This document shows positions 1 through 61,028 of a DNA stretch of 61,028 nt, piece after piece. Under the pieces are notes generated by a model. It was not told the origin of the DNA, searched no databases, and saw nothing but the letters and a program-made list of their open reading frames with translations. Where the stretch lies: positions 1 through 61,028 of the forward strand of contig JABHUE010000059.1 of the NCBI GenBank assembly GCA_018672825.1, read 5' to 3'. Within the stretch, counting starts at the first letter, position 1, and each line of letters opens with the position of its first letter. Source of the DNA: Pseudomonadota bacterium. Lineage in GTDB: Bacteria > Pseudomonadota > Gammaproteobacteria > Arenicellales > UBA868. The translations under genes were made by a program, and so were the position numbers.

Positions 1-677
1 ATCCCAAATACGGCGATACTCATCACCAAAATCAGCTGAACTGCAGGGATACGAAGCAGGCTTTTGAGATTCGCAAAAACCTCCCGAACAAATCTCGATT
101 CGGACCGATGCCGCTGTTCATGTCTGGCCACCCATAACCAAAAACCACCCGCGGCAAGGCTAGTCAAGCCCCACAACTGAAGTAGTCGTTGCCAGTTACC
201 GTCCATCATGGGTAATAAAATGGGTTGAGTCGCCAGAAGTGCAATCATCGCGCCCACGCCCGGGCCTGAAATATAGATCCCCATCGCGAATCCCCTTTGG
301 GATCCCGTGAAGTTTTCACTGACAACTTTCGGAGCACCTGCAGAGATCAAGGGGCCCCCAAGGCCAAACAACGAAACGGCCAGCAGTAACTCAACATAAC
401 TATCCGCAACCCCGCGAAACATTCCCGAGACACCGATCACCAGAGCCCCGGCCGCGAGGCCCCACTTTGCCCCGATTCGATCAAGAAGAAGACCGGCTGG
501 GATTGCGGCAAAAAGATAAATAAACTGCCACGCCGCCATAATGCTGCCCATCGCCGCGTGCGAAAATCGAAGACTACTTTCAACCTCTTCGACAAGTGGC
601 GCCAGACTTGCCATTGACAAACCAAAACTCATGTAGAGAAACCAGACACCTGCTAGTTTCCACCACCGATTTGTCAT
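1..677 (-). CDS. MFS transporter, partial (C-terminus outside window)
   Basis: N-terminal 225 residues of a major facilitator superfamily permease; the gene runs off the left edge with no stop. Hydrophobic helices are evident, and the loop after helix 2 carries the MFS signature (AGLLLDRIGAKWG, around residues 61-73). The general look resembles the CynX/NimT branch, but I cannot name a substrate. The ATG at 677 is only 4 nt past the stop of the DUF3726-like gene, so it is almost certainly the last visible gene of the operon that begins with the DddP-like protein. By context it may import the compound that operon processes (inference). Confidence 0.85.
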   Translation of the reverse strand, partial: MTNRWWKLAGVWFLYMSFGLSMASLAPLVEEVESSLRFSHAAMGSIMAAWQFIYLFAAIPAGLLLDRIGAKWGLAAGALVIGVSGMFRGVADSYVELLLAVSLFGLGGPLISAGAPKVVSENFTGSQRGFAMGIYISGPGVGAMIALLATQPILLPMMDGNWQRLLQLWGLTSLAAGGFWLWVARHEQRHRSESRFVREVFANLKSLLRIPAVQLILVMSIAVFG

Positions 678-681
678 ACCG

Positions 682-1440
682 CTAGTCAGAGTCGACGAGC
701 CCTGCTCCAGCGCCAAATTTCAGGGATTGCTCGGTCTCCGACACCAACAATAAGGACGCAAACTGCTGCAACTTCTCGATGATACTGCGACTAACAGACA
801 ACCCCACCCCATCAACCTCTCGCAGATATCGCTCTTCTGACTCCCGATCCAGCAGGATTTCCCCTCCTGAAAACGCACCACCCGGATCGATCGAACTTAC
901 TGTCAAACTATGAAGCCCTATTTCATCATCGGGCTGTATTTGCTGGCCAGCACAAACCAGAATTTCATTTTTTTTGGGCCGGCTTAAAAAATAAAGATCT
1001 GATGTGCTCGCAGATACTTCAGATTCAATATCAAGATCGCGACACGAAAGCGCGAGGGCGGCCGCCGAGAGTGTCGGACTATCCAGACCACGAAAAAAAA
1101 ACGGCTCGCCTTTGGAAGGCCAGCCCAATTGAACAGCGTCTGCAAGTTGGACACCAATATAAGCGCTCGATAAGTTCCCCCGCGAACTCGATAAGTTTAT
1201 CGCCCGATTCGATAGAGAAATAAATCCTGGATCAGAATCTTTACTGGCCAAACCTTTAATTGCGTCTAACGCCGCTTCGCCGCCAGCAAAGCCACAGGCC
1301 TGGAGCCAGACCGACGTTCGCGCCAGATCTTCACTTAGTCCCGGGGAGAGCCCAACCCCTCTTCCCGCCTTCGTTAGAAGCGTTCTGAACTCGGTCGCTG
1401 ATTGCCGCATTACCGCAATCAAGGCAGCGTGGGAAGCCAC
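682..1440 (-). CDS. DUF3726-like protein of unknown function
   Basis: A 252-residue soluble protein with no signal peptide or membrane segment. The N-terminal third (FRTLLTKAGRGVGLSPGLSE, then a 'WLQACGFAGG' stretch) matches my memory of the DUF3726 family, which opens with a similar 'KAARGAG...' motif; length also fits. No catalytic motif is recognisable. Its start overlaps the end of the 575-residue gene by 22 nt, and its stop lies 4 nt before the MFS start. It is therefore translationally tied to both and probably works in the same pathway. The family name is recalled, not searched. Confidence 0.72.
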   Translation of the reverse strand: MASHAALIAVMRQSATEFRTLLTKAGRGVGLSPGLSEDLARTSVWLQACGFAGGEAALDAIKGLASKDSDPGFISLSNRAINLSSSRGNLSSAYIGVQLADAVQLGWPSKGEPFFFRGLDSPTLSAAALALSCRDLDIESEVSASTSDLYFLSRPKKNEILVCAGQQIQPDDEIGLHSLTVSSIDPGGAFSGGEILLDRESEERYLREVDGVGLSVSRSIIEKLQQFASLLLVSETEQSLKFGAGAGLVDSD

Positions 1441-3146
1441 CAGTCATCCGTTAAATCTCCATCCAACTCTTCCGGTAACGGCGCGCCTTGAAACATCGTA
1501 ATTCGGGTCCAAAGAGCTGATTTTGGATCAAACTTAGCGGCTCCAAAATTCGCGAGCTTGAATCGCAGGATGTCGAGTGGCGAAGTGCCCTCGGCGATCA
1601 AATTGTCCTGGATCTCCCCGTAAGGTAAATCAGAAAGAGATTGAGCCCGTCGCACCAAATGTCTGAATTCGGGATGTGCAATTAGAAACTCTGCAAGACT
1701 CACAGACTGATCGAATGCCGCCAAGCCGGCTTTCAATGCGGACATATCTCGAGCAATCGCCACGGGCATTTCCTTATCCGCTCCTGGCTCCTCACGTCGA
1801 CGACCAAAACGGGGCTCAAGTTTATTTTCAGAGACATACCAGAAATGTGCATTTTCTGCGTCTCTAGAGAAGTCATACTGATCGACCCAAGCATACTGCT
1901 TATCAAACTGTTCCCGAAAGTCTCCTACCGTCATCGCAACATTAATTTGTCGTGTCTCACATGAATGAAAAGACTTTTCAAGATCCTCTACACATTCAGG
2001 GTATGTTTCGATAAGTAAAGCAACAAGCAACTCTTGGGCATCAATGCCAAACTCCGTTTCACTCCTGCGAACCAGATCATCCCAAAAACGCCCACAACGA
2101 TCGGACGATGAACTATTAGACAGCCAGTTCAGGAGAGTCTTAACATTCTCCCCGAGTCGGTGATTCCTTGATTGATACTCCAAATCACCGGAATGCCATT
2201 GCTCGAGATGACCAAGAACGCGCTGCGCAAGCGCTGCAGCACGATCAATACCTGCTTGCGATACGGAGTCGAGCGCCCGTACTCTTGCAAGCGCGGTTTC
2301 CCGAGCGTTAAACCATTCGTGAAATAACTCAGGGTGGCTCACAACAAAGGGCGCCATCCCAAGACCCGTTGCGTTACCAATACCTAGCGCGCGTTTGAGT
2401 TCAGGCATTAGCCTGACCGCCTTGCCGGGGGCTCGACATTCCGCGATATGATCCAACTGATCAACAGTGAAAAGACGGATCAAATAGACCGTTAACATCT
2501 CGATCTGAAACGAATTTTTAGCCTCTTCACGCCAATTAATTCTGGAGCGATCGCTGATGCCAAACTTGCCATTTCCATAAACCGCCGTGGTTCGCATCAG
2601 GTATCCAACCTCTAGAAGTTTATCGGCGTCGGGTTGATCACCATCCGCTAAGCAACTACAAACATATTCGAACAACCGCATACTCCGGTTCGCTCGAGAA
2701 ATAACTAAATCGGTTGCCTCAAAGCGTCCTGCTTCTTGATGCGGTGCATTATCCGCAAGGCGTTCCAGATCACCTTCTGTTGGCTTCCCGTCAAACAGAA
2801 CAAATGCGGCGTCCCATGCGGACGCGATCACACGGTCGGTACGCTGGTGGTCAGCGAGCGGATTGGCAAAAGCCGCCAGGGAATATTGACGATCAGGCGT
2901 ATGCACCTCATAAACCGCGCGACCATAACCCGAGGCATCCAGATCAAAACGCACTCTCTGAATCTGCCACATCTCTTCTTTCATTCGCCTGAGCAGAAGC
3001 CGCATAAAACTCAATCGAGTGGGAAACGCAGCTCCCATCCGATCCATCCGGCACACCATTTCTGGCGGTCGCAACGGTACGGTGTTCGAAAAAAGACCGT
3101 TACCCACTGCTCCCCTTTTGGTCAGCACATCAATGTCAAGGTTCAT
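1419..3146 (-). CDS. Unknown conserved protein, 575 aa, in DddP-like operon
   Basis: I do not recognise this family. It is a long cytoplasmic-looking protein with no signal peptide or membrane helix. It is rich in charged and aromatic residues and contains a glycine-rich patch (GIGNATGLGMAPFVV) followed by a charged helix with RETALARVRAL. There is no P-loop, Rossmann or zinc-binding pattern I can point to. The ATG at 3146 has a GGAGAG about 12 nt upstream. It lies 17 nt after the M19 gene and overlaps the DUF3726-like gene by 22 nt, so the two unknown proteins may be co-translated and could form a complex (inference). Confidence 0.75.
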   Translation of the reverse strand: MNLDIDVLTKRGAVGNGLFSNTVPLRPPEMVCRMDRMGAAFPTRLSFMRLLLRRMKEEMWQIQRVRFDLDASGYGRAVYEVHTPDRQYSLAAFANPLADHQRTDRVIASAWDAAFVLFDGKPTEGDLERLADNAPHQEAGRFEATDLVISRANRSMRLFEYVCSCLADGDQPDADKLLEVGYLMRTTAVYGNGKFGISDRSRINWREEAKNSFQIEMLTVYLIRLFTVDQLDHIAECRAPGKAVRLMPELKRALGIGNATGLGMAPFVVSHPELFHEWFNARETALARVRALDSVSQAGIDRAAALAQRVLGHLEQWHSGDLEYQSRNHRLGENVKTLLNWLSNSSSSDRCGRFWDDLVRRSETEFGIDAQELLVALLIETYPECVEDLEKSFHSCETRQINVAMTVGDFREQFDKQYAWVDQYDFSRDAENAHFWYVSENKLEPRFGRRREEPGADKEMPVAIARDMSALKAGLAAFDQSVSLAEFLIAHPEFRHLVRRAQSLSDLPYGEIQDNLIAEGTSPLDILRFKLANFGAAKFDPKSALWTRITMFQGAPLPEELDGDLTDDWWLPTLP

Positions 3147-3163
3147 AATCTTGCTATTCTCTC

Positions 3164-4147
3164 CTACGGCTGCTCGGGGCCAAATGACTTCTCAAAAAAG
3201 CGCAGCCAGTTATCTCCCATGACTGCGTTGACCGCGGTGTCATCAAGGCCGACTTTCTTCAATCCTGCTCTGAGCGACGGGAAGTCTCGGTTATCTTTAA
3301 ACCAAGCGGGTTGACCGGGAAAACCAGGGGATGCCTTGGATCCCTCACCGAAATCCTTCTCACGGGTCCAACGGCCATTTCTCATCCACTCGACCACGCT
3401 ATCGGGTTGGTCCTGACAAAGGTCTGAGCCAATCCCGATATGATCAATTCCCATGTCCTCGGCAGTATCTGCAATCATCTGACAGAAACTGTCCAATGTG
3501 CACGCGCTCCCTTCGGCTAGATGATGAGGATAAAGCGAAAATCCGATCATGCCGCCGGAATCCGACAATGCGCGAAGGACTGAATCGGATTTATTGCGCA
3601 AGGCAGGATGCCAACGCGATGGATTCGCATGAGTAATGGCAATAGGTCGTGCGGAGCACTCTATCGCTTCCAACGTCGACCGCTCTGCAGAGTGGCTCAT
3701 ATCAACGACCAATCCCACTCGATTCATTTCCGCGATAATCTGCTTTCCCATTCGAGTGATGCCTGGATCATCTGCCTCGTAACATCCAGTCGCCAATAAC
3801 GACTGATTATTATAGGAAAGCTGCATAAATCGAGCCCCGAGCTGATGGCAGATCTCAACGAGATCAATATCCGACTCGATCGGAGAACAATTCTGGAACC
3901 CATAAAAGATAGCGGTTTTATCTGCTTCATGTGCACGCAAAACATCTTCCGCCGTCCGGCCCGGCTGGATCAGATCGCTGTACTGATCAAACAAACGATT
4001 CCATTGCGAGATTCGATCAACCGTCTGACGAAAATCTTCGTGATACGCAATCGTGACATGAACCGCATCCAGACCCCCCTCACGCATCTGCTCAAAAATA
4101 TCGCGTGACCAGTTACAGTATTGCAAGCAATCAATAGTGATCTTCAT
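3164..4147 (-). CDS. M19 (membrane dipeptidase) family homologue, divergent metal site
   Basis: A 327-residue TIM-barrel amidohydrolase of the peptidase M19 family, recognised from the run 'NRVGLVVDMSHSAERS', 'PIAITHANP', 'LRNKSDSVLRALS' and 'IGIGSDL'. Classical renal-dipeptidase-type enzymes bind two zincs through an N-terminal HxD, a bridging Glu and two His. Here His152, His173 and Asp242 are kept, but the N-terminus reads IDCLQYCNW with no HxD, and the bridging-Glu region reads GFQN with no Glu. It may use one metal or do different chemistry. No signal peptide, so it is cytoplasmic, unlike most lipidated M19 enzymes. It sits between the DddP-like gene (21 nt) and the 575-aa gene (17 nt). 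Confidence 0.85.
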   Translation of the reverse strand: MKITIDCLQYCNWSRDIFEQMREGGLDAVHVTIAYHEDFRQTVDRISQWNRLFDQYSDLIQPGRTAEDVLRAHEADKTAIFYGFQNCSPIESDIDLVEICHQLGARFMQLSYNNQSLLATGCYEADDPGITRMGKQIIAEMNRVGLVVDMSHSAERSTLEAIECSARPIAITHANPSRWHPALRNKSDSVLRALSDSGGMIGFSLYPHHLAEGSACTLDSFCQMIADTAEDMGIDHIGIGSDLCQDQPDSVVEWMRNGRWTREKDFGEGSKASPGFPGQPAWFKDNRDFPSLRAGLKKVGLDDTAVNAVMGDNWLRFFEKSFGPEQP

Positions 4148-4168
4148 TAAGCAACCGTCGTCGAGATG

Positions 4169-5413
4169 TTAAAGCCAGTCAATTTCAAAATCGAGGGAAG
4201 ACATTCGCTCTGTGCCCGTCTCCGTGATAATAACCTGCTCCTCAAGTTTCACACCTTCACGCCCCCCGACCGACCCAATGAATGACTCTACACAAAGCAC
4301 CATGCCGGGTTCCACCATTCCTTCATAACCTCGGGTATTCAGATCTGCCTCGTGCTTAATGCTGGGATACTCATCCGCAAGACCCACTCCATGCATAAGC
4401 GACGGATAACGTTGCGATAAGTACTCATCCGGGATACGCCAACAATCCCTCGATACATCATGAAATGTTCGGCCGGGCCGAAGCGCCGCAATGTTGATCT
4501 CAATTTGCTCATAAGCGGCTGAATATAAACGCCGCTGTTCGTCACTAGGGTAGTCTCCACACAACCAAGAGCGGGAAATATCTGAGCAATATCCGTACGG
4601 CCCAATAAGATCTGTATCAAAACTGACAAGGTCATTCCTTTCAATAGGTCGCATCGAACATTCTCTGAACCAGGGATTGGTTCGCGGACCTGACGACAAC
4701 AAACGCGTCTCTATCCATTCACCGCCCAATCGAATATTTGTCTCATGGAGTTTCGCCCAAAGCGCATTTTCAGTAATACCGGGCTCAAGCGCAGCCTTCA
4801 TCGAGAGGCATCCCGCCTCACAGACTGCCATCGATGCACGCATTAACTCCAATTCGCCCGCAGATTTTATCGAGCGCGCCCTTTCGCACACGCCTTCGCC
4901 TTCAACCAAAATCAAACCACGTTCTCGAAGCGCGTCACAGGCTGGAAACGATAAACGGTCAACACCCAGCACCTGGTCATCACCACAATGGGTTTTCATT
5001 AGATCATCTATTTGATCTGCAAAAATCTTTACCCGATCAGGGCCATTGGGCCCGGCCGAAAAAAAATAAAAAGATGGAATCACTCGGTATTCATCTATTC
5101 CCGGCAAACCGTCGGCAAGGTGGGGGTGATTCGCATAGTCAAACAACACGACTGGACCGTTCTGGGCAATAAACACGCATCGCGTCTCATAGTGCGAGCA
5201 CCACACTTGCATGTTGGTCGCATCCGTCGCGTACCGGGTATTGATTTGATCAAACAAGAGTAGCCCAGCGACATTGTGCTTAGCCATTGATGATCGAAGT
5301 CCTGATAATCGATCTTGCCGAACGGTATCGAGATCAACGGGCGCATGACTATATTCCATCGCCCCGTGTTGACGAGGCGTCCGCTCGGCGCATTTTTCAG
5401 ATTCAATCGTCAT
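4169..5413 (-). CDS. DddP-like M24 family protein (candidate DMSP lyase / Xaa-Pro peptidase fold)
   Basis: A 414-residue creatinase/aminopeptidase-P (pita-bread) fold protein. Its closest match in memory is DddP, the M24-family DMSP lyase of roseobacters: shared blocks include RYATDATNMQ, GGEWIETRLLSSGPRTNPWF and SFDTDLIG. All six metal ligands expected for the fold are visible: Asp266, Asp268, Asp278, His341, Glu376 and Glu391. Two further residues discussed for DddP catalysis are also placed correctly: Tyr336 (five before the metal His) and Asp347 (six after it). DddP releases DMS and acrylate from dimethylsulfoniopropionate; many relatives are uncharacterised. First gene of the left operon; ATG at 5413 with GAGG about 10 nt upstream. 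A peptidase role on a different substrate is the main alternative. Confidence 0.82.
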   Translation of the reverse strand: MTIESEKCAERTPRQHGAMEYSHAPVDLDTVRQDRLSGLRSSMAKHNVAGLLLFDQINTRYATDATNMQVWCSHYETRCVFIAQNGPVVLFDYANHPHLADGLPGIDEYRVIPSFYFFSAGPNGPDRVKIFADQIDDLMKTHCGDDQVLGVDRLSFPACDALRERGLILVEGEGVCERARSIKSAGELELMRASMAVCEAGCLSMKAALEPGITENALWAKLHETNIRLGGEWIETRLLSSGPRTNPWFRECSMRPIERNDLVSFDTDLIGPYGYCSDISRSWLCGDYPSDEQRRLYSAAYEQIEINIAALRPGRTFHDVSRDCWRIPDEYLSQRYPSLMHGVGLADEYPSIKHEADLNTRGYEGMVEPGMVLCVESFIGSVGGREGVKLEEQVIITETGTERMSSLDFEIDWL

Positions 5414-5519
5414 GGCAGTAATGCCTCATGGTGACTTAAGGCCATTCTAGTAGAAACGATCGGTTTCCCGAATAGTCAGCGCCTAGAAAGATGGGTATCG
5501 ATCGAACAACCGTAAAAGA

Positions 5520-5540
5520 CGCTTTTCGACCGAAAAAGCG
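5520..5540 (-). terminator. Probable terminator of the subtilase gene
   Basis: On the minus strand CGCTTTTTCG and CGAAAAGCG form an imperfect stem with a one-base bulge and a short loop, followed by TCTTTT. It begins about 16 nt after the subtilase stop at 5556, as expected for an intrinsic terminator separating it from the DddP-like operon. Confidence 0.45.
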
Positions 5541-5555
5541 AAGTGGGGAATGATG

Positions 5556-7697
5556 CTAGAAGGATGACCGCCCAACGAACAGAAACTGCGGGTCGAGCGC
5601 CCGGGGACTGGATCCAACTACCTGAGATTGAAGGGAAAGATAAGCGCCAATATCGAATTGATCCGTCCAGGGCATCCGATATCCGACTTCCACTAATCCC
5701 TCAATCCCGCTAGTCGCAAAATTAATTCGATCCTGATATCGCAACACTCGGTTGTTTGGATCGATCCCGTAGGCAATATCCACATCAGCAGACCCGGAGT
5801 TAATACTGAGCGGCTGGGCAATTGTTAGCGAAACGCTGTCTCCAATTTTAAAAATCTCACGACCGCTCAAACCCAACATCCAAGCACTGGAAACCAAGTC
5901 AGAAAAATTCGTCAAAGATGAGCCAGTCTCAGAGTTCACCTCCGTATACCCTCCAGTCACCGAACCGACTAACGCAGTTTGAGCTGAAAGCATTCGATAG
6001 CCTGAAAATCTGAGGAATCGTGTCTCGGCATGATCAACGGCGAATGGGCCGCTTGCGGTTCCCCCAAAAAGACTCTTGCCCTCTGATAACCACCCACCCT
6101 CAATAGTGGCGCCAAAATCTCCAAACCTGACGTGCGAGGCCGCCGTGATCTGGGACCCTTGATAATTGTTGTCACTCGTATCATCTATGTCTGAATATCT
6201 TAAATCAAAGCCTACGCCAGGCGTCGCTTCAAAAGCGATCAGGCTATGTACGCCATCAGCGTCATAGTCCCCTAGACGGATTTTGCTATTCAAGAAGCTG
6301 CTCGGATTTAAAAACCCTTTCAATGACATCGCAAGGAAGGGGTCAGACTCAGCCTTTGGAAGCACCCCAAACCCGAGGTGACTCTGCAGTCCTTGCTCAT
6401 TCAAGGAACTGACAAGTAATACAGGATCTGTCGTCTGATCGTTATTAAATTGAGCGGGCGTAAATGAAAAGATTTGATGAGCAGATGATTGACCAATCAA
6501 GGCGGGCGTCTTCCCACGCTGCCAATCAGAATAAAATGAACGAGCTGAATTCATTGCGCCTTGCTCTTTCAGTGATGCTGAAAGATTCCAGTTAAAATCC
6601 CGATTAAACTGATCAAAAACCAAAACGCTCTCAAAAAATCCGCTTTCTTTCAACGCATTGAAAAGGGGTGCTCCAACGGTAAGCCGATGCAAAGAGACCT
6701 CTGTTGACTCAACGTCATCATCGCTCGACTCCTCTTCTTCGGTGGTCTCGGCTGGACTCGTTGTCCCTGGAGTTGACGGCGTATATACCAGGCCGATGGG
6801 CGAATAAGCCCTTGTGGGATTAATTTTTCCCCAGCCATATTTGGCATCCACTCCAGGCGCACCCATATCGGTCGCGGTTCGCTTGATAACCGCAACAATC
6901 TCCTCAGCTCTCAGATCTGGCCAACGAAAACGCAGGCCCGCCGCCAACGCGCTCACTCGCGGCGTGGCGAACGACGTACCCCAATAGTCTGCAAATTGTG
7001 ACGATCCCGTCGCAACCACATAATGCTGGGCCATATCACCAGCGTGGTTGCCAAATCCGAGCATCTCATCCTCAGGACCCAAGCCGCCAACGATTATCCC
7101 TTTCCCGGACAAACCGGGAGCATGTCGGGCGTCTCCAACGGGATAAGGTGCCCAGTTATTACCGGCTTGCATTACAACGACCTGATCGGCAACCGCGGTG
7201 GCCAGCATGGCCGCGCCAGAAACGCCTGCGAGCGCTGCGTTGGAATGGATAATCACTCGGATGTTCGGATTTGCTGCAGCGGCCATTAGGGCAGCTTCGA
7301 CCGCGCTACTCGAAACTGATTTCGATCCGGTCGAAGTCTGAAGCGACAAAATCTTACTTTGGGGTGTCAGGGTAAGAATGATCTGGGCTACCGCCGTACC
7401 ATGCGTTCCCTGCTTCGCTAGATCGACAAAAGGATTTTGACCCACATAACTTGCACTACCCGGCACAAATAACCCGGGATTAACGGCCGGATTCAACTGA
7501 ATGCCGGTGTCCAAAACGGCGACGCCGATTCCGGCTATTGGAGCTGGCGCAGGAGGTGGCGCTTCCACCTCCTCATCTTCCTCAACGACTGAGGCCGCGA
7601 AATCCCCGTCCCCGCCCTCCGCAAAAGCAAAGCCGGAATAAAAAACAAATAACGATAAAACAATCCATCCGATTGGAGTGCTGAAAAGATTCTTCAT
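5556..7697 (-). CDS. Secreted S8 (subtilisin-like) serine protease with autotransporter-like C-terminus
   Basis: 713 residues. An N-terminal signal peptide (charged MKNLF, hydrophobic core, cleavage near AFA-EG) precedes an acidic and proline-rich linker (residues 36-54). The catalytic domain follows with the S8 triad Asp63 (VAVLDTGI), His99 (GTHGTAVA) and Ser242 (GTSFATPRVS). An acidic Ser/Thr/Glu linker near residues 305-330 leads to a roughly 370-residue C-terminal part with alternating polar/hydrophobic strands ending in Phe, the usual outer-membrane barrel signature. This resembles autotransporter subtilases, but I cannot confirm a complete barrel. Single gene, followed by a hairpin at 5520-5540; start ATG at 7697. 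Confidence 0.85.
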   Translation of the reverse strand: MKNLFSTPIGWIVLSLFVFYSGFAFAEGGDGDFAASVVEEDEEVEAPPPAPAPIAGIGVAVLDTGIQLNPAVNPGLFVPGSASYVGQNPFVDLAKQGTHGTAVAQIILTLTPQSKILSLQTSTGSKSVSSSAVEAALMAAAANPNIRVIIHSNAALAGVSGAAMLATAVADQVVVMQAGNNWAPYPVGDARHAPGLSGKGIIVGGLGPEDEMLGFGNHAGDMAQHYVVATGSSQFADYWGTSFATPRVSALAAGLRFRWPDLRAEEIVAVIKRTATDMGAPGVDAKYGWGKINPTRAYSPIGLVYTPSTPGTTSPAETTEEEESSDDDVESTEVSLHRLTVGAPLFNALKESGFFESVLVFDQFNRDFNWNLSASLKEQGAMNSARSFYSDWQRGKTPALIGQSSAHQIFSFTPAQFNNDQTTDPVLLVSSLNEQGLQSHLGFGVLPKAESDPFLAMSLKGFLNPSSFLNSKIRLGDYDADGVHSLIAFEATPGVGFDLRYSDIDDTSDNNYQGSQITAASHVRFGDFGATIEGGWLSEGKSLFGGTASGPFAVDHAETRFLRFSGYRMLSAQTALVGSVTGGYTEVNSETGSSLTNFSDLVSSAWMLGLSGREIFKIGDSVSLTIAQPLSINSGSADVDIAYGIDPNNRVLRYQDRINFATSGIEGLVEVGYRMPWTDQFDIGAYLSLQSQVVGSSPRALDPQFLFVGRSSF

Positions 7698-7725
7698 TTA
7701 TTAAAGAGGGGTTGCAGGTCGACTC

Positions 7726-10221
7726 TTAGATCCATAAAAGGGCATATTTAGGCCCAGTTCGTAGCGCATGTTTAACGTGCGACAGGCTTAGAGCAGCGAC
7801 AATTATAGCACTCAAAAACACTGAAAAAATCAGAACGAAGGGGCTGAACTGATAGGGAATATCAAAAATCTGGGCGGCTAATAACCATCCAATCACTGAC
7901 GCGGAAATACCCGCTACTAGACCTGCGATGAGCGAAATCGTTAAAAACTCTGCGCCCAAGGCCATCATGATCCTCCGGCGATCACACCCTAACACTTTCA
8001 GCATTGCAACATCTCGCACCCTCGCCTCATGTCCCGACTGCATCACCGAGTAGAGCGCCACGCTTCCTGCGGCGAGCGTAAAACCAAAAACCAGATTAAG
8101 TGTAAGGCCGACAAGATCCAGGAGACGTCTGACCTGCTTAAGAATCACACCAATATCGATAATATTAATTGTTGGGAAAAGTTGATTGAGCGATACGAGC
8201 GTATCCTGGCTGGCGCCTTCGAGGCGAGTTGAACTCAAGAATGTATGTGGCGCATTAGCGAACACATTCGGCGGGAAGAGCACGAAGAAATTTGGATTGA
8301 AATTCTCCCACTGAACCTCTCGTATATTGACGATTAATGCATCAATCTCCTCAGTGCCTACCCTCACACCAATCCGATCGCCAACCTTGACGCGCAAGGG
8401 TTCTGCCCAGGTCAACGCTAGCGAAACGACCGGTTCGGTGGTCGTTGCATCCCACCACTCCCCGTCGACAAGTCGATTACCCTGTGGCAAATCGTCCGAC
8501 CATGAAAAATTTAAATTGCCATCAATGCGTGAAGCAGTCCGTGGGTCCGGGTACTCATCTACGCTGGGAATGGCGCCATTAATCGATACGAGTCGACCGG
8601 TAGCCATTGGGGTGAAAGACGGGATCAAATTAACCCGCGTCGAAAAAAAATCCTTTAAAGAATTTTTCTCGTGATCCTGAATATTAGCGAAAAAAAAGTT
8701 AGGTGCATCCTCTGGAGTTCGCGCTTCCCAAGATTCAAATAGTTGGACGCGAATGAGCGATAAAGTGATCAGCACAGTCAAACCGATGCCGAGAGCTGAT
8801 ATTTGAAAGGTGCTTGCCATTCTGTCCCGAAAAAGCCGACCGAGTCCAAACCGCCAGGAAACGCCAACGCCTCGAGAAATTTTTCTCAACCCGGTCAACA
8901 CAAAAGCACTACATCCCATCATCGCGCCAAGCACGCCAACGACAGCAAACGAAACTAATCCAACCAACTCTATCGAACGGGTCTGCGTGTAAGCCAGTAT
9001 CAAAAAAATAATGATAGAAACGAGATGCCACACTCTATCGATACCGTGATACCGCGCCCGCTCAACTTTACGAAGCACCTCTGTTGGGGACACCCGGGTA
9101 AGGCGTGAGAGTGAGGGAAGACTAAAACCCAAAAGCAAGATTGTGCCCAGCAATAGACCCACTAAACCTGAATTAATGTCTATCTCACCTAATTCGGTGG
9201 TAAAGAATTCACCCAGAATTATCGACATTATTTCCTGGACAAAATAACCCACGAGCATCCCGGCAAAACCCCAGATAAGACTCAAGAGAAATAACGTCTG
9301 ACCATAGATTAACAATACGTCCCGACTCGTTGCCCCAAAACAACGAAGCAACGCGGCATGGCGTCGTCGGCGCTCCGTATATCGTCTTGATGCTACCGCA
9401 ATTGAAATCCCTGCAATCAAGAGCGTCGCAAGGGTTGCCATTCCAATAAAATCCCTTGACGTGGTGACAGTTGCCCCGACTTGCTCCTGAGCGGATTCAA
9501 GATCGATGATCGTATATTTTGGAGATGGCAAATCATCAATGATGCCGGCGAACTGCTCCACCACCTCCGAAGGGCCTGCAGCCAACAAGGCATAACGTGC
9601 GCGACTCGACGGACCCAGAAGACCCGTTTCTTCAAGATCGGTAATGTTGGCCATCAGTCGCGGTGAAAAACTGAAGAACTGTCCTCCCCGATCTGGCTCA
9701 TAGGTCAACACAGCCCCCAATGTAAAAGACTTTTCCCCGAGTTTTAATTGATCCCCGAGCGCTAAATCCATCGACGAGAGCACCCGCGCATCCACCCATA
9801 ACTCGCCTCGGGCCGGAATCGCATTAGCGGTAACAACACTTGCCCCACTTTGCACTGTCTGCACTTGAAGCTCGCCCCTCAAAGGATATCGATCACTGAC
9901 CCCTTTAACAGAACCTAACAGCGTTCTTCCATCATCAAAGATAACGGTCGGAAAAGACACGGTGTACGCCACCTTTAGTCCTAACTCAAGAGCCTTTTCT
10001 GAAAATTCGCTCGGGAATTCATCACGACTGGCCAGCTTTATATCGGCAGCAATTACTTCGCCAGCGCTTCTCTCCAAGCCACTAGCAACACGATCCGCAA
10101 AACCCAGTACTGCGGTGACTGCACCTACTGATATCGCTACCGCCATACCCAAGGCCACAATCTCGCGTGCCCGCCAATCCCGCCGAATCTCGCGCAACGA
10201 GTAAAAAAAAGTCGAATTCAC
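7726..10221 (-). CDS. ybbP: FtsX-like ABC transporter permease, YbbP family
   Basis: 831-residue permease with the layout of two FtsX-like units: an N-terminal helix near residues 22-42, a large extracytoplasmic domain, a cluster of helices around 255-365 and 390-440, another helix near 468-490, a second periplasmic domain and three C-terminal helices (about 700-820). It follows ybbA by one base (stop at 10223) and starts with GTG at 10221, preceded by GGAAGA. This is the same pairing as E. coli ybbAP next to tesA. The physiological substrate of YbbAP is not settled; the family is of the MacB/LolE mechanotransmission type, so lipid or small-molecule extraction is plausible. Confidence 0.9.
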   Translation of the reverse strand: MNSTFFYSLREIRRDWRAREIVALGMAVAISVGAVTAVLGFADRVASGLERSAGEVIAADIKLASRDEFPSEFSEKALELGLKVAYTVSFPTVIFDDGRTLLGSVKGVSDRYPLRGELQVQTVQSGASVVTANAIPARGELWVDARVLSSMDLALGDQLKLGEKSFTLGAVLTYEPDRGGQFFSFSPRLMANITDLEETGLLGPSSRARYALLAAGPSEVVEQFAGIIDDLPSPKYTIIDLESAQEQVGATVTTSRDFIGMATLATLLIAGISIAVASRRYTERRRRHAALLRCFGATSRDVLLIYGQTLFLLSLIWGFAGMLVGYFVQEIMSIILGEFFTTELGEIDINSGLVGLLLGTILLLGFSLPSLSRLTRVSPTEVLRKVERARYHGIDRVWHLVSIIIFLILAYTQTRSIELVGLVSFAVVGVLGAMMGCSAFVLTGLRKISRGVGVSWRFGLGRLFRDRMASTFQISALGIGLTVLITLSLIRVQLFESWEARTPEDAPNFFFANIQDHEKNSLKDFFSTRVNLIPSFTPMATGRLVSINGAIPSVDEYPDPRTASRIDGNLNFSWSDDLPQGNRLVDGEWWDATTTEPVVSLALTWAEPLRVKVGDRIGVRVGTEEIDALIVNIREVQWENFNPNFFVLFPPNVFANAPHTFLSSTRLEGASQDTLVSLNQLFPTINIIDIGVILKQVRRLLDLVGLTLNLVFGFTLAAGSVALYSVMQSGHEARVRDVAMLKVLGCDRRRIMMALGAEFLTISLIAGLVAGISASVIGWLLAAQIFDIPYQFSPFVLIFSVFLSAIIVAALSLSHVKHALRTGPKYALLWI

Positions 10222-10222
10222 T

Positions 10223-10897
10223 TTATTCTTCCACTATCCGGCCGTTAACGAGTCGTAATTTTCTTGCACATCGGGCCGCCAAACTCGCATCATGAGTCAC
10301 CAGAATTAAAGCTGAATCACGATTGTGGCAAAAAGAAAAGAGCAGCTCTGTGACCTGCGCTGAAGATTCATCATCCAGATTACCCGTCGGCTCGTCGGCA
10401 AAAAGCAACTCCGGCTCAATTGCAAATGCGCGAGAAAGGGCGACCCGCTGTTGTTCGCCCCCGGATAGCTGTTGCGGGTAATGATCGCCACGATTTTCAA
10501 GGCCAACGCGCTCCAACCAATTGCCCGCGACCTCTTTTGCATTTGAGACGCCTGCTAGCTCTAACGGAAGCATCACATTCTCGATAGCAGTTAATGTTTC
10601 GATGAGATAGAAAGATTGAAATACGAACCCTACTCTTCCTGCTCTTAGTCTGGCGCGACCGTCCTCATCGAGTAGATTTAGATCTTGGTCGCCAATAAAG
10701 ACCTCTCCTTGAGACGGAAGATCCATTCCGGCCAATAAAGAAATTAAGGTAGACTTTCCAGATCCAGAGGGGCCCGTTATGGCGATTGAACTTCCCTTTG
10801 CTATCGCGAGCGAGACGTTATCAAGTATTCTCAATGTTCCAGATGGGCCCTCTACGTCTCGAACTAGCTTATTGGCCTTTAATATGACGTTTTTCAA
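10223..10897 (-). CDS. ybbA: ABC transporter ATP-binding protein, YbbA family
   Basis: 224-residue ATPase of the LolD/MacB class. Walker [10 protein letters not shown] at 42-50, Q-loop Gln94, signature LSGGEQQ at 144-150 and Walker B LLFADEP at 164-170. It powers the YbbP permease encoded one base downstream. No ATG is available near the domain start; the TTG at 10897 gives a normal-length N-terminus. That start overlaps by 14 nt the start of the divergent esterase gene, so each promoter must lie inside or beyond the other gene. Confidence 0.92.
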
Positions 10898-11498
10898 ATC
10901 GTGTGTTCTCGGTTTAGGAATATGGATAGTCAGTTTCGGCGCGAATGGAAATCAACCGATCATTCTTGTCTTGGGAGACTCGCTGAGCGCTGCCTATCAA
11001 ATGCCCGAACATGCGGGTTGGGTGCATCTAGCACAGCAGGATTTTGGCAGCACCCTGAAGTTTATCAACGCTTCTGTGAGTGGCGAGACAACAGCGGGAG
11101 CAAAACAGGCGTTACCCCGCCTCCTTGAGCGGTATCAGCCTAGCCTTGTCATTATTGAAATAGGGGCCAACGACGGCCTTCGCGGTCATGCTCCCCTGGC
11201 AATCAAGTCAAATCTCTCAACGATGATCCAAGCCGGTCTATCTAATGGCGCGGAGATCGCCCTGATTGAAATGGATATTCCGGCAAACTATGGCTCTACC
11301 TATCGCGATGCGTTTCGCTCAATTTATCGCGAACTCTCGGTCGAATTCAATATCATTCTGATCCCGTCCGTATTTGATGAGATTTTCGGCGACCCACAAC
11401 TTCTCCAGGCCGACGGACTTCACCCAAACCAAAAAGCGCAGATCCTGATTAAAGAGAGAGTCCTTTCAACTTTATCGAAAGCGCTACAAGGACTGTAA
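10884..11498 (+). CDS. tesA: Arylesterase / lysophospholipase, TesA-type GDSL hydrolase
   Basis: 204 residues when started at the ATG at 10884; longer in-frame versions run back into ybbA and lack the signal peptide at the very N-terminus. [20 protein letters not shown] looks like a secretion signal, so a periplasmic location is likely. SGNH/GDSL motifs: block I GDSLS with Ser33, block III GAND with Asn96, and block V DGLHPN with Asp177 and His180 completing the triad. TesA-type enzymes cleave acyl-thioesters, aryl esters and lysophospholipids. It is divergent from ybbA, as in E. coli. Confidence 0.92.
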   Translation: MTFFKSCVLGLGIWIVSFGANGNQPIILVLGDSLSAAYQMPEHAGWVHLAQQDFGSTLKFINASVSGETTAGAKQALPRLLERYQPSLVIIEIGANDGLRGHAPLAIKSNLSTMIQAGLSNGAEIALIEMDIPANYGSTYRDAFRSIYRELSVEFNIILIPSVFDEIFGDPQLLQADGLHPNQKAQILIKERVLSTLSKALQGL

Positions 11499-11528
11499 CC
11501 AAGAATTCTCGAATAAACACGAAATCAT

Positions 11529-13070
11529 TCACATCTCTTTCGTTCCAATCTCGCGCTTTCGTCGCTGAACATATTCGCTTAATTCCTCACGTCGATCGTC
11601 ATCAAATTTAGGTGGCTCAAAGTTCTCCAAAACTGATTGCCAAATCTCCGTTGCCCGACGGGTCGCATCCTTGGCGCCAGCCGCTTGCCAGTTTTCATTA
11701 TTCTGCCAATCACTTAAAAACGGCGTGTAGAACGCAGACTCGTATCGCTCCATGGTGTGTTCCGCGCCGAAAAAATGTCCACCCGGCTCAACGCCGGAGA
11801 TCGCATCAACCGCAAGCTCGTCTACAGAGGTGTCAATCGGTTTCAGCATTTCGGACAAATGCTGAATCACTTCAACATCAATCACAAATTTCTCGAAAGA
11901 TGCGACAAGGCCACCCTCTAACCAGCCCGCGGCATGATAAACAAGATTACCGTGCCCCATGACGGCGCCCCAAAGTGCCATTTGGGTCTCATAGGTACTC
12001 TGGACATCAACCGAATTTGACGCATTACAGGCACTCGTGCGGTACGGCAGTCCGTAGCGACGGGCCATCTGTCCCCCGGCAAGATTCGCCTTTGCATTTT
12101 CTGGCGTTCCAAAGGTTGGCGCGCCTGATCGCATATCAACATTAGACGTAAATCCGCCATAGACCACAGGGCTTCCCGGAAACGCCATCTGTATCATTGA
12201 CAGGCCCAATAAAGCCTCCGCATTTTGCTGTACCAGCGCAGCGGCCATTGTGACTGGCGTCATCGCACCCAAAAGTGTAAACGGCGTTACGATAACCGCC
12301 TGACCGAGCTCAGCAAGCGCCAACGCCCCATCAGACATTGCCTCATCTAGCTTTCGTGGCGAATTAATATTGATATTTCCGATAAGACCTGGACTCCGAT
12401 GCAGTTCGTCCAAGCTGATGCCCCGAGCAATTGCGACCATGTGCGCCGCGTCGACGACGCGCTCTTTTCCAATCGGTATCGCAGAAAAGATCTTATCGGT
12501 CAGAGTCAAATTGGCCTCATAACAATCCAGATGACGGGTCGGCACTGGAAGATCCGTAGTCGCTACCGACTGATTTCCAAATACACTAATGACATTAAAG
12601 GCTTGTCCGAGACTGATTAATTTCTTGTAATCAGCAAAATTACCAGCCCGCCTGCCCTGAACGCAATCGTGCACATTCGGCGGACCGGAAACGGCGCCGA
12701 AATTCACCTGGGAGCCGCCGAGCGTTACCGTATGATCACTATTGCGAGGTGTGAGTCGAATCTCTCGAGGGGCCCGAGAAATCAACTCAATAATCATTTC
12801 GGGATCAACTTTAACAATCCCCGTATCGTCATCAACAGAAGCACCTTCGCGGCTAAATTGAGCCCTGACCGACGCGCTCATGACTTCGATTCCGGAGTCA
12901 CGCAGCAGGCAAAGCGAAGCGTTGTGAATCTCTTCAACCTGCTCCTCGGACAAAGGATTAATTGGAGGATAGCGATTATTGAGCGGACCAAATCCGATCT
13001 GAGAGATACCCGCCCCACTGCGACTCGCGCGACGCTCTTTTCGCGCGCGGTTCCTATCTATGCGACTCAT
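11529..13070 (-). CDS. Trimethylamine methyltransferase (MttB) family protein, non-pyrrolysine
   Basis: 513-residue TIM-barrel protein of the MttB superfamily, recognised from its overall pattern (for example GSPVVYGGFTSNVDMRSGAP and the C-terminal GGHFFGAEHTMERY). True MttB uses an in-frame UAG for pyrrolysine; this gene reads through without one, so it belongs to the non-Pyl branch, whose known members demethylate quaternary amines such as glycine betaine with a corrinoid partner. No corrinoid protein or reactivase is encoded in this window. It is 51 nt downstream of the M20 hydrolase and probably in one transcript with it and the EamA transporter. Substrate unknown. Confidence 0.88.
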   Translation of the reverse strand: MSRIDRNRARKERRASRSGAGISQIGFGPLNNRYPPINPLSEEQVEEIHNASLCLLRDSGIEVMSASVRAQFSREGASVDDDTGIVKVDPEMIIELISRAPREIRLTPRNSDHTVTLGGSQVNFGAVSGPPNVHDCVQGRRAGNFADYKKLISLGQAFNVISVFGNQSVATTDLPVPTRHLDCYEANLTLTDKIFSAIPIGKERVVDAAHMVAIARGISLDELHRSPGLIGNININSPRKLDEAMSDGALALAELGQAVIVTPFTLLGAMTPVTMAAALVQQNAEALLGLSMIQMAFPGSPVVYGGFTSNVDMRSGAPTFGTPENAKANLAGGQMARRYGLPYRTSACNASNSVDVQSTYETQMALWGAVMGHGNLVYHAAGWLEGGLVASFEKFVIDVEVIQHLSEMLKPIDTSVDELAVDAISGVEPGGHFFGAEHTMERYESAFYTPFLSDWQNNENWQAAGAKDATRRATEIWQSVLENFEPPKFDDDRREELSEYVQRRKREIGTKEM

Positions 13071-13121
13071 TATCTATCGTTCTCTTAAAAAGGTTTTAAC
13101 CAGACAATTGCCAAATGCATT

Positions 13122-14369
13122 TTAGGCTTCCAATTCTTCTGCTGTGTTGAGCACCGCTTGAAGCATCACGTTAGCACCCTGAGTGGACCAAGCCGGATGA
13201 ATATCTTCTACCTCGTTATGACTAATACCATCAACGCATGGAATAAAAATCATCGATGTAGGGGCGGAATGTGCGACAAAACAGGCATCATGTCCTGCAC
13301 CCGTAACGATTTCGCGTGCGCTATACCCACACGTTGAGGCCGCTTCGGTCACAGCGCGAACACAGCTTGAATCAAAGGCAATAGGCGCATAATAAAAAAT
13401 TTGATTGATTTCGTGCGAAATTCTGGCGGTGGTTGTGATGTCAGCAACCCCGCCTCGAACCAGGTTATCCATTTTTGACAATACAGCGTCGTCTGGATGC
13501 CGGATATCGATAGTCATGAAAACACGCCCTGGAATCACATTCCGCGAGTTCGGATAAACCTGCATCATGCCAACCGTTGCGCACGCTAACGGAGCGTGCG
13601 CAAGCCCAATGTCATTTATCAACGTCACCACTCGCGCTGCCGCCAATAAGGCGTCTTGACGACGATCCATCGGTGTAGGCCCGGCGTGCGATTCTGTCCC
13701 ATTTAGCTCCAACTCATACCAGCGCTGCCCCTGCGCATCGGTGACAATGCCGATATCAATTTCTTCCTCAACTAAGATAGGTCCTTGCTCGATATGAGCC
13801 TCCAGATAGGCATGGAGTGGTCGCCCCATCGGCTGATCACCAGCATAGCCAATACGCGCAAGCTCTTCCCCCATCGTCCGCCCGTCTTTATCTTGCCTTG
13901 ATAAACCGAATTCAAGGTCGTAGACCCCGGCAAACACCCCAGATGCCACCATTGCGGGCGCAAACCGACTACCCTCCTCGTTGGTCCAACAGACTGCCTC
14001 GATGGGATGTCTCGTGGCGATCTTGTGATCATTCAAGGTCCGAATGACCTCTAACCCTGTCAGTACGCCATAAACACCATCAAAACGCCCGCCAGTCGGT
14101 TGGGTATCTAGATGACTACCCACTGCAACCGGATGTAAATCGGGATCACTCCCTTGCCGGCGTGCAAAAATATTACCCATCTTGTCGATCGCAATTGAGC
14201 ATCCTGCATCTTGGCACCAGCTCACAAAAAGATCCCGCGCTTCTCGGTCAAGATCAGTGAGCGCAAGCCGACATGAACCTCCTTTCTGGGTCGCACCAAT
14301 TTTTGCGATTTCCATAATCGAGTCCCACAATCTCTCGCCGTCAATCTCCAGATTGCCTGTTTTCTTCAT
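13122..14369 (-). CDS. M20-family Zn amidohydrolase (N-carbamoyl-amino-acid hydrolase / allantoate amidohydrolase type)
   Basis: 415 residues from the ATG at 14369; an earlier in-frame ATG would overlap the upstream transporter gene. A GATGAG lies about 8-10 nt before the chosen start. Metal-site motifs: VGSHLDTQPTGGRFDG (His86, Asp88, Asp97) and WTNEEGSRF (Glu131, Glu132), plus GISHNEVED near the C-terminus. Related enzymes hydrolyse N-carbamoyl amino acids, allantoate, ureidoglycine or beta-ureidopropionate, releasing ammonia. Flanked by an EamA transporter and the MttB-family gene on the same strand, suggesting use of a nitrogen-containing methylated or carbamoylated compound (inference). 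Confidence 0.88.
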   Translation of the reverse strand: MKKTGNLEIDGERLWDSIMEIAKIGATQKGGSCRLALTDLDREARDLFVSWCQDAGCSIAIDKMGNIFARRQGSDPDLHPVAVGSHLDTQPTGGRFDGVYGVLTGLEVIRTLNDHKIATRHPIEAVCWTNEEGSRFAPAMVASGVFAGVYDLEFGLSRQDKDGRTMGEELARIGYAGDQPMGRPLHAYLEAHIEQGPILVEEEIDIGIVTDAQGQRWYELELNGTESHAGPTPMDRRQDALLAAARVVTLINDIGLAHAPLACATVGMMQVYPNSRNVIPGRVFMTIDIRHPDDAVLSKMDNLVRGGVADITTTARISHEINQIFYYAPIAFDSSCVRAVTEAASTCGYSAREIVTGAGHDACFVAHSAPTSMIFIPCVDGISHNEVEDIHPAWSTQGANVMLQAVLNTAEELEA

Positions 14370-14427
14370 GATTGATATCTCATCTTTTTCTGGTGTATCG
14401 CGTCGAACCGGACGCCGGAAATCATCA

Positions 14428-15318
14428 CTATGATTTGATTGATTTTGCACCGGTGTCCTCAGAGGCATGTGATTTGAACCTTACCACCGAATGGGCAAAG
14501 AGAACCCCGACAACTATCGCCCCACCGATTACCGAACGCAAACCTGGATTCTCGCCAATCACCATCCAGACCCACAGGGGGCCTAAAACGGATTCCATCA
14601 ACGTCAGCATGGCTGCCTCAGCTGCCGGAAGGAATCGAGGCCCTACCGTTAGAAGAGAAATTGCAACGGGCAGTAATATGGCGCCTCCCAACACAAGCCA
14701 TATCCACTGATTCATCGCCATGGCTGGGAAATCAGCGAAGAAAAACGAAACGCCACTCGCCAGCAAAAGGCCGAGTGCAGTGGCCGGCACCATATTACTT
14801 TGCTTTCGCCCCCTTATGATTGCGAATAAAAGACCGAGAAGAATGACATCAATAAACGCTAACCCGTCACCCACCCACTGCCCGCTCTCAAGACTTCCGG
14901 ACGTGACCACCCCGAGCCCTAACGCACTCCCTAAAATGGCCATCTTCGTAATAAAGGCAATTCGCTCGCCAAAAAGAACACGCGAAAAAATCGCGGCAAC
15001 CAACGGGGTACACGCAAAAATAATCAGCACATTTGCGGCCGAGGTAAACGCGAACGCCGCGTAAAAGATGATCGAAGACGCTGCCTGCACAAAGACAAAC
15101 AAAACGCCCCACCAGCCGAGAGGCCGCAACGCTGAAATAAACCCATCTTTGCTAAAAATGAGGTAACAGAGAATAAGGACCGTTCCGCCAAGCACACCTC
15201 GACCAAACGCTAACGTAAATGTATCAATCGCGGTCAAACGGATCAGAAGCGCGTCTGGCGTGAACGCCATTACGCCAGCCAGCGTAAGCCAGAACCCTTT
15301 TTTATATTCGTCAGTCAT
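14428..15318 (-). CDS. EamA/DMT-family transporter
   Basis: 296-residue inner-membrane protein with ten predicted hydrophobic helices in two EamA repeats of about 140 residues, the normal drug/metabolite transporter size. First gene of a likely transcript with the M20 hydrolase and MttB-family protein; 58 nt separate it from the hydrolase start. Direction and substrate cannot be read from sequence; amino-acid or metabolite export is the commonest role in this family. Confidence 0.88.
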   Translation of the reverse strand: MTDEYKKGFWLTLAGVMAFTPDALLIRLTAIDTFTLAFGRGVLGGTVLILCYLIFSKDGFISALRPLGWWGVLFVFVQAASSIIFYAAFAFTSAANVLIIFACTPLVAAIFSRVLFGERIAFITKMAILGSALGLGVVTSGSLESGQWVGDGLAFIDVILLGLLFAIIRGRKQSNMVPATALGLLLASGVSFFFADFPAMAMNQWIWLVLGGAILLPVAISLLTVGPRFLPAAEAAMLTLMESVLGPLWVWMVIGENPGLRSVIGGAIVVGVLFAHSVVRFKSHASEDTGAKSIKS

Positions 15319-15357
15319 AAATTAATCTTTACCCAGTCACAATCACAAATCGTGATG

Positions 15358-15873
15358 CTATAAATTGCTTTTTTTAAGTTGATCGATAACGCGTTCAATG
15401 GCTTCAGGAGCCACTGGTCCTGTCTGCACCGCTTTAAGTTCCCGATTGGGTCCAAAGATCATAAAGGTCGGGGTACCCTTCAATGATCGACCTGAAGTTT
15501 CATAAAAAAATTTCGCGACACTTTGAGGCTCCGCTAACACATTTGGAAACGACACGCTGTACTCCTCCGAAAATGCCCAAGCCTCAAACATGTCTGACTG
15601 ACCATCTAACGACATGCCCAAGACCGCAATATCACCCTCTCGATGTCGCTCATGAAATGCGGCTTGCGTGCTCATCTCTCTGGCGCAGATTGGACACGTG
15701 TGGGACCAGATCATTACAACAATCCATCGTTCATTCGGGAAAATTTTCTCCAAGGCCGCAGGTTCCCCATCAAAATCAACAAAGCCCTCAAGCATCACGG
15801 CCATGACAGGAAATGAAACGGCAAATACCAAACTCACCAAGATAATGGCCTTCTTGAATCCAAATAATCTCAT
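15358..15873 (-). CDS. TlpA/AhpC-type exported thioredoxin-fold protein
   Basis: 171 residues with an N-terminal signal sequence or anchor (about residues 8-28) and a thioredoxin fold. The active site CPIC is at Cys60/Cys63 in the context MIWSHTCPIC, and a cis-proline loop reads KGTPTFMIFG. Acts in the periplasm, probably as a thiol reductase of the TlpA/ResA group; the exact partner is unknown. Its ATG overlaps the stop of the upstream EamA gene by 4 nt, so the two are translationally coupled. Confidence 0.85.
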   Translation of the reverse strand: MRLFGFKKAIILVSLVFAVSFPVMAVMLEGFVDFDGEPAALEKIFPNERWIVVMIWSHTCPICAREMSTQAAFHERHREGDIAVLGMSLDGQSDMFEAWAFSEEYSVSFPNVLAEPQSVAKFFYETSGRSLKGTPTFMIFGPNRELKAVQTGPVAPEAIERVIDQLKKSNL

Positions 15874-16790
15874 CTCGATAAGTCTCGTTGTCTATTTTCT
15901 TTTGGCGGCTTTACCAAGAGTAGTCCGCCCACGACAAGAATCATTCCCGCGATCGAACTCGAATTAAGTGTTTCTCCGAATAATGGCCATGCGGCAAGTG
16001 CGGTTGCAGGAGGAACCAGAAAAAAAAGGCTAGCCACTTGAGTTGCCGCCTTTTCCCTAACCAGAAGCCACAAGAGTGTCATCGCACCCAGAGACAACAC
16101 GAAAACAAGCCAGCCAAGTGCAAATACAAATTCGCCAGTCCAACTAATCTCGGTCGTTTCAAACGTCAACGCTAACACTGACATCATTAATGTTGCTGCG
16201 CCAAACTGTAAAAATGCACCACTTAAAAGATTCATATCCTTGCAAAATCTTTTTTGATAAAGCGTTCCGATGCTCATTCCTATAACAGCGAGCACGCATA
16301 GCAATACACCCTCGAACGAGCTATCAAAGTTGCTGAGGTAACGCAGCGACACCAGGGAGATTCCCGCCGTCCCCAATATAAAACCAGACCATTGCCTGCG
16401 GTCGACAACCTCGGAAAGCATGGGCCCAATAAATACTGCGGTCAAAATAGGCTGCATCCCGACAATCAAAGCGCTATCGCCCGCTGACACACCCAGATTA
16501 ATACCCGCGAAAATTCCACCGAGATATACGCCATGAACCAGAATACCGACCAGCATGATTTGTGCAAAGGCCCGCCAACCCCTCGGCCATGCGGGACGCA
16601 GAACGACCACAGCCGCGCCGAGGATCACCGAAACCAAAGCAAAACGAATAGCCAAGAATGTTGCTGGCTCTGCGTAAGGAAGACCCAGTTTGGCCCCGAT
16701 AAAACCGGTACTCCACAAGACAACAAAAAGCCCCGGTGCCGAGTAATAAAGAAAAGCACGGCGTCCAGCGGGTGAAGTGTCGAAGCGCAC
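15870..16790 (-). CDS. EamA/DMT-family transporter
   Basis: 306 residues, ten hydrophobic segments in two EamA halves, starting with the typical 'LFVVLWSTGFIGAKLG' first helix. GTG start at 16790 with a strong AGGAGG about 11 nt upstream. Overlaps the TlpA-like gene by 4 nt, forming a two-gene unit divergent from the thioredoxin gene. Substrate unknown. Confidence 0.88.
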   Translation of the reverse strand: MRFDTSPAGRRAFLYYSAPGLFVVLWSTGFIGAKLGLPYAEPATFLAIRFALVSVILGAAVVVLRPAWPRGWRAFAQIMLVGILVHGVYLGGIFAGINLGVSAGDSALIVGMQPILTAVFIGPMLSEVVDRRQWSGFILGTAGISLVSLRYLSNFDSSFEGVLLCVLAVIGMSIGTLYQKRFCKDMNLLSGAFLQFGAATLMMSVLALTFETTEISWTGEFVFALGWLVFVLSLGAMTLLWLLVREKAATQVASLFFLVPPATALAAWPLFGETLNSSSIAGMILVVGGLLLVKPPKENRQRDLSR

Positions 16791-16934
16791 GTTAAATATC
16801 CCCTCCTTATACTAGATTCGGATCACGGCAAATCGCCATAGTCTAGTGCAACAGCCACCAGCGCAATGCGGGTCGGGTTATCTTTTTTCCTGATCAGGGT
16901 GTTCTCGGCCCGACTATTGTTAGAAAATAACGGC

Positions 16935-17804
16935 ATGATCGAAAACCCTTTCATCGGCAGTGTTCAGAGTGATGACTTTGCATTAGAAGTTTTACAACGT
17001 TCCGATTCGATACCTGTTTTAGTCGATTTCTGGGCAGACTGGTGCAATCCTTGCAAAATGTTGATGCCGATTCTGGATAAATTGGCGCTCGAATACCAAG
17101 GCAAGTTTTTTATCGCCAAAATAGATACTGAGTCTGAAAAAGAGCTTTCAGCCACTTACGGTATACGGAGCTTACCGACAGTCAAAATTTTCCGGCATGG
17201 GCAAGTGGTGGACGAATTCATGGGTGTTCTACCGGAACCCCAGATTAAAGAAATCATTGATCGGCATGTGGCTCATCCGGCCGATGCCGAAATTGACAAA
17301 GCGGACCAGTTAGCTGGCGAGGGCGACATTGACCAGGCTATTTCGGTATTAAAAAAGGCTCGAGTCGAAAATCCGAACTATCCGAAACTATCGTTAAGTC
17401 TCGCAGCACATCAACTCAAGGCAAACGATCCGCATTCGGCTTCCGAGGCGCTATCAGATCTACCGCTGAATACCGCTTACGAAGCAGAGATAAAAAGAAT
17501 GCGGGCCCAAGTCAATCTTGCATTGCGTCTCGGAACCGAGGTCGATTTAACTGTCGTCGAAAACAAAGTTAATGCAGACCCTCACAATTTGGATGCGCGG
17601 CTTGGATGGGGTCAAGCGTTGCTTCAGAGTGAAGATAGCGTTGATGATGGAGTCGAAGTACTCATCGAAGTTATTCAGCGCGCCCGGGAGTCTGCGCAAG
17701 CTGAAGAAGCTCGTGAGACCTTAGTCCAATTATTTGGAAGCCTTAATCCGGCTGATTCTCGAGTCTCTTCTTATCGAAGACAGCTTGCTCGCGCATTACA
17801 CTAA
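16935..17804 (+). CDS. Thioredoxin-TPR protein, CnoX/YbbN-like co-chaperedoxin
   Basis: 289 residues from the ATG at 16935; the in-frame ATG at 16866 would add an unconserved leader. Residues 1-108 are a thioredoxin domain with active site WCNPC (Cys37, Cys40) and a cis-Pro (SLPTVKIF). The rest is a helical TPR-like region (around 120-285), the YbbN/CnoX arrangement. E. coli CnoX has lost the CxxC and acts as a holdase that passes clients to GroEL and DnaK; here both cysteines are present, so it may also reduce disulfides, as reported for alphaproteobacterial forms. Divergent from the EamA-TlpA pair; no clear Shine-Dalgarno. Confidence 0.88.
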   Translation: MIENPFIGSVQSDDFALEVLQRSDSIPVLVDFWADWCNPCKMLMPILDKLALEYQGKFFIAKIDTESEKELSATYGIRSLPTVKIFRHGQVVDEFMGVLPEPQIKEIIDRHVAHPADAEIDKADQLAGEGDIDQAISVLKKARVENPNYPKLSLSLAAHQLKANDPHSASEALSDLPLNTAYEAEIKRMRAQVNLALRLGTEVDLTVVENKVNADPHNLDARLGWGQALLQSEDSVDDGVEVLIEVIQRARESAQAEEARETLVQLFGSLNPADSRVSSYRRQLARALH

Positions 17805-17817
17805 TCACTCTCGTTCC

Positions 17818-18720
17818 CTATCCCCGCGGATGATGCGCGCTGTGAAGAGACTGCAGTCGAGCGCGAGCGACATGGGTGTAAATCTGGGTTGTTGAAAGGT
17901 CAGAGTGTCCCAGCAGCATTTGGACACTCCGAAGATCCGCCCCATGATTAAGCAAGTGTGTTGCGAAGGCGTGCCGTAAAGTGTGCGGGGAGATATCGGT
18001 TGTGATCCCCGCTCTCACCGCATACCGTTTAATCAGCTGCCAGAATGCTTGGCGGGTCATTGGATGTCCTCGTCGGGTCAGAAAAACGCCATCACTTTTG
18101 TGATCGCCGAGAAGGTCAGGGCGCCCGATTTCTAGATAACGCTCCAAACAATCAGATGCCTCATCTCCAAGCGGTACAATTCTCTCCTTCCCGCCTTTAC
18201 CCACAATTCGAATCAGACCCGTATTCAAATCCAGTTGACTCAAATTGAGCTTCACTAGTTCAGACACCCGCAATCCACTTGAATACATCGTTTCAAGCAT
18301 TGAACGATCCCTAAGTGATAACGCGGTTCCTTCCGAGGGCGCGCCCAAAAGCTTTTCGACCGCAGCCTCGGTCATTGCCTTAGGGAGTGGTCGACCTTGG
18401 GCCGGAGACCGAATATCCGAAGTAGGATCGACGACGATAAGACCCTCTCTGAGAAGATATCGGTAAAAACGCCTTAACGTTGATAAACGACGAGCTGACG
18501 ATCTTGCACTTAGTCCGGCATAAACGTTTGCGGCTAAGTAATTCAATAAATCGGCCCGACTCACCTTATCTAAGGCATCAATTTTTTCATCACACCATCT
18601 TTTAAACGCCGAAAGATCAGACCGGTAAGCCGCGAGAGTATTGGCACTCAAGCCAGACTCGAGCCAGGCCGCATCAAGAAATTGTTCAATTAAGTCGCCG
18701 GAACGGCCATCATCTGTCAT
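17818..18720 (-). CDS. xerD: Site-specific tyrosine recombinase XerD
   Basis: 300 residues, the standard XerD length. N-terminal SAM-like core-binding domain (1-105) followed by the catalytic domain with Arg151 (SSGLRVSELV), Lys175 (GKGGKER), His246 and Arg249 (SPHTLRHAFATHLL), His272 (LLGHSDLSTTQIY) and nucleophile Tyr281. Together with XerC it resolves chromosome dimers at dif under FtsK control. XerD rather than XerC is inferred from the 'QMLLGHSDLSTTQIYTHV' form and overall similarity. The start overlaps the stop of the upstream TPR-like gene by 4 nt. Confidence 0.93.
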   Translation of the reverse strand: MTDDGRSGDLIEQFLDAAWLESGLSANTLAAYRSDLSAFKRWCDEKIDALDKVSRADLLNYLAANVYAGLSARSSARRLSTLRRFYRYLLREGLIVVDPTSDIRSPAQGRPLPKAMTEAAVEKLLGAPSEGTALSLRDRSMLETMYSSGLRVSELVKLNLSQLDLNTGLIRIVGKGGKERIVPLGDEASDCLERYLEIGRPDLLGDHKSDGVFLTRRGHPMTRQAFWQLIKRYAVRAGITTDISPHTLRHAFATHLLNHGADLRSVQMLLGHSDLSTTQIYTHVARARLQSLHSAHHPRG

Positions 18721-20654
18721 GGGTTGCCCCGATGTATTTCAGCAAGTTGAATCTGGGCTAGCCGGTACTGTAACTTGGCCAAAATCTTCGGATCCGATGA
18801 ATTCCCCAATAACATCGTGTAGACCTTTTTCGCATCACTATAGTAGCCAGCGTCTTCAAGCGACTGGCCTGCTTTATAAAAAGCACTTTGACGCCACAAC
18901 AGGTCAGATTCTCCAGTCAAACTTGCGGATTCAAGATAGTAGATCGCTGCTCGTGGATAATCACCGAGACCCGCCCATGATTGCGCCATCCAATAAAAAA
19001 GTTCCTTTTTTTGTTCTGCCGTGCGAATTAAATGAGCCATTTGCTTAAATAATCGAATGGCAATCTCATGCTCCCCGAGAAACTGCAAATCGAATACGAT
19101 CTGCATCGCCCGATCGAGACTCCTCAAAGATAATAGGTCGACCGTGGAAAACCAAGCGACCAACTGGTTTGCACCAATTTCTGGCTTACCGCCCAGCACC
19201 TGAATTCTTGCGGAACGAAGAGTCCAAGCATCAATATTTACGCCGGGGGGAGGGGAATCAATCAGGGACTGAAGATTGGCAGCCAACGAAACGTCCGATT
19301 GTCGGAGCGCCCAATCTACCAAAAGAATTAAAACGCCATCATCCAAATTCTGAAATTTTTCAAGGACACCTTCTTCGCCAAAAAAAACCGATAACAAAAA
19401 ATCGGAGCCATCTTCAGCACAATTTTCAACCAGCCACTCATATGACGTGAGCGACCTTTCCGGATCATTTGACTCCCGGTTTAAAAAAATTCCCAGAGCC
19501 CGGCGATGCAAAATGTCTATATTTTTCCCATCGAGAACAAGCCTCCACGCACGATCCCTTTCCGTCTTTTCGATACCGCGATTTTTAAGTACATTCTCTG
19601 CTACATCAACATAAGCGACCAGAAGACTCGGCTTCAAATCAAAATTGAAAAAAGACGGAACCGTTGCTTCCGATTCGATGAGAAACTCAATCCCCCTCGC
19701 CCTTAATTCAGCGTACTCCGATGAATCAGCAATCCGAACAATAATTGCCTCCCGAAGCACTTTTAAGTTTCGATTAGCCGAGGGGATCGATACGAGGCCA
19801 AGTTGATGCAGAGCCTCAGAATCCGAAAGATCGGAATTTAGCCATTGCGCAAATGTCCGCCATAAATCTGCAGTCGGGGACGCGATGCCATTGAGACCGG
19901 CTATCGCTTCGTACGGCTGATCCAGAGAAATAGCGATCTGGGCCTTGAGTATTTTCCAGGATGGCTGGTCCGGGCGGTAAGCGGTTTCAAAAGTGCGTGC
20001 CGCTAAGCTTGCGTCCTCGAAATATTCCTGCGCGAAAAAAGTCTGAATAATTCCATAACGAGCCTGACGAATGACACCCTCCCGAATGTCAGGCCAAGCA
20101 AGAAGTCTGCGATAAACATCTCGAGCTTCTGAAGGATGACCATTTTTTAATATCGAACTCGCCAACCGAATGCCTATTTCAAATCTGATTGGACTTTCAT
20201 CATCAAGAAACGCTCGCCACAGCTGTCGATGCAACTCCTCATAATCCGCTTGCTGATCTAATAGTTGCCAGCGCTTGAGTTGTCGGTCGCGAGAGTTTTG
20301 ACCCCGGGCAAGCGGTACTTGATCAACCAAAAACAGTTGGAGCTGACTAAGGCCCGCCGAATTTAATTGCTCGGCAGACAGATCTTCAAGATCAGTCCCG
20401 AATCGGTCAATGTAACCTCTGAATTCGACTAATTCATCTGTGTCGACAACAGACTGCTCGTCACTGAAATTAAACAGGGTTTGAAAATTTAACTGGGGCT
20501 CTGGAAGAGTGGCCTCAGTTTTAGGAGAGGTTGGTATGGCAACGTCTGAAAAGGCTTGTCTAATGAATCCTGACAATAACGGGACCAAAAGCACAGTCAT
20601 CCACAAAATCACTGCGGATGATTTGGTGAATCGCCGGAGAGTTGTGCGAAACAT
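18717..20654 (-). CDS. Membrane-anchored TPR-like repeat protein, unknown function
   Basis: About 645 residues. From the ATG at 20654 it begins with a basic stretch and a single hydrophobic segment (VILWMTVLLVPLLSGFI) that should be a signal anchor or signal peptide, followed by a long helical part with tetratricopeptide-like pairs (e.g. AAIYYLESASLTGESDLLWR, QSLEDAGYYSDAKKVYTMLL near the C-terminus). An in-frame ATG at 20711 is possible, but it lies inside a perfect hairpin that looks like the end of the rplS transcript, so I prefer the internal start. Likely a periplasmic scaffold; overlaps xerD by 4 nt. No named family recognised. Confidence 0.8.
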   Translation of the reverse strand: MFRTTLRRFTKSSAVILWMTVLLVPLLSGFIRQAFSDVAIPTSPKTEATLPEPQLNFQTLFNFSDEQSVVDTDELVEFRGYIDRFGTDLEDLSAEQLNSAGLSQLQLFLVDQVPLARGQNSRDRQLKRWQLLDQQADYEELHRQLWRAFLDDESPIRFEIGIRLASSILKNGHPSEARDVYRRLLAWPDIREGVIRQARYGIIQTFFAQEYFEDASLAARTFETAYRPDQPSWKILKAQIAISLDQPYEAIAGLNGIASPTADLWRTFAQWLNSDLSDSEALHQLGLVSIPSANRNLKVLREAIIVRIADSSEYAELRARGIEFLIESEATVPSFFNFDLKPSLLVAYVDVAENVLKNRGIEKTERDRAWRLVLDGKNIDILHRRALGIFLNRESNDPERSLTSYEWLVENCAEDGSDFLLSVFFGEEGVLEKFQNLDDGVLILLVDWALRQSDVSLAANLQSLIDSPPPGVNIDAWTLRSARIQVLGGKPEIGANQLVAWFSTVDLLSLRSLDRAMQIVFDLQFLGEHEIAIRLFKQMAHLIRTAEQKKELFYWMAQSWAGLGDYPRAAIYYLESASLTGESDLLWRQSAFYKAGQSLEDAGYYSDAKKVYTMLLGNSSDPKILAKLQYRLAQIQLAEIHRGNP

Positions 20655-20705
20655 TGCTAGTCGGTCCACGGACAACGATTCCGATCGGCACCGATCCTGG
20701 ATGAG

Positions 20706-20732
20706 GCCCATCAACTGCGTCAGTTGATGGGC
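20706..20732 (-). terminator. Perfect 12-bp hairpin after rplS
   Basis: GCCCATCAACTG (20706-20717) and CAGTTGATGGGC (20721-20732) form a perfect stem with a 3-nt loop, beginning 11 nt after the rplS stop. No T-tract follows on either strand, so it is a weak or Rho-assisted terminator, or an mRNA 3'-end stabiliser, for the rpsP-rimM-trmD-rplS transcript. It also overlaps an alternative start of the downstream gene. Confidence 0.6.
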
Positions 20733-20743
20733 ATATCAGGCTC

Positions 20744-21091
20744 TTAAGCGATTTTTTCCCGAATTCGGGCCGATTTTCCGGTGCGACCTCTCAGGTAATA
20801 GAGTTTTGCCCGGCGAACATCGCCTCGTCGACGAACTTCAATATCCGCCACAAGCGGGCTATGCGTCTGAAACACCCGTTCTACCCCTTCGCCGTAGGAC
20901 ATCTTGCGAACAGTAAACGAAGAGTTGAGCCCACGATTTTTTATCGCGATAACAACGCCCTCGAACGCCTGAAGACGCTCACGCGCACCTTCTTTAACTT
21001 TTACCTGAACACGCACGGTATCCCCCGGCGAAAACTCCGGGATCTCCGGCTTCAACTGCTCATTTTCCAACTGTTGAATGATACTTGTCAT
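20744..21091 (-). CDS. rplS: 50S ribosomal protein L19
   Basis: 115 residues, full length for bL19. Typical features: the '[14 protein letters not shown]' strand, '[11 protein letters not shown]', '[13 protein letters not shown]' and '[18 protein letters not shown]'. L19 sits at the subunit interface. The ATG overlaps the trmD stop by 4 nt (ATGA), the usual coupling in this operon. The hairpin at 20706-20732 follows. Confidence 0.98.
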
Positions 21092-21843
21092 TGGGAACTC
21101 TCCTGTCCTTGTTCCGAAGTTTGAATCTTAAACTCTCTTAAAAGAGATGCTTCCTCATCACTTAAATATTTATCTTTTAAAAGATCAGGTCGCCGTAACC
21201 AAGTTTGGCCCAGAGCCTGCTTTAACCGCCAACGCCTGATCTTGTCATGATTTCCGCCCAGTAACTCAGAGGGCACCGACCGACCCTCGAACTCTTCCGG
21301 CCGGGTGTAATGCGGCCAGTCAAGCAATCCATTGCTGAAAGATTCAGCGTCGATGGATTCGTTATTTCCCAGTACACCTGGCAAATAACGAACCATTGCT
21401 TCAATTAATACCATTGCAGGAAGTTCTCCCCCCGCGACCACATAATCTCCAATCGATATTTCTTCGTCGACCTCTGCATCAAGTACTCGTTGATCGATTC
21501 CCTCATATCGTCCTGTCAGTAACACTAGGGCTGGCACTCCCGCAAGCTCACGAACCTTTTCTTGGGTCAGCGTCCGCCCTTGGGGGCTCAAATAAACAAC
21601 CTTTCCATTAGCCTCTAACTTTGCCGCCCTTAGCGCCCGAGACAGCTGCGGCGCCTGCATGACCATCCCCGGCCCCCCGCCATACGGACGATCATCTATC
21701 CTTCGATAATTATCTTCAGCGTAATCTCTTGGATCCCATAATCCAAGCTCCAAATGCCCTCTTTCGATAGCGACCCGCGACATGCCGCAGTCTTCAACGG
21801 CCCTGAACATCTGCGGGAAAATGGTCACGACATCTATTCGCAC
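21088..21843 (-). CDS. trmD: tRNA (guanine-37-N1)-methyltransferase TrmD
   Basis: 251 residues. SPOUT-fold SAM-dependent enzyme that makes m1G37 in tRNAs with G36, preventing +1 frameshifting. Seen motifs: '[11 protein letters not shown]' N-terminus, '[13 protein letters not shown]', '[10 protein letters not shown]', '[12 protein letters not shown]' and '[17 protein letters not shown]' (the knot region binding SAM). GTG start at 21843, 36 nt after rimM; overlaps rplS by 4 nt. Confidence 0.98.
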
Positions 21844-21879
21844 TTTTTGCCGTCCATAAGATGACCGTTTACCTGATTG

Positions 21880-22389
21880 TCAAAAATCAACGCTCCAATC
21901 TACAGTAATCTTTCCATTGTCCAGGTCGACGTGCGTCACCGCGTTTTTTGTGTAGGGAATAAGTCGTTCCCGATCACCCTTCACAACCAACACATCGTTC
22001 GCCCCTGTCTCTATCAAACTTGTCACTTTCCCAAGCGGCTCGCTATCAAGATTGAAAACCTCGAGACCTTGCAATTGAAACCAGTAAAACTCTCCAGAAT
22101 CTGCTGCGATCAGCCAATCCGGATATACCGCAACTTCTATCCCCCTGAGCTTTTCTGCATCGTCCCTGTCATTACAATCCATAAGTTTTGCAATCACGGT
22201 TTTTCCATGCACCTGACCTAATTCAACCTGGCATTCAGTCCATTTTTGCTCATGACCTAACAACCAACGAGGGTGATTTAAAATATCGCCTCGATGACGG
22301 GAATAGTCGAAAATTTTGACCCAGCCCTTTACGCCAAACACCCCGCTAATTTTTCCAAGAATTAGCGGTTTAGCTTTTTGCCCAGTCAT
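21880..22389 (-). CDS. rimM: Ribosome maturation factor RimM
   Basis: 169 residues. Two domains expected for RimM: N-terminal RimM barrel ('LGKISGVFGVKGWVKIFDYS') and C-terminal PRC barrel ('EFYWFQLQGLEVFN', 'GANDVLVVKG', 'LIPYTKNAVTHVDLDNGKI'). It binds S19 during maturation of the 30S head. Located between rpsP and trmD as in other gammaproteobacteria; 33 nt after rpsP. Confidence 0.97.
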   Translation of the reverse strand: MTGQKAKPLILGKISGVFGVKGWVKIFDYSRHRGDILNHPRWLLGHEQKWTECQVELGQVHGKTVIAKLMDCNDRDDAEKLRGIEVAVYPDWLIAADSGEFYWFQLQGLEVFNLDSEPLGKVTSLIETGANDVLVVKGDRERLIPYTKNAVTHVDLDNGKITVDWSVDF

Positions 22390-22422
22390 GAATTTGCTCC
22401 ATCAAAACAGAGCAGAAACCGA

Positions 22423-22680
22423 TTACGCCGCTGATGCTTCCATATTTTTCAAAAGACTGGCAACGCGCTCTGATGGTTGGGCACCCTGACTAATCCAGAA
22501 ATCTGCTCGCTCGCGATCAAGACGTAACGACTCTTCGCTTTTAGCTGCCATTGGATTAAAGAAGCCAATCCTTTCAATGAAACGACCGCGTGGCTGACGT
22601 CGTCGATCAGATACTACAATTGAGTAAAAAGGCCGCTTTTTTGAGCCGCCGCGGGCGAGCCGTATGGTCACCATGAACAA
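22423..22680 (-). CDS. rpsP: 30S ribosomal protein S16
   Basis: 85 residues, full length for bS16. '[31 protein letters not shown]' region at the N-terminus (split here by memory of the family: MVTIRLAR then [10 protein letters not shown]) and 'ERIGFFNP' are diagnostic. ATG at 22680 with a GAGGATTTTGTTC leader. First gene of the rpsP-rimM-trmD-rplS unit, 74 nt downstream of ffh. Confidence 0.98.
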
Positions 22681-22754
22681 AATCCTCTAAAAAATCGTTT
22701 AAACGCGCGGATTTTACCATAGAAAATCCTTGAACTGTTCTTGCTAGCCCGCTT

Positions 22755-24122
22755 TTATTGAAACGGAAACCCTGCCCCGCCAGGCCCGCCCATGCCCTTT
22801 AATTGACCGAGCATTTTTGACATTCCCCCTTTGCCTTTCATTTTTTTCATCATTTTCTGCATTTGGGCGAACTGTTTCAGCAATCGATTGACGTCCTGGA
22901 CCTGCGTTCCCGAACCCGCAGCAATTCGCCGCTTACGGGAACCTTTCATAACAGCTGGAAACAATCGCTCATGGGCTGTCATCGAATTAATGATCGCGAT
23001 GAGGCGGGTCGTCTCCCCGCCCATCGCCTGATTTTTGACTGCCGCGGGCAAATTGGATGCTCCAGGAAGCTTATCCATCAGGCCGCCGAGTCCACCCATG
23101 CTTTCAACCTGAAGAAGTTGCTCTCGAAAATCCTCAAAATCAAACCCTTTCCCCTTTTTTAATTTCGCCGAGATCTTCCGAGCTTTTTCCTGGTCAACAT
23201 TACGCTGAACCTCCTCAACCAAGCCGACGACATCCCCCATCCCCAAAATTCGAGACGCCACCCGATCCGGATAGAAGGGTTCAAGTGCCTCTGTCGATTC
23301 CCCCATACCAAGAAACTTAATAGGCTTTCCAGTCACCTGGCGTATCGAAAGTGCAGCGCCACCACGAGCATCGCCATCTGCTTTAGTTAGAATGACTCCT
23401 GTCAGTGACAGTGCTTGATCAAAAGCGGCGGCACTGCGAACAGCATCTTGCCCCGTCATGCTGTCGACAACGAACAAAGTCTCGATCGGACTTACGACGT
23501 CATGCAACGCGCGTAACTCCTCCATCATCTCGTCGTCGACATGCAGGCGACCTGCCGTATCGATGATCAAGACGTCGTGGGCTTTTACTTTTGCGTGCTC
23601 GAGCGCGCTCTCCGCGATTGCCTTCGGTGTCTCGCCTTCGTTCAAAAAATCGACATTGACTTGAGAGGATAGTTGTCGAAGTTGTTCAATCGCGGCCGGT
23701 CTGTAGATATCAACACTCGTAAGCAAGACCCGCTTTTTTTCTTGGGTTGAAAGAAGATAAGCAAGCTTTGCTGCAGTGGTCGTCTTACCAGCCCCCTGAA
23801 GACCTGCAAGTAACACCACAGCAGGTGGGCGAGCAGCAAGATTGAGGCGCTCGTTCGCAGCACCCATCAAATTCACCAGCTCATCGTTAACGATCTTGAT
23901 GAAGGCTTGCCCAGGAGTCAGACTGGTCAGGACCTCAGCGCCAACGGCACGAATCTTTACATCTTCAAGAAAGCCCTTGACGACAGGTAGCGCAACATCA
24001 GCTTCAAGCAGTGCAATTCGGACTTCGCGCAATGCCTCACTAATATTTTCGTCGCTTAATCTTCCACGACCCGTGAGATCCTTAAAAGTCGCTTTTAAAC
24101 GATCGCCTAGTTGAGAGAACAT
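22755..24122 (-). CDS. ffh: Signal recognition particle protein Ffh (SRP54)
   Basis: 455 residues. N and G domains (1-295) with P-loop LAGLQGAGKTTTAAKLA, the G3 region DTAGRLHVDDEM and G4 TKADGDARGG, then the methionine-rich M domain (about 325-430) and a glycine-rich tail ending GGAGFPFQ. Binds 4.5S RNA and nascent signal sequences and docks with FtsY at the inner membrane. Transcribed towards rpsP; its start is divergent from ypjD, with an inverted repeat at 24185-24204 in between. Confidence 0.98.
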   Translation of the reverse strand: MFSQLGDRLKATFKDLTGRGRLSDENISEALREVRIALLEADVALPVVKGFLEDVKIRAVGAEVLTSLTPGQAFIKIVNDELVNLMGAANERLNLAARPPAVVLLAGLQGAGKTTTAAKLAYLLSTQEKKRVLLTSVDIYRPAAIEQLRQLSSQVNVDFLNEGETPKAIAESALEHAKVKAHDVLIIDTAGRLHVDDEMMEELRALHDVVSPIETLFVVDSMTGQDAVRSAAAFDQALSLTGVILTKADGDARGGAALSIRQVTGKPIKFLGMGESTEALEPFYPDRVASRILGMGDVVGLVEEVQRNVDQEKARKISAKLKKGKGFDFEDFREQLLQVESMGGLGGLMDKLPGASNLPAAVKNQAMGGETTRLIAIINSMTAHERLFPAVMKGSRKRRIAAGSGTQVQDVNRLLKQFAQMQKMMKKMKGKGGMSKMLGQLKGMGGPGGAGFPFQ

Positions 24123-24184
24123 ACGATAATCATGCCCTTTTTAAATGAAATATGACTTGGGTTAATGTATTGCGAAACGCTTAC

Positions 24185-24204
24185 GTTTAACGCATACGTT
24201 AAAC
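24185..24204. promoter_or_regulatory. Inverted repeat between ffh and ypjD
   Basis: GTTTAACG (24185-24192), CATA spacer, CGTTAAAC (24197-24204): a perfect 8-bp inverted repeat in the 173-nt divergent intergenic region. The arrangement suits a dimeric repressor or activator site, or a small hairpin in the ypjD leader; no known consensus is recognised. Partial copies of the same word (CGTTTAACGCATACG) surround it. Confidence 0.4.
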
Positions 24205-24295
24205 TTAATCTTTAAACCGAACACCATTTTACACCCAAGGTCGTTTCACCCTGATCAATCGTTTGAAAACTTATCGCCTTTAATTCCAAACTAAC

Positions 24296-25096
24296 ATGAT
24301 TAATTTATTTAATTTTTCTGCAATGGCGCTGTACCTTGGCGCTTGGATCCTTTTGCTCCGAGAACTTTCCAACCAGAAAAAATCTGTCTCACGCCCCTTT
24401 GAAATCATGTTTACCTATCTTGCTGTTATTGCCCACGGGTTAACGCTCGCACCCCCGATTCTTCTTGCGGAAACACCTAATTTGGCGCTAGGCACAACAC
24501 TTTCTCTGATTGTATTTCTAATTGTCACTTTGTTTCTTATTGTTCGCTACTTTCAGCCTATTTATTCGCTGGGATTGCTTGTTTTACCTATCGCATTCAG
24601 CGCCGTCGCCATTGGTTGGTGGATACCGGGTCCGACGTACCTATCCCAACTCGGTGGTGCGGCAGGACTCATGCATGTCACTGGCGCGGGACTTGCCTAC
24701 GCCCTTTTAAGTCTCGCGCTAGCACAAGCGCTCTTGTTGGGTTTTCAGGATAAGCGACTGAAGCAAAAACAATCCTTAAGCCTCGATATGGCGTTTCCCC
24801 CAATCCAGACGATGGAAGTCACCTTATTTCAAATGGTTTATTCTGGCTTTGGCCTCTTAACCCTTACTTTGATCAGTGGCGTTTTATCTTCTAATGACAT
24901 GTTTGGCGAAAGTTTTTTGTTTAACCACCACACTGTACTCGCCCTGCTTGCCTGGATCAGTCTTTTAGGGCTTGTGTTGGGAAGAATATGCCTCGGTTGG
25001 CGAGGCCGGATTGCGATCATATGGACGGGCCTGGGATTCACCCTTCTGGCACTGGGTTATTTTGGCTCCCGATTTGTTCTTGAAATTATTCTTTAA
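24296..25096 (+). CDS. ypjD: Inner-membrane cytochrome c assembly-like protein YpjD (CcsA/HemX family)
   Basis: 266 residues with about eight hydrophobic helices. Conserved histidines in helices (AHGLTLAP, GLMHVTGAGLAYALL, NHHTVLALLAW) fit the haem-handling CcsA/CcmC/HemX superfamily, and the position divergent from ffh matches the usual ypjD neighbourhood in gammaproteobacteria. Lacks a clear WWD motif apart from 'GWWIPGPT'. Function in E. coli is not firmly known. Its stop is 2 nt from that of the convergent FAD oxidase. Confidence 0.85.
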   Translation: MINLFNFSAMALYLGAWILLLRELSNQKKSVSRPFEIMFTYLAVIAHGLTLAPPILLAETPNLALGTTLSLIVFLIVTLFLIVRYFQPIYSLGLLVLPIAFSAVAIGWWIPGPTYLSQLGGAAGLMHVTGAGLAYALLSLALAQALLLGFQDKRLKQKQSLSLDMAFPPIQTMEVTLFQMVYSGFGLLTLTLISGVLSSNDMFGESFLFNHHTVLALLAWISLLGLVLGRICLGWRGRIAIIWTGLGFTLLALGYFGSRFVLEIIL

Positions 25097-25098
25097 CG

Positions 25099-26412
25099 CT
25101 AGATCCCAAGACGATCCAAAAATCCATACCACCCTACAGAAGCGGACAGGAACCATGGGTTACCGTAGTAGCCGGGGCGGGTTCGAAAAGGTAAGTCAGA
25201 AAGCACCGTGCGTCCCGCTTCTTGCCCCATGATTTGCTGACCCAGTCTTGTGCCGAAATAAGTGGAAAGCGCAACACCTGATCCACAATACCCCATTGAG
25301 TACCAAATACCGTCATGTCGCCCAATATGCGGCATGTGCTGGAACGTCCAACCGACAAATCCCATCCAGGAGTGGCTGATTTTCGCTGTTCGCAGCTGTG
25401 GGAAAATCGCAGTCATGTGTCTGTGGAGTCGGGGCGCGCTAATCCGAGGATCAGTCTCGTTGAGAGATACCCGGCCGCCAAATATTATTCGCCTGCCATC
25501 GGGAGACAATCGAAAATAAACAACAATGCGGCGGGAATCCACCACCATGCGATCTCGGGGTATCAGCGATCGGGCGACATCGTCACCAAGGTCTTCTGTC
25601 GCGATCATATAACTCCCGATCGAAAAAACCCGTCGATGGAGCCAAGGTGTTAATCGGGATGTATAGCCATTTGTTGCGACCACAACCTCGGCAGCATGTA
25701 CCGCACCACGTGACGTCTGAATATCGAAACCTGCACCCTTTGACCGCTTCAAAACCCCAAGCGCTTCAGTGAAGCCCTCCACTATGACCCCCGCTTCCCG
25801 CACTTTCCCGAGAACGCCTCGATGGTAGGCTGCAGGATCCACAGAAGCAAACTGCGTTTGAACAATTCCGCCGTGATAAAAATCCGAACTTATCTCTTCA
25901 CGTTGATCCTCTCGTTGCACTAACTGCGCATCGACTTCCAAGCCTTTCTGCTGCGCGTTGATCTTACGTTTAAGTTTTTCAAAATGCCTGGGAGAGTGCG
26001 CGCCGTAAAATCGCCCACACACCCGATAATCACAATCGATTCCTTCCTCCTGTATGAAATCACCAATCGAGCTAATCGCCCGAAGCCCTTCGCGGTGGGC
26101 CTCGAAAGCCGTGTGCGACCCATGATCTTTTGCGAGCGCGTCGAAATCAGGCTTGATTCCCGTCGAGATTTGTCCACCGTTTCTGGAACTGCACCCCCAG
26201 CCCGGCTCGTTTGCATCAATCACCAGTGTCGATTTTCCGCCGCGCGCCGTCTGCAATGCAGCGCAAAGCCCTGTGTAGCCTGAACCAATAATCAGGACAT
26301 CAACATTCTTAGGCAACGGTGCAGGATCAGGGTTGTCCAGAGGCGAACGATCCCACCAAAAAGGTCGATCCTTAAAATCATGCGAAAAAAGATCATCTGT
26401 AGATTTCGGCAT
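25099..26412 (-). CDS. FAD-dependent amine oxidase, PuuB-like (DAO family)
   Basis: 437 residues. The N-terminal 'RPFWWDRSP' leader followed by the FAD Rossmann motif GSGYTG (43-48) and 'EPGWGCSSRNGGQ' is typical of the gamma-glutamylputrescine oxidase branch of DAO/GlpO oxidoreductases. A C-terminal 'YSMGYCGSGVALSTYFG' completes the FAD site. It probably oxidises a primary or secondary amine to an aldehyde plus H2O2 or reduced acceptor. A PuuA-like ligase is 2.7 kb away on the same strand, supporting a gamma-glutamylated amine as substrate (inference). It lies 36 nt downstream of the enolase-superfamily gene. Confidence 0.87.
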   Translation of the reverse strand: MPKSTDDLFSHDFKDRPFWWDRSPLDNPDPAPLPKNVDVLIIGSGYTGLCAALQTARGGKSTLVIDANEPGWGCSSRNGGQISTGIKPDFDALAKDHGSHTAFEAHREGLRAISSIGDFIQEEGIDCDYRVCGRFYGAHSPRHFEKLKRKINAQQKGLEVDAQLVQREDQREEISSDFYHGGIVQTQFASVDPAAYHRGVLGKVREAGVIVEGFTEALGVLKRSKGAGFDIQTSRGAVHAAEVVVATNGYTSRLTPWLHRRVFSIGSYMIATEDLGDDVARSLIPRDRMVVDSRRIVVYFRLSPDGRRIIFGGRVSLNETDPRISAPRLHRHMTAIFPQLRTAKISHSWMGFVGWTFQHMPHIGRHDGIWYSMGYCGSGVALSTYFGTRLGQQIMGQEAGRTVLSDLPFRTRPGYYGNPWFLSASVGWYGFLDRLGI

Positions 26413-26448
26413 TCACAATCTCATTTTATTTTAATAAGGTCATTTGCC

Positions 26449-27573
26449 TTAAAGCCATTCGCTCACCTGATAGTTCGCGTTTGAGAGCCAATCAGGATTG
26501 ATATCGACGCCCCACCCGGGTGCCTCGCTCACGGTAATATGACCCGCATCAATCTCGTACGGCGATTTTACAAAAAGGCCTTCTTGCCACGGGTAATAAT
26601 CGGCACCTTCAATTGAAAATTCCAGATACTTACCCGCATTAGGGATAGCTCTAAGAAGATGCATCGTAAATAAGGTGACCATTGACAGGTTTGCACAGTG
26701 GGGCGTGCAAGGTAAATTTCTTGCTGCCGCCATCTCTGCGACCTGCATTGCCCGCAATATTCCACCGACGTAGCAAACATCGGGCTGCACAATATTCACC
26801 GCCCCCATCGAAATCATTCGTTTCCAAGTAGGGAGTTCGCAATCCTGCTCACCACCTGTCACTGCGAGCGTAAGCGCTTGGGTAACTTCACGGGTTTGCT
26901 CGAGTTCCCAGTACGGGCAGGGCTCTTCAAAGTGCTCAACCCCGTTGTCTTCCAGTCGGTAGCCAACCTCGATCGCACGTTGAGGGCTAAAGCCACTGTT
27001 GGCATCCACAAGAAGAGATACATGATCGCCAAGTGTGCGCCTTATTTGGGGGACAATTGCCTCAGTTCGACCTGGCCATTCATCAACGTCGCGCCCGCAC
27101 TCCGCACCCACCCGAAATTTGAAGGCATCGTAACCCAGTTCTTCTTGAAGCTTTTTAAATCTCAGCGCTTCATCGTCAGGTGTGATGTCACGACGCATGC
27201 TTGAAGCATAGACCCGAAGATCTCCAGGCGTGCCGCCAAGCAATTCACAAACACTTTTTTCTTCAACACGACCTTTTCGATCCCAGAGAGCCGTCTCAAG
27301 ACCGCCTAGTGCGCGGCGGAGATAAGAGCCTGGAAACTTATGTTCTTTCTGAGGGATATCGTCAACAAGACTTTGGATCTCGTCGGGGGACTGTCCAAGC
27401 GCCCAAGGCGCCACCTGGCGGTGAAGCACCTGGGCACTGATGTCTGCATTGTAAGGCGCGACCTGGCCCCAGCCGAAACTCTCGTCCTCGCAAGTCACCC
27501 GCACAAAGGAGACGTACTCCTGACTAAAAGTTTCGATCCGGGCAATAGAGGGATAATGCGAACTGACTGGCAC
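26449..27573 (-). CDS. Mandelate racemase/muconate lactonizing (enolase superfamily) enzyme
   Basis: About 374 residues from a GTG at 27573, chosen because GGAG sits 7 nt upstream; an ATG at 27624 would add 17 residues (MILKYSQKITLSKWSDN) not expected in the family. Capping domain then TIM barrel with 'YDAFKFRVG' (Lys acid/base strand), 'LLVDANSGF' (metal Asp), 'HFEEPCP' (metal Glu), 'VTGGEQDC' (metal Glu) and 'TPHCANLSM' (His). These are abstract-a-proton enzymes on carboxylates; the likely product is a sugar-acid or similar dehydratase or racemase. Same strand as the PuuB-like gene, so possibly one transcript. Confidence 0.87.
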   Translation of the reverse strand: MPVSSHYPSIARIETFSQEYVSFVRVTCEDESFGWGQVAPYNADISAQVLHRQVAPWALGQSPDEIQSLVDDIPQKEHKFPGSYLRRALGGLETALWDRKGRVEEKSVCELLGGTPGDLRVYASSMRRDITPDDEALRFKKLQEELGYDAFKFRVGAECGRDVDEWPGRTEAIVPQIRRTLGDHVSLLVDANSGFSPQRAIEVGYRLEDNGVEHFEEPCPYWELEQTREVTQALTLAVTGGEQDCELPTWKRMISMGAVNIVQPDVCYVGGILRAMQVAEMAAARNLPCTPHCANLSMVTLFTMHLLRAIPNAGKYLEFSIEGADYYPWQEGLFVKSPYEIDAGHITVSEAPGWGVDINPDWLSNANYQVSEWL

Positions 27574-27798
27574 GTTATCGCTCCATTTTGATAGTGTTAT
27601 TTTTTGACTGTACTTTAAAATCAAGGATTCTCATATTTTCTTTCTCGCGCAACTTGGGTCATTTATCTAGGCCATGCCAGTTTCGAGCCTAATCGTAACA
27701 TCTCATTTCAATTGATCGATACACACCGCGATGACCGAATACTTTTATCGTCGTAGTCTTTAAATTTTTATCGAACCACCCCTGTAACACCAACCAAC

Positions 27799-29106
27799 AT
27801 GAATACAGTCTCGCGAAGTTCTCCCCAACAGCAAGTTGCCGGCGTCTTGATCCTGCTTATGATTTTTTCATCTGTGCTTGGGGCATCGGGACTTCAGGAC
27901 TTCCTCTGGATATCAGGAATCAGCGCGTTGGTCGCGCTCATTCTTTTATGGCCCCGAATGAGTCGCACTCAGCACATTCAATGCGGGATATTTTTTGGTG
28001 TGGGTTTCCTCGGTTTAGGCCTCGCCTGGGTAAACGGCTATCGTGAAATCCCCATTCAAAGATTCATCACCCAAAATCATCTATTAATTAGCTTGCTTTC
28101 AGCCGTGAGCTTTCTAAGATTGATTACAGATACTCGCCTAGAGACGCCTGAAGTCATTAAAACGGGGAGCAAGGCATTCTGGCAAACGATTGGCGGTGTT
28201 CACCTTTTTGCGTCAGTAATTAATATATCGGCATTTATTATCTTCGGCGATGCGCTAAAAAAAAATGGGCGCCTCGATCGAACAACCGCTACCTCGATTC
28301 AACGAGGGTTTGCACTCGCTGCACTCTGGTCCCCGTTTTTTGCAGCAATGGGAACCTGTCTGCTTTATGCCCCGGGGTCAAAATGGACTCATTTACTTCC
28401 ACTATCTATTCCCATTACCGTGCTGGGCCTTACGATTACCTGGGCGGAACACCGCTTCAGAAAAAACGGAAACTTGGATCTTTTTAAAGGATATCCAGTT
28501 AATTTTCACGCACTGTGGGTTCCCTCACTGATGGTGGTTTGCGTTCTTATCGCGCACAACATCCTGCCCCAAATATCGGTCCTGGTGCTTGTATCGGCAT
28601 TATCGATCAGCATCACAACCGTCGTGCTTATCGCTAAACGACACCTTCTTCCCGCGTTGAAAACGATCCAAGATTTCAGTCAGAACCGACTGCCTGATAT
28701 CTATGGCGAACTGGCCCTTTTTTTCAGCACCGGCGTTATGGCGACAGGAATTACGGTCTTCATTGGACAGGCACCGCTTACATTTGGCATTGAAGCGTTC
28801 ACGCCTGCTATTGCCGTAATTGTGATGGGCGTTCTATTGCTTCTAGCGTTTATTGGCGTCCATGCGATTGTGAGCATTGTCGCAGCTTCTGCGATTCTGC
28901 TACCGCTTAATCCAGATCCACTCATGCTCGCGCTGATATTTTTGGTCACGTGGTCCGTAGGATCGACCGGGGGACCCATTTCTGGATTAAACCTCGCGAT
29001 GCAAGGGCGATACGGTATCACCGCTTTTCAGTGCTTCGCCTGGAACATTATCTACACGCTAATCATCTTCATCGGCTCCAGCATCTTGATATTGACGATT
29101 TTTTAA
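27799..29106 (+). CDS. Polytopic membrane protein, ion-transporter-superfamily-like
   Basis: 435 residues with roughly ten to twelve hydrophobic helices and short loops. Two patches resemble the ArsB/DASS-type transporter superfamily: 'RGFALAALWSPFFAAMG' and near the end 'GSTGGPISGLNLAMQGRYGI', which look like re-entrant loops. No close family name. It stands alone on the plus strand between the enolase gene and the convergent PuuA-like gene. The 174-nt upstream gap shows no recognisable site. A carboxylate or organic-ion carrier is a fair guess only. Confidence 0.72.
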   Translation: MNTVSRSSPQQQVAGVLILLMIFSSVLGASGLQDFLWISGISALVALILLWPRMSRTQHIQCGIFFGVGFLGLGLAWVNGYREIPIQRFITQNHLLISLLSAVSFLRLITDTRLETPEVIKTGSKAFWQTIGGVHLFASVINISAFIIFGDALKKNGRLDRTTATSIQRGFALAALWSPFFAAMGTCLLYAPGSKWTHLLPLSIPITVLGLTITWAEHRFRKNGNLDLFKGYPVNFHALWVPSLMVVCVLIAHNILPQISVLVLVSALSISITTVVLIAKRHLLPALKTIQDFSQNRLPDIYGELALFFSTGVMATGITVFIGQAPLTFGIEAFTPAIAVIVMGVLLLLAFIGVHAIVSIVAASAILLPLNPDPLMLALIFLVTWSVGSTGGPISGLNLAMQGRYGITAFQCFAWNIIYTLIIFIGSSILILTIF

Positions 29107-29120
29107 CCTGCTAACCAAGG

Positions 29121-30494
29121 TTATTCTGGAGAGAGATACCATCGATATTCAAGCGGCGTGAATTCTTGGGAAAACGCATCCAATTCCGTTTGTTTGCATT
29201 CTTTATAAAGTCGGGAATACGACTCCCCTAAATAACCCGACAAAGAATCGCCCTTGGAAAATTGATCCAATGCAGCTTGCCAGGTAAAGGGCATTTGAGA
29301 ATCAAGTTCAGCACCCGCATTATCCGCTCGCGGTTCTGGCGGCGTAATTTCATTAATCAACCCATGATGAACACCCGCGAGTACAGCCGCTAGTGCCAGA
29401 TATGGATTTGCGTCAGCTCCTGCAACCCGATGCTCAATGCGCTTCGATTCGGGCGAACCCGCGGGAACCCGCAGGGCAACCGAGCGGTTGTTGTATCCCC
29501 AGGTGGCTGCCGTGGGTACATAGAGATTTGGCGCAAAACGACGAAATGAATTCACATTCGGCGCGAAAATAGCCATCGATTCTGGCAACAACTCAAGAGC
29601 GCCTGCAACGGCATGCCGAAGCTGATCGTTACACTCTTCTGATCCATCATTGAAGATATTCTTACCATCGCCATCCAGTATGCTCACGTGAACATGAAGT
29701 CCATTGCCCGCGCCGTCGGGATACGGTTTTGCCATAAAGCTGGCGACTGCACCATGCTTTCTCGCAATTCCTTTAATAACGCGCTGCAAAAGAATGGCAT
29801 CGTCAGCAGCCTTTAGCGGATCGTCAACATGGTTAAGATTGATCTCATATTGGCCCACTGCATACTCAGCAGTTGTGGCCCCGACCGGAATATCCTGAAC
29901 TCGACAGATCGTCTCGACCTCGCTCAGAAACCCCGTAAAACCGTCCAGATCGGCGAGGCTATAAACCTGTGTTGCAGTTGCCTGCCGGCCCGTCTCTGGC
30001 AGCACCGGTGGCGTCGGCTGATTCGTCTCGGCGCTTGACGCATCCAGTAAATAGAACTCCAATTCAAGCGCAACAACAGGGTTGAGGCCAGATGCATGAA
30101 AACGCTCGACCACTTTTTTTAAAACGTGCCGCGGATCGACTTCGCAGGGAGAGCTGTCGAGCTCATAAAGGCATCCCATCACCTGAGCAGCCCCTGGTCC
30201 TGCCCATGGTGTCGGTTTGAGCGACCCTAATACCGGCCAAATCTGGACGTCAGGGTCTCCATCAGAAAATCCTCGACCCCCCGCATCAGTACAATTGCCA
30301 TTCACATCTAATAAGTATATCGAGCTGGGTATTTGTAAGCCTTCGGTATAGAGCTTATCGAATTGATCACGACTAATCCGTTTTCCGCGGATGATGTTAC
30401 ATAGATCCGGGAGGAGCACATCAACATATTCGCAGTCTGGGTGGGATTGCAAAAATGCTTCAAACTCGGCCTTTAGTTCTGACTGGTGTTGCAT
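29121..30494 (-). CDS. Glutamine-synthetase-like ligase, PuuA-type (gamma-glutamylpolyamine/amine synthetase)
   Basis: 457 residues. GS fold with N-terminal 'VDVLLPDLCNIIRGKRI' (beta-grasp typical of the PuuA branch), 'ALELEFYLL' (metal Glu), 'QYEINLNH', 'PDGAGNGLHVHVSI' (ATP/metal His) and 'RRFAPNLYVP...WGYNNRS' with 'RIEHRVAGADANPYLA'. PuuA-like enzymes couple glutamate to putrescine or other amines with ATP; gamma-glutamylmethylamide synthetases are another close possibility given the methyl-amine genes nearby. The upstream MFS gene ends 3 nt before its start, so the pair is an operon. Confidence 0.88.
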   Translation of the reverse strand: MQHQSELKAEFEAFLQSHPDCEYVDVLLPDLCNIIRGKRISRDQFDKLYTEGLQIPSSIYLLDVNGNCTDAGGRGFSDGDPDVQIWPVLGSLKPTPWAGPGAAQVMGCLYELDSSPCEVDPRHVLKKVVERFHASGLNPVVALELEFYLLDASSAETNQPTPPVLPETGRQATATQVYSLADLDGFTGFLSEVETICRVQDIPVGATTAEYAVGQYEINLNHVDDPLKAADDAILLQRVIKGIARKHGAVASFMAKPYPDGAGNGLHVHVSILDGDGKNIFNDGSEECNDQLRHAVAGALELLPESMAIFAPNVNSFRRFAPNLYVPTAATWGYNNRSVALRVPAGSPESKRIEHRVAGADANPYLALAAVLAGVHHGLINEITPPEPRADNAGAELDSQMPFTWQAALDQFSKGDSLSGYLGESYSRLYKECKQTELDAFSQEFTPLEYRWYLSPE

Positions 30495-30497
30495 AAC

Positions 30498-31820
30498 TTA
30501 ATTCAGTTTGTTTAAGCCAGTATCATATCGTTCTGAAAGCTGGCGTCCATGGGTCTCTTTGGAGAGTGAGATACTAATTACTGAAATAACCAACCAGATC
30601 AACATCAACGAGAATCCAAGCCGGTAGCTCTCATATCCATACGTCCGTAGCCCGCTCGCATCGAATCCCCCTTGCCACAACTTATCCAGCAACCAGCCGA
30701 TGAGCGGTTGCAGGATCATTGGTCCGCACATCACACCCATATTCACCACGCCTGATACCGTCCCGGAAAGACTGATCGGCACCGATTCTTTAGCTTGGGT
30801 AAACCCAAGAATCATCCCGCCCGAAAAAAATCCTGCGCCCAACAAAGAAACGACCAGTGCCCATAAAGGCAGTCCGGGCATCAGAATAACTAGAGACCAG
30901 CATCCGAGCGCGAGAAGTGCCCCGCTGAGATAGAGGATACGCCTGTTTTTCAATCTCTCGGAAAAAAGTCCGAACAGGGGCCCGCTGAAGGCCCACGACA
31001 ACATAATCCCTGAACATAGCATAGCGGCTATGTTTGTTGGCAACTGGTAGACATCTGTTAAAAACGGCATACCCCAGAGTCCAGAGAATGCGAGAACTGA
31101 GCCCACAATACCACCGGGCGCGAGCGCCAAGAGCCATGTATTGCGATACGCAAACACAGATTTCAAATTTTGCAGCTCGCCCGCCCTGCGGGAGGTTGAA
31201 CGACCTTGTTCAACATAGGACGCAAAACCCTTTTCGGTCGGATCATCTCTAACGATAAACCAAACGGCTAAGGCGAGAAAAAGCCCAATCGCAGAAACCA
31301 CGAGCGTTACAACGCGCCAGCCAACCGCGTCACTGGCTAAATGAAGCGGCACGCCAGCGAAAACGGCACCCATCATTCCCGCAACCAATAACAGGCCAGC
31401 AGCAAGCGAGAATTGCTCCGTCGGCAGCCAATGTGTTGCGAGTTTAAGTGTGCAAACAAATCCTACCGCCACCGAGCCTCCGATTAAAAACCTTCCAAGA
31501 CCTGCCCAGAATAAAGATGGTGCGAGTGCAAAAAGTATCGCGCCCAGCGTGCTGATAAATATTCCGCCTATCAGCAGACGACGCGGTCCTACCCGATCCG
31601 CGATCAGGCCGGTCGGAATCTGCATCGCCACATAAGAATAAAAATAAAGAGCAGATAGACTGCCTAAGGATGTTGCATTTAACCCAAAATCGACACTCAG
31701 TTCCCGATGCAAAACGGCAGGCGCGACCCGATGGAAAAATCCTAACAAAAATAAGCCGGCACCCAGACCCCACACGGACCACGCCAGCGCCGCGGGAGGG
31801 GAGTTTCTGGGAATACTCAT
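30498..31820 (-). CDS. MFS transporter
   Basis: 440 residues, twelve hydrophobic helices, with the MFS loop motif 'GLIADRVGPRRLLIGG' between helices 2 and 3 and a central cytoplasmic loop (around 205-220). Fused in expression to the PuuA-like ligase (3-nt gap), so it probably imports the ligase's amine or carboxylate substrate (inference). Upstream, a 202-nt gap separates it from the divergent sox genes; I see no clear operator or riboswitch there. Confidence 0.9.
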   Translation of the reverse strand: MSIPRNSPPAALAWSVWGLGAGLFLLGFFHRVAPAVLHRELSVDFGLNATSLGSLSALYFYSYVAMQIPTGLIADRVGPRRLLIGGIFISTLGAILFALAPSLFWAGLGRFLIGGSVAVGFVCTLKLATHWLPTEQFSLAAGLLLVAGMMGAVFAGVPLHLASDAVGWRVVTLVVSAIGLFLALAVWFIVRDDPTEKGFASYVEQGRSTSRRAGELQNLKSVFAYRNTWLLALAPGGIVGSVLAFSGLWGMPFLTDVYQLPTNIAAMLCSGIMLSWAFSGPLFGLFSERLKNRRILYLSGALLALGCWSLVILMPGLPLWALVVSLLGAGFFSGGMILGFTQAKESVPISLSGTVSGVVNMGVMCGPMILQPLIGWLLDKLWQGGFDASGLRTYGYESYRLGFSLMLIWLVISVISISLSKETHGRQLSERYDTGLNKLN

Positions 31821-32022
31821 ATTAGGGATTTCATTAGAAGAATCGCCTTTAAATCTCGTTGATTTTTCACTTCAGATTATCGTTAGATATCGACTACAAT
31901 CGAGTATTATGTCTCTTGCACGCCGACTTTAGTTTTATTGTTTTTGCTCATCTAATATTCATGAACCCTATTTCAATTCGTCGTCTCACGAGATGAAAAT
32001 GCCTTTACAGATCGATTCTTAA

Positions 32023-33291
32023 ATGAAACCCTATTCTGCGTGGAAAGTGTTCCTGAATGGCATGAACGGTCAAAAAGGATGGACGCGTGCCTGGCGAGAC
32101 CCTGAGCCTAAAAAGGAATATGACGTCATCATCGTTGGCGCAGGCCTCCACGGACTCGCCACCGCATACTACCTCGCAAAAAACCACGGTGTCACGAATA
32201 TCGCGGTCGTGGAAAAAGGCTGGCTTGGCGGGGGAAACGGAGGAAGAAACACCACGATTGTCAGATCAAATTATATGATGCCCGGAAATCGGGAGTTCTA
32301 TGAGCACTCACTCAAGCTCTGGGAAAATCTGAGTCACGATCTAAATTACAACGTAATGTTCAGTCAGCGCGCTCATGTCAGTCTGCTGCACAGCCCTGCA
32401 GCAAGAGATGCCGCTGCACGTCGGTATAACACGATGCGATTAACAGGTGCGGACGGTGAGCTGTGGGATCTTCCCACCCTTAAGCGGAACATTCCACACC
32501 TCAATTTTGATGCTGATGCTCGCTTCCCAATTACCGGCGCGATGGTTCAACCTCGAGCAGGCACGGCTCGTCATGATGCGGTAGCGTGGGGTTACGCGCG
32601 GGGTGCAGATCAATATGGCGTTGATATTCTGCAGAATCGAGAAGTGATTGCCGTCCATCGGGACAGTGGGAAAATCACCGGTGTCGAGACAACCCGAGGT
32701 CTTATCAAGGCGAAAAAAGTGGGATTCGCTGTCGCGGGCAATACCTCCCGACTCTGGCGAATGACAGATCTGGGTCAGTTACCCATAGAGTCTCACAAGC
32801 TTCAAGCATTTGTCTCAGAGCCTCTCAAACCCCTACTTGATCATGTGGTCGTTTTTGGAGTGGGTGGCGCTCATTTCTATATCTCCCAGTCTGACAAGGG
32901 CGGAATGGTTTTTGGAGGCGACCTGGACTGGTATAAGTCGTATGCTCAACGCGGCAACCTTCCCATTGTTCAGGATGTGGCCGAATGCGCGACGTCAGTA
33001 CTGCCCTGTCTTGGCCGTGTGCGCCTGCTTCGCCACTGGTCAGGCGTAATGGATATGTCAATGGATGGATCTGCATTCATCTGCAAAACGCCAATTAACA
33101 ATCTCTACCTTAATGCAGGGTGGAACTATGGCGGGTTCAAAGCAAGTCCCGCATCCGGATGGTTCTTCGCGGACCTCATCGCGAATGACCGACCCGACCC
33201 TGTAATACAAAACTTTACGCTAGACAGATTCTCCCGAGGTATTAATATCGATGAGCGGGGTGCGGGACCCGATCCAAAACTTCATGGCTGA
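32023..33291 (+). CDS. soxB: Sarcosine oxidase, beta subunit
   Basis: 422 residues. FAD/NAD Rossmann motif VIIVGAGLHGLATAY (35-49), 'GGGNGGRNTTIVRSNYM' and 'GTARHDAVAWGYARG'. His184 in the last motif is the probable covalent FMN attachment site by analogy with heterotetrameric sarcosine oxidase. The beta subunit oxidises sarcosine (N-methylglycine) to glycine, passing electrons to oxygen at the FMN, while the alpha subunit transfers the methyl carbon to tetrahydrofolate. First of four contiguous genes; 8 nt before soxD. Confidence 0.95.
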   Translation: MKPYSAWKVFLNGMNGQKGWTRAWRDPEPKKEYDVIIVGAGLHGLATAYYLAKNHGVTNIAVVEKGWLGGGNGGRNTTIVRSNYMMPGNREFYEHSLKLWENLSHDLNYNVMFSQRAHVSLLHSPAARDAAARRYNTMRLTGADGELWDLPTLKRNIPHLNFDADARFPITGAMVQPRAGTARHDAVAWGYARGADQYGVDILQNREVIAVHRDSGKITGVETTRGLIKAKKVGFAVAGNTSRLWRMTDLGQLPIESHKLQAFVSEPLKPLLDHVVVFGVGGAHFYISQSDKGGMVFGGDLDWYKSYAQRGNLPIVQDVAECATSVLPCLGRVRLLRHWSGVMDMSMDGSAFICKTPINNLYLNAGWNYGGFKASPASGWFFADLIANDRPDPVIQNFTLDRFSRGINIDERGAGPDPKLHG

Positions 33292-33299
33292 ATAATCTG

Positions 33300-33602
33300 A
33301 TGCTCCGAATACAGTGCCCCTTTTGCGGTCTTCGTGACCATAGCGAGTTCAGTTATGGCAGCGATGCCTCGGTTGAATATCCGCCGCTCGATGGCTCTCA
33401 AGAGGCGTGGCATGACGCCGTATTCCAAAGAGAAAATATCGATGGTGTCCAATTGGAAACTTGGCAACATACATTAGGGTGTCGAATGTGGATTGTCGTG
33501 GAACGCAACACACGGACGCATGACATCCTCTCTGTTCGACCCGCCCACGACGGAATGGCTCAAGCGCTCAACACGTCTCTAATTACCGAGCCTGACCAAT
33601 GA
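33300..33602 (+). CDS. soxD: Sarcosine oxidase, delta subunit
   Basis: 100 residues, normal delta-subunit size. N-terminal MLRIQCPFCGLRDHSEF carries the CxxC (Cys6, Cys9) that with 'HTLGCRMW' near residue 60 forms the small zinc site. Structural subunit of the heterotetramer. Overlaps soxA by 4 nt. Confidence 0.95.
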   Translation: MLRIQCPFCGLRDHSEFSYGSDASVEYPPLDGSQEAWHDAVFQRENIDGVQLETWQHTLGCRMWIVVERNTRTHDILSVRPAHDGMAQALNTSLITEPDQ

Positions 33603-36580
33603 ATACGCGTAGATTACCCACCGGCGGACAAATTAATCGCGCCAAACCATTAGAGTTTGAGTGGGACGGCAAACCCCTGGCGGGATATGAGGGTGACAGT
33701 CTCGCATCTGCTTTATTGGCAAGTGATGAAACCATTCTCGGTCGCAGCTTCAAATATCACCGCCCGCGTGGACTGATGTCGGCCGGCGTCGAAGAATCAG
33801 GCGCAATCGTGACTATTGGTACTGGAGCCCGAAGAGACGCAAATGTTAAAGCAACCTCCCAGGCACTGTACGACGGCCTAGTTGCAAAAGGACAAAATGC
33901 CTGGCCCAGCGTTCGAAACGATTTTGGCGCCGTTAATAGCCTCTTCGGCCGGTTCTTTAGCGCCGGTTTTTACTACAAAACTTTCATGGGGCTGCCGCCG
34001 TTTGAGTGGGGCAAGGGAACTGGCGCATGGATGTGGTACGAAAAAATAATTCGAAAGGCGGCCGGCATGGGGACAGCATCGCGAGAAGCTGATCCCGATG
34101 CCTACGAGCATGCAAATGGCTACTGCGATATCTTAGTTGTTGGCAGTGGGCCGGCAGGACGCGCCGCCGCACTCTCGGCGGCGCAATCCGGCTGTGATGT
34201 GGTCCTTGTTGAGCAAGACTTTGCACTGGGAGGTGAAAGCCTGTCCCGAGTCGAGGAAGCTGACACGCTCTCGCAAGAGTTAGCGGCACTTCGCGCTGCC
34301 GGCGTACGACTAATGGAAAATACTACTGCCTTCGGCTTATATGATGGTGGTGTTGCGGGCTTGCTCGAGCGGGTAACCGATCATCTTTCAGCGCCACCGC
34401 AGTGGATGCCGAGACAACGATTCTGGACAATGCGGTCCAGATTCACAGTCATTGCATCGGGCGCCCTGGAGCGTCATCTTGCGTTCGGCAATAATGACCG
34501 ACCAGGGATCATGACCGCAAACGCAGCAAAAATTTATCTCAATCGATATGGAATACTCACGGGTGAGAATATCGTCATCGCCACCAATAACGACTCAGCT
34601 TATCTAACAGCATCGAGCCTTTCGAATGCCGGAGCCTGCGTGACATTGCTCGATTCTCGCGAGCAAATCTTGAACTCATCACAATCAGGAGTGCAATCAA
34701 CCGGCGTCGACGTGAAGTCCGGCATGTCCATCCTAAATGCAAAAGGATCCAAGGGCGTTTATTCAATTGACCTTGCAGAAAAATCTCCTGACGGATGGCG
34801 AGCCAAAAATCAAATGGCATGCGACCTTCTCTTGATTTCAGGCGGCTGGTCGCCGGTCGTTAATCTTTTATCGCACCGCGGGCTAAAGCCCGTCTGGGAC
34901 AGCGTTAACGCGTGCTTTATTGCACCTGATCATCATGAACCTATTGCAATGGCAGGCAGTGCAGCTGGAATTTGGGATCACGCCGGCTGTGTTCAGTCTG
35001 GCGAGAAGGCGGCAGATCACGCTGTAGCCCATCTGCATGGCCAGCGAGCTGAAACATCCAATAAATCCGGAGGATGGCAAACACCCATTGAGGGGCTGTA
35101 TGAGATTTCGGTATCCGGACACCAACACAAGTCTTTTGTGGATCCTCAGCACGACGTCACTGCCGATGATATTCGACTCGCACATCAAGAGGGATTTGTA
35201 TCTGTCGAGCATCTAAAACGATACACCACGCTGGGTATGGCAACTGATCAGGGTAAAATGGGAAATGTCATTGGGCTTGCGCTCATGGCGGAAGCGCTTG
35301 GAAAAGAAATTCCCGAAGTCGGCACCACCACATTCCGACCCCCCTATACCCCAATTAGTATCGGCGCACTTAAGGGGCGTAATGTGGGCTCCCATTTTCG
35401 AGCATTGCGTAGAACGCCATTGCACGATTGGAATTTAAATGCGGGCGGCACAATGACGATGGCCGGGTTATGGCACCGTCCTTGGTACTTCGCCCAACCT
35501 GGCGAAGGAATCGGTGAAGCTTATGTTCGTGAAACTGAAACCGTCCGCAGAACGGTTGGTGTATGCGACGTTACGTCACTCGGAAAAATTGCGGTTCAAG
35601 GACCAGATGCGACTGAATTTCTAAACCGGGTCTATACCAACCCGTTTGCAAAACTCGCCGTCGGTAAAGCGCGTTACGGCATCATGCTAAGAGACGATGG
35701 ATTTGTCATGGATGACGGAACCACCTGGCGCCTTGCTGAAAACAACTACTTCATGACGACCACGACAGCTCACGCAGCGAAGGTGATGACTTTTCTTGAA
35801 GAACTCTTGCAAACTCGTTGGCAGGATCTTCGTGTTCACCTAACCTCGGTCTCAGAGCAATGGGCAGGTATTGCCGTAGCAGGACCACAATCCCGTGAAG
35901 TGATCACCGAGTGCGCTGCAGATCCTCGCGAGGTTACGGACCGCGCCCTGCCTTTCATGGGCGTTATTGAAACGACTCTAAAAGGTAACATCCCTGTAAG
36001 GATTGCCCGAATCAGTTTTTCGGGCGAACGCGCTTTTGAGATTTACACACCCTCTGACTATGGTCCGGCGGCAATGGACATGATTTGGAGCGCCGCAAGA
36101 GTCCGCAAAGGCTGTCTTTATGGACTCGAAGCGCTAGGCGCCCTTCGTATCGAAAAAGGTCATGTCACCGGCGCCGAACTAGACGGTCGCGTGACCATTG
36201 AAGATGCCGGTTTGGGTCGAATGGCATCAGACAAAAAATCTTATATTGGCAGCGTCCTTAAAAACCGTCCTGAACTCTTAAAAGACGACCGTCCTCGCCT
36301 TGTTGGGATATTCCCAAAAGACCGCAGAGAAATCTTTAACGCGGGATCGATTCTCTGCCAGAATGGCAACGTTTCTGGTTATGGGAACGGCTGGGTGACC
36401 GCAGTCACTCACTCTCCTGCCCTCGGCCATTGGATTGGGCTCGGATTTATCGAAGGGGGGCATTCGAATTGGATTGACCGCGAGGTCGTTTGTGCCGATC
36501 CGCTTCGAAAAGGAAATACGCCTGTCGAAATCGTCTCCCCACATATGTTTGATCCATCCGGAGAACGCATGTATGGCTAA
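33599..36580 (+). CDS. soxA: Sarcosine oxidase, alpha subunit
   Basis: 993 residues, full length. Order: N-terminal ferredoxin-like Fer2_4 domain (about 10-100; 'FEWDGKPLAGYEGDSLASAL', 'RGLMSAGVEE'), FAD/NAD-binding domains with 'LVVGSGPAGRAAALSAAQSG' (about 180-200), and a C-terminal GcvT-type aminomethyltransferase domain (about 600-993; 'VGVCDVTSLGKIAVQGPDA', 'YGLEALGALRIEKGHVTGAE') that uses tetrahydrofolate to capture the methyl carbon. Overlaps soxD at its start and soxG at its end. Confidence 0.96.
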   Translation: MNTRRLPTGGQINRAKPLEFEWDGKPLAGYEGDSLASALLASDETILGRSFKYHRPRGLMSAGVEESGAIVTIGTGARRDANVKATSQALYDGLVAKGQNAWPSVRNDFGAVNSLFGRFFSAGFYYKTFMGLPPFEWGKGTGAWMWYEKIIRKAAGMGTASREADPDAYEHANGYCDILVVGSGPAGRAAALSAAQSGCDVVLVEQDFALGGESLSRVEEADTLSQELAALRAAGVRLMENTTAFGLYDGGVAGLLERVTDHLSAPPQWMPRQRFWTMRSRFTVIASGALERHLAFGNNDRPGIMTANAAKIYLNRYGILTGENIVIATNNDSAYLTASSLSNAGACVTLLDSREQILNSSQSGVQSTGVDVKSGMSILNAKGSKGVYSIDLAEKSPDGWRAKNQMACDLLLISGGWSPVVNLLSHRGLKPVWDSVNACFIAPDHHEPIAMAGSAAGIWDHAGCVQSGEKAADHAVAHLHGQRAETSNKSGGWQTPIEGLYEISVSGHQHKSFVDPQHDVTADDIRLAHQEGFVSVEHLKRYTTLGMATDQGKMGNVIGLALMAEALGKEIPEVGTTTFRPPYTPISIGALKGRNVGSHFRALRRTPLHDWNLNAGGTMTMAGLWHRPWYFAQPGEGIGEAYVRETETVRRTVGVCDVTSLGKIAVQGPDATEFLNRVYTNPFAKLAVGKARYGIMLRDDGFVMDDGTTWRLAENNYFMTTTTAHAAKVMTFLEELLQTRWQDLRVHLTSVSEQWAGIAVAGPQSREVITECAADPREVTDRALPFMGVIETTLKGNIPVRIARISFSGERAFEIYTPSDYGPAAMDMIWSAARVRKGCLYGLEALGALRIEKGHVTGAELDGRVTIEDAGLGRMASDKKSYIGSVLKNRPELLKDDRPRLVGIFPKDRREIFNAGSILCQNGNVSGYGNGWVTAVTHSPALGHWIGLGFIEGGHSNWIDREVVCADPLRKGNTPVEIVSPHMFDPSGERMYG

Positions 36581-37130
36581 TCGTTGCTCCGCGCTTGCGG
36601 CTTATTACCCGACCGGACTCCATGGTCGACCTGGAGAGCCCGGGGTGAAACTACAAGAAATTCCCGATCTTAGCCTTTGGCAAATTGCCGGATGGCCGGA
36701 CACGATGGAATTGATCCATTTGGCAATCACCGACGGTATGAACTCAGATCGGTTGCCCGCTGGGCGAGCACTCGCAGGATCAAAAGGCGTTGCCTTTCAA
36801 GTGGAACCTCTAAAGTTTTGGTTATTAGCAGAGGCGCCACCCGTTTTTAAGGAAGCCCACGGGGTTATCCTTGACCTATCGCACTCGCGGACGCAGATCC
36901 GGATATCGGGTCCGGAAGCCCAAACCTGCTTAAGCCGGCTTCTCCCTCTCGACCTTCGAGATCACAGTTTCCCCCAAAACGCCGTGGCGTCTAGCGGTAT
37001 CCATCATGTCGGAATAACGCTTTGGAGGAGTGAGCTCGGGTTTGAGCTGTTTATCCCAAGAGGATTTGCACGGTCTATCTGGGAATTGCTTCTCGAAACT
37101 GCTGAACAATTTGGATCCGAAGTCATCTAA
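36573..37130 (+). CDS. soxG: Sarcosine oxidase, gamma subunit
   Basis: 185 residues from the ATG at 36573, which overlaps the soxA stop by 8 nt; an earlier in-frame ATG lies deep in soxA. The 'LSHSRTQIRISGPEAQTCLSRLLPLDLR' region (in two parts: HSRTQIRISGPEA, then LSRLLPLDL) is typical of SoxG. Its TAA shares bases with the TAG of the convergent amine-oxidase gene, so there is no room for a separate terminator. No glyA or purU follows, unlike many sox operons. Confidence 0.92.
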   Translation: MANRCSALAAYYPTGLHGRPGEPGVKLQEIPDLSLWQIAGWPDTMELIHLAITDGMNSDRLPAGRALAGSKGVAFQVEPLKFWLLAEAPPVFKEAHGVILDLSHSRTQIRISGPEAQTCLSRLLPLDLRDHSFPQNAVASSGIHHVGITLWRSELGFELFIPRGFARSIWELLLETAEQFGSEVI

Positions 37131-38446
37131 CCCAAAACTGAAAAACTGCTCTCCGGATTTATCCGTCGCATCCGAGACATTTCTCCAGTATCAAGATTGT
37201 ATTCAATATGTTCCAGCGAAAACTGAAATGGACTTATGTCGTGATTATTACCGGCTTCACAGTAATCGATTAACCCTGCCATTAATCTTCCCGCTGCCGG
37301 CGCGTTCTTGAACTGATTACCGCTGCTCCCGCATGCCATATAAAACCCATCAATTATTGATCGATCATAGATAGGCATCCAATCTTCGGTAACATCATAA
37401 AGGTCGACCACCCCGCGCATACGTGACGGAAACTCCAAACCGCCCATCCGTTGAGCCAAACGAAGCGCTTGTGTCATTGCCTGATTCGAAAAATTTCGAT
37501 CAAAACTATCAGCGTTGTCGATCCATTGATGTGAATCACATGGCGGATCTTCGCTTCCGACCAAGACGAAATTCCCGTTCTCGGGTCTACAATAGACTCC
37601 GATATCACTGTCAGAGACGACTAAGCCTGCTTTTTCGAAATCGAGGCCCGCGGGAGCTGGAACATGAGCCACCTCCTGCCGCAGCGCCCGAGTTGTGATG
37701 CACATGTCGACATCCGCGCCAGCTAATTTATTCAACTCCGAGGAATGAGGTCCACCCACGTTCACTACGACAGGTGCTGCGATCTCAGTGCCATCATCCA
37801 AAACGACACCTTTGACTCGTCCATTTTCAGAGGGTATTTTAATAACTCGACGATTAAATATAAATTCGCACCCCGCATTTTCAGCGGCGTCCTTTATGTT
37901 TTGAGTCGCTAACTGCGGATCTGATATAAAACCCGCAGTGGGGAAAAATGCAGCACCTCTAACTTCGCCCGAAGTCGCCTCACCAAAATGCGGATCATCG
38001 ACTGTTTTTGCCGGAGCGAAACATCGAAGATCATAATTAGGTAATCGACTCAGTATGTCTTGTGGCGTCCAATCTTCAAAAGGAATTGACAATTCCTTTA
38101 CATTAGCGAGAACCTTCTCAAGGTGATTATTGGATTCTGTTTTCATTACCAAACATCCAGTTTGGCAAAATCTCGCAAAACTCTCCTCTTTTGATTCACC
38201 AAGGTCTAGATATTCCGCCCAATGGAGCCAATCAAAAAATCCATCGTACGCAAACGCAGTCCCCGCGACAGTGGAGTAATGAACCCGGATGATTGCGCAT
38301 GAACTGGACGTCGATCCATAGCCCGCTGACGGGAGTTTGTCGACACAGATCACCGCTCGCCCCTGTTTTGAAAGCTCATAAGCTGTCGCCGCACCGATAA
38401 CGCCTGCTCCAATCACGACTGCATCTGCATTGACCTGTCTAGTCAT
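37127..38446 (-). CDS. FAD-dependent amine oxidase (DAO family), sarcosine/dimethylglycine-oxidase-like
   Basis: 439 residues from the ATG at 38446, which has GGAGG 7 nt upstream; a TTG six bases earlier is too close to it. FAD motif 'VVIGAGVIGAATAYELS' near residues 11-27, 'TSSSCAIIRVHYST', and a C-terminal 'FYMACGSSGNQFKNAPAAG' that closes the FAD site. No GcvT domain, so any carbon released would be formaldehyde or similar. Head-to-head with soxG (stop codons overlap), so convergent transcription may couple the two. Substrate probably an N-methylated amino acid (inference). Confidence 0.86.
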   Translation of the reverse strand: MTRQVNADAVVIGAGVIGAATAYELSKQGRAVICVDKLPSAGYGSTSSSCAIIRVHYSTVAGTAFAYDGFFDWLHWAEYLDLGESKEESFARFCQTGCLVMKTESNNHLEKVLANVKELSIPFEDWTPQDILSRLPNYDLRCFAPAKTVDDPHFGEATSGEVRGAAFFPTAGFISDPQLATQNIKDAAENAGCEFIFNRRVIKIPSENGRVKGVVLDDGTEIAAPVVVNVGGPHSSELNKLAGADVDMCITTRALRQEVAHVPAPAGLDFEKAGLVVSDSDIGVYCRPENGNFVLVGSEDPPCDSHQWIDNADSFDRNFSNQAMTQALRLAQRMGGLEFPSRMRGVVDLYDVTEDWMPIYDRSIIDGFYMACGSSGNQFKNAPAAGRLMAGLIDYCEAGNNHDISPFQFSLEHIEYNLDTGEMSRMRRINPESSFSVLG

Positions 38447-38500
38447 TAGCAAGCCTCCATTTAATTCACTGAATCTCCCGATTTAAATCCATCCGCGCTC

Positions 38501-39727
38501 TCAATTCGCGACTCGACCCAAGGTCGTGATCACGCCCGTCAGGTAGTTGTGATACTTAAAATAGCCCATCGGCGTGCCTAAATAGCCATCCACTCGCCAA
38601 GCATTGTCGACTGCGATGTCGACCTGAGAGAAGTTCTCGCTGTCATAACGAGGGTCATAGGCGGCATGAGTATGATACGAGGCCATCGCATACCCATTGG
38701 GCACATCATCGGGCGATCCAATGTTGACGCTATCTACGGTCCCCTTTATTGGCTCAGTCGCGCTAAATGTTGCGTCCGCGTTCTGGTAAACCCACCCGCC
38801 GTATTCCAGATTCTGCGCTACCGATGTTGGATTAATTTTATTCAATACATCTTCGGCAGCGTCGTGTTGTTTGGTAAACCGAATTTGCGTGTCTGCCTTG
38901 TCACTGCCTGAAGACGCTACTAACGCGACACCGACAGCAGAAGCCGCGAGAATTGCGGTACTCATCGTACCTAATCCAGATGAGCCCCCTTCTGTACCCC
39001 ACATCTCATCTGGACGACCAAAACTTCCGTTGTAGGAAAACAACCACCGCTGATAGTTTCCTTCCCGAAACCGCTCGCTTGAACCACTCTGGAATTCCAG
39101 AGCAACTCGATGCTTTCGGTTTATAGGCATCTGCCATTTGATCAATCCAGATTCTGTTCCATCATCCGCGTGGATGTATCGGGCGTTCAAATCGACCCCA
39201 GATAATGCAAAGCCCCCGCCAACTGCGTGTGCAGCAACGTTTTCGCCAACTTCCACTCGAAAAATCTGAACGTTTGAATGTGTCGTTTGCGCGCCCGCAA
39301 ACCAATTGATTCGATCCTCAACATCGCCAGCCTCTATCTGCGCCACACCAACTGCAAAATGAGCGCTCTGTCCTTGGGAAAACTGAAAGGTGGCTCCTGA
39401 ATAATGAGCAGATCTCGAATAATCCGAGTGAAAAAGCCGGGCATCCCGTGCGTTGAAAGAAAATGCATTGGATAGATCCGAAAGTCCGTCAGTATTACCG
39501 AAAAAGCCACTGATTCCTGCATCAGGCCCAGCCAGGCCAGACAGGAAAAACTGGCTACCTTGCGAAAACGCCGCTACCGATTGGAATCCAAGCCGGTCCT
39601 GCTCACTTGAAAAATTAATCCAGAGTGGGTCGGAGTTTGCCCCAGATTGACCAAGAACTGGGATAATGCCGCTCACCGGCAGACCTAGAAGCAAAAGAAA
39701 CACTGCAGCCGTATCTGACGTTTTCAT
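38501..39727 (-). CDS. Secreted protein with C-terminal DUF4329-like, JAMM-resembling domain
   Basis: 408 residues. Signal peptide (1-26), a strand-rich secreted region (about 30-245) and one hydrophobic alanine-rich helix (about 252-272). The C-terminal domain (285-408) matches my memory of DUF4329, a domain otherwise met at the ends of Rhs-type toxins. That domain shows Glu308 (EYGGWVYQ), then SYHTHAAYDPRYD with His352 and His354, then FSQVD with Ser367 and Asp370: the residue order of a JAMM/MPN zinc-hydrolase site (Glu, HxH, SxxD) with a longer gap than usual. Whether it is a toxin, peptidase or structural module is unknown; no immunity-like gene is adjacent. Confidence 0.78.
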   Translation of the reverse strand: MKTSDTAAVFLLLLGLPVSGIIPVLGQSGANSDPLWINFSSEQDRLGFQSVAAFSQGSQFFLSGLAGPDAGISGFFGNTDGLSDLSNAFSFNARDARLFHSDYSRSAHYSGATFQFSQGQSAHFAVGVAQIEAGDVEDRINWFAGAQTTHSNVQIFRVEVGENVAAHAVGGGFALSGVDLNARYIHADDGTESGLIKWQMPINRKHRVALEFQSGSSERFREGNYQRWLFSYNGSFGRPDEMWGTEGGSSGLGTMSTAILAASAVGVALVASSGSDKADTQIRFTKQHDAAEDVLNKINPTSVAQNLEYGGWVYQNADATFSATEPIKGTVDSVNIGSPDDVPNGYAMASYHTHAAYDPRYDSENFSQVDIAVDNAWRVDGYLGTPMGYFKYHNYLTGVITTLGRVAN

Positions 39728-39845
39728 CTAAATTTTCTCATCACTTTAATCCTCGAAAGACTACTTCAACACAAGCATCTTGCCAATAGATTTTCCAAAT
39801 CAATACATCATCGCCGCTTTCGCTATCTTCGGCCCAGACTAAATT

Positions 39846-40709
39846 ATGAAAACCCGAGAACTCCTTTTGGCCCTACTGGTTCCCCTCACTTGGGCTCTGG
39901 GGTTCACCGTAGCCAAAGCTGCTCTCGATGAGTTTCCACCCCTATTACTAATGAGCATGCGATTCTTTATCGCGGGTCTTATTTTAGTCTGGTTTGTTCC
40001 GATTCCTCGACACTGTTTGAAGGATCTTTTTTGGATCTCTCTAGTGGGGTCAACCCTCCAATACGGCCTCACTTTTACTGGCTTATCAATGATCGATGCA
40101 TCCCTTGGGGGAATAGTTGTTCAACTAGAAGTGCCTTTTAGCGTGCTCTTGGCTGTCATTTTTTTTAGAGAACGTCCCGGGTTGCTAAGAATTATCGGAA
40201 TGACAATCTCATTTCTTGGCATTGCTCTCATTGCCGGAAGACCGAGTCTCAGTGGTCATTTAGAAGGCATTCTTCTGACCGCCAGTGGCGCTTTAGTATG
40301 GGCAGTTGGCCAAATTATGTATAAGCGGATCAGTTCACAAATCGATGGTTTGACCGGCATTGCCTGGATTGGCGTTATCGCAGCACCTCAGATGTTGATT
40401 GGATCGATGATTTTTGAAACCGGGCAAGTCGATGCACTAATGAATGCCTCGTGGGTTGGCTGGACCAGTGTTGTCTATCTCGGATTAATAATGACCGTGG
40501 TCGGCTACGGCATCTGGTTTACTGTGCTTGCCCGAAACCCTGTGTCACATATAATGCCCGTTTTATTAGTGCTTCCCGTCTTTACTGTTCTGTTTTCAGT
40601 GTTACTCCTCGGTGAAAAACCCTCTTTAGAAATACTTCTAGGTGGCGTTACGATATTAGCCGGCGTAAGTCTTATTGTATTTTCCAAATCGAACACGCGC
40701 CCCACTTAG
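39846..40709 (+). CDS. EamA/DMT-family transporter
   Basis: 287 residues, ten hydrophobic helices in two EamA repeats ('LLVPLTWALGFTVAKAALDEFPP' opens the first, in pieces: LTWALGFTVAKA; 'ILLTASGALVWAVGQIMYKR' the second). Third transporter of this type in the window. The PPTase gene follows 21 nt later and may be co-transcribed. Substrate unknown. Confidence 0.88.
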   Translation: MKTRELLLALLVPLTWALGFTVAKAALDEFPPLLLMSMRFFIAGLILVWFVPIPRHCLKDLFWISLVGSTLQYGLTFTGLSMIDASLGGIVVQLEVPFSVLLAVIFFRERPGLLRIIGMTISFLGIALIAGRPSLSGHLEGILLTASGALVWAVGQIMYKRISSQIDGLTGIAWIGVIAAPQMLIGSMIFETGQVDALMNASWVGWTSVVYLGLIMTVVGYGIWFTVLARNPVSHIMPVLLVLPVFTVLFSVLLLGEKPSLEILLGGVTILAGVSLIVFSKSNTRPT

Positions 40710-40730
40710 CTCTGATTTAATCATCGACCG

Positions 40731-41438
40731 ATGACCCCCTCGCCTGTAGAACTCAACGTCTGGAAAATTCAACTGTCAAAAGTTGAAGATCAACTAGACC
40801 GTTATAAAACATATCTCAATCAAGATGAGCTCGCTCGAGCCAATCGTTTTCTATTTGATCGGGATCGAATTCGTTTTGTGATTTGTCGAGGGGTCATGAG
40901 AGTTCTGCTTGCAGAGCGATTAAACACTAACCCGACGCTGATTAAATTTGACTACGGCGATAAAGGCAAACCACGTTTAACTAATAGCGCTGTCGAATTT
41001 AATTTATCGCATGCCAAAGACTGGGCCTATTTTGGAATCAATGATTCAATACCGCTGGGTATTGATCTCGAATTCATGCGTCCGCCTGCTGATCATGGAT
41101 GGATTGATATTGCCAAACGGTTCTTTGCACCTGCAGAATTTAAAATTCTAAGCGCCCTGCCTGTCGATATCCAAGCCGAGGCTTTCTTCTGTTGTTGGAC
41201 CCAAAAAGAAGCGTATATCAAACTACACGGCATTGGCCTATCTTTACCATTGGATCAATTTACGGTAAACGTCGATCCAACCTCTCCTGCACAACTGCTA
41301 ACGACAACATGGAATCCGCTGGATCTTGGACAAACCCGCCTTTATCACCTAGAAGCTCCGCGCTCCTATCGAGCATCAGTCGCGTTAAGATCGGTCACCC
41401 CGATCAACATCACTTACCACCAATTTATTAATCGCTGA
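40731..41438 (+). CDS. 4'-phosphopantetheinyl transferase, Sfp type
   Basis: 235 residues, the two-lobed Sfp/AcpT size. Mg- and CoA-binding motifs: 'FNLSHAKDWAYFGI', 'PLGIDLEFM' (Asp and Glu metal ligands) and 'FCCWTQKEAYIKLHGIGL' (WTxKEAxxK). Transfers the phosphopantetheine arm of CoA to carrier proteins. No PKS, NRPS or acyl carrier protein is in this window, so the target is elsewhere (fatty acid ACP, aminoadipate-type or a secondary-metabolite carrier). Confidence 0.92.
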   Translation: MTPSPVELNVWKIQLSKVEDQLDRYKTYLNQDELARANRFLFDRDRIRFVICRGVMRVLLAERLNTNPTLIKFDYGDKGKPRLTNSAVEFNLSHAKDWAYFGINDSIPLGIDLEFMRPPADHGWIDIAKRFFAPAEFKILSALPVDIQAEAFFCCWTQKEAYIKLHGIGLSLPLDQFTVNVDPTSPAQLLTTTWNPLDLGQTRLYHLEAPRSYRASVALRSVTPINITYHQFINR

Positions 41439-41489
41439 TCATTATTAAATCTCGTCGCGCGTCACAAACTTAGACGGTAAAATATTTGT

Positions 41490-42407
41490 ATGAAACATGA
41501 AAACATCCTAGGCGCTATTGGTCAGACGCCTGTTGTGAAACTGAATCATTTTGATCCTGGTTTTGCACGCTCTCTTTGGGTAAAACTCGAGAGTTTCAAC
41601 CCGGGCGGCTCGGTTAAAGACCGGCCCGCACTAAACATGATCGAAGACGCTGAAGCTCGAGGCGTCTTAAAGACTGGTGACACTATTGTTGAGCCAACGT
41701 CTGGCAATACCGGCATCGGACTTGCGATGGTCGCCGCGGTCAAAGGCTATCCGGCTGTCTTTGTAATGTCGGCAGATATGAGTGAAGAGCGCAAATCAAT
41801 TCTTCTAGCCTATGGCGCGACGGTTGTGCTCACCCCTGCAGAAAAGGGGACCGTTGGCGCAATTGAAGAGGCGAGACGCCTGGAGAAAGAGCATGGTTAC
41901 TTCTTTGTCGGTCAACATTTTAATCCCGCAAACCCTCTATCTCATGAAACCACCGCTACAGAAATTCTTGAGGATTTTGGAGTCGATCTTGGCGCGGTTA
42001 TTTGTACAACGGGAACTGGCGGGACGGTGAGTGGAATCTCGCCAATTCTGCGTTCGGCGATTCCGGATATCCAGATCATTGTCACAGAGCCTGATGAATC
42101 CCCAATGCTCTCCCAGGGAATAGGAAGGAAACACCGAATCATGGGCACCACACCCAGCTTTATTCCAGACACGCTTGATCAAAATGCGTACGATTCGATC
42201 ATCTCAGTCAATGCGGATGATGCAATCGGCATCACCCGCAGACTCGCCGAGGAAGAAGGTATTTTTTGCGGCATATCTTGTGGGGCGGCCATCGTCGGAA
42301 TGCTTGAATATGCAAAACAGGAAGAAGCAAAAGATAAACAACTTCTAGCCATTCTTGCAGATACCGGCGAGCGTTATTTAAGCACTGAACTTTGGACTTC
42401 CATATGA
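41490..42407 (+). CDS. cysK: Cysteine synthase (O-acetylserine sulfhydrylase), CysK family
   Basis: 305 residues. PLP Lys43 in 'FNPGGSVKDRPAL', substrate loop 'EPTSGNTGIGLAM', PLP-phosphate loop 'CTTGTGGTVSGI' and 'CGISCGAAIVG'. Makes cysteine from O-acetylserine and sulfide. It could be CysM or a cystathionine beta-synthase-like homologue; the length and motifs favour CysK. The 3' end overlaps the ABM-domain gene by 4 nt. Confidence 0.92.
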   Translation: MKHENILGAIGQTPVVKLNHFDPGFARSLWVKLESFNPGGSVKDRPALNMIEDAEARGVLKTGDTIVEPTSGNTGIGLAMVAAVKGYPAVFVMSADMSEERKSILLAYGATVVLTPAEKGTVGAIEEARRLEKEHGYFFVGQHFNPANPLSHETTATEILEDFGVDLGAVICTTGTGGTVSGISPILRSAIPDIQIIVTEPDESPMLSQGIGRKHRIMGTTPSFIPDTLDQNAYDSIISVNADDAIGITRRLAEEEGIFCGISCGAAIVGMLEYAKQEEAKDKQLLAILADTGERYLSTELWTSI

Positions 42408-42724
42408 CCTATATCGTTCACGTTACCGCAGTCGTTGAGGGAGATCTTGAGCGTATCGAGCAATTGATCAGTGAATATCGGTATGCTTGTCTTGAGAACC
42501 AGCCCGGAATGAAGCAGTTTTTTGTTTCTCGTGTAACGGACAATCCCAACGTATTTCTCTACACCCAAATTTTTATTAGCGCAGATGCCCATCAAGCCCA
42601 TATCGAAGGCAATGATCCGAAAACGTTCTTTGCACAAATGGAAGAAGAAGGCTTCCAGTTTCAGGGGCGGTGGATGGCTGGAAAAGAAATTGACTCCGCG
42701 CCTGACGGGCAATGGTTGAATTAG
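42404..42724 (+). CDS. Small ABM-domain (antibiotic biosynthesis monooxygenase-like) protein
   Basis: 106 residues from the ATG at 42404, whose ATGA overlaps the cysK stop. Dimeric ferredoxin-like fold typical of ABM/YgiN proteins: 'YIVHVTAVVEGDLERIEQLI', 'NQPGMKQFFVSRV' (usually Gly-x-Leu/Phe-x-Tyr/Phe) and 'FLYTQIFISADAHQAHI'. Homologues include quinone monooxygenases and haem-degrading enzymes; function here cannot be assigned. Co-translated with cysK. Confidence 0.8.
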   Translation: MTYIVHVTAVVEGDLERIEQLISEYRYACLENQPGMKQFFVSRVTDNPNVFLYTQIFISADAHQAHIEGNDPKTFFAQMEEEGFQFQGRWMAGKEIDSAPDGQWLN

Positions 42725-42751
42725 AACTGAGAACCCTCAGAGAGATATCAT

Positions 42752-44323
42752 CTACTGGCGAACAATACCCGGCGCGCTTTTTCTTAAAACATACTTTTGC
42801 ACTTTTCCCGTCGCTGTTTTTGGCAAATCTTCAACAAAACTGATCATCTGTGGCGTCTTGAAGTGCGCGAGTCGATCCCGAACATGGAATTTTAGACTCT
42901 CCTCGGTCGCCTCAGAGCCCTCTTTGAGTACCACGAAAGCATGCGGGCTTTCGCCCCATTTCTCGTGGGGCATTCCCACGACTGCCACTTCTTGTACGGC
43001 AGGGTGAGTCAGCAAACACCCCTCTAACTCAACCGAAGAAATATTTTCTCCACCACTGATGATTACATCCTTAAAGCGATCACGTATCTCAATATATCCA
43101 TCGGGATGCACAATCGCCGCATCGCCGGAAAAAAACCAGCCGTCACGAATCGCCGCTTCAGTCGCATTTAGGTCATTGTAGTAACCGGCCATCACCACAT
43201 TTCCTCTAACAGTAATCTCGCCTAAAGTCTCACCATCCGCGGAAACTTCATCGCCATTCTCATCGACCACTCGAACTTCACCCGAGCTTACCAGTTCAAC
43301 ACCTTGTCGGGCTTTTACTTTCGAGCGTTCCTCGATCGAGAGTTTGGAGTGCGCGGCGCGGGGCTCACATACGGTTATCAAGGGAGCAGTTTCTGTGAGT
43401 CCATAAACATGGGTTAATTCCCATCCGAGATCCTTTTCGACCAACTCGATAGTCGCAGCGGCCGGTGGTGCGCCAGCAGTAAAAAGACGCACGCCTCTCG
43501 GAGCGGTTCTCCGAATCTCTTCAGGCGCGTTCGCGATCCCAATAAGCACTGTTGGCGCTGCACAAAACATGGTTATTTCTTCCCTGACAATGAGATCGTA
43601 AATTACGGCAGGCTCAACTTTTCGAAGACAAACATGGGTCATTCCCCGAGCCGTATTAATCCAGGTAAACGTCCAGCCATTCGCATGAAACATGGGAAGT
43701 GTCCACAGGTAACGGTCTTGCGGTGTCAGGTGATGATGGGCCAAAGTTCCCATGATATTGATATAGGCATTACGATGCGTAATCATGACGCCTTTGGGCC
43801 GGGCCGTGGTTCCACTGGTGTAGTTAATTGTGATCAAATCCAACTCATCAATCTCTACAGGCGCGAATGAGGCCTCATGCTGATGAATTTGCGCCTCGTA
43901 GTCTATCCAGTTTGGCAGAGCATCTTCGAGACCTATAAATGCCTCGACTGTTTTTATTTGATCACGTATACCATCTATTGCATCATAAAAATCAGGATGT
44001 ACACAAAGAACTTTTGCACCGCAGTGATTGAGAATGTACTCAAATTCCTCCGATTTAAGGCGGTAATTGATCGGCACAAGAACCGCTCCAATCTGCGGAA
44101 CCGCGTAGTAAGCCTCAAGATGAGAATGTGTGTTGGGGGCAATGTACGCAACTCGATCTCCTTTCTTAACCCCCATACCTTGCAGTGCTTTTGACCACCG
44201 ATCACACCGTTCAAAGAATTGCCCGTAGGTCAATCTAAGTTCCCCATCCACGACTGCCTCAGATTCTGAGTAAAGTCTTTTTGCCCGTCGCGCAAATTCC
44301 ATGGGCGTTAGCGATATTTCCAT
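42752..44323 (-). CDS. Acyl-CoA synthetase (AMP-forming, fatty-acid--CoA ligase type)
   Basis: 523 residues, ANL superfamily. ATP P-loop 'INYTSGTTARPKGVMITHRN' (in two parts: TSGTTARPKG, MITHRN), A5 'HVYGLTETAPLI', A7 'GWFFSGDAAIVHPDGYIEI', A8 'DRFKDVIISGGENIS' and A10 'LPKTATGKVQKYVLR' with the catalytic Lys. The sequence resembles the medium-chain acyl-CoA ligase/DmdB-like group (3-methylmercaptopropionate-CoA ligase), so a role downstream of DMSP is conceivable but unproven. Starts 70 nt from the divergent pentapeptide gene. Confidence 0.9.
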   Translation of the reverse strand: MEISLTPMEFARRAKRLYSESEAVVDGELRLTYGQFFERCDRWSKALQGMGVKKGDRVAYIAPNTHSHLEAYYAVPQIGAVLVPINYRLKSEEFEYILNHCGAKVLCVHPDFYDAIDGIRDQIKTVEAFIGLEDALPNWIDYEAQIHQHEASFAPVEIDELDLITINYTSGTTARPKGVMITHRNAYINIMGTLAHHHLTPQDRYLWTLPMFHANGWTFTWINTARGMTHVCLRKVEPAVIYDLIVREEITMFCAAPTVLIGIANAPEEIRRTAPRGVRLFTAGAPPAAATIELVEKDLGWELTHVYGLTETAPLITVCEPRAAHSKLSIEERSKVKARQGVELVSSGEVRVVDENGDEVSADGETLGEITVRGNVVMAGYYNDLNATEAAIRDGWFFSGDAAIVHPDGYIEIRDRFKDVIISGGENISSVELEGCLLTHPAVQEVAVVGMPHEKWGESPHAFVVLKEGSEATEESLKFHVRDRLAHFKTPQMISFVEDLPKTATGKVQKYVLRKSAPGIVRQ

Positions 44324-44392
44324 ATTCTCTCTCTTAAAAACCGGGTGATTTCTGATATATTTTTCTGAACCAATATCTCTAGGAGTCTAACT

Positions 44393-44812
44393 ATGCGCGT
44401 TCTCGTCGCCAGCTTTTTTATTATCTCATCGTTAACCTTTTCGGTAGTTTCTGCTCATCAATGGGATGTGTTAGTTCCCAAACTCCAGGAGCGAATGATG
44501 CTTGCAACGACTAACGCTTGTCAAAACTGCAACCTCTCCAATGCAGAGCTTAGCTATAAACGTTTAGAGCGTGCCAACTTGTCTGGCGCTAACCTACACG
44601 ATGTCAACTTCATGAGGACTAATCTGAGACAAGCCGATCTTCGATATAGCAACCTCTCTCATGCAAACTTTATCTGGGCAAATCTATCGGGTGCAGACTT
44701 ACGCGGAGCAACGCTCCTCGACGCAATCATCTCCGAATCTCGCAATCTTGATGAAGCCATTTTTTGTAAGACCATCATGCCTGACGGCAGACTCAATAAC
44801 TCCAATTGCTAG
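44393..44812 (+). CDS. Exported pentapeptide-repeat protein
   Basis: 139 residues. Signal peptide (1-21, cleaved near VSA-HQ), then about 14 tandem A(N/D)LxxAxL-type pentapeptides (residues 45-115: NLSNAELSYKRLERANLSGA and similar runs), predicted to fold as a right-handed quadrilateral beta-helix. Four Cys (43, 46, about 124 and the final residue 139) could form disulfides capping the helix. RBS AGGAG 7 nt upstream. Function unknown; stop codon overlaps that of the convergent hydrolase through a CTAG. Confidence 0.85.
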   Translation: MRVLVASFFIISSLTFSVVSAHQWDVLVPKLQERMMLATTNACQNCNLSNAELSYKRLERANLSGANLHDVNFMRTNLRQADLRYSNLSHANFIWANLSGADLRGATLLDAIISESRNLDEAIFCKTIMPDGRLNNSNC

Positions 44813-45696
44813 ACAAAAAATCGAGTCAAACTCTCAATTACCTCATCTGGCCGCTCCTCAGGAAGAAAATGACCGCAATTTAGAGCCTCACCGGACACTG
44901 TTGCGGCATATTCTTTCCAGACAGAAAGCACATCGAAATTCTTATGGATAAACCCTTGATCACCCCATAACGCCAGCAACGGACACTTAATTTTGTCGCC
45001 CTGATCAACTCGATCATGATCAAGGTCAATTCCTGCAGCAGCGCGATAATCTTCACAGGTCGAATGAATTGTGCGCGGATCACTAAAGCATCGCACATAT
45101 TCGCTGATCGCTTGCGGATCAAAGATTGCTTCTGGTCCACTCCATTGTCCAAGTTTCATTCGTAGATAATATTCCGGATTTGCGCCAATCATTCTCTCCG
45201 GTAGATCTTCCCCCTGAATCAAGAAAAACCAGTGGTAATAGCCGGTCGCGAAATTCTGGTCTGTATGATCGAACATATGAAGCGTCGGCACAATGTCCAT
45301 AACGCAAATCCTTTTTATGCTTTTCGGATGATCCAGAGCAAGTCGATGTGCAACTCGCCCTCCCCGGTCATGACCCGCAACAAAAAATTCGTTGAAACCC
45401 AAATTTTGCATGACATCAATAATATCCTGGGCCATCGCACGCTTTGAATACATTTCATGGTTCAAACCAGCATCTGGCTTGCTACTGTCCCCGTACCCGC
45501 GGAGATCTGGACAGACTACGAAAAAATCATTGGCCAGTTGACTGGCGACCCGACTCCACATGACACCCGTCTGGGGATAGCCGTGAAGCAAAACAAGTGG
45601 CTCCCCCACTCCTGCAGATCGGACCAAAATTTCTGCGCCTGCCGTCTTTATAAATTGTCGCGTAAAGGTGTCGAGCATTTTGCTTTGGATAATCAC
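44809..45696 (-). CDS. Alpha/beta hydrolase, fluoroacetate dehalogenase-like
   Basis: 295 residues. The motif AGHDRGGRVAHRLALDHP places the nucleophile Asp110 with Arg111 and Arg114, the pair that binds the haloacetate carboxylate in the Rhodopseudomonas palustris fluoroacetate dehalogenase I remember. The halide-pocket residues are also present: His155-Trp156 (GYYHWFF) and Tyr217 (CEDYRAAAG). Asp134 and His276 (NCGHFLPEE) complete the triad. Haloacetate dehalogenases replace halogen with hydroxyl, giving glycolate. No signal peptide. The nearest alternative is an epoxide-hydrolase-type member, but the HDRG-R pattern and HW pair favour the dehalogenase. Confidence 0.85.
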   Translation of the reverse strand: MIIQSKMLDTFTRQFIKTAGAEILVRSAGVGEPLVLLHGYPQTGVMWSRVASQLANDFFVVCPDLRGYGDSSKPDAGLNHEMYSKRAMAQDIIDVMQNLGFNEFFVAGHDRGGRVAHRLALDHPKSIKRICVMDIVPTLHMFDHTDQNFATGYYHWFFLIQGEDLPERMIGANPEYYLRMKLGQWSGPEAIFDPQAISEYVRCFSDPRTIHSTCEDYRAAAGIDLDHDRVDQGDKIKCPLLALWGDQGFIHKNFDVLSVWKEYAATVSGEALNCGHFLPEERPDEVIESLTRFFV

Positions 45697-45864
45697 CCCA
45701 ACCCAATTACTTGTTCCGCAGAGAGTTCATCTTCTATGAGACTCATGAATTTGCAAAATCTCAAGATCGGATCACTCAACACGAATTCACGGCGACGTTT
45801 AAGTCTGCAGTTCGGCCCGCCACTCTTTGACAGGGGATGGATTCTTGTTGATGAGAATAAAAGG

Positions 45865-47358
45865 TTATTGCGTGTGCTTTTTAAAAAAGGCGCTATAAAT
45901 ACTGCTGAGAATTGTCAAAAAAGCTGCAGCGATTAGCACGGAGGCGACCGGCCGATCCAGAAAACCTAGCCATTCGAAATGCAGCATCTGCATCGCTTGG
46001 GCAAAAGTTTGTTCGCCAATTTTACCAAGAATTAGTCCAAGGACGATCCCCGCAAGTGAATATCCTGACCGGCGGAGAAAAAATCCTGCCGCGCCTGCAA
46101 TAAACATGACTAATACATCGATCACAAGGCCACGAACCGCATATGCGCCTACCGTCGCAAGCAAAAGAATTAAAGGTGCGAGGAATTGAAAAGGAATACG
46201 AAGCAGATTGATAATGGTTTTCGTTTCAAGATATCCAACGAGCAGAATCGATAAATTAGCAAAGAACATTGCTGAAAATACGACCCAAACCAAATCTGGA
46301 CTATTCAGAAAAACTAAAGGCCCAGGCTCCATATCATGCATTTGAAACACACCCACCATCATTGCGGTAAGCGCACCGCCTGGAAGACCCAGCGCCAATA
46401 ATGGAATCATCGCTGCCCCGGTTGCAGCATTGTTTGCAGTCTCTGATGAGATCACGCCCTCAAGCTTACCTTTGCCGAATTGACTCTTATCCTTTGACCA
46501 CCGGACAGCTTCGTTATATCCCATAAAGGCAGCAAGCGTAGCGCCGATCCCCGGCAACACGCCGCAGAAGAATCCAATGACAATCGAACGAATAACAGCG
46601 ACTTTGTGGGCGAGCAGTTCTGCGACACTCGGAAAATCAACACTGATTTTTGGTGCTTTAAAGGATCCCGTTGCCTTTTTTTCGGCTTGAATAAAGATTT
46701 CTGAAACCGCGAAGAATCCAAGAATTGTCGGAATAAAGTGAATGCCTGCGAGCAAATAGGGCATGTTGAAATCATAACGCTCAATCCCCCCAACGGGATC
46801 CATACCGACAACCGCGATCAGCAGTCCAACCAAAATCGAAAGCCAACCTTTCCAAAGAGTCTTAGCACCCACGGTTGCTGCGACCGCGAGACCAAAAAAC
46901 ACCAGTGCGAAAATCTCGGGCGGGCCAAACGCGGAAATTGCCCAATTAGCAATCGGTGCGGTGGCCAGCATCATTATCACTGCTGCAACAGTGCCACCGA
47001 TAGCAGAACACATCACCGCGGCGCCAACGGCTCTGCCCGCCTCGCCATTTTTGGTCATCGGATAGCCATCGAAGGCGGTTGGCGCGTTTTCAGGCGCCCC
47101 CGGGATATTAAACAAAATAGCGGTTATGGCTCCGCCATAAACCCCGGTACAGTAAATAACAGAGAACAGCATAATCCCATGCTCAGCGGATAAATGAGCG
47201 GTAAACGGTAGCAAAATTGCGGCAAGCGTAAGCATGCTTACACCAGGAATGGCGCCAAAGAGCATGCCCCCAACCACACCGCCGAAGAAGATTAAAATCC
47301 CCATCGGATCACTAAACAACGTGATCGTGCCATTGATGAAATTTGCGTAAGCGTCCAT
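45865..47358 (-). CDS. tctA: Tripartite tricarboxylate transporter, large membrane subunit TctA
   Basis: 497 residues, eleven to twelve hydrophobic helices. Hallmarks: 'GAIPGVSMLTLAAILLPFT', 'ILFNIPGAPENAPTAFDGYPM', 'GVLPGIGATLAAFMGYNEA' and 'GLPGGALTAMMVG'. Main translocation subunit of the TTT transporter with TctB and TctC encoded upstream in the order C-B-A on the same strand. 20 nt after tctB. Confidence 0.95.
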   Translation of the reverse strand: MDAYANFINGTITLFSDPMGILIFFGGVVGGMLFGAIPGVSMLTLAAILLPFTAHLSAEHGIMLFSVIYCTGVYGGAITAILFNIPGAPENAPTAFDGYPMTKNGEAGRAVGAAVMCSAIGGTVAAVIMMLATAPIANWAISAFGPPEIFALVFFGLAVAATVGAKTLWKGWLSILVGLLIAVVGMDPVGGIERYDFNMPYLLAGIHFIPTILGFFAVSEIFIQAEKKATGSFKAPKISVDFPSVAELLAHKVAVIRSIVIGFFCGVLPGIGATLAAFMGYNEAVRWSKDKSQFGKGKLEGVISSETANNAATGAAMIPLLALGLPGGALTAMMVGVFQMHDMEPGPLVFLNSPDLVWVVFSAMFFANLSILLVGYLETKTIINLLRIPFQFLAPLILLLATVGAYAVRGLVIDVLVMFIAGAAGFFLRRSGYSLAGIVLGLILGKIGEQTFAQAMQMLHFEWLGFLDRPVASVLIAAAFLTILSSIYSAFFKKHTQ

Positions 47359-47377
47359 GACTGTCCCGTGTCCCGCC

Positions 47378-48088
47378 TTACTGAAGCAGAATAATCAGTT
47401 GATTGCTAAATTCATAAAAGGGGCTCAAGTTTCCAGTTGGCAATCCAACGTAAAGCAGGCTGACGAACATCAATAACAAGACTCCCATAATAAGAGCGAT
47501 GGTTAAAGCAATCCATTGCAAGCGTCTCTCCCCCATTAACAGGGTCACTCCGATTATAAAAAGAGGCGCCATCGCATAAAAACCCATATCTTCGAGTAGC
47601 GCGGCAAAAAAGATTGGCAAGGCAAGAATGGCCCCAACATGATTACCCCGCATAAAAACCAGATAGACAACAAACAAAATCGGGGCAGTAACACCCTTAA
47701 CGAGATGAACCCCCTGCTTATCAAGAGTCGTCAATAACCCAACAAAGTCCGGCGCGCGCATATATAAAAATGGAATCGCTAATAGCAGAAACGTAGATGC
47801 GTACCATGATACCGAGGAGTGCCCCGCCTTCCGAGCGGCCTCTTGCGCGCCATCATCGGTTGCGGCGCCCAGTGAGCCTGTTGGACGATCACCGGCATAG
47901 TATTGAAATAAAAGCTGGCCAAGTGCAGCGAGGGCCATTAATAAAATAAGCGTGCGAGGCCACGCGGTTGCGCCAAATTTATAAATCTCGATACTACGAT
48001 CGAAATCAAATGATTCAATATAAAGAAACGCCGAGAGCAACAGCCAAAAAGCTGCCTCAACAAAATGTACGGGGCGCAGTTTTCCCAT
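47378..48088 (-). CDS. tctB: Tripartite tricarboxylate transporter, small membrane subunit TctB
   Basis: 236 residues from the ATG at 48088; an in-frame TTG at 48103 would give five more. Four to five hydrophobic helices with a variable hydrophilic loop (about residues 65-95), as in TctB. Supports TctA at the inner membrane. It is separated from tctC by 100 nt that contain a strong hairpin (48130-48157), while tctA follows closely. Confidence 0.9.
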   Translation of the reverse strand: MGKLRPVHFVEAAFWLLLSAFLYIESFDFDRSIEIYKFGATAWPRTLILLMALAALGQLLFQYYAGDRPTGSLGAATDDGAQEAARKAGHSSVSWYASTFLLLAIPFLYMRAPDFVGLLTTLDKQGVHLVKGVTAPILFVVYLVFMRGNHVGAILALPIFFAALLEDMGFYAMAPLFIIGVTLLMGERRLQWIALTIALIMGVLLLMFVSLLYVGLPTGNLSPFYEFSNQLIILLQ

Positions 48089-48129
48089 CGTTAATGGTCG
48101 CAAAAAAATCTTTTCACATTATAGAAAAC

Positions 48130-48157
48130 GGCCGGATGCAGAGACCTGCACCCGGCC
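48130..48157 (-). terminator. Intra-operon hairpin between tctC and tctB
   Basis: GGCCGGATGCAG (48130-48141), loop AGAC, CTGCACCCGGCC (48146-48157): 12-bp stem with one A-C mismatch, starting about 30 nt after the tctC stop, followed on the minus strand by GTTTTC. It fits a partial terminator or 3'-stabilising hairpin that lets the binding protein be made in excess over the membrane subunits. Confidence 0.6.
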
Positions 48158-48188
48158 CACTCTCCAAAACCTATGGTCAATCGCAGAT

Positions 48189-49217
48189 CTACTTAACTTC
48201 TAAGCCAAGCTCTTTATAAACCTGACGATATTGAGCAATCGTCCCTGTAATCAGTTCCTTCCCGCCAGCGGTATCCCTGTAGCTTTCAATAAGATTCATA
48301 TACTTCTTCTCATTAAATGCTTGATAACTCGGCTCACAGAAACCTTTTTGGAATGCCCATTGCAACCACTCCACGCGATCTGCAGGGGCATCTTTATGAA
48401 CGTAAAAACCTCTAAAGCGAAGCAACGGTTCAAAATCGAAGCCCGCATCTTTAAGACTGGGGACATCAGCAAAAACGCCCGGTCGAGAGTGCAGAAGCGT
48501 AAGGATTGGGCGGAAAGTTCCCGAGTCTAGAAATTTTCGGACATCGCCTGGCTGCTCAAACAACGCATCAACCTGTCCACCTGCTAGGGCACCATACCTT
48601 GGCGCGCCCTTATCAAATGAGATCTGCTGAATTTTCATTCCGGTCGAATCAGTCAGGTACTTCATATTGATGCGTTCCATCGAGCCCTCTTTTGAAACGT
48701 TAGCAATCGTTGCTTTTCCGTCCTGGGCTTTCACCCAGCTTACAAACGAATCCCAATCGGTGAAACGATCTTCGTTGGTTCGAATGTAGATCTGAGAAAA
48801 AGTAATCTGGGAGATTACAAGCGGAATCAGATCTTCTGCGGGATTCGGACGACCAGAATCAAGCGCGTGCGCGCTGGATGCATCATCAATATGCTCCAAA
48901 ACAGTATATCCATCCGTTGGCATTGCCAAGTAGGCCGTCATGCCCACTGTGCCGGAGCCGCCCGGCTTATGATCCCGATTGATCGACACTCCCGTTAATT
49001 CGGTTACGGCTTGCGCCATTGCCTGTGCGACCTGTCCTGATCCGCCGGCAGGTCCGTAAGGGACAATCATTGCAAGCGACCGCTCTGGAAACCCGCCCGG
49101 TTTTGCCATGGTGCCCGGCAGTCCATCAGTTGCGCAAGCTGCGTAGGCACTGCTCGCGGAAAACATCGTGGCCGCCAACATTGAACCGGCTGTCATCAGA
49201 AACTTATTACGTCTCAT
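48189..49217 (-). CDS. tctC: Tripartite tricarboxylate transporter, periplasmic binding protein TctC
   Basis: 342 residues. Signal peptide (1-26, cleavage at AYA-AC or near), then a Bug-family type-II binding protein: 'FPERSLAMIVPYGPAGGSGQVAQAM', 'SINRDHKPGGSGTVGM', 'YGALAGGQVDALFE'. The carboxylate clamp of Bug proteins is made by loops near the first and second motifs. Very strong RBS (GGAGGAGGAAAT before ATG), matching the need for excess binding protein. Substrate class: carboxylates such as citrate, tartrate, sulfolactate or aromatics. Confidence 0.93.
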   Translation of the reverse strand: MRRNKFLMTAGSMLAATMFSASSAYAACATDGLPGTMAKPGGFPERSLAMIVPYGPAGGSGQVAQAMAQAVTELTGVSINRDHKPGGSGTVGMTAYLAMPTDGYTVLEHIDDASSAHALDSGRPNPAEDLIPLVISQITFSQIYIRTNEDRFTDWDSFVSWVKAQDGKATIANVSKEGSMERINMKYLTDSTGMKIQQISFDKGAPRYGALAGGQVDALFEQPGDVRKFLDSGTFRPILTLLHSRPGVFADVPSLKDAGFDFEPLLRFRGFYVHKDAPADRVEWLQWAFQKGFCEPSYQAFNEKKYMNLIESYRDTAGGKELITGTIAQYRQVYKELGLEVK

Positions 49218-49308
49218 ATTTCCTCCTCCCGTTTAATTCAGACTTTTTTATTTAGATCATAAAAAATAGTATCCCACCCCTCTATAGGTGTCAAAGCATT
49301 CCGTCTGT

Positions 49309-50064
49309 TTACCCCGAAAACGCCCGCCAAAGCATCGTAAATCCGGATATTAATAATACGAGAAGAATAAGCCGCTGAAAGCGCTCGTCACTCATTCGCT
49401 TCCTGAGCCTCTCCCCACCGATCAGACCTACCATGACCGGAACCACCGATAATGTGGACAAAAATGCCATTCTCTGGTCAAGGATGCCAAAAAGCACCAG
49501 CATTACCGCCCAAGGCACGACGCAGGCGATATATAGAAAACTCATCGATGCAACGAACCGCTCTTTTCCAAGATCAGGGATCGATAGCAGATAAATAATA
49601 AGCATCGGTCCAAATAAAGAGGAAAGGCCCCCGATAAGGCCGCTCGCAGCTCCAAAGATAAACCCCGCCGGCTTTTCAAACGCCGGTGTCAAATGAAACT
49701 TAAATGAGGAGCCTTGAAAAAATGCCGCTGAAATTACGATCACCCCAACGACAATGAAAAGAGATCGATCGTCAATATCAGCAAGGATTGCAACACCAAA
49801 ATAGGTGCCAATTAAGATGGTCAGAAAAGCTGGCCAAAAACGTGAAACCGCTGACCTAATTTGTTTTGCTTTAAAAGCTTGCCAGACATTCGCAACAACG
49901 ACCGGCACCGCCATCAGGACAACGGCCATCTGTGGTGGTAACACTAAAGCCATTAAGGGCACCGTAAGTAAAGGCGTCCCTACCCCCAACGCCCCTTTAA
50001 TGAGCCCACCCAAAAAAAGGGCGACTCCGCACCAGCCGACAATAAACCAGTCAGCAAACGTCAT
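49309..50064 (-). CDS. TauE/SafE family anion exporter
   Basis: 251 residues with about eight hydrophobic helices and the repeated 'GLIKGALGVGTPLLTVPL' and 'GAASGLIGGLSSLFGPMLIIYLL' glycine-rich segments of the TauE/SafE family. Members export sulfite, sulfoacetate or similar anions. Sits between the YdiJ-like gene (28 nt upstream) and tctC (91 nt downstream) on one strand, probably co-transcribed. If the imported acid were a sulfonate this would be the sulfite exporter; without sulfonate-cleaving genes here that remains speculation. Confidence 0.9.
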   Translation of the reverse strand: MTFADWFIVGWCGVALFLGGLIKGALGVGTPLLTVPLMALVLPPQMAVVLMAVPVVVANVWQAFKAKQIRSAVSRFWPAFLTILIGTYFGVAILADIDDRSLFIVVGVIVISAAFFQGSSFKFHLTPAFEKPAGFIFGAASGLIGGLSSLFGPMLIIYLLSIPDLGKERFVASMSFLYIACVVPWAVMLVLFGILDQRMAFLSTLSVVPVMVGLIGGERLRKRMSDERFQRLILLVLLISGFTMLWRAFSG

Positions 50065-50092
50065 TCAAATATTCTTTTTGCAAGAAACAAAA

Positions 50093-52993
50093 TCACTGAA
50101 GCGATCGTGCGAGGAATTGCGCAACATGACGCGGCGATTTGCCAGTCACATCACTAATTTGATGTCGGCAGCTGAATCCATCAGCGAGAAGCCAGTCATC
50201 GTGATCTACTGCTGCAAGTGCAGGGACAAGATCAAGTTGCGCCATCCCAATCGAGGCGTCATAGGTCTCCGATTGATATCCAAAGGCCCCGGCCATACCG
50301 CAACATCCAGAAGGGATCATTTTGGTAGTGAGGTCCGGCACCCGCTGAAGCATTTGCTCAACGGCATCCATACTGTTAAACGCTTTTTGATGACAATGGC
50401 CATGGACCCAGGCTACTCTTCCTTGCGTGCGCTGAAACTTAAGTCTTGAGAAGCCTTGCAATCCGTCTCCCGCTAAAAATTCCTCTAACAGCATTGCGCT
50501 TTTAGCCAAAACAGGCGCTACATCATCGTCGATGAGGCTCAGAAATTCATCTTTAAAAGTGAAAAGGCATGAAGGTTCCAGCCCGAGAATTGGAATTTTC
50601 TTTTGCAGGTAAGGCTTGAAGGCCTTTATCGTCCGATTTGCTTCTGCCCGCGCTTTATCAACCATACCCGTCGAAAGATAAGTTCGACCACAGCATAAAG
50701 GGCGAGCCTCCCCGTCGGCTGCGACAGGTTGATGCACTTTAAAGCCTGCAGCTTTTAGGACCTCAATGGCTGCGCTCAAGTTATCAGGCTCAAAATAACG
50801 ATTAAAGGTATCAGCAAAAAGCACTACGTCGCCTAAATCGCCTGACCCGACACAGACGTCTTGCTTCTGTCTTGAGGCTCTGTGCCAAATCGGTAACGAT
50901 CGTTTAGCGCTTAGGCCCAAAATTTTATCAGCGAAAGTTCTACCCAGAAGGCTACTCCCGACAGTATTCACTATGGGAGAAAATCGACTTAGGACGGGTG
51001 CATACTTTGGCAGGCTTGATAGTAGATGGTCTCGGAACGAACGGTTATGACTTTGGTGGTAGTGATGTAAAAATTCAACTTTCATCTTCGCCATATCCAC
51101 GCCCGTCGGACACTCACGCTTACAACCTTTACATCCAACACAAAGTTTCATTGAGTCGTAAAGTTCAGGATCTGTGAAGCCGGATGCGCCAAGCTGACCA
51201 GAAATAGCAAGCCGTAGGCTGTTCGCACGACCTCGCGTTAAATGCTTTTCGTCCCGCGTTACTCGATAAGAGGGGCACATGACAGCTGAATCAAATTTTC
51301 GACAGGCTCCGTTGTTATTGCACATCTCAACCGCTCCGCCAAAACCACCCCACGCTGACCAGTCGAGGCCGTTTTCCATGGGCTTTGTCTTGTAACCTGG
51401 CTTGTAGCGGAACAGACTTCGATCATCCATCTTTGAGGGTCTTACAATTTTCCCGGGATTAAGAAGGCCACTCGGATCAAACAGATTTTTGACATCGGTA
51501 AAGGCAGTGATCATCTTTTCACCGAACATCGCCGCATGGAACTCCGAGCGAACCAGCCCATCTCCATGTTCACCAGAATGCGATCCCTTATATTCACGCA
51601 CCATCTCAAATGCTTCCTCGGCAATCGCTCGCATTTTAATAACCTCGATATCCTGTTTTACATTCAAAACCGGTCGAACGTGTAAACAGCCTACAGATGC
51701 ATGCGCATACCAGGTTCCAGAAGTCTCGTATTTTGAAAAGATTTCGGTCAACCGTCTGGTGTACTCGGCTAGATCTTCAAGACGCACAGCACAATCTTCG
51801 ATGAAAGATACCGGCTTGCCATCGCCTTTCATCGACATCATGATATTGAGGCCTGATTTACGAACCTCCCATATCTCTTTTTGAAACCCTGGATTAAGGG
51901 CTTCAGTGACACCACCCGAAAACCCAAGATCACTCATGAGTTCTTGCAATTGCTTTAAGCCTTGCAACTGAGCGTCAAAATCATCGCCTGAAAATTCGAC
52001 GAGCAATAAAGCGTCAGGCTGGCCAACGACGATCTGACCGATGACGTCCCGAAACAGTGGTATGTCGCGCGCCAACTCAATCATGGTGCGATCAACCAGT
52101 TCGACGGCACTCGGACCTAATTTGACAATATGTTGAGCCGAATCCATCGCGGCATAAAAAGTTGGAAAGTGACAGACCCCGAGCACTTTATGACTCGGAA
52201 GATTAGATAGGTGAAGTTGAATACGCTCGGAGTAAGCAAGTGTGCCCTCAGAGCCGACAAGAAGATGAGCCAGATTGTTGGTTCCGTTCGGCAATCGAGC
52301 AAGGGCGTCAATGTTATATCCACCTACCCGACGTTGCACGTCTGGAAAGCGATGAGCTACCTCCTCGGCATATTTATCGCCGATATCGAATAGTTGCCGA
52401 TTGAATCGATTGGGTTCATTGTCACGAGACGACAAGCCGAATTGATGGCGGCTACCGTCAATGAAAATTGCCTCCAGTGCGGACACATTATCCCGCATGG
52501 TTCCATAACGAATGGAACGAGCGCCGCAACTATTATTACCGGTCATCCCGCCGATCGTTGCACGACTTCCCGTTGATACATCCACCGGAAACATAAGACC
52601 CTCTTTTACAAGCGCACGATTTAAATGATCGAGCACCATCCCCGGCTCGACGGTGGCCGTTTTATTCTCCCGATCAATTTCAATCAGCTGATTCAGATAA
52701 GCGGTGTTATCAATCACCAGAGCTTCCGCGACCGTCTGACCGCATTGAGAGGTTCCGGCCCCTCGGGGCAAAACAGGCACCCCGGCTTCTTTCGCGATTT
52801 GTAATGCACAAACCACATCCTGCCAACTTCGTGGAATAACAACCCCGATGGGCTCGATTTGGTAAATCGAGGCATCCGTGGAATATCGCCCCTTTGAAAA
52901 CGAATCGAAATAGACCTCTCCCTCGAGTCCTGACCGTAATCGCTGCGCAAAGTCAGATTGACTAAAAGCTTCAAATTTTGGATTCGCTGCCAA
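50093..52993 (-). CDS. FAD-linked 2-hydroxyacid dehydrogenase fused to Fe-S/CCG domain, YdiJ-like
   Basis: 966 residues. N-terminal FAD-binding_4 domain (about 45-270; 'VVIPRSWQDVVCALQIAKEA', 'GTSQCGQTVAEALVIDNTAY'), a C-terminal FAD-oxidase domain to about 520, then an Fe-S module with 'MKLCVGCKGCKRECPTGVDM', and a GlcF/LutA-type cysteine-rich domain with 'PLCCGRTYLSTGM' and 'SGCCGMAGAFGY'. E. coli YdiJ, of the same layout, oxidises D-2-hydroxyglutarate; D-lactate and related acids are alternatives. TTG start at 52993 with AAGGA 7 nt upstream and no ATG near. Divergent from the aminotransferase gene. Confidence 0.92.
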   Translation of the reverse strand: MAANPKFEAFSQSDFAQRLRSGLEGEVYFDSFSKGRYSTDASIYQIEPIGVVIPRSWQDVVCALQIAKEAGVPVLPRGAGTSQCGQTVAEALVIDNTAYLNQLIEIDRENKTATVEPGMVLDHLNRALVKEGLMFPVDVSTGSRATIGGMTGNNSCGARSIRYGTMRDNVSALEAIFIDGSRHQFGLSSRDNEPNRFNRQLFDIGDKYAEEVAHRFPDVQRRVGGYNIDALARLPNGTNNLAHLLVGSEGTLAYSERIQLHLSNLPSHKVLGVCHFPTFYAAMDSAQHIVKLGPSAVELVDRTMIELARDIPLFRDVIGQIVVGQPDALLLVEFSGDDFDAQLQGLKQLQELMSDLGFSGGVTEALNPGFQKEIWEVRKSGLNIMMSMKGDGKPVSFIEDCAVRLEDLAEYTRRLTEIFSKYETSGTWYAHASVGCLHVRPVLNVKQDIEVIKMRAIAEEAFEMVREYKGSHSGEHGDGLVRSEFHAAMFGEKMITAFTDVKNLFDPSGLLNPGKIVRPSKMDDRSLFRYKPGYKTKPMENGLDWSAWGGFGGAVEMCNNNGACRKFDSAVMCPSYRVTRDEKHLTRGRANSLRLAISGQLGASGFTDPELYDSMKLCVGCKGCKRECPTGVDMAKMKVEFLHHYHQSHNRSFRDHLLSSLPKYAPVLSRFSPIVNTVGSSLLGRTFADKILGLSAKRSLPIWHRASRQKQDVCVGSGDLGDVVLFADTFNRYFEPDNLSAAIEVLKAAGFKVHQPVAADGEARPLCCGRTYLSTGMVDKARAEANRTIKAFKPYLQKKIPILGLEPSCLFTFKDEFLSLIDDDVAPVLAKSAMLLEEFLAGDGLQGFSRLKFQRTQGRVAWVHGHCHQKAFNSMDAVEQMLQRVPDLTTKMIPSGCCGMAGAFGYQSETYDASIGMAQLDLVPALAAVDHDDWLLADGFSCRHQISDVTGKSPRHVAQFLARSLQ

Positions 52994-53066
52994 GAGGTTT
53001 TCCTTGATATACCTTATTAATTTGCACTTTCTTTAGCGCTAGGAAGGATACAATTAGCGCTTGATT

Positions 53067-54245
53067 ATGTTTACCCATCGCACGGCAATGAGCGGACGTC
53101 ACTTTCTCCAAATCCCCGGACCGACAAATGTCCCAGATTCGATTCTACGCGCAATTAACGCGCCAACGATTGACCATCGTGGGCCTGAATTTGCCGCGCT
53201 GACTCTCGATATTCTTGACAAACTTCCTAGGGTATTCCAAACGCAGGGTCCGGTTATTATTTTTCCAGCCTCCGGAACAGGTGCATGGGAAGCCGCGCTT
53301 GTAAATTGTCTTTCTCCGGCTGATAAGATCCTGATGTGTGACACAGGCCATTTTGCAAAGGGATGGAGCCGTCTTGCAAACAAAATTGGACTGAATGCCG
53401 AGATTATTCCCACTGACTGGCGACAGGGAGTCGATCCAGACGCAATTAAAACCCGCCTCGAAAAAGATGACAATCATCTTATTAAAGCGGTCTGTGTTGT
53501 GCATAACGAAACATCAACCGGCGTAGTTTCAAATATCAAAGCGATCCGAGCCGCGATCAGCCAGGCCAACCATCCCGCACTGCTCATGGTGGATACTATC
53601 TCCTCTCTCGCCTCCCTCGACTACCGTCATGACGAATGGGGTGTCGATGTCACCGTTGCCGGATCTCAAAAAGGCTTAATGCTGCCCCCCGGCTTGAGCT
53701 TCAATGCCATTAGCGCTAGAGCACTTCAAGCGTCAAAACAATCGACTCTTCCTAGCGCCTATTGGGATTGGGATCACATCCTGGCGTCTAACAAGGAGGG
53801 GCAGTTTCCTTACACCCCTTCGACCAACCTACTGTATGGCCTGCAGGCAGCGCTCGATATGCTTCTTGACGAAGGTTTGGAGAATGTGTTCTCGCGTCAT
53901 CTGCGGTTGGCCGAAGCTGCTCGATGCGCGGTTCGAGCATGGGGGCTTGAGATCCTTTGTCAAAATGCGGATAGATTCAGTAACTCTCTGACGGCCGTCC
54001 TAGTCCCGGATGGCCATGACGCAGATCAACTTAGAAAAATAATATTAAAAAATTTCAATATGTCTTTAGGCAATGGTCTTGGTCAATTGTCAGGCAAGGT
54101 GTTTCGAATCGGGCACCTCGGTGATTTTAATGAACTGTCTCTCATCGGTACGCTAGGCGGAGTTGAAATGGGATTAAAACTTGCGCAAATTCCACACAAA
54201 AGTGGGGGCGCGCAAGCTGCGATCGATTTCTTGACGGCCAGTTAA
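53067..54245 (+). CDS. Serine/alanine-glyoxylate aminotransferase family protein
   Basis: 392 residues from the ATG at 53067 (a TTG lies 6 nt earlier). PLP fold-type I class V: 'IPGPTNVPDSILRA', 'HRGPEFAAL', 'FPASGTGAWEAALVN', 'MVDTISSLASLDY' (PLP Asp) and 'VAGSQKGLMLPPG' (Schiff-base Lys). Converts glyoxylate to glycine with serine or alanine as donor. The serine type is favoured by the general pattern but not proven. Could link glycine from sarcosine and glyoxylate/glycolate from other pathways; divergent from the YdiJ-like gene. Confidence 0.92.
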   Translation: MFTHRTAMSGRHFLQIPGPTNVPDSILRAINAPTIDHRGPEFAALTLDILDKLPRVFQTQGPVIIFPASGTGAWEAALVNCLSPADKILMCDTGHFAKGWSRLANKIGLNAEIIPTDWRQGVDPDAIKTRLEKDDNHLIKAVCVVHNETSTGVVSNIKAIRAAISQANHPALLMVDTISSLASLDYRHDEWGVDVTVAGSQKGLMLPPGLSFNAISARALQASKQSTLPSAYWDWDHILASNKEGQFPYTPSTNLLYGLQAALDMLLDEGLENVFSRHLRLAEAARCAVRAWGLEILCQNADRFSNSLTAVLVPDGHDADQLRKIILKNFNMSLGNGLGQLSGKVFRIGHLGDFNELSLIGTLGGVEMGLKLAQIPHKSGGAQAAIDFLTAS

Positions 54246-54347
54246 ACTCACTTTCAGGGAGGCTCCGAGCCCTTTCTTGGCAATCATGCTCTTTCGATAT
54301 TCAAAATATTGTTGATTTAATGTAGCAGGTTTCTTTGCCCCATATTT

Positions 54348-55478
54348 ATGCAGAAGTCCCACATTTTTCACCCCAGACCGGTCGCGTATGAAGACTTAAT
54401 CGGCCACAATATTCTTATTCATATCCCACGAACCGCCGGCACTTTCTTTAATAATTGTCTTCGCGCAAACGGCCTAGCCGTTGTCGATCATATTCAGCGA
54501 TTTATTGATTCATCGGAAAGCATTAAACACACCCCAACCAGACGTCAATTATCGAACCGGTCGACATGGATTTCCGGTCATGTCCGTTACGACACGCTCA
54601 CCCGCATCTTCCCTCCTGAAAAAGATACGAGATATTTTGTCCTGCTTCGCAATCCGATCAATCAACTCATTTCACAAATCAACTGGCAAGCGGAGACATT
54701 ATGTGGCTCCTACTTATCCCTAGCGCGAATGCCCCTTTACCAATTTCGTATTCTCATGCACGTCTGCCTTGAGGCGTTAAATCGCCCGCAGAATGTTCCC
54801 AATGTATTAAATCGGTACTTTGGGTCATTCCTGAATAATCAATGCCGATCCCTCTCCCTTATGAATAGTGGGCGATTACGTACCGACGACTTTAATTTGT
54901 TTTCCGCCCGATGCTACGCACGCTTGCTCGAATTGGACGGATTCAGTGTTGAATCCGGTCTTGATCCTTTTATCAAAGCCGTTATATCAGAGAATCGGGG
55001 GAATAATCACACCCAAATTATTCCACCCCGCTCTGCCCAAAACCGTTCTCATCCTGTCTTGGATAATGGCCTTGTATCGTCTGAAGAATTTCGACTCAAG
55101 ATTTTTAATCTTCAACTTGCTGACTATATTCTTTATCAAAATGCACTTGGAATTTTGAACGGGGAGCAAAGTCCGAGGCGCTGGCAAAACTTCAATGAAC
55201 TCAAGCATGACTGCGAGGGATTAGCCGTTGGTCAAAAGTCACCGGAGGTTGTCCGTAATGAAAAATTTGTTCTGAAAACCCAATCAAGAACCGAAAAATT
55301 ATTCTTTACCGCAAGGGTCATGCGATCGGTCGCCAAAAGACTTGTTGCCCTTCAAAAATTTTCATTGTTTCAGCAAGTATTCAGGTGGTGCAAAAGGCTC
55401 CCTACCAGTTGCCGCTCCTTACCTTTGAAAGCCGTCAGTCTTACTGTACTGAATCGCTGGAACGGGCGAAAATGCTAA
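54348..55478 (+). CDS. Sulfotransferase family protein
   Basis: 376 residues, no signal peptide. PAPS-binding 5'-phosphosulfate loop IPRTAGTFFNN (residues 26-36) and 3'-phosphate motif FVLLRNPINQLIS (97-109) with Arg101 and Ser109. 'WISGHVRYD' (His79) matches the GHxxY-type motif of heparan 2-O/6-O sulfotransferase-like enzymes. Transfers sulfate to a hydroxyl, probably on a carbohydrate. The gene and the next 1.7 kb look more AT-rich than their surroundings, suggesting transfer from elsewhere. No glycosyltransferase is adjacent. The C-terminal 110 residues are basic and unassigned. Confidence 0.82.
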   Translation: MQKSHIFHPRPVAYEDLIGHNILIHIPRTAGTFFNNCLRANGLAVVDHIQRFIDSSESIKHTPTRRQLSNRSTWISGHVRYDTLTRIFPPEKDTRYFVLLRNPINQLISQINWQAETLCGSYLSLARMPLYQFRILMHVCLEALNRPQNVPNVLNRYFGSFLNNQCRSLSLMNSGRLRTDDFNLFSARCYARLLELDGFSVESGLDPFIKAVISENRGNNHTQIIPPRSAQNRSHPVLDNGLVSSEEFRLKIFNLQLADYILYQNALGILNGEQSPRRWQNFNELKHDCEGLAVGQKSPEVVRNEKFVLKTQSRTEKLFFTARVMRSVAKRLVALQKFSLFQQVFRWCKRLPTSCRSLPLKAVSLTVLNRWNGRKC

Positions 55479-55637
55479 ACGACCGCAACCCTGTGAAACT
55501 AATCGTTATCGAAAGCAAGTTGGTTCAGGCGATGACAGCAACAGTGAATCGCTACTGGGGTCCAATAAAGATAACCGGAACATCTTCCATTAAATTCGAA
55601 TTCGAACCTTGAAAAATTTTTGAATTCACCACATCCA

Positions 55638-55952
55638 TCAATCACTAATCTCAATTCTCTGGCGTTCACTATTGTCGCAAATCCAAATTGATTTTTGATT
55701 GATTTCATCCCAACCGCCGTAATGTGCGTCCTTTTCCCCATTTGGACATGTCTGGTTAAACCACTCCTCCAAATCCAAATCCATTTCACACGCCGCACAC
55801 TCGGGCACCAAACCCCTGCAACAGGCTCTTGGGGTCTCGCAGTTACAGGATTTAGATCCAACACAACCCGACATCAGTATCGAAAAAAATACCACACTCC
55901 CAGTCAATAACCGCAAAATTCTTTTCCTAATTGATTGTGATTGGATAGACAT
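55638..55952 (-). CDS. Small cysteine-rich putative lipoprotein
   Basis: 104 residues. Basic N-terminus, hydrophobic core and a lipobox-like LMSGC with Cys30 as lipidation site, then eight more cysteines (36, 38, 44, 45, 52, 55, 69, 92) and several aromatic residues. No family recognised. The Cys pattern (CxC, CC, CxxC) could bind metal or form disulfides at the periplasmic face of a membrane. RBS is weak. Reads as a real gene because of the clear signal and lipobox, but it could be a fortuitous frame. Confidence 0.65.
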   Translation of the reverse strand: MSIQSQSIRKRILRLLTGSVVFFSILMSGCVGSKSCNCETPRACCRGLVPECAACEMDLDLEEWFNQTCPNGEKDAHYGGWDEINQKSIWICDNSERQRIEISD

Positions 55953-55975
55953 AGTCAGTCTTGGTCTCTAGGTAT

Positions 55976-56203
55976 TTAATGAGACTTCTTCAGCGCTGCC
56001 CGCGTTTTAGTACCCACATGGTGAATCGACGTAATCGCAATACTATCCAACTTCACCGAGGCATCAAGATCCTTTACTCTCTTTTCGGCCTCTTCTTTAC
56101 TGTCTGCATCAATCACGAGTTCCACTACCTGCTCAAATTTCTGACCTTCACGAGAGGTCAAAGTGAGAAAAAGTTTTGCCTTGTAGGTTTTAATGCCAAT
56201 CAT
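55976..56203 (-). CDS. Small hypothetical protein, 75 aa
   Basis: Starts with MIGIKTYKAKLFLTLTSREG and shows alternating strands and a charged helix ('DADSKEEAEKRVKDLD'), a compact alpha/beta fold without cysteines or signal. A GAGG lies 6 nt before the ATG, within an inverted repeat (TTAAAC..GTTTAA) that could hide it. On the same strand as, and 44 nt downstream of, the glycosylase gene. No family recognised. Confidence 0.65.
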   Translation of the reverse strand: MIGIKTYKAKLFLTLTSREGQKFEQVVELVIDADSKEEAEKRVKDLDASVKLDSIAITSIHHVGTKTRAALKKSH

Positions 56204-56247
56204 CTTAAACCTCAGTTTAATTTTACGAGGGCAATCTTAACGTGTCA

Positions 56248-56982
56248 TCATGCGCTCAGTCTCTTGACCTTCGAAAAATGCCCAATAAGGTCTTTCAAGT
56301 TCGCATGAGCATTTAAACCACTCGGATGCGGCATTACATAAACAGTAGTTAATCCGATTGATTCCGGCTGAATTCCGGCTTTCGCTTTAGGGTTGCTAAC
56401 AATTCGCCACCCTGAAAGACCGACGAAGCAAACCACCTTGGGCTTCAGCCACTCAATCAAGCTTGTTACTCGACCAAACCCACTACGGAACTCTGATGCA
56501 TCAACCTCCTCAGCCCGTCGGGTCGTCCGGCGTACGAGATCGGTAAACCCTACCCCGTGATGGACAAGTGCGTGATGAATATCCCGATCCATTGAGATCA
56601 GACCTGCCCTATGGGCCGCGGGCCAAAATCGATTACCAGGTCTTCCATAAGGCATCCGACTCGCCGATGAGTACGGGCTCGGGTTAAGTCCCACCATCAA
56701 CGTCTGCATTTTTGGACCGACACTATCTGGCAAGCTTTCAATTTTTGTGACTTTCAAAAAAGCAATTTGGGATCGAAAAAAACAAGGTTTATCTAGCGTA
56801 AATCCAGCCCCTACCGCAATTTCCGCTGCACGCCGAGCATTCCAGTGCCTTGAGGGCCTCGGCGCCAGTTTCAAAAAGCGGCTGGAATTGATTGGCACCT
56901 TATGGTGGAGGTTAGCAAGCTCTGCTGGGAGTTCCCAAACCGCCCTTCTAAGACCCAACTCTATTTTGCCCGACGTTTTCAT
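56248..56982 (-). CDS. Mug/TDG-type uracil (mismatch) DNA glycosylase
   Basis: 244 residues. UDG-fold core from about residue 93: motif A 'MVGLNPSPYSSASRMPYG' (Asn100, like Asn18 of E. coli Mug), 'GNRFWPAAHRAGL' (the NRFW typical of Mug, 117-120) and motif B 'VMPHPSGLNAH' with His219 where Mug has Asn (NPSGLSR). It removes uracil or thymine from mismatches, or ethenocytosine. Residues 1-90 are an N-terminal extension absent from E. coli Mug, rich in basic residues; an alternative start at Met92 would give a Mug-sized protein. Confidence 0.85.
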   Translation of the reverse strand: MKTSGKIELGLRRAVWELPAELANLHHKVPINSSRFLKLAPRPSRHWNARRAAEIAVGAGFTLDKPCFFRSQIAFLKVTKIESLPDSVGPKMQTLMVGLNPSPYSSASRMPYGRPGNRFWPAAHRAGLISMDRDIHHALVHHGVGFTDLVRRTTRRAEEVDASEFRSGFGRVTSLIEWLKPKVVCFVGLSGWRIVSNPKAKAGIQPESIGLTTVYVMPHPSGLNAHANLKDLIGHFSKVKRLSA

Positions 56983-57050
56983 TATTGGCCCTTCGGCTTC
57001 ATATCTTCAAAAAGTTAGGTGATGCAACGCCCAAAAAAATATTTTTTAAG

Positions 57051-57056
57051 TATAAT
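57051..57056 (+). promoter_or_regulatory. Probable -10 element for cytochrome c5 gene
   Basis: Consensus TATAAT 66 nt upstream of the cytochrome start, preceded by an A/T-rich tract; no good -35 at the normal spacing. RBS GGAGGA at 57108-57113, 8 nt before the ATG. Confidence 0.5.
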
Positions 57057-57121
57057 TCGACCCTCAAGTTTTAATAAAAGTTCCAACCATCTAGGCAATT
57101 GGCGTACGGAGGACCTCTTGC

Positions 57122-57625
57122 ATGTCAACCACCATGAGCGAACAGCAGTTCCTGAAAAAATCTATAATTTTCCTTATTTTCGGTGTCATCTTGACCCTCT
57201 TTCTTGTCATGATGGGCTTTGTGAACGCAGGCACAATCGGACAGCGGGTTTTGGATGAGCGAAATGCTCTAGTCGAAAGCGATGCCTCAACGCTTCTGCA
57301 GCCCGTTGGACAGATAAATGTAGGTGCAATTGCCACACAGCCTGTCGAATCTATCGAAGTTGCAGCAGCCAACATTAATGGCGGTCAGGTTTACCAGAAT
57401 GCGTGCATGGCCTGTCACGCAGCCGGGATCGCTGGCGCGCCCAAAACCGGTGACATTGGCGCATGGGCGAACCGTATCGCTCAGGGTAGCGAAACACTTT
57501 ATACACACGCGATTGGCGGTTTTCAGGGTAATGCGGGGGTTATGCCTGCAAAAGGCGGGAACGCAGGCCTCTCCGATGATGAAGTGAAAGCTGCGGTTGA
57601 TCACATGGTCGCACAATCTCAATAG
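57122..57625 (+). CDS. Membrane-anchored cytochrome c5-like protein
   Basis: 167 residues. N-terminal uncleaved helix (about 15-38, 'IFLIFGVILTLFLVMMGFV') anchors it to the inner membrane. One haem site CMACH (residues 95-99, context YQNACMACHAAGIAGAP) and a Met axial ligand in 'NAGVMPAKGGNAGLSDDEV'. The cytochrome c5 family carries electrons in the periplasm to terminal oxidases. Good RBS and -10 upstream; a strong terminator at 57643-57672 follows. Confidence 0.92.
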   Translation: MSTTMSEQQFLKKSIIFLIFGVILTLFLVMMGFVNAGTIGQRVLDERNALVESDASTLLQPVGQINVGAIATQPVESIEVAAANINGGQVYQNACMACHAAGIAGAPKTGDIGAWANRIAQGSETLYTHAIGGFQGNAGVMPAKGGNAGLSDDEVKAAVDHMVAQSQ

Positions 57626-57642
57626 CCAATTCAGGCATTTAT

Positions 57643-57672
57643 AAAAAGGGCCGGTCTTTACCGGCCCTTTTT
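57643..57672. terminator. Bidirectional terminator between cytochrome c5 and trpD
   Basis: AAAAAGGGCCGGT (57643-57655), loop CTTT, ACCGGCCCTTTTT (57660-57672): a perfect 13-bp stem with A- and T-tracts on both sides, 17 nt after the cytochrome stop. Both strands give a hairpin followed by T-rich sequence, so it should stop transcription of the convergent trpD too. Confidence 0.9.
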
Positions 57673-57733
57673 ATCTTGACACTTTAGTCTTCCGCCTATT
57701 AGATCAAACGAACTGCCGCACCATAAAACAACA

Positions 57734-58762
57734 TTAATTAGTCTCAGAAAAGCGCTGGGTAAACTCCACAAGCGCTTCAAGCTTTTCCAGGCCCGTGCCA
57801 ACAGACAGAATTTCTTGCGCCCGGACAACACCTGCTTCCAGAGAATCAACGAGATCAGCTGAATAAATAGTAGCGCCCGCATTAAGAGCGACCATATCAC
57901 TCGCGGGCCCCGCTTCGCCTCCGAGCACGGCACGTATGAGGTCCAGACTCTCATTAGCGCTGTTCACAACTAAAGATGATAGCGGCTGGCGCTGAATTCC
58001 AAACTGCTCCGGTGATATGCGATAGTCGGTGATGACGTCGTTCTTGAGCTCAGAAACCGAAGTCTCCTCCGCGAGGCTTATCTCATCCAAGCCATCATCT
58101 GAGCAAACGACCAACGTATGCACGCTCCCAAGCTTCGCAAAAGCCTCGGCCATTGGACGCACCCAGGATTGATCAAATACTCCCACCAACTGCCATCTCG
58201 CACCGGCAGGATTCGTTAAAGGCCCGAGCAAATTAAATATAGTCCGCACGCCAATTTCCCGCCGTGGCCCAACCGCATGGCGGGTCGCACCATGATGAGT
58301 CGGTGCGAACATAAAACCGACTCCAACAGCGTCTATCGTTTCCGCCACCTGGTCAGGACTAAGCGCAATATTCACGCCCGCGGCCTCAAGAAAATCAGCG
58401 CTCCCAGATTTACCTGTTGCAGCTCTGTTGCCGTGCTTGGCTATCACTGCACCCGCGGCACAGGCCACAAAAGACGCTGCGGTCGACACGTTAAAAATGC
58501 TGGCACCGTCTCCACCGGTCCCTACCGAATCAGAGACCTGAGTCGACTTCAGAGATACAGTAGCAGCGAAATCACGCATCACAATTGCCGCACCGGTTAA
58601 CTCTTCCACAGTCTCCCCTTTCATCTGCAGTGCGGTCAATACAGATCCAATTTGAGCTGGCGTCGCATCACCCTTCATAATGATCCGCATGACGTCACCA
58701 ATCTCTTCGGTTGAGAGATTGAATCCTTGGGTTACTTTTCGAATGGATTCTTGAATATTCAT
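57734..58762 (-). CDS. trpD: Anthranilate phosphoribosyltransferase
   Basis: 342 residues. Transfers phosphoribose from PRPP to anthranilate in tryptophan synthesis. PRPP loop 'SVGTGGDGASIFNVST' and 'KHGNRAATGKSGSADFLEAAG', plus 'GPLTNPAGARWQLVGV'. No trpC lies downstream and no trpG/trpE upstream within the window, so it is separated from the rest of the trp genes. About 60 nt from the terminator and 32 nt after the quinone-oxidoreductase stop. Confidence 0.96.
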   Translation of the reverse strand: MNIQESIRKVTQGFNLSTEEIGDVMRIIMKGDATPAQIGSVLTALQMKGETVEELTGAAIVMRDFAATVSLKSTQVSDSVGTGGDGASIFNVSTAASFVACAAGAVIAKHGNRAATGKSGSADFLEAAGVNIALSPDQVAETIDAVGVGFMFAPTHHGATRHAVGPRREIGVRTIFNLLGPLTNPAGARWQLVGVFDQSWVRPMAEAFAKLGSVHTLVVCSDDGLDEISLAEETSVSELKNDVITDYRISPEQFGIQRQPLSSLVVNSANESLDLIRAVLGGEAGPASDMVALNAGATIYSADLVDSLEAGVVRAQEILSVGTGLEKLEALVEFTQRFSETN

Positions 58763-58794
58763 GGATCAGGCAATTGAACCTAAATGGCAGGCAT

Positions 58795-59772
58795 TTAGGG
58801 TATGAGTATAGTGGCCCCCGTTGTCCGGCGCCCCTCGAGATCTTCATGAGCTTGGCGAGCATCAGCCAACGGATATTCCTGATTTATATCAGGCGTCACT
58901 GCGCCATTGATCAGTACATCAAAAAGTTCAGATGAACAGCTCACGAGATCTTCCCGGGTATCGGTGTAATGAAATAAAGTAGGCCGGGTAAGATATATCG
59001 ACCCTTTGGCCGACAGAGCAGCTGGATCAAAACTGGGCACTTTCCCAGAGCTCTGGCCAAACAGGACAAGCGTGCCCCGTTTCTTTAAGCAATCCATACT
59101 TTTATCAAACGTATCTTTCCCGACTGAGTCATAAACAGCATCAACACCTTTTCCATCGGTAATATCATTGACGCGCTCAACAAAATCCTCATCGTTGTAT
59201 CGAACGGTGTGAGTGCATCCATGGGATTTAGCAAGTTGGGCTTTTTCTTCAGATCCTACCGTGCCAATAATATTGACACCCAGGTGCTTGGCCCACTGAC
59301 ACACAATCAATCCAACACCGCCAGCTGCCGCATGAAAGAGAATGGTATCGCCCGATTTCAACTGGACGGTACTCCGAAGCAAATACTGAGCCGTCATCCC
59401 CTTTAACATCATCGCGGCTGCTACTCGGTCATCTACCTCGTCGGGTAATCGCACAACCCGCTCAGCCGGAATGACTCGAGCCTGCGCATAGGCGCCCAAG
59501 GGCTGCGCTGCATAACCCACGCGATCCCCAAGTGATAATCCGGTGACACCCTCACCCAACGACTCAACGATTCCGGCGCCCTCTAAACCCGGAATAAAAG
59601 GTAGTTGGGGCGCAGGATAGACCCCGGTTCTAAAATAAACATCAATAAAATTTAATCCGATCGCGGTTTGTCGAAGCAAGACCTCTCCAGGTTTAGGCTG
59701 AGGAATTTCCTGATTTTCATACTGAAGAACATCAGCGCCTCCAGTTTGATGAATACGTATTACATGATCCAT
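58795..59772 (-). CDS. qor: NADPH:quinone oxidoreductase, QOR type (zeta-crystallin-like)
   Basis: 325 residues. MDR superfamily without structural or catalytic zinc. NADPH-binding 'FHAAAGGVGLIVCQWAKHLG' (in family AAAGGVG) and 'FGQSSGKVPSFDPAAL', with the substrate-binding 'GLNFIDVYFRTGVYP' at the start. Reduces quinones by one electron or enones. Possibly co-transcribed with trpD; 136 nt separate it from the decarboxylase stop, where I see no clear site. Confidence 0.92.
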   Translation of the reverse strand: MDHVIRIHQTGGADVLQYENQEIPQPKPGEVLLRQTAIGLNFIDVYFRTGVYPAPQLPFIPGLEGAGIVESLGEGVTGLSLGDRVGYAAQPLGAYAQARVIPAERVVRLPDEVDDRVAAAMMLKGMTAQYLLRSTVQLKSGDTILFHAAAGGVGLIVCQWAKHLGVNIIGTVGSEEKAQLAKSHGCTHTVRYNDEDFVERVNDITDGKGVDAVYDSVGKDTFDKSMDCLKKRGTLVLFGQSSGKVPSFDPAALSAKGSIYLTRPTLFHYTDTREDLVSCSSELFDVLINGAVTPDINQEYPLADARQAHEDLEGRRTTGATILIP

Positions 59773-59908
59773 AAAAATTACCGGTAAAAAATAAATGAAC
59801 TCACAAATGCTGTCCCAACGGTCAAATTACTTGCCGTTCATTACCAAGGGTCGCTTAATCGATAACATTCTTCATAACTTAATCTGGCGCATCTGCATTA
59901 GCAACCAT

Positions 59909-61028
59909 CTAGTCATCAAAATTATTTTCGACCGTTACAAATGTGTCCGCAAAAAATCCGTTGAAATGAGTACGGCACGCAGCGCCATAAGCACCAATCC
60001 GATCAAATTCAATCCAATCACCTTCCCGAATATCTTCGGGAAGACTAATGGTTCTCGGGAAAATATCAAGGGAGTCACAAGTCGGCCCATAGATTGTGAA
60101 TTCTTTTTGCTGCCCAGAAAATCTCCGAGTCGCGACCATCCGGACTGGCAAATGCAGTTTGTATTTCTCTTCAATGAAGCTGCCGTACATGCCATCGTTT
60201 AGATACACGGCGTCGTTTTTGCGAAGATGCACTTGCGTGATTAATGATTCTGCATCGACGCAAAGCGCTCTGCCTGGCTCACAGAGCACTCGGCAATCTT
60301 CCGGCAGAGACAGCTTTTGAAGCCCGTAACGAATGCTTTCGAAGTATTGCTCCATTACCTGACCTTGCGAGTTTGTATATTCACCTGGGAAGCCGCCGCC
60401 GACATCAACACAAACCGGACTTTCACCCGCTTGGCGTATCACCTGATCAACTAACTCAAGGCCCTGAACAAACCCATCTCCATCCAGACACTGGGATCCA
60501 ACATGAAATGCGACGCCATATCGAAACCCCTGCTGAATCGCTTTTTGCACCAGTACAATCGCGTCTTCGACTGTCGCGCCAAACTTGCTGGAAAGCTCAT
60601 AAACGGCGCCCGTATCGTGGATAGCGAGACGAACCACGATTACCACACCATCCCTGTCTGTTACGGTTTCCGAGATTTTCTCCAGTTCTGAGACGTGATC
60701 GACAACAAAATGACGCACGCCGTATTGCTGATAGGACTGATGAATTGCTTCCCGACTTTTTACCGGATGCATGAAATAGCTTGTAGCGTCCGCAAGGCGA
60801 TTGGCGACAAGCGATACTTCGGCCAACGACGCCGTATCAAAATGACGAATTCCCGCATCATATAGGGTGTCAAGTATGTGCACTTCAGGGTTACACTTCA
60901 CCGCATAAAGTACGTCGCCCGGAAATCCTTCCAGGAACTGCCTTGCAATCGCACGAATCTTATGCGGGCGGACACAAAAAACCGGATAACTAGGCTGCAA
61001 AACTGAAACGACCTCTTCAGGGGATCGA
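59909..61028 (-). CDS. PLP-dependent ornithine/diaminopimelate-type decarboxylase, 5'-truncated by window edge
   Basis: Fold-type III decarboxylase. Reading continues past a TTG at 61000 to the edge without a stop (…RSPEEVVSVLQPSYPVFCVR), so the true start lies outside the window and the visible part is about 372 codons. PLP Lys in 'VLYAVKCNPEVH' (35 residues after the TTG), 'FHVGSQ', 'VDVGGGFPGEYT', 'CEPGRALC' and the C-terminal catalytic Cys in 'IYGPTCDSLD' that marks ornithine/lysine-ornithine decarboxylases rather than DapF-linked LysA. Makes putrescine or cadaverine, which could feed the PuuA/PuuB-like enzymes (inference). Confidence 0.9.
   Translation of the reverse strand, partial: RSPEEVVSVLQPSYPVFCVRPHKIRAIARQFLEGFPGDVLYAVKCNPEVHILDTLYDAGIRHFDTASLAEVSLVANRLADATSYFMHPVKSREAIHQSYQQYGVRHFVVDHVSELEKISETVTDRDGVVIVVRLAIHDTGAVYELSSKFGATVEDAIVLVQKAIQQGFRYGVAFHVGSQCLDGDGFVQGLELVDQVIRQAGESPVCVDVGGGFPGEYTNSQGQVMEQYFESIRYGLQKLSLPEDCRVLCEPGRALCVDAESLITQVHLRKNDAVYLNDGMYGSFIEEKYKLHLPVRMVATRRFSGQQKEFTIYGPTCDSLDIFPRTISLPEDIREGDWIEFDRIGAYGAACRTHFNGFFADTFVTVENNFDD

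Follow-up and report, generated by a model that had tools for sequence, protein, structure and literature searches.

Five genes at one end of the window (the whole 61,028-nucleotide stretch analyzed, which is an entire contig) raise the question of which compound they act on. A preliminary description of the locus had proposed one transcript around a DddP-like protein, with two proteins of no assigned function, and had read it as a dedicated catabolic route that matched no described pathway.

The five-gene operon and its DddP-like first gene

Coordinates and family matches bore out the five minus-strand genes, their spacing and their arrangement as an operon. The genes, beginning with the first of the operon, are as follows.

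4169..5413, minus strand: M24-family protein, DddP-like, first operon gene (Pfam M24, 121 bits; NCBIfam DddP, 401 bits)
3164..4147, minus strand: M19 dipeptidase-fold protein, half of the metal site lost (Pfam M19, 253 bits)
1419..3146, minus strand: U575, a conserved 575-aa ORF with no family or fold matched (no match in Pfam, NCBIfam or PDB)
682..1440, minus strand: DUF3726 protein, predicted Ldh_2-type dehydrogenase fold (Pfam DUF3726, 30.3 bits)
3..677, minus strand: MFS permease, partial (Pfam MFS_1, 83 bits)

From M24 through M19, U575 and DUF3726 to MFS, the successive spacings are 21 nt, 17 nt, -22 nt (an overlap at 1419-1440) and 4 nt. The MFS gene starts at an ATG near position 677, codon 14 of its ORF, and is cut by the contig end because the window is the entire contig of this assembly; complete copies in near relatives and sister species encode 400 to 416 aa and are the last gene of the run, followed by pcnB. 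The downstream run pcnB-folK-panB-panC appears to be housekeeping, with pcnB assigned by Pfam and the others by gene order and length. The identical five-gene order was found again in sister species, and the arrangement is therefore far beyond chance.

If the M24 protein were a true DMSP lyase (DddP), the operon would serve DMSP or a DMSP-derived compound, and the other proteins would process what the lyase releases, or else a related sulfonium osmolyte. The best PDB match of the M24 protein is DddP (4rzy, 327 bits), with which it shares the M24 fold, and D266, D268, D278, H341, D347, E376 and E391 align with 4rzy residues that we take to be the metal ligands and catalytic Asp; all residues aligned to the metal ligands and catalytic Asp/Tyr are retained. 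BCCT importers, which accompany related operons, carry DMSP in some bacteria, and one Phaeobacter copy of the M19, U575 and DUF3726 genes adjoins DMSP demethylation genes (a DMSP demethylase gene, an AMP-binding gene and dmdD). However, the score against the NCBIfam DddP equivalog model (NF043017) is under its curated cut-off (401 versus 600 bits), the gene sits in a different operon from DddP, and most loci that carry the other three genes lack it. M24 was found beside U575 only in the family of the window and one other family of its taxonomic order, and relatives 60 to 74% identical occur in genomes without U575. Elsewhere, its relatives lie inside an acyl-CoA operon without the other three genes, and the Sox, RidA and Ldh_2 partners and the betaine ABC importer described below suggest an amine. 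We consider DMSP a distinctly unlikely substrate. The M24 gene is a lineage-specific addition outside the conserved core.

The conserved core and its three proteins

The conserved unit is M19-U575-DUF3726. M19 lies near U575 in 89 of 97 loci, as counted with tblastn (an ORF scan had missed it at some loci), and a DUF3726-like protein adjoins U575 in 48 of the first 50. Counting M24 as part of the conserved set did not hold up, with M24 beside U575 in just 23 of the 97 loci. The preliminary description had also held that occurrence of its two unplaced proteins without the M24 and M19 genes would count against the set; M19 recurs with both, while M24 is mostly absent, which tells in part against the set as first drawn.

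The M19 protein, described at the outset as degenerate, proved to be so across 28 relatives. It scored well over the Pfam cut-off (253 versus 26 bits), and its closest PDB entry is 2i5g (222 bits). The HxD motif is replaced, with L8 and Q9 invariant and mostly Y at position 10, and the bridging Glu is Gln (Q85) in 28/28 relatives; H152, H173 and D242 are retained. Of the dinuclear metal site of M19 dipeptidases (HxD, bridging Glu, two His and Asp), the protein has thus lost half.

Searches of U575 against Pfam, NCBIfam and PDB sequences gave no match, and a search of viral contigs found no relatives. Relatives were present in 43 of 61 related genomes, 12 of 274 genomes in a family-spread sample of the class and 29 of 399 in a phylum sample. 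Similarity to most of them begins at about residue 22, so the start codon is uncertain. The AlphaFold model is confident (pLDDT 87, pTM 0.89), and a Foldseek search of it against the PDB and viral models returned nothing below an E value of 0.4. A predicted fold unmatched in the PDB makes U575 well suited to having its structure solved. A Mesorhizobium CDS fuses U575 to DUF3726. Apparent U575 fusions of 909 to 922 aa were dismissed: the extension holds no Pfam domain, and at one such locus tblastn finds M19 within the extra stretch, so these are probably ORFs called too long in GC-rich DNA. Literature searches for PA5396/PA5397 and for DUF3726 gave no paper.

The DUF3726 protein passes PF12525 (30.3 bits; cut-off, 22.1) and shows no match to Pfam Ldh_2 (PF02615). 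An hhalign comparison with the Ldh_2 profile gave an E value of 5e-4, with a probability of only 30%, over 40 N-terminal columns. In a Foldseek search with the predicted model, matches 1 to 27 were all Ldh_2-family enzymes (probability 1.00, TM score of about 0.5). The predicted fold is thus common to this protein and Ldh_2 enzymes such as ureidoglycolate dehydrogenase and piperideine-2-carboxylate reductase, but the protein is shorter (about 250 versus 335 aa), and the SHG catalytic motif, present in the neighboring true Ldh_2, is missing from it. The model points to an Ldh_2 dehydrogenase fold without the catalytic His.

Neighboring genes and the soxBDAG-type complex

The trio keeps a constant order in many ocean and soil bacteria. 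Among relatives in Rhodobacterales, Rhizobiales and Vibrio, one recurring operon consists of a divergent LysR gene and, starting with an aldehyde dehydrogenase (ALDH) gene, ALDH-M19-(BCCT)-U575-DUF3726-Ldh_2, with a BCCT or betaine ABC importer; some records add RidA, purU and folD. In the family of the window, no close ALDH was found at the operon, and in its genus the operon holds no Ldh_2; the genome of the window carries three Ldh_2 genes at other sites. The permease of the window belongs to the MFS type, unlike the betaine-type importers. The variant with M24 and MFS seems to be new.

Further along the window, on the opposite strand, lie the genes of a soxBDAG-type complex.

32023..33291, plus strand: soxB-type subunit of a heterotetrameric N-demethylase (TIGR01373, 622 bits)
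33306..33536, plus strand: soxD-type subunit, extent of the profile match (PF04267, 95.8 bits)
33599..36580, plus strand: soxA-type subunit (TIGR01372, 1198 bits; cut-off, 1164)
36435..37130, plus strand: gene in the soxG position, ORF start uncertain (GCV_T-like match; placed after soxA)

Genes of this type adjoin the U575 operon in Ruegeria TM1040, Aliiroseovarius, Shinella, Roseateles and Phaeobacter (the last with the gamma subunit seen), which makes at least five records. The SoxB proteins beside U575 operons and that of the window form a supported clade (97/95 and 100/98), separate from the glyA-linked sarcosine oxidases. Against solved sarcosine oxidase, the paralogue type of SoxB scores 600 bits and the window's type 410 bits; glyA lies upstream of the paralogue type, whereas the sox genes of the window have no glyA. 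By clade and score, the complex at 32023-37130 does not group with characterized sarcosine oxidase. SoxD was present in 12/12 U575 genomes of the class sample versus 33/274 overall (Fisher P of about 1e-12, with kinship ignored). The rule that SoxD accompanies U575 in every genome held for the relatives and the class sample and failed in the phylum sample, where SoxD is present in 21/29; the eight without it involve two Vibrio-type families.

The recurrence of the operon and its neighbor genes support the original suggestion that the operon is dedicated to catabolism and includes an importer. The lack of a matching pathway is a weaker claim now that relatives adjoin betaine importers and a soxBDAG-type complex.

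A candidate route for betaine catabolism

We lean, with some reserve, towards reading the operon as one version of a catabolic operon that is widespread and breaks down an N-methylated compound of the betaine type; homarine (N-methylpicolinate) is the leading candidate. The observations beneath the scheme are the genes with their order and conservation, the folds predicted for their products, the residues lost and the co-occurrence pattern. A permease would import the betaine (MFS in the window; at other loci, BCCT or a betaine ABC importer), and U575 and the DUF3726 protein would act on it as one complex. The M19-fold protein, with a reduced metal site at most, may then carry out a further C-N hydrolysis or isomerization instead of cleaving peptides. 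Most lineages would use ALDH and an Ldh_2 reductase to complete the carbon skeleton; in the family of the window the DddP-like M24 protein would take the place of ALDH, and the genus would also manage without Ldh_2 at the locus. Finally, an N-methyl amino acid would be demethylated by the folate-linked soxBDAG-type complex. The substrate, every reaction and the U575-DUF3726 complex are what we infer from these observations. Several findings sit poorly with this reading: the eight Vibrio-type U575 genomes lacking SoxD, the missing ALDH and Ldh_2 in the operon of the window's family and genus, a permease of the MFS type, and the Phaeobacter copy beside DMSP demethylation genes. If true, the scheme gives functions to two widely conserved proteins with so far no assigned function, shows one dipeptidase fold and one dehydrogenase fold put to new use, and includes a gammaproteobacterial variant with swapped pathway parts.

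A bolder form of this proposal, which we regard as doubtful, is that U575 and the altered Ldh_2-like DUF3726 protein make up an enzyme of a new kind, whose fold is absent from the PDB and which opens the N-methylated pyridinium ring of homarine without a recognizable oxygenase, M24 having been recruited for ALDH in the lineage of the window.

The operon might instead degrade a different N-methylated ring betaine (trigonelline or stachydrine, for example), or more than one according to lineage, the U575 copies then differing in substrate. Some genomes do hold two U575 copies with differing neighbors, some copies adjoin MTTB, DMGDH-like and homocysteine methyltransferase genes, and a Sinorhizobium form is only about 31% identical and lies with IclR, other ABC genes and an aminotransferase. 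Yet the order ALDH-M19-U575-DUF3726-Ldh_2 and the soxBDAG neighbor recur in Rhodobacterales and Rhizobiales, which suggests a single substrate for the main form, and we think this reading unlikely.

A homarine operon published in 2026 is reportedly named homABCDER, with a regulator and five further genes, and is reported to yield N-methylglutamate. Judged by the operon name, the hom genes may be those of the operon studied here. The alphaproteobacterial trio operon similarly has five enzyme genes and LysR, with a sarcosine-oxidase-type complex adjoining, and the window form differs in having M24 and MFS instead of its ALDH, Ldh_2 and BCCT. Mgd is a sarcosine-oxidase-like complex. It is reported to take part in homarine catabolism in a recent paper (PMC13390433), which cites the 2026 work on homarine catabolism (Ferrer-Gonzalez et al. 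2026 Nat Microbiol 11:1531). The 2026 operon may be this core operon, and the pathway once thought undescribed may have been described there. Phytoplankton is rich in homarine and similar betaines, which marine bacteria take up quickly (PMC12817926).

In dimethylglycine catabolism, a predicted dipeptidase gene precedes dgcAB, and a pepD-hp-dgcAB-fixAB cluster occurs in Pseudomonas and Vibrio natriegens with BCCT, purU and soxBDAG nearby (PMC12093977). Like the trio operon, this cluster has a predicted dipeptidase and an unknown protein heading an N-methylamine operon, but the trio operon has no dgcAB. Such company would suit an accessory module not specific for substrate, dealing, for example, with a reactive imine or a C1 by-product that several N-demethylation pathways generate, as would RidA, purU and folD as neighbors and a trio that stays constant while transporters and dehydrogenases differ by lineage. 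We rate this the least probable of the readings: U575 is missing from 21 of the 33 SoxD-bearing genomes of the class sample, and a regular LysR-linked operon with its own importer resembles a pathway.

Conserved core of the operon

The run of five genes at the start of the window, on the minus strand, was borne out with the spacings that the preliminary description gave it. Profile matches assign four products to the M24 (DddP-like), M19, DUF3726, and MFS families, while the 575-amino-acid protein (U575) matched no family in family profile searches. The window is one complete contig of a 2.57-Mb draft genome, and because its ends are contig ends, the assembly truncates the MFS gene. Directly upstream lies a gene for a 713-aa Subtilase-family (S8) protein (5556-7697), which occupies the same place in the sister species.

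U575 is present in 43 of 61 relatives, in 12/274 genomes spread over the class, and in 29/399 spread over the phylum. Among 97 U575 loci, the nearby genes were M19 (89), aldehyde dehydrogenase (ALDH; 42), Ldh_2 (29), BCCT (26), and M24 (23). Of the first 50 loci, 48 have a DUF3726-like protein next to U575, and in Mesorhizobium a fusion joins the two. In the window's family, every locus that reaches far enough upstream (21 in all) has M24 next to the M19-U575-DUF3726 trio, and in another family of the order M24 lies ~7 kb from the trio at two loci. M24 relatives (61 to 74% identity) also occur in genomes lacking U575 or distant from it, and that of one lineage sits within an acyl-CoA operon that also encodes a beta-keto acid cleavage enzyme. 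The initial view of five genes as a single unit therefore holds in part: M24 is an operon member here but lies outside the core. The operon is conserved and probably catabolic.

In annotated records of Ruegeria TM1040, Phaeobacter, Tritonibacter, Sulfitobacter, Alisedimentitalea, Aliiroseovarius, Shinella, Aminobacter, Pararhizobium, Mesorhizobium, and Roseateles, the operon comprises LysR (divergent as a rule), an ALDH, M19, U575, and DUF3726, with Ldh_2 in most, BCCT and a glycine-betaine-type ABC importer often, and RidA, purU, and folD in part of them. The nearest relatives of this ALDH are 2,5-dioxovalerate/alpha-ketoglutaric semialdehyde dehydrogenases, at scores under their cut-offs. 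Outside the window's family, 28 genomes of the order were compared: 16 carry U575 and 8 the operon-type ALDH, all 8 with U575 (Fisher P = 0.008). The window's family, in which no close ALDH was found, departs from this main form, with M24 in the ALDH's place and MFS as permease. In the window's genus, the locus lacks Ldh_2; the window genome has three Ldh_2 genes elsewhere. We did not find a description of this M24/MFS variant.

Sinorhizobium and Neorhizobium carry a diverged U575 (~31% identity) beside IclR, an unnamed ~240-aa protein, M19, other ABC genes, and RidA. At four loci of one alphaproteobacterial family (L132, L135, L140, and L144), U575 lies between TamB/Omp85 and YcjX-type DUF463/DUF697 genes, with M19 just upstream in 3/4 and no importer detected at the locus. 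Locus L068 (genome G016, contig C95) shows the operon in natural decay: M24, a DUF3726 fragment, and MFS are left, U575 is a short remnant, and M19 was not detected.

Predicted properties of the proteins

The predicted U575 model is confident (pLDDT 87, pTM 0.89) and had no match among PDB or viral structures; we did not find a description of such a fold. Together with its many invariant charged residues, the model makes an enzymatic or ligand-binding role likely. The first 27 PDB matches of the DUF3726 model (pLDDT 83) were all Ldh_2 dehydrogenases, and its profile aligns weakly but in register with the N terminus of the neighboring true Ldh_2, just ahead of the SHG motif, which is absent from DUF3726. 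We did not find this Ldh_2-like nature described. In 28/28 relatives compared, M19 lacks the HxD motif and bridging Glu but retains two His and one Asp. The closest relative with a solved structure, 2i5g, has the same site changes. Residues of M24 that align with the DddP active site are conserved, yet its score falls below that family's cut-off.

Association with soxBDAG-type N-demethylation genes

Genes of the soxBDAG type (N-demethylase subunits) adjoin the operon in Ruegeria TM1040, Aliiroseovarius, Shinella, and Roseateles, and in Phaeobacter M632 at least the gamma subunit does. The window carries such a cluster, identified by profile matches, with these flanking genes:

25099-26412, DAO-family oxidase
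29121-30494, glutamine-synthetase-like gene
30498-31820, MFS gene
32023-37130, soxBDAG-type cluster
37127-38452, DAO-family oxidase

In a maximum-likelihood tree, the window's SoxB and the SoxB proteins of U575 operons form one clade (support 97/95; 100/98 for a narrower set), outside which falls a second SoxB type carried by these genomes. This second type scores ~600 bits against solved sarcosine oxidase, whereas the window's SoxB scores 410. A serine hydroxymethyltransferase gene immediately precedes the second type (family match at one locus), which fits a true sarcosine oxidase. In the class sample, SoxD occurs in 12/12 U575 genomes versus 33/274 overall (Fisher P = 1e-12) and in at least two copies in 12/12 versus 17/274 (Fisher P = 2e-17); in the phylum sample it occurs in 21/29 versus 97/399 (P = 2e-8), all P values ignoring relatedness among genomes. 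The eight U575 genomes without SoxD in the phylum sample belong to two Vibrio-type families.

The window's cluster has no glyA and differs from the sarcosine oxidase of this genome, which lies with glyA on contig C13. Adjoining it, as also in sister genome G008, is a 435-aa protein (27799-29106) with no match in Pfam or NCBIfam; a 408-aa protein (38501-39727) has a C-terminal DUF4329 domain.

Candidate substrates

Because betaine importers, a semialdehyde dehydrogenase, an Ldh_2 reductase, RidA, and a folate-linked N-demethylase adjoin the core, the neighborhood is best explained by a pathway in which an N-methylated betaine would be broken down to an N-methyl amino acid, which would then be demethylated. 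Mgd is a sarcosine-oxidase-type complex, and a published operon for the betaine homarine is reportedly named homABCDER. By that name it would comprise five enzymes and a regulator, matching the operon here; this is a lead, and a recent publication may already describe the core pathway. Homarine fits as the substrate, since it is a betaine, is rapidly taken up by Ruegeria pomeroyi (PMC12817926), and is reportedly catabolized with the involvement of Mgd (PMC13390433). Dimethylglycine operons have a predicted dipeptidase gene at their head (PMC12093977).

In Phaeobacter inhibens (pPGA1_262), the trio operon adjoins DMSP demethylation genes (dimethylsulfoniopropionate demethylase and dmdD). At two Rhodobacterales-like loci (L142 and L129), U575 lies near DAO+GCV_T (DMGDH-like), homocysteine methyltransferase, and PEP-mutase-family genes, with an MTTB gene also nearby in L142, hinting at a diverged substrate.

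What the first reader, a model, noticed from the sequence alone, without database searches (positions are those of the whole stretch)
38501..39727. Secreted DUF4329-like protein with a JAMM-type residue order
Glu308, His352-x-His354, Ser367 and Asp370 follow the JAMM order but with a gap of 13 rather than about 8 residues between HxH and Ser. The domain is usually toxin-linked, yet here it is on a signal-peptide-bearing, strand-rich protein with no evident immunity gene.
Basis: partly seen in the sequence, partly recalled or inferred. Interest (0 to 1): 0.58.

Follow-up and report, generated by a model that had tools for sequence, protein, structure and literature searches.

The report
Secreted JAMM-like envelope protein, unlikely toxin
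This marine bacterium carries a secreted protein whose end resembles a zinc enzyme domain best known from bacterial toxins, but here it looks like an old, inherited cell-envelope protein whose relatives often come with a small secreted helper of a kind not found in the family libraries searched.

Summary
The gene is on the minus strand (39727 to 38501, 408 aa). The C-terminal domain is DUF4329 (Pfam, 97.9 bits), with Glu308, His352-x-His354, Ser367 and Asp370 in place. The 13-residue HxH-to-Ser gap is no quirk: 26 of 27 DUF4329 sequences have it, and a 2012 paper already files DUF4329 as Tox-JAB-2. New here is direct support for JAMM kinship: a profile comparison with 30 Prok-JAB sequences aligns all five residues and beats 400 of 400 column shuffles. 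A toxin role is not supported: the gene is syntenic in its family and most conserved at the supposed 'toxin' end (47 of 47 comparisons, dN/dS 0.05-0.06). The strand-rich N-terminal domain (probably an outer-membrane beta-barrel, not shown) matches nothing in Pfam or PDB. Across the order the gene is often followed at once by an undescribed secreted ~150-aa protein (all 23 genomes with it also carry the DUF4329 gene), absent from the window's genus. Most likely: an envelope metallohydrolase, probably a peptidase.

The parts
38501..39727 (-). whole gene, 408 aa, ATG at 39727, stop 38501-38503
   Evidence: one copy in the genome
39647..39727 (-). signal-peptide-like N-terminus, residues 1-27
   Evidence: read directly from the translation; relatives also begin with hydrophobic leaders; no predictor run
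38990..39646 (-). strand-rich N-terminal domain, residues 28-246, probably a beta-barrel of roughly 12 strands
   Evidence: near-constant length, 214-227 aa in 34 relatives; no Pfam or PDB relative; alternation z 2.69; found only on DUF4329 genes in 100 genomes
38909..38965 (-). Gly/Ala-rich hydrophobic segment, residues about 255-273, ending in SSG
   Evidence: hydrophobic in 53 of 53 rows (best 17-residue Kyte-Doolittle mean 1.30-2.36); SSG conserved; residues 247-287 show 0 non-synonymous against 19 and 7 synonymous changes in two pairs
38522..38866 (-). DUF4329 (Tox-JAB-2) domain, residues 288-402
   Evidence: Pfam PF14220, 97.9 bits; family profile match to Prok-JAB
38804..38806 (-). Glu308 codon, first residue of the JAMM order
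   Evidence: 54 of 54 rows
38666..38674 (-). His352-Thr353-His354 codons
   Evidence: both His in 54 of 54 rows
38618..38629 (-). Ser367 to Asp370 codons (SxxD); Glu364 lies three residues before Ser367
   Evidence: 53 of 53 rows; spacing table

Best explanation
It is a secreted cell-envelope protein: a signal peptide, a strand-rich domain that probably forms an outer-membrane beta-barrel, a hydrophobic Gly/Ala segment, and a C-terminal DUF4329 domain of the JAMM/JAB superfamily. The domain most likely binds one zinc through His352, His354 and Asp370, with Glu308 as general base and Ser367 as helper, and hydrolyses a peptide or isopeptide bond in the periplasm or at the cell surface. It is a vertically inherited resident protein, not a delivered polymorphic toxin. 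In much of the order it goes with an undescribed small secreted partner coded directly downstream; the window's genus lacks that partner. Shown: domain identity, fixed residues, JAMM-like profile match of the family, synteny, selection pattern, partner linkage. Inferred: zinc, peptidase chemistry, barrel, location, role and loss of the partner.
For: DUF4329 hit. hhalign of 27 DUF4329 sequences against 30 Prok-JAB sequences: score 26.3, E/HxH/S/D in register; 0 of 400 column shuffles reach it (max 20.7), reversed profile 14.1. Residues fixed in the family. DUF4329 more conserved than the N-terminal domain in 47 of 47 comparisons (medians 57% and 18%), dN/dS 0.05-0.06 against 0.22-0.24. In the family, the divergent EamA gene flanks it in 15 of 15 genomes examined and the DAO oxidase lies downstream in 13 of 15. 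N-terminal domain exclusive to this architecture in 100 genomes, amphipathic. Partner: 25 of 26 places adjacent, one at a contig end.
Against: No structure: AlphaFold failed twice. HxH-Ser spacing departs from the canonical motif, and the protein matches neither the Prok-JAB nor the RadC model; no profile match to RadC; the barrel-type set alone scores only 15.0 against Prok-JAB. No substrate, metal or localisation data. The near-constant length of the N-terminal domain is unusual for an outer-membrane barrel with free surface loops. A hydrophobic segment after a barrel is unexplained. Papers seen label DUF4329 an RNase, and the JAB paper itself leans to a nuclease for the toxin versions.
Confidence: 0.55

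Rival explanations
1. It is a contact-dependent or shed antibacterial toxin whose DUF4329 end is the warhead; the small secreted downstream protein of relatives is its periplasmic immunity protein, and the window's genus is protected some other way.
For: DUF4329 is catalogued as Tox-JAB-2, with an immunity protein in E. coli and as candidate T6SS warhead. A small secreted gene sits directly downstream in 29 of 61 genes with enough downstream DNA, as an immunity gene would.
Against: Partner found in none of 20 genomes of the window's genus (window's included), 17 of which keep the DUF4329 gene with the catalytic residues; the tree needs 7 changes of partner state. C-terminal domain conserved and N-terminal domain variable (47 of 47), the reverse of polymorphic toxins. 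Syntenic in its family and single in this genome. Pfam sees DUF4329 alone, no delivery module.
Confidence: 0.15
2. The domain is a nuclease (RNase or DNase) acting on extracellular nucleic acid, for example for nutrient scavenging, rather than a peptidase.
For: DUF4329 is labelled RNase in two effector papers; Zhang et al. argue that toxin JAB domains may be nucleases like RadC.
Against: In the passages seen the RNase label rests on annotation and citation; the best profile kin found here is Prok-JAB, and none was seen with RadC.
Confidence: 0.15
3. The domain is a catalytically quiet binding module: the JAMM residues hold a structural metal or are a fold remnant and the protein is a porin or surface structural protein.
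For: No activity data were found for any DUF4329 outside toxins; fixed residues could hold a structural metal.
Against: All five catalytic-type residues plus Glu364 are fixed in the family and across stand-alone forms (one Ser to Thr); dN/dS 0.05-0.06.
Confidence: 0.1

Closest known systems
Tox-JAB-2 / DUF4329 (PF14220), Zhang et al. 2012, PMC3482391
   Same: Same domain family by Pfam score; same E, H[ST]H, S, D residues as listed in that paper's table.
   Different: There a toxin tip on Rhs, T6SS, T7SS or similar proteins, with Imm-NTF2 family 2 in E. coli; here on a resident strand-rich protein with no such neighbour.
Prok-JAB (PF14464) and other JAMM metallopeptidases
   Same: Profile comparison of the DUF4329 family aligns Glu, HxH, Ser and Asp.
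   Different: HxH to Ser is 13 rather than about 8 residues, an extra fixed Glu three before Ser, no match to the Pfam model, exported rather than intracellular.
RadC (PF04002)
   Same: Named with JAB in the literature seen.
   Different: No profile match to DUF4329 (score 10.8, as low as unrelated controls) although RadC matches Prok-JAB (34.6).
Stand-alone secreted DUF4329 proteins (180-289 aa frames) elsewhere in the phylum
   Same: Leader plus DUF4329, same residues and spacing.
   Different: No strand-rich domain, extra conserved cysteines, no partner gene found near them.

Membership tests
DUF4329 / Tox-JAB-2 (PF14220) | score over the curated Pfam cut-off | tested here: met
   97.9 bits against 28.6
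DUF4329 / Tox-JAB-2 (PF14220) | E, H[ST]H, S, D residues | tested here: met
JAMM/JAB superfamily | profile-level kinship with an established JAMM family | tested here: met
   hhalign score 26.3 against Prok-JAB, 0 of 400 shuffles as high; weak for the barrel-type set alone (15.0) and absent against RadC
JAMM/JAB superfamily | canonical spacing H-x-H-x(7)-S-x(2)-D (spacing recalled; visible in Prok-JAB rows) | tested here: not met
   HxH to Ser is 13, S to D is 3; so not filed as a canonical JAMM protein
JAMM/JAB superfamily | residues meet in one zinc site in the fold | tested here: inconclusive
   AlphaFold pLDDT 26.7 and 30.9
JAMM/JAB superfamily | bound zinc and hydrolase activity | not testable with these tools
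   needs protein
Prok-JAB (PF14464) / RadC (PF04002) | match to the Pfam model | tested here: not met
   only DUF4329 found up to E 10; no match of either model in the genome
Polymorphic toxin | conserved delivery part with a variable C-terminal tip | tested here: not met
   C-terminal domain the more conserved in 47 of 47
Polymorphic toxin | delivery module (Rhs, PAAR, LXG, FilH and the like) | tested here: not met
   Pfam and NCBIfam find none
Polymorphic toxin | immunity gene next door | tested here: not met
   window neighbours are a DAO oxidase and EamA; a partner exists in relatives only
Outer-membrane beta-barrel protein | signal peptide | tested here: inconclusive
   read by eye only
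Outer-membrane beta-barrel protein | alternating amphipathic strands | tested here: met
   z 2.69, p 0.0035; controls DUF4329 z 0.9 and partner z -1.22
Outer-membrane beta-barrel protein | kinship with a known barrel family, or a barrel fold | tested here: inconclusive
   no Pfam or PDB match; no usable model

The most novel reading that the evidence does not exclude
A two-gene envelope system not found in the papers searched: an outer-membrane-tethered JAMM peptidase and a dedicated secreted partner whose C-terminus, ending exactly in Lys or Arg in 22 of 23 cases, is the substrate or the gate of the active site, much as JAMM enzymes elsewhere act on protein C-termini. This would be a JAMM system of the cell envelope that is not a toxin.
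Probability: 0.15. Interest if true: 0.75.

Novelty: new variant of a known kind. Interest (0 to 1): 0.48.

Why it matters
DUF4329 is treated in print as a toxin tip, and Zhang et al. wrote that all earlier prokaryotic JAB domains were intracellular. A resident, exported form with its own N-terminal domain and a linked secreted partner would show where the toxin domain may have come from, and would give a JAMM-type enzyme in the bacterial envelope a testable role. It also warns against calling any DUF4329 protein an effector or RNase by name alone.

Tried and rejected
No fold search was run on such models.

PDB by sequence or profile: nothing significant for the whole protein, DUF4329, partner or N-terminal domain. 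In one search a JAMM1 chain (5lda) appeared at E 2.0, which is no evidence.

Viral and phage links: none (viral contigs; phage records); one PHROG of unknown function matches residues 256-378 at 6.3e-8. Plasmids: two Rhizobium phaseoli records with a short DUF4329 protein.

Kinship of the N-terminal domain with the strand-rich C-terminus of the subtilase at 5556-7697: no (E 0.33). Kinship of partner and DUF4329: no. A Prok-JAB alignment of three sequences was too thin (E 0.053, 0.016, 0.0098); 30 sequences did better. Promoter and terminator scan: no promoter-like site, one terminator-like site on the other strand, not above shuffles. The organism's name was not pursued; the two named close relatives are MAGs labelled Gammaproteobacteria bacterium and Candidatus Thioglobus sp.. 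DUF4329-like matches in a 2051-aa frame are under the cut-off and the stretches read lack HTH, so they were not counted as a toxin. Literature searches with JAMM and periplasmic terms gave nothing on topic in the listing; a search for a named Vibrio effector led nowhere.

Full report
What is there. The finding's stretch holds one gene, read on the minus strand from 39727 to 38501, 408 aa. It is the only DUF4329 gene found in the 2.57-Mb genome, which is held at about 93% completeness. Order of parts: a signal-peptide-like start (read by eye), a strand-rich domain of about 217 residues, a Gly/Ala-rich hydrophobic segment ending in SSG, and DUF4329 at residues 288-402 (97.9 bits, cut-off 28.6). 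NCBIfam, PADLOC and PDB give nothing of weight.

The motif. In an alignment of 54 rows (the window included) Glu308, His352 and His354 are fixed in 54 of 54, Ser367 and Asp370 in 53 of 53, the missing row being cut at a contig end. The HxH-to-Ser distance of 13 is the rule of DUF4329: 26 of 27 sequences chosen from barrel-type, stand-alone and plasmid proteins have it, one has 11; a Glu three residues before the Ser is equally fixed, and in one row the Ser is Thr. Zhang et al. 2012 (PMC3482391; passages seen) list 'Tox-JAB-2 (DUF4329 in Pfam)' with E, H[ST]H, S, D, so the motif is already in print.

Is it JAMM-like? The published assignment was tested afresh. Aligned with 30 Prok-JAB domains from other genomes (29 of the 30 loci, one dropped because the script found no clean HxH frame, plus one), a 27-sequence DUF4329 profile gives hhalign score 26.3 over 67 columns; the Glu, both His, the Ser and the Asp fall on their JAMM counterparts, with the five extra residues placed as an insertion. 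None of 400 column-shuffled versions reached that (mean 11.2, SD 2.3, maximum 20.7); the reversed profile gave 14.1. A set of 13 made mostly of stand-alone DUF4329 sequences scores 32.8; the barrel-type set alone only 15.0, and RadC gives no match (10.8), while RadC against Prok-JAB gives 34.6 as a positive control.

Toxin or resident? Against a polymorphic toxin: (1) compared with the window protein, the DUF4329 end is more conserved than the N-terminal domain in 47 of 47 relatives (medians 57% and 18%), and against the two nearest relatives dN/dS is 0.05-0.06 for DUF4329 and 0.22-0.24 for the N-terminal domain, the opposite of a conserved delivery part with a changing tip. (2) The gene is syntenic in its family: among 15 other genomes of the family whose surroundings were examined, the divergent EamA gene flanks it in 15, and the DAO oxidase lies next downstream in 13 (in one of these with the partner gene between); in one more there is another gene between, and in one no oxidase was seen. 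(3) It occurs in 50 of 100 relatives searched with the protein (the window's own genome is one of the 100) and 54 of 109 genomes of the order by the Pfam model, but in only 7 of 274 in a class-wide sample that includes the window's genome. (4) In a phylum-wide sample of 398 genomes, 13 had an over-cut-off match; besides the window's these were 12 genomes with 14 genes in open frames of 180-289 aa, all with a hydrophobic leader by eye and all with HTH. Toxin-linked forms exist in the literature (passages seen), but they did not appear in these samples.

The N-terminal domain. It has a near-constant length (214-227 aa in 34 relatives), no Pfam or PDB relative, and in 100 genomes (48 with a match) the full matches sit on DUF4329 genes, the remainder being pieces at contig ends. 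Its hydrophobicity alternates residue by residue more than shuffled columns do (z 2.69, p 0.0035; DUF4329 z 0.9 and partner z -1.22 as controls; the scale counts Trp and Tyr as hydrophobic by my choice). This fits a beta-barrel of roughly 12 strands (counted by eye) but does not prove one; the constant length argues for caution.

A second gene. In order-level relatives a secreted protein of about 150 aa follows the DUF4329 gene directly (9-85 bases between matched domains). A profile of 21 such proteins hits 23 of 100 genomes, at 26 places; all 23 genomes also hold the DUF4329 gene, 25 of the 26 places are adjacent to it, and the last lies at a contig end of a genome whose DUF4329 gene is also cut at a contig end. 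Among DUF4329 genes with at least 450 bases downstream, 29 of 61 have it; the script printed 29 of 64, but three rows with scores below 2 were second pieces of genes already counted. The family has no convincing match in Pfam or NCBIfam (six members scanned), PADLOC (21 members) or PDB. It has two Cys around a GY motif in nearly all rows, and 22 of 23 end exactly in Lys or Arg. On a quick tree of 55 rows the partner state needs 7 changes (6 forced by well-supported branches), against 18 in shuffles, so an old module with repeated loss is the simplest reading. Two DUF4329 genes in tandem can flank one partner (loci L081, L095); on the tree the second copies were labelled 'none'. The partner was found in none of the 20 genomes of the window's genus (the window's included) while 17 keep the DUF4329 gene, with its residues intact as far as the contigs reach. 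An immunity protein should not be lost while the active toxin stays, so the partner is more likely a helper, regulator or substrate. That last step is inference.

How it most likely works. Exported through the inner membrane, the N-terminal domain seats the protein in the outer membrane, and the DUF4329 domain hydrolyses a peptide or isopeptide bond in the envelope using zinc held by His352, His354 and Asp370. Zinc, chemistry, side of the membrane and substrate are inferred from established knowledge of JAMM peptidases. Rivals are an antibacterial toxin with the partner as antidote, a nuclease, and a non-catalytic module.

Novelty. The domain and its JAMM order are known. Searches for 'DUF4329' (5 papers), 'Tox-JAB-2' (2 papers), JAMM with periplasmic terms and JAB domain with polymorphic toxin terms showed in their listings and in the passages read no report of this barrel-like architecture or of the partner; the held library lacks most subscription journals. 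Hence 'new variant of a known kind'.

Noticed in passing
window 5556-7697 (-): Subtilase (Peptidase_S8, 78 bits) with a long strand-rich C-terminal part that Pfam does not recognise, perhaps autotransporter-like; not related to the N-terminal domain of the finding by profile.
   Followed up: partly
window 36435-37130 (+) overlapping 33599-36580 (+): A GCV_T-type frame overlaps the end of the 993-aa sarcosine-oxidase-alpha-like gene (name recalled) by about 145 bases in another frame as listed from its TTG; both are conserved in relatives.
   Followed up: no
window 11529-13070 (-): MttB-family methyltransferase (625 bits) in a window that also holds several FAD-dependent oxidoreductase-like genes.
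   Followed up: no
L081 161-2708 and L095 1-2113: Two DUF4329 genes in tandem with one partner gene between them.
   Followed up: partly
L056 2014-2556 (-): A short leader-plus-DUF4329 protein without the strand-rich domain in a genome that also holds the long form.
   Followed up: partly
G073:C45 and G081:C1: Relatives with an in-frame stop in the N-terminal domain or in DUF4329: decaying copies or assembly errors.
   Followed up: no
window 54348-55478 (+): 376-aa frame with no Pfam match.
   Followed up: no
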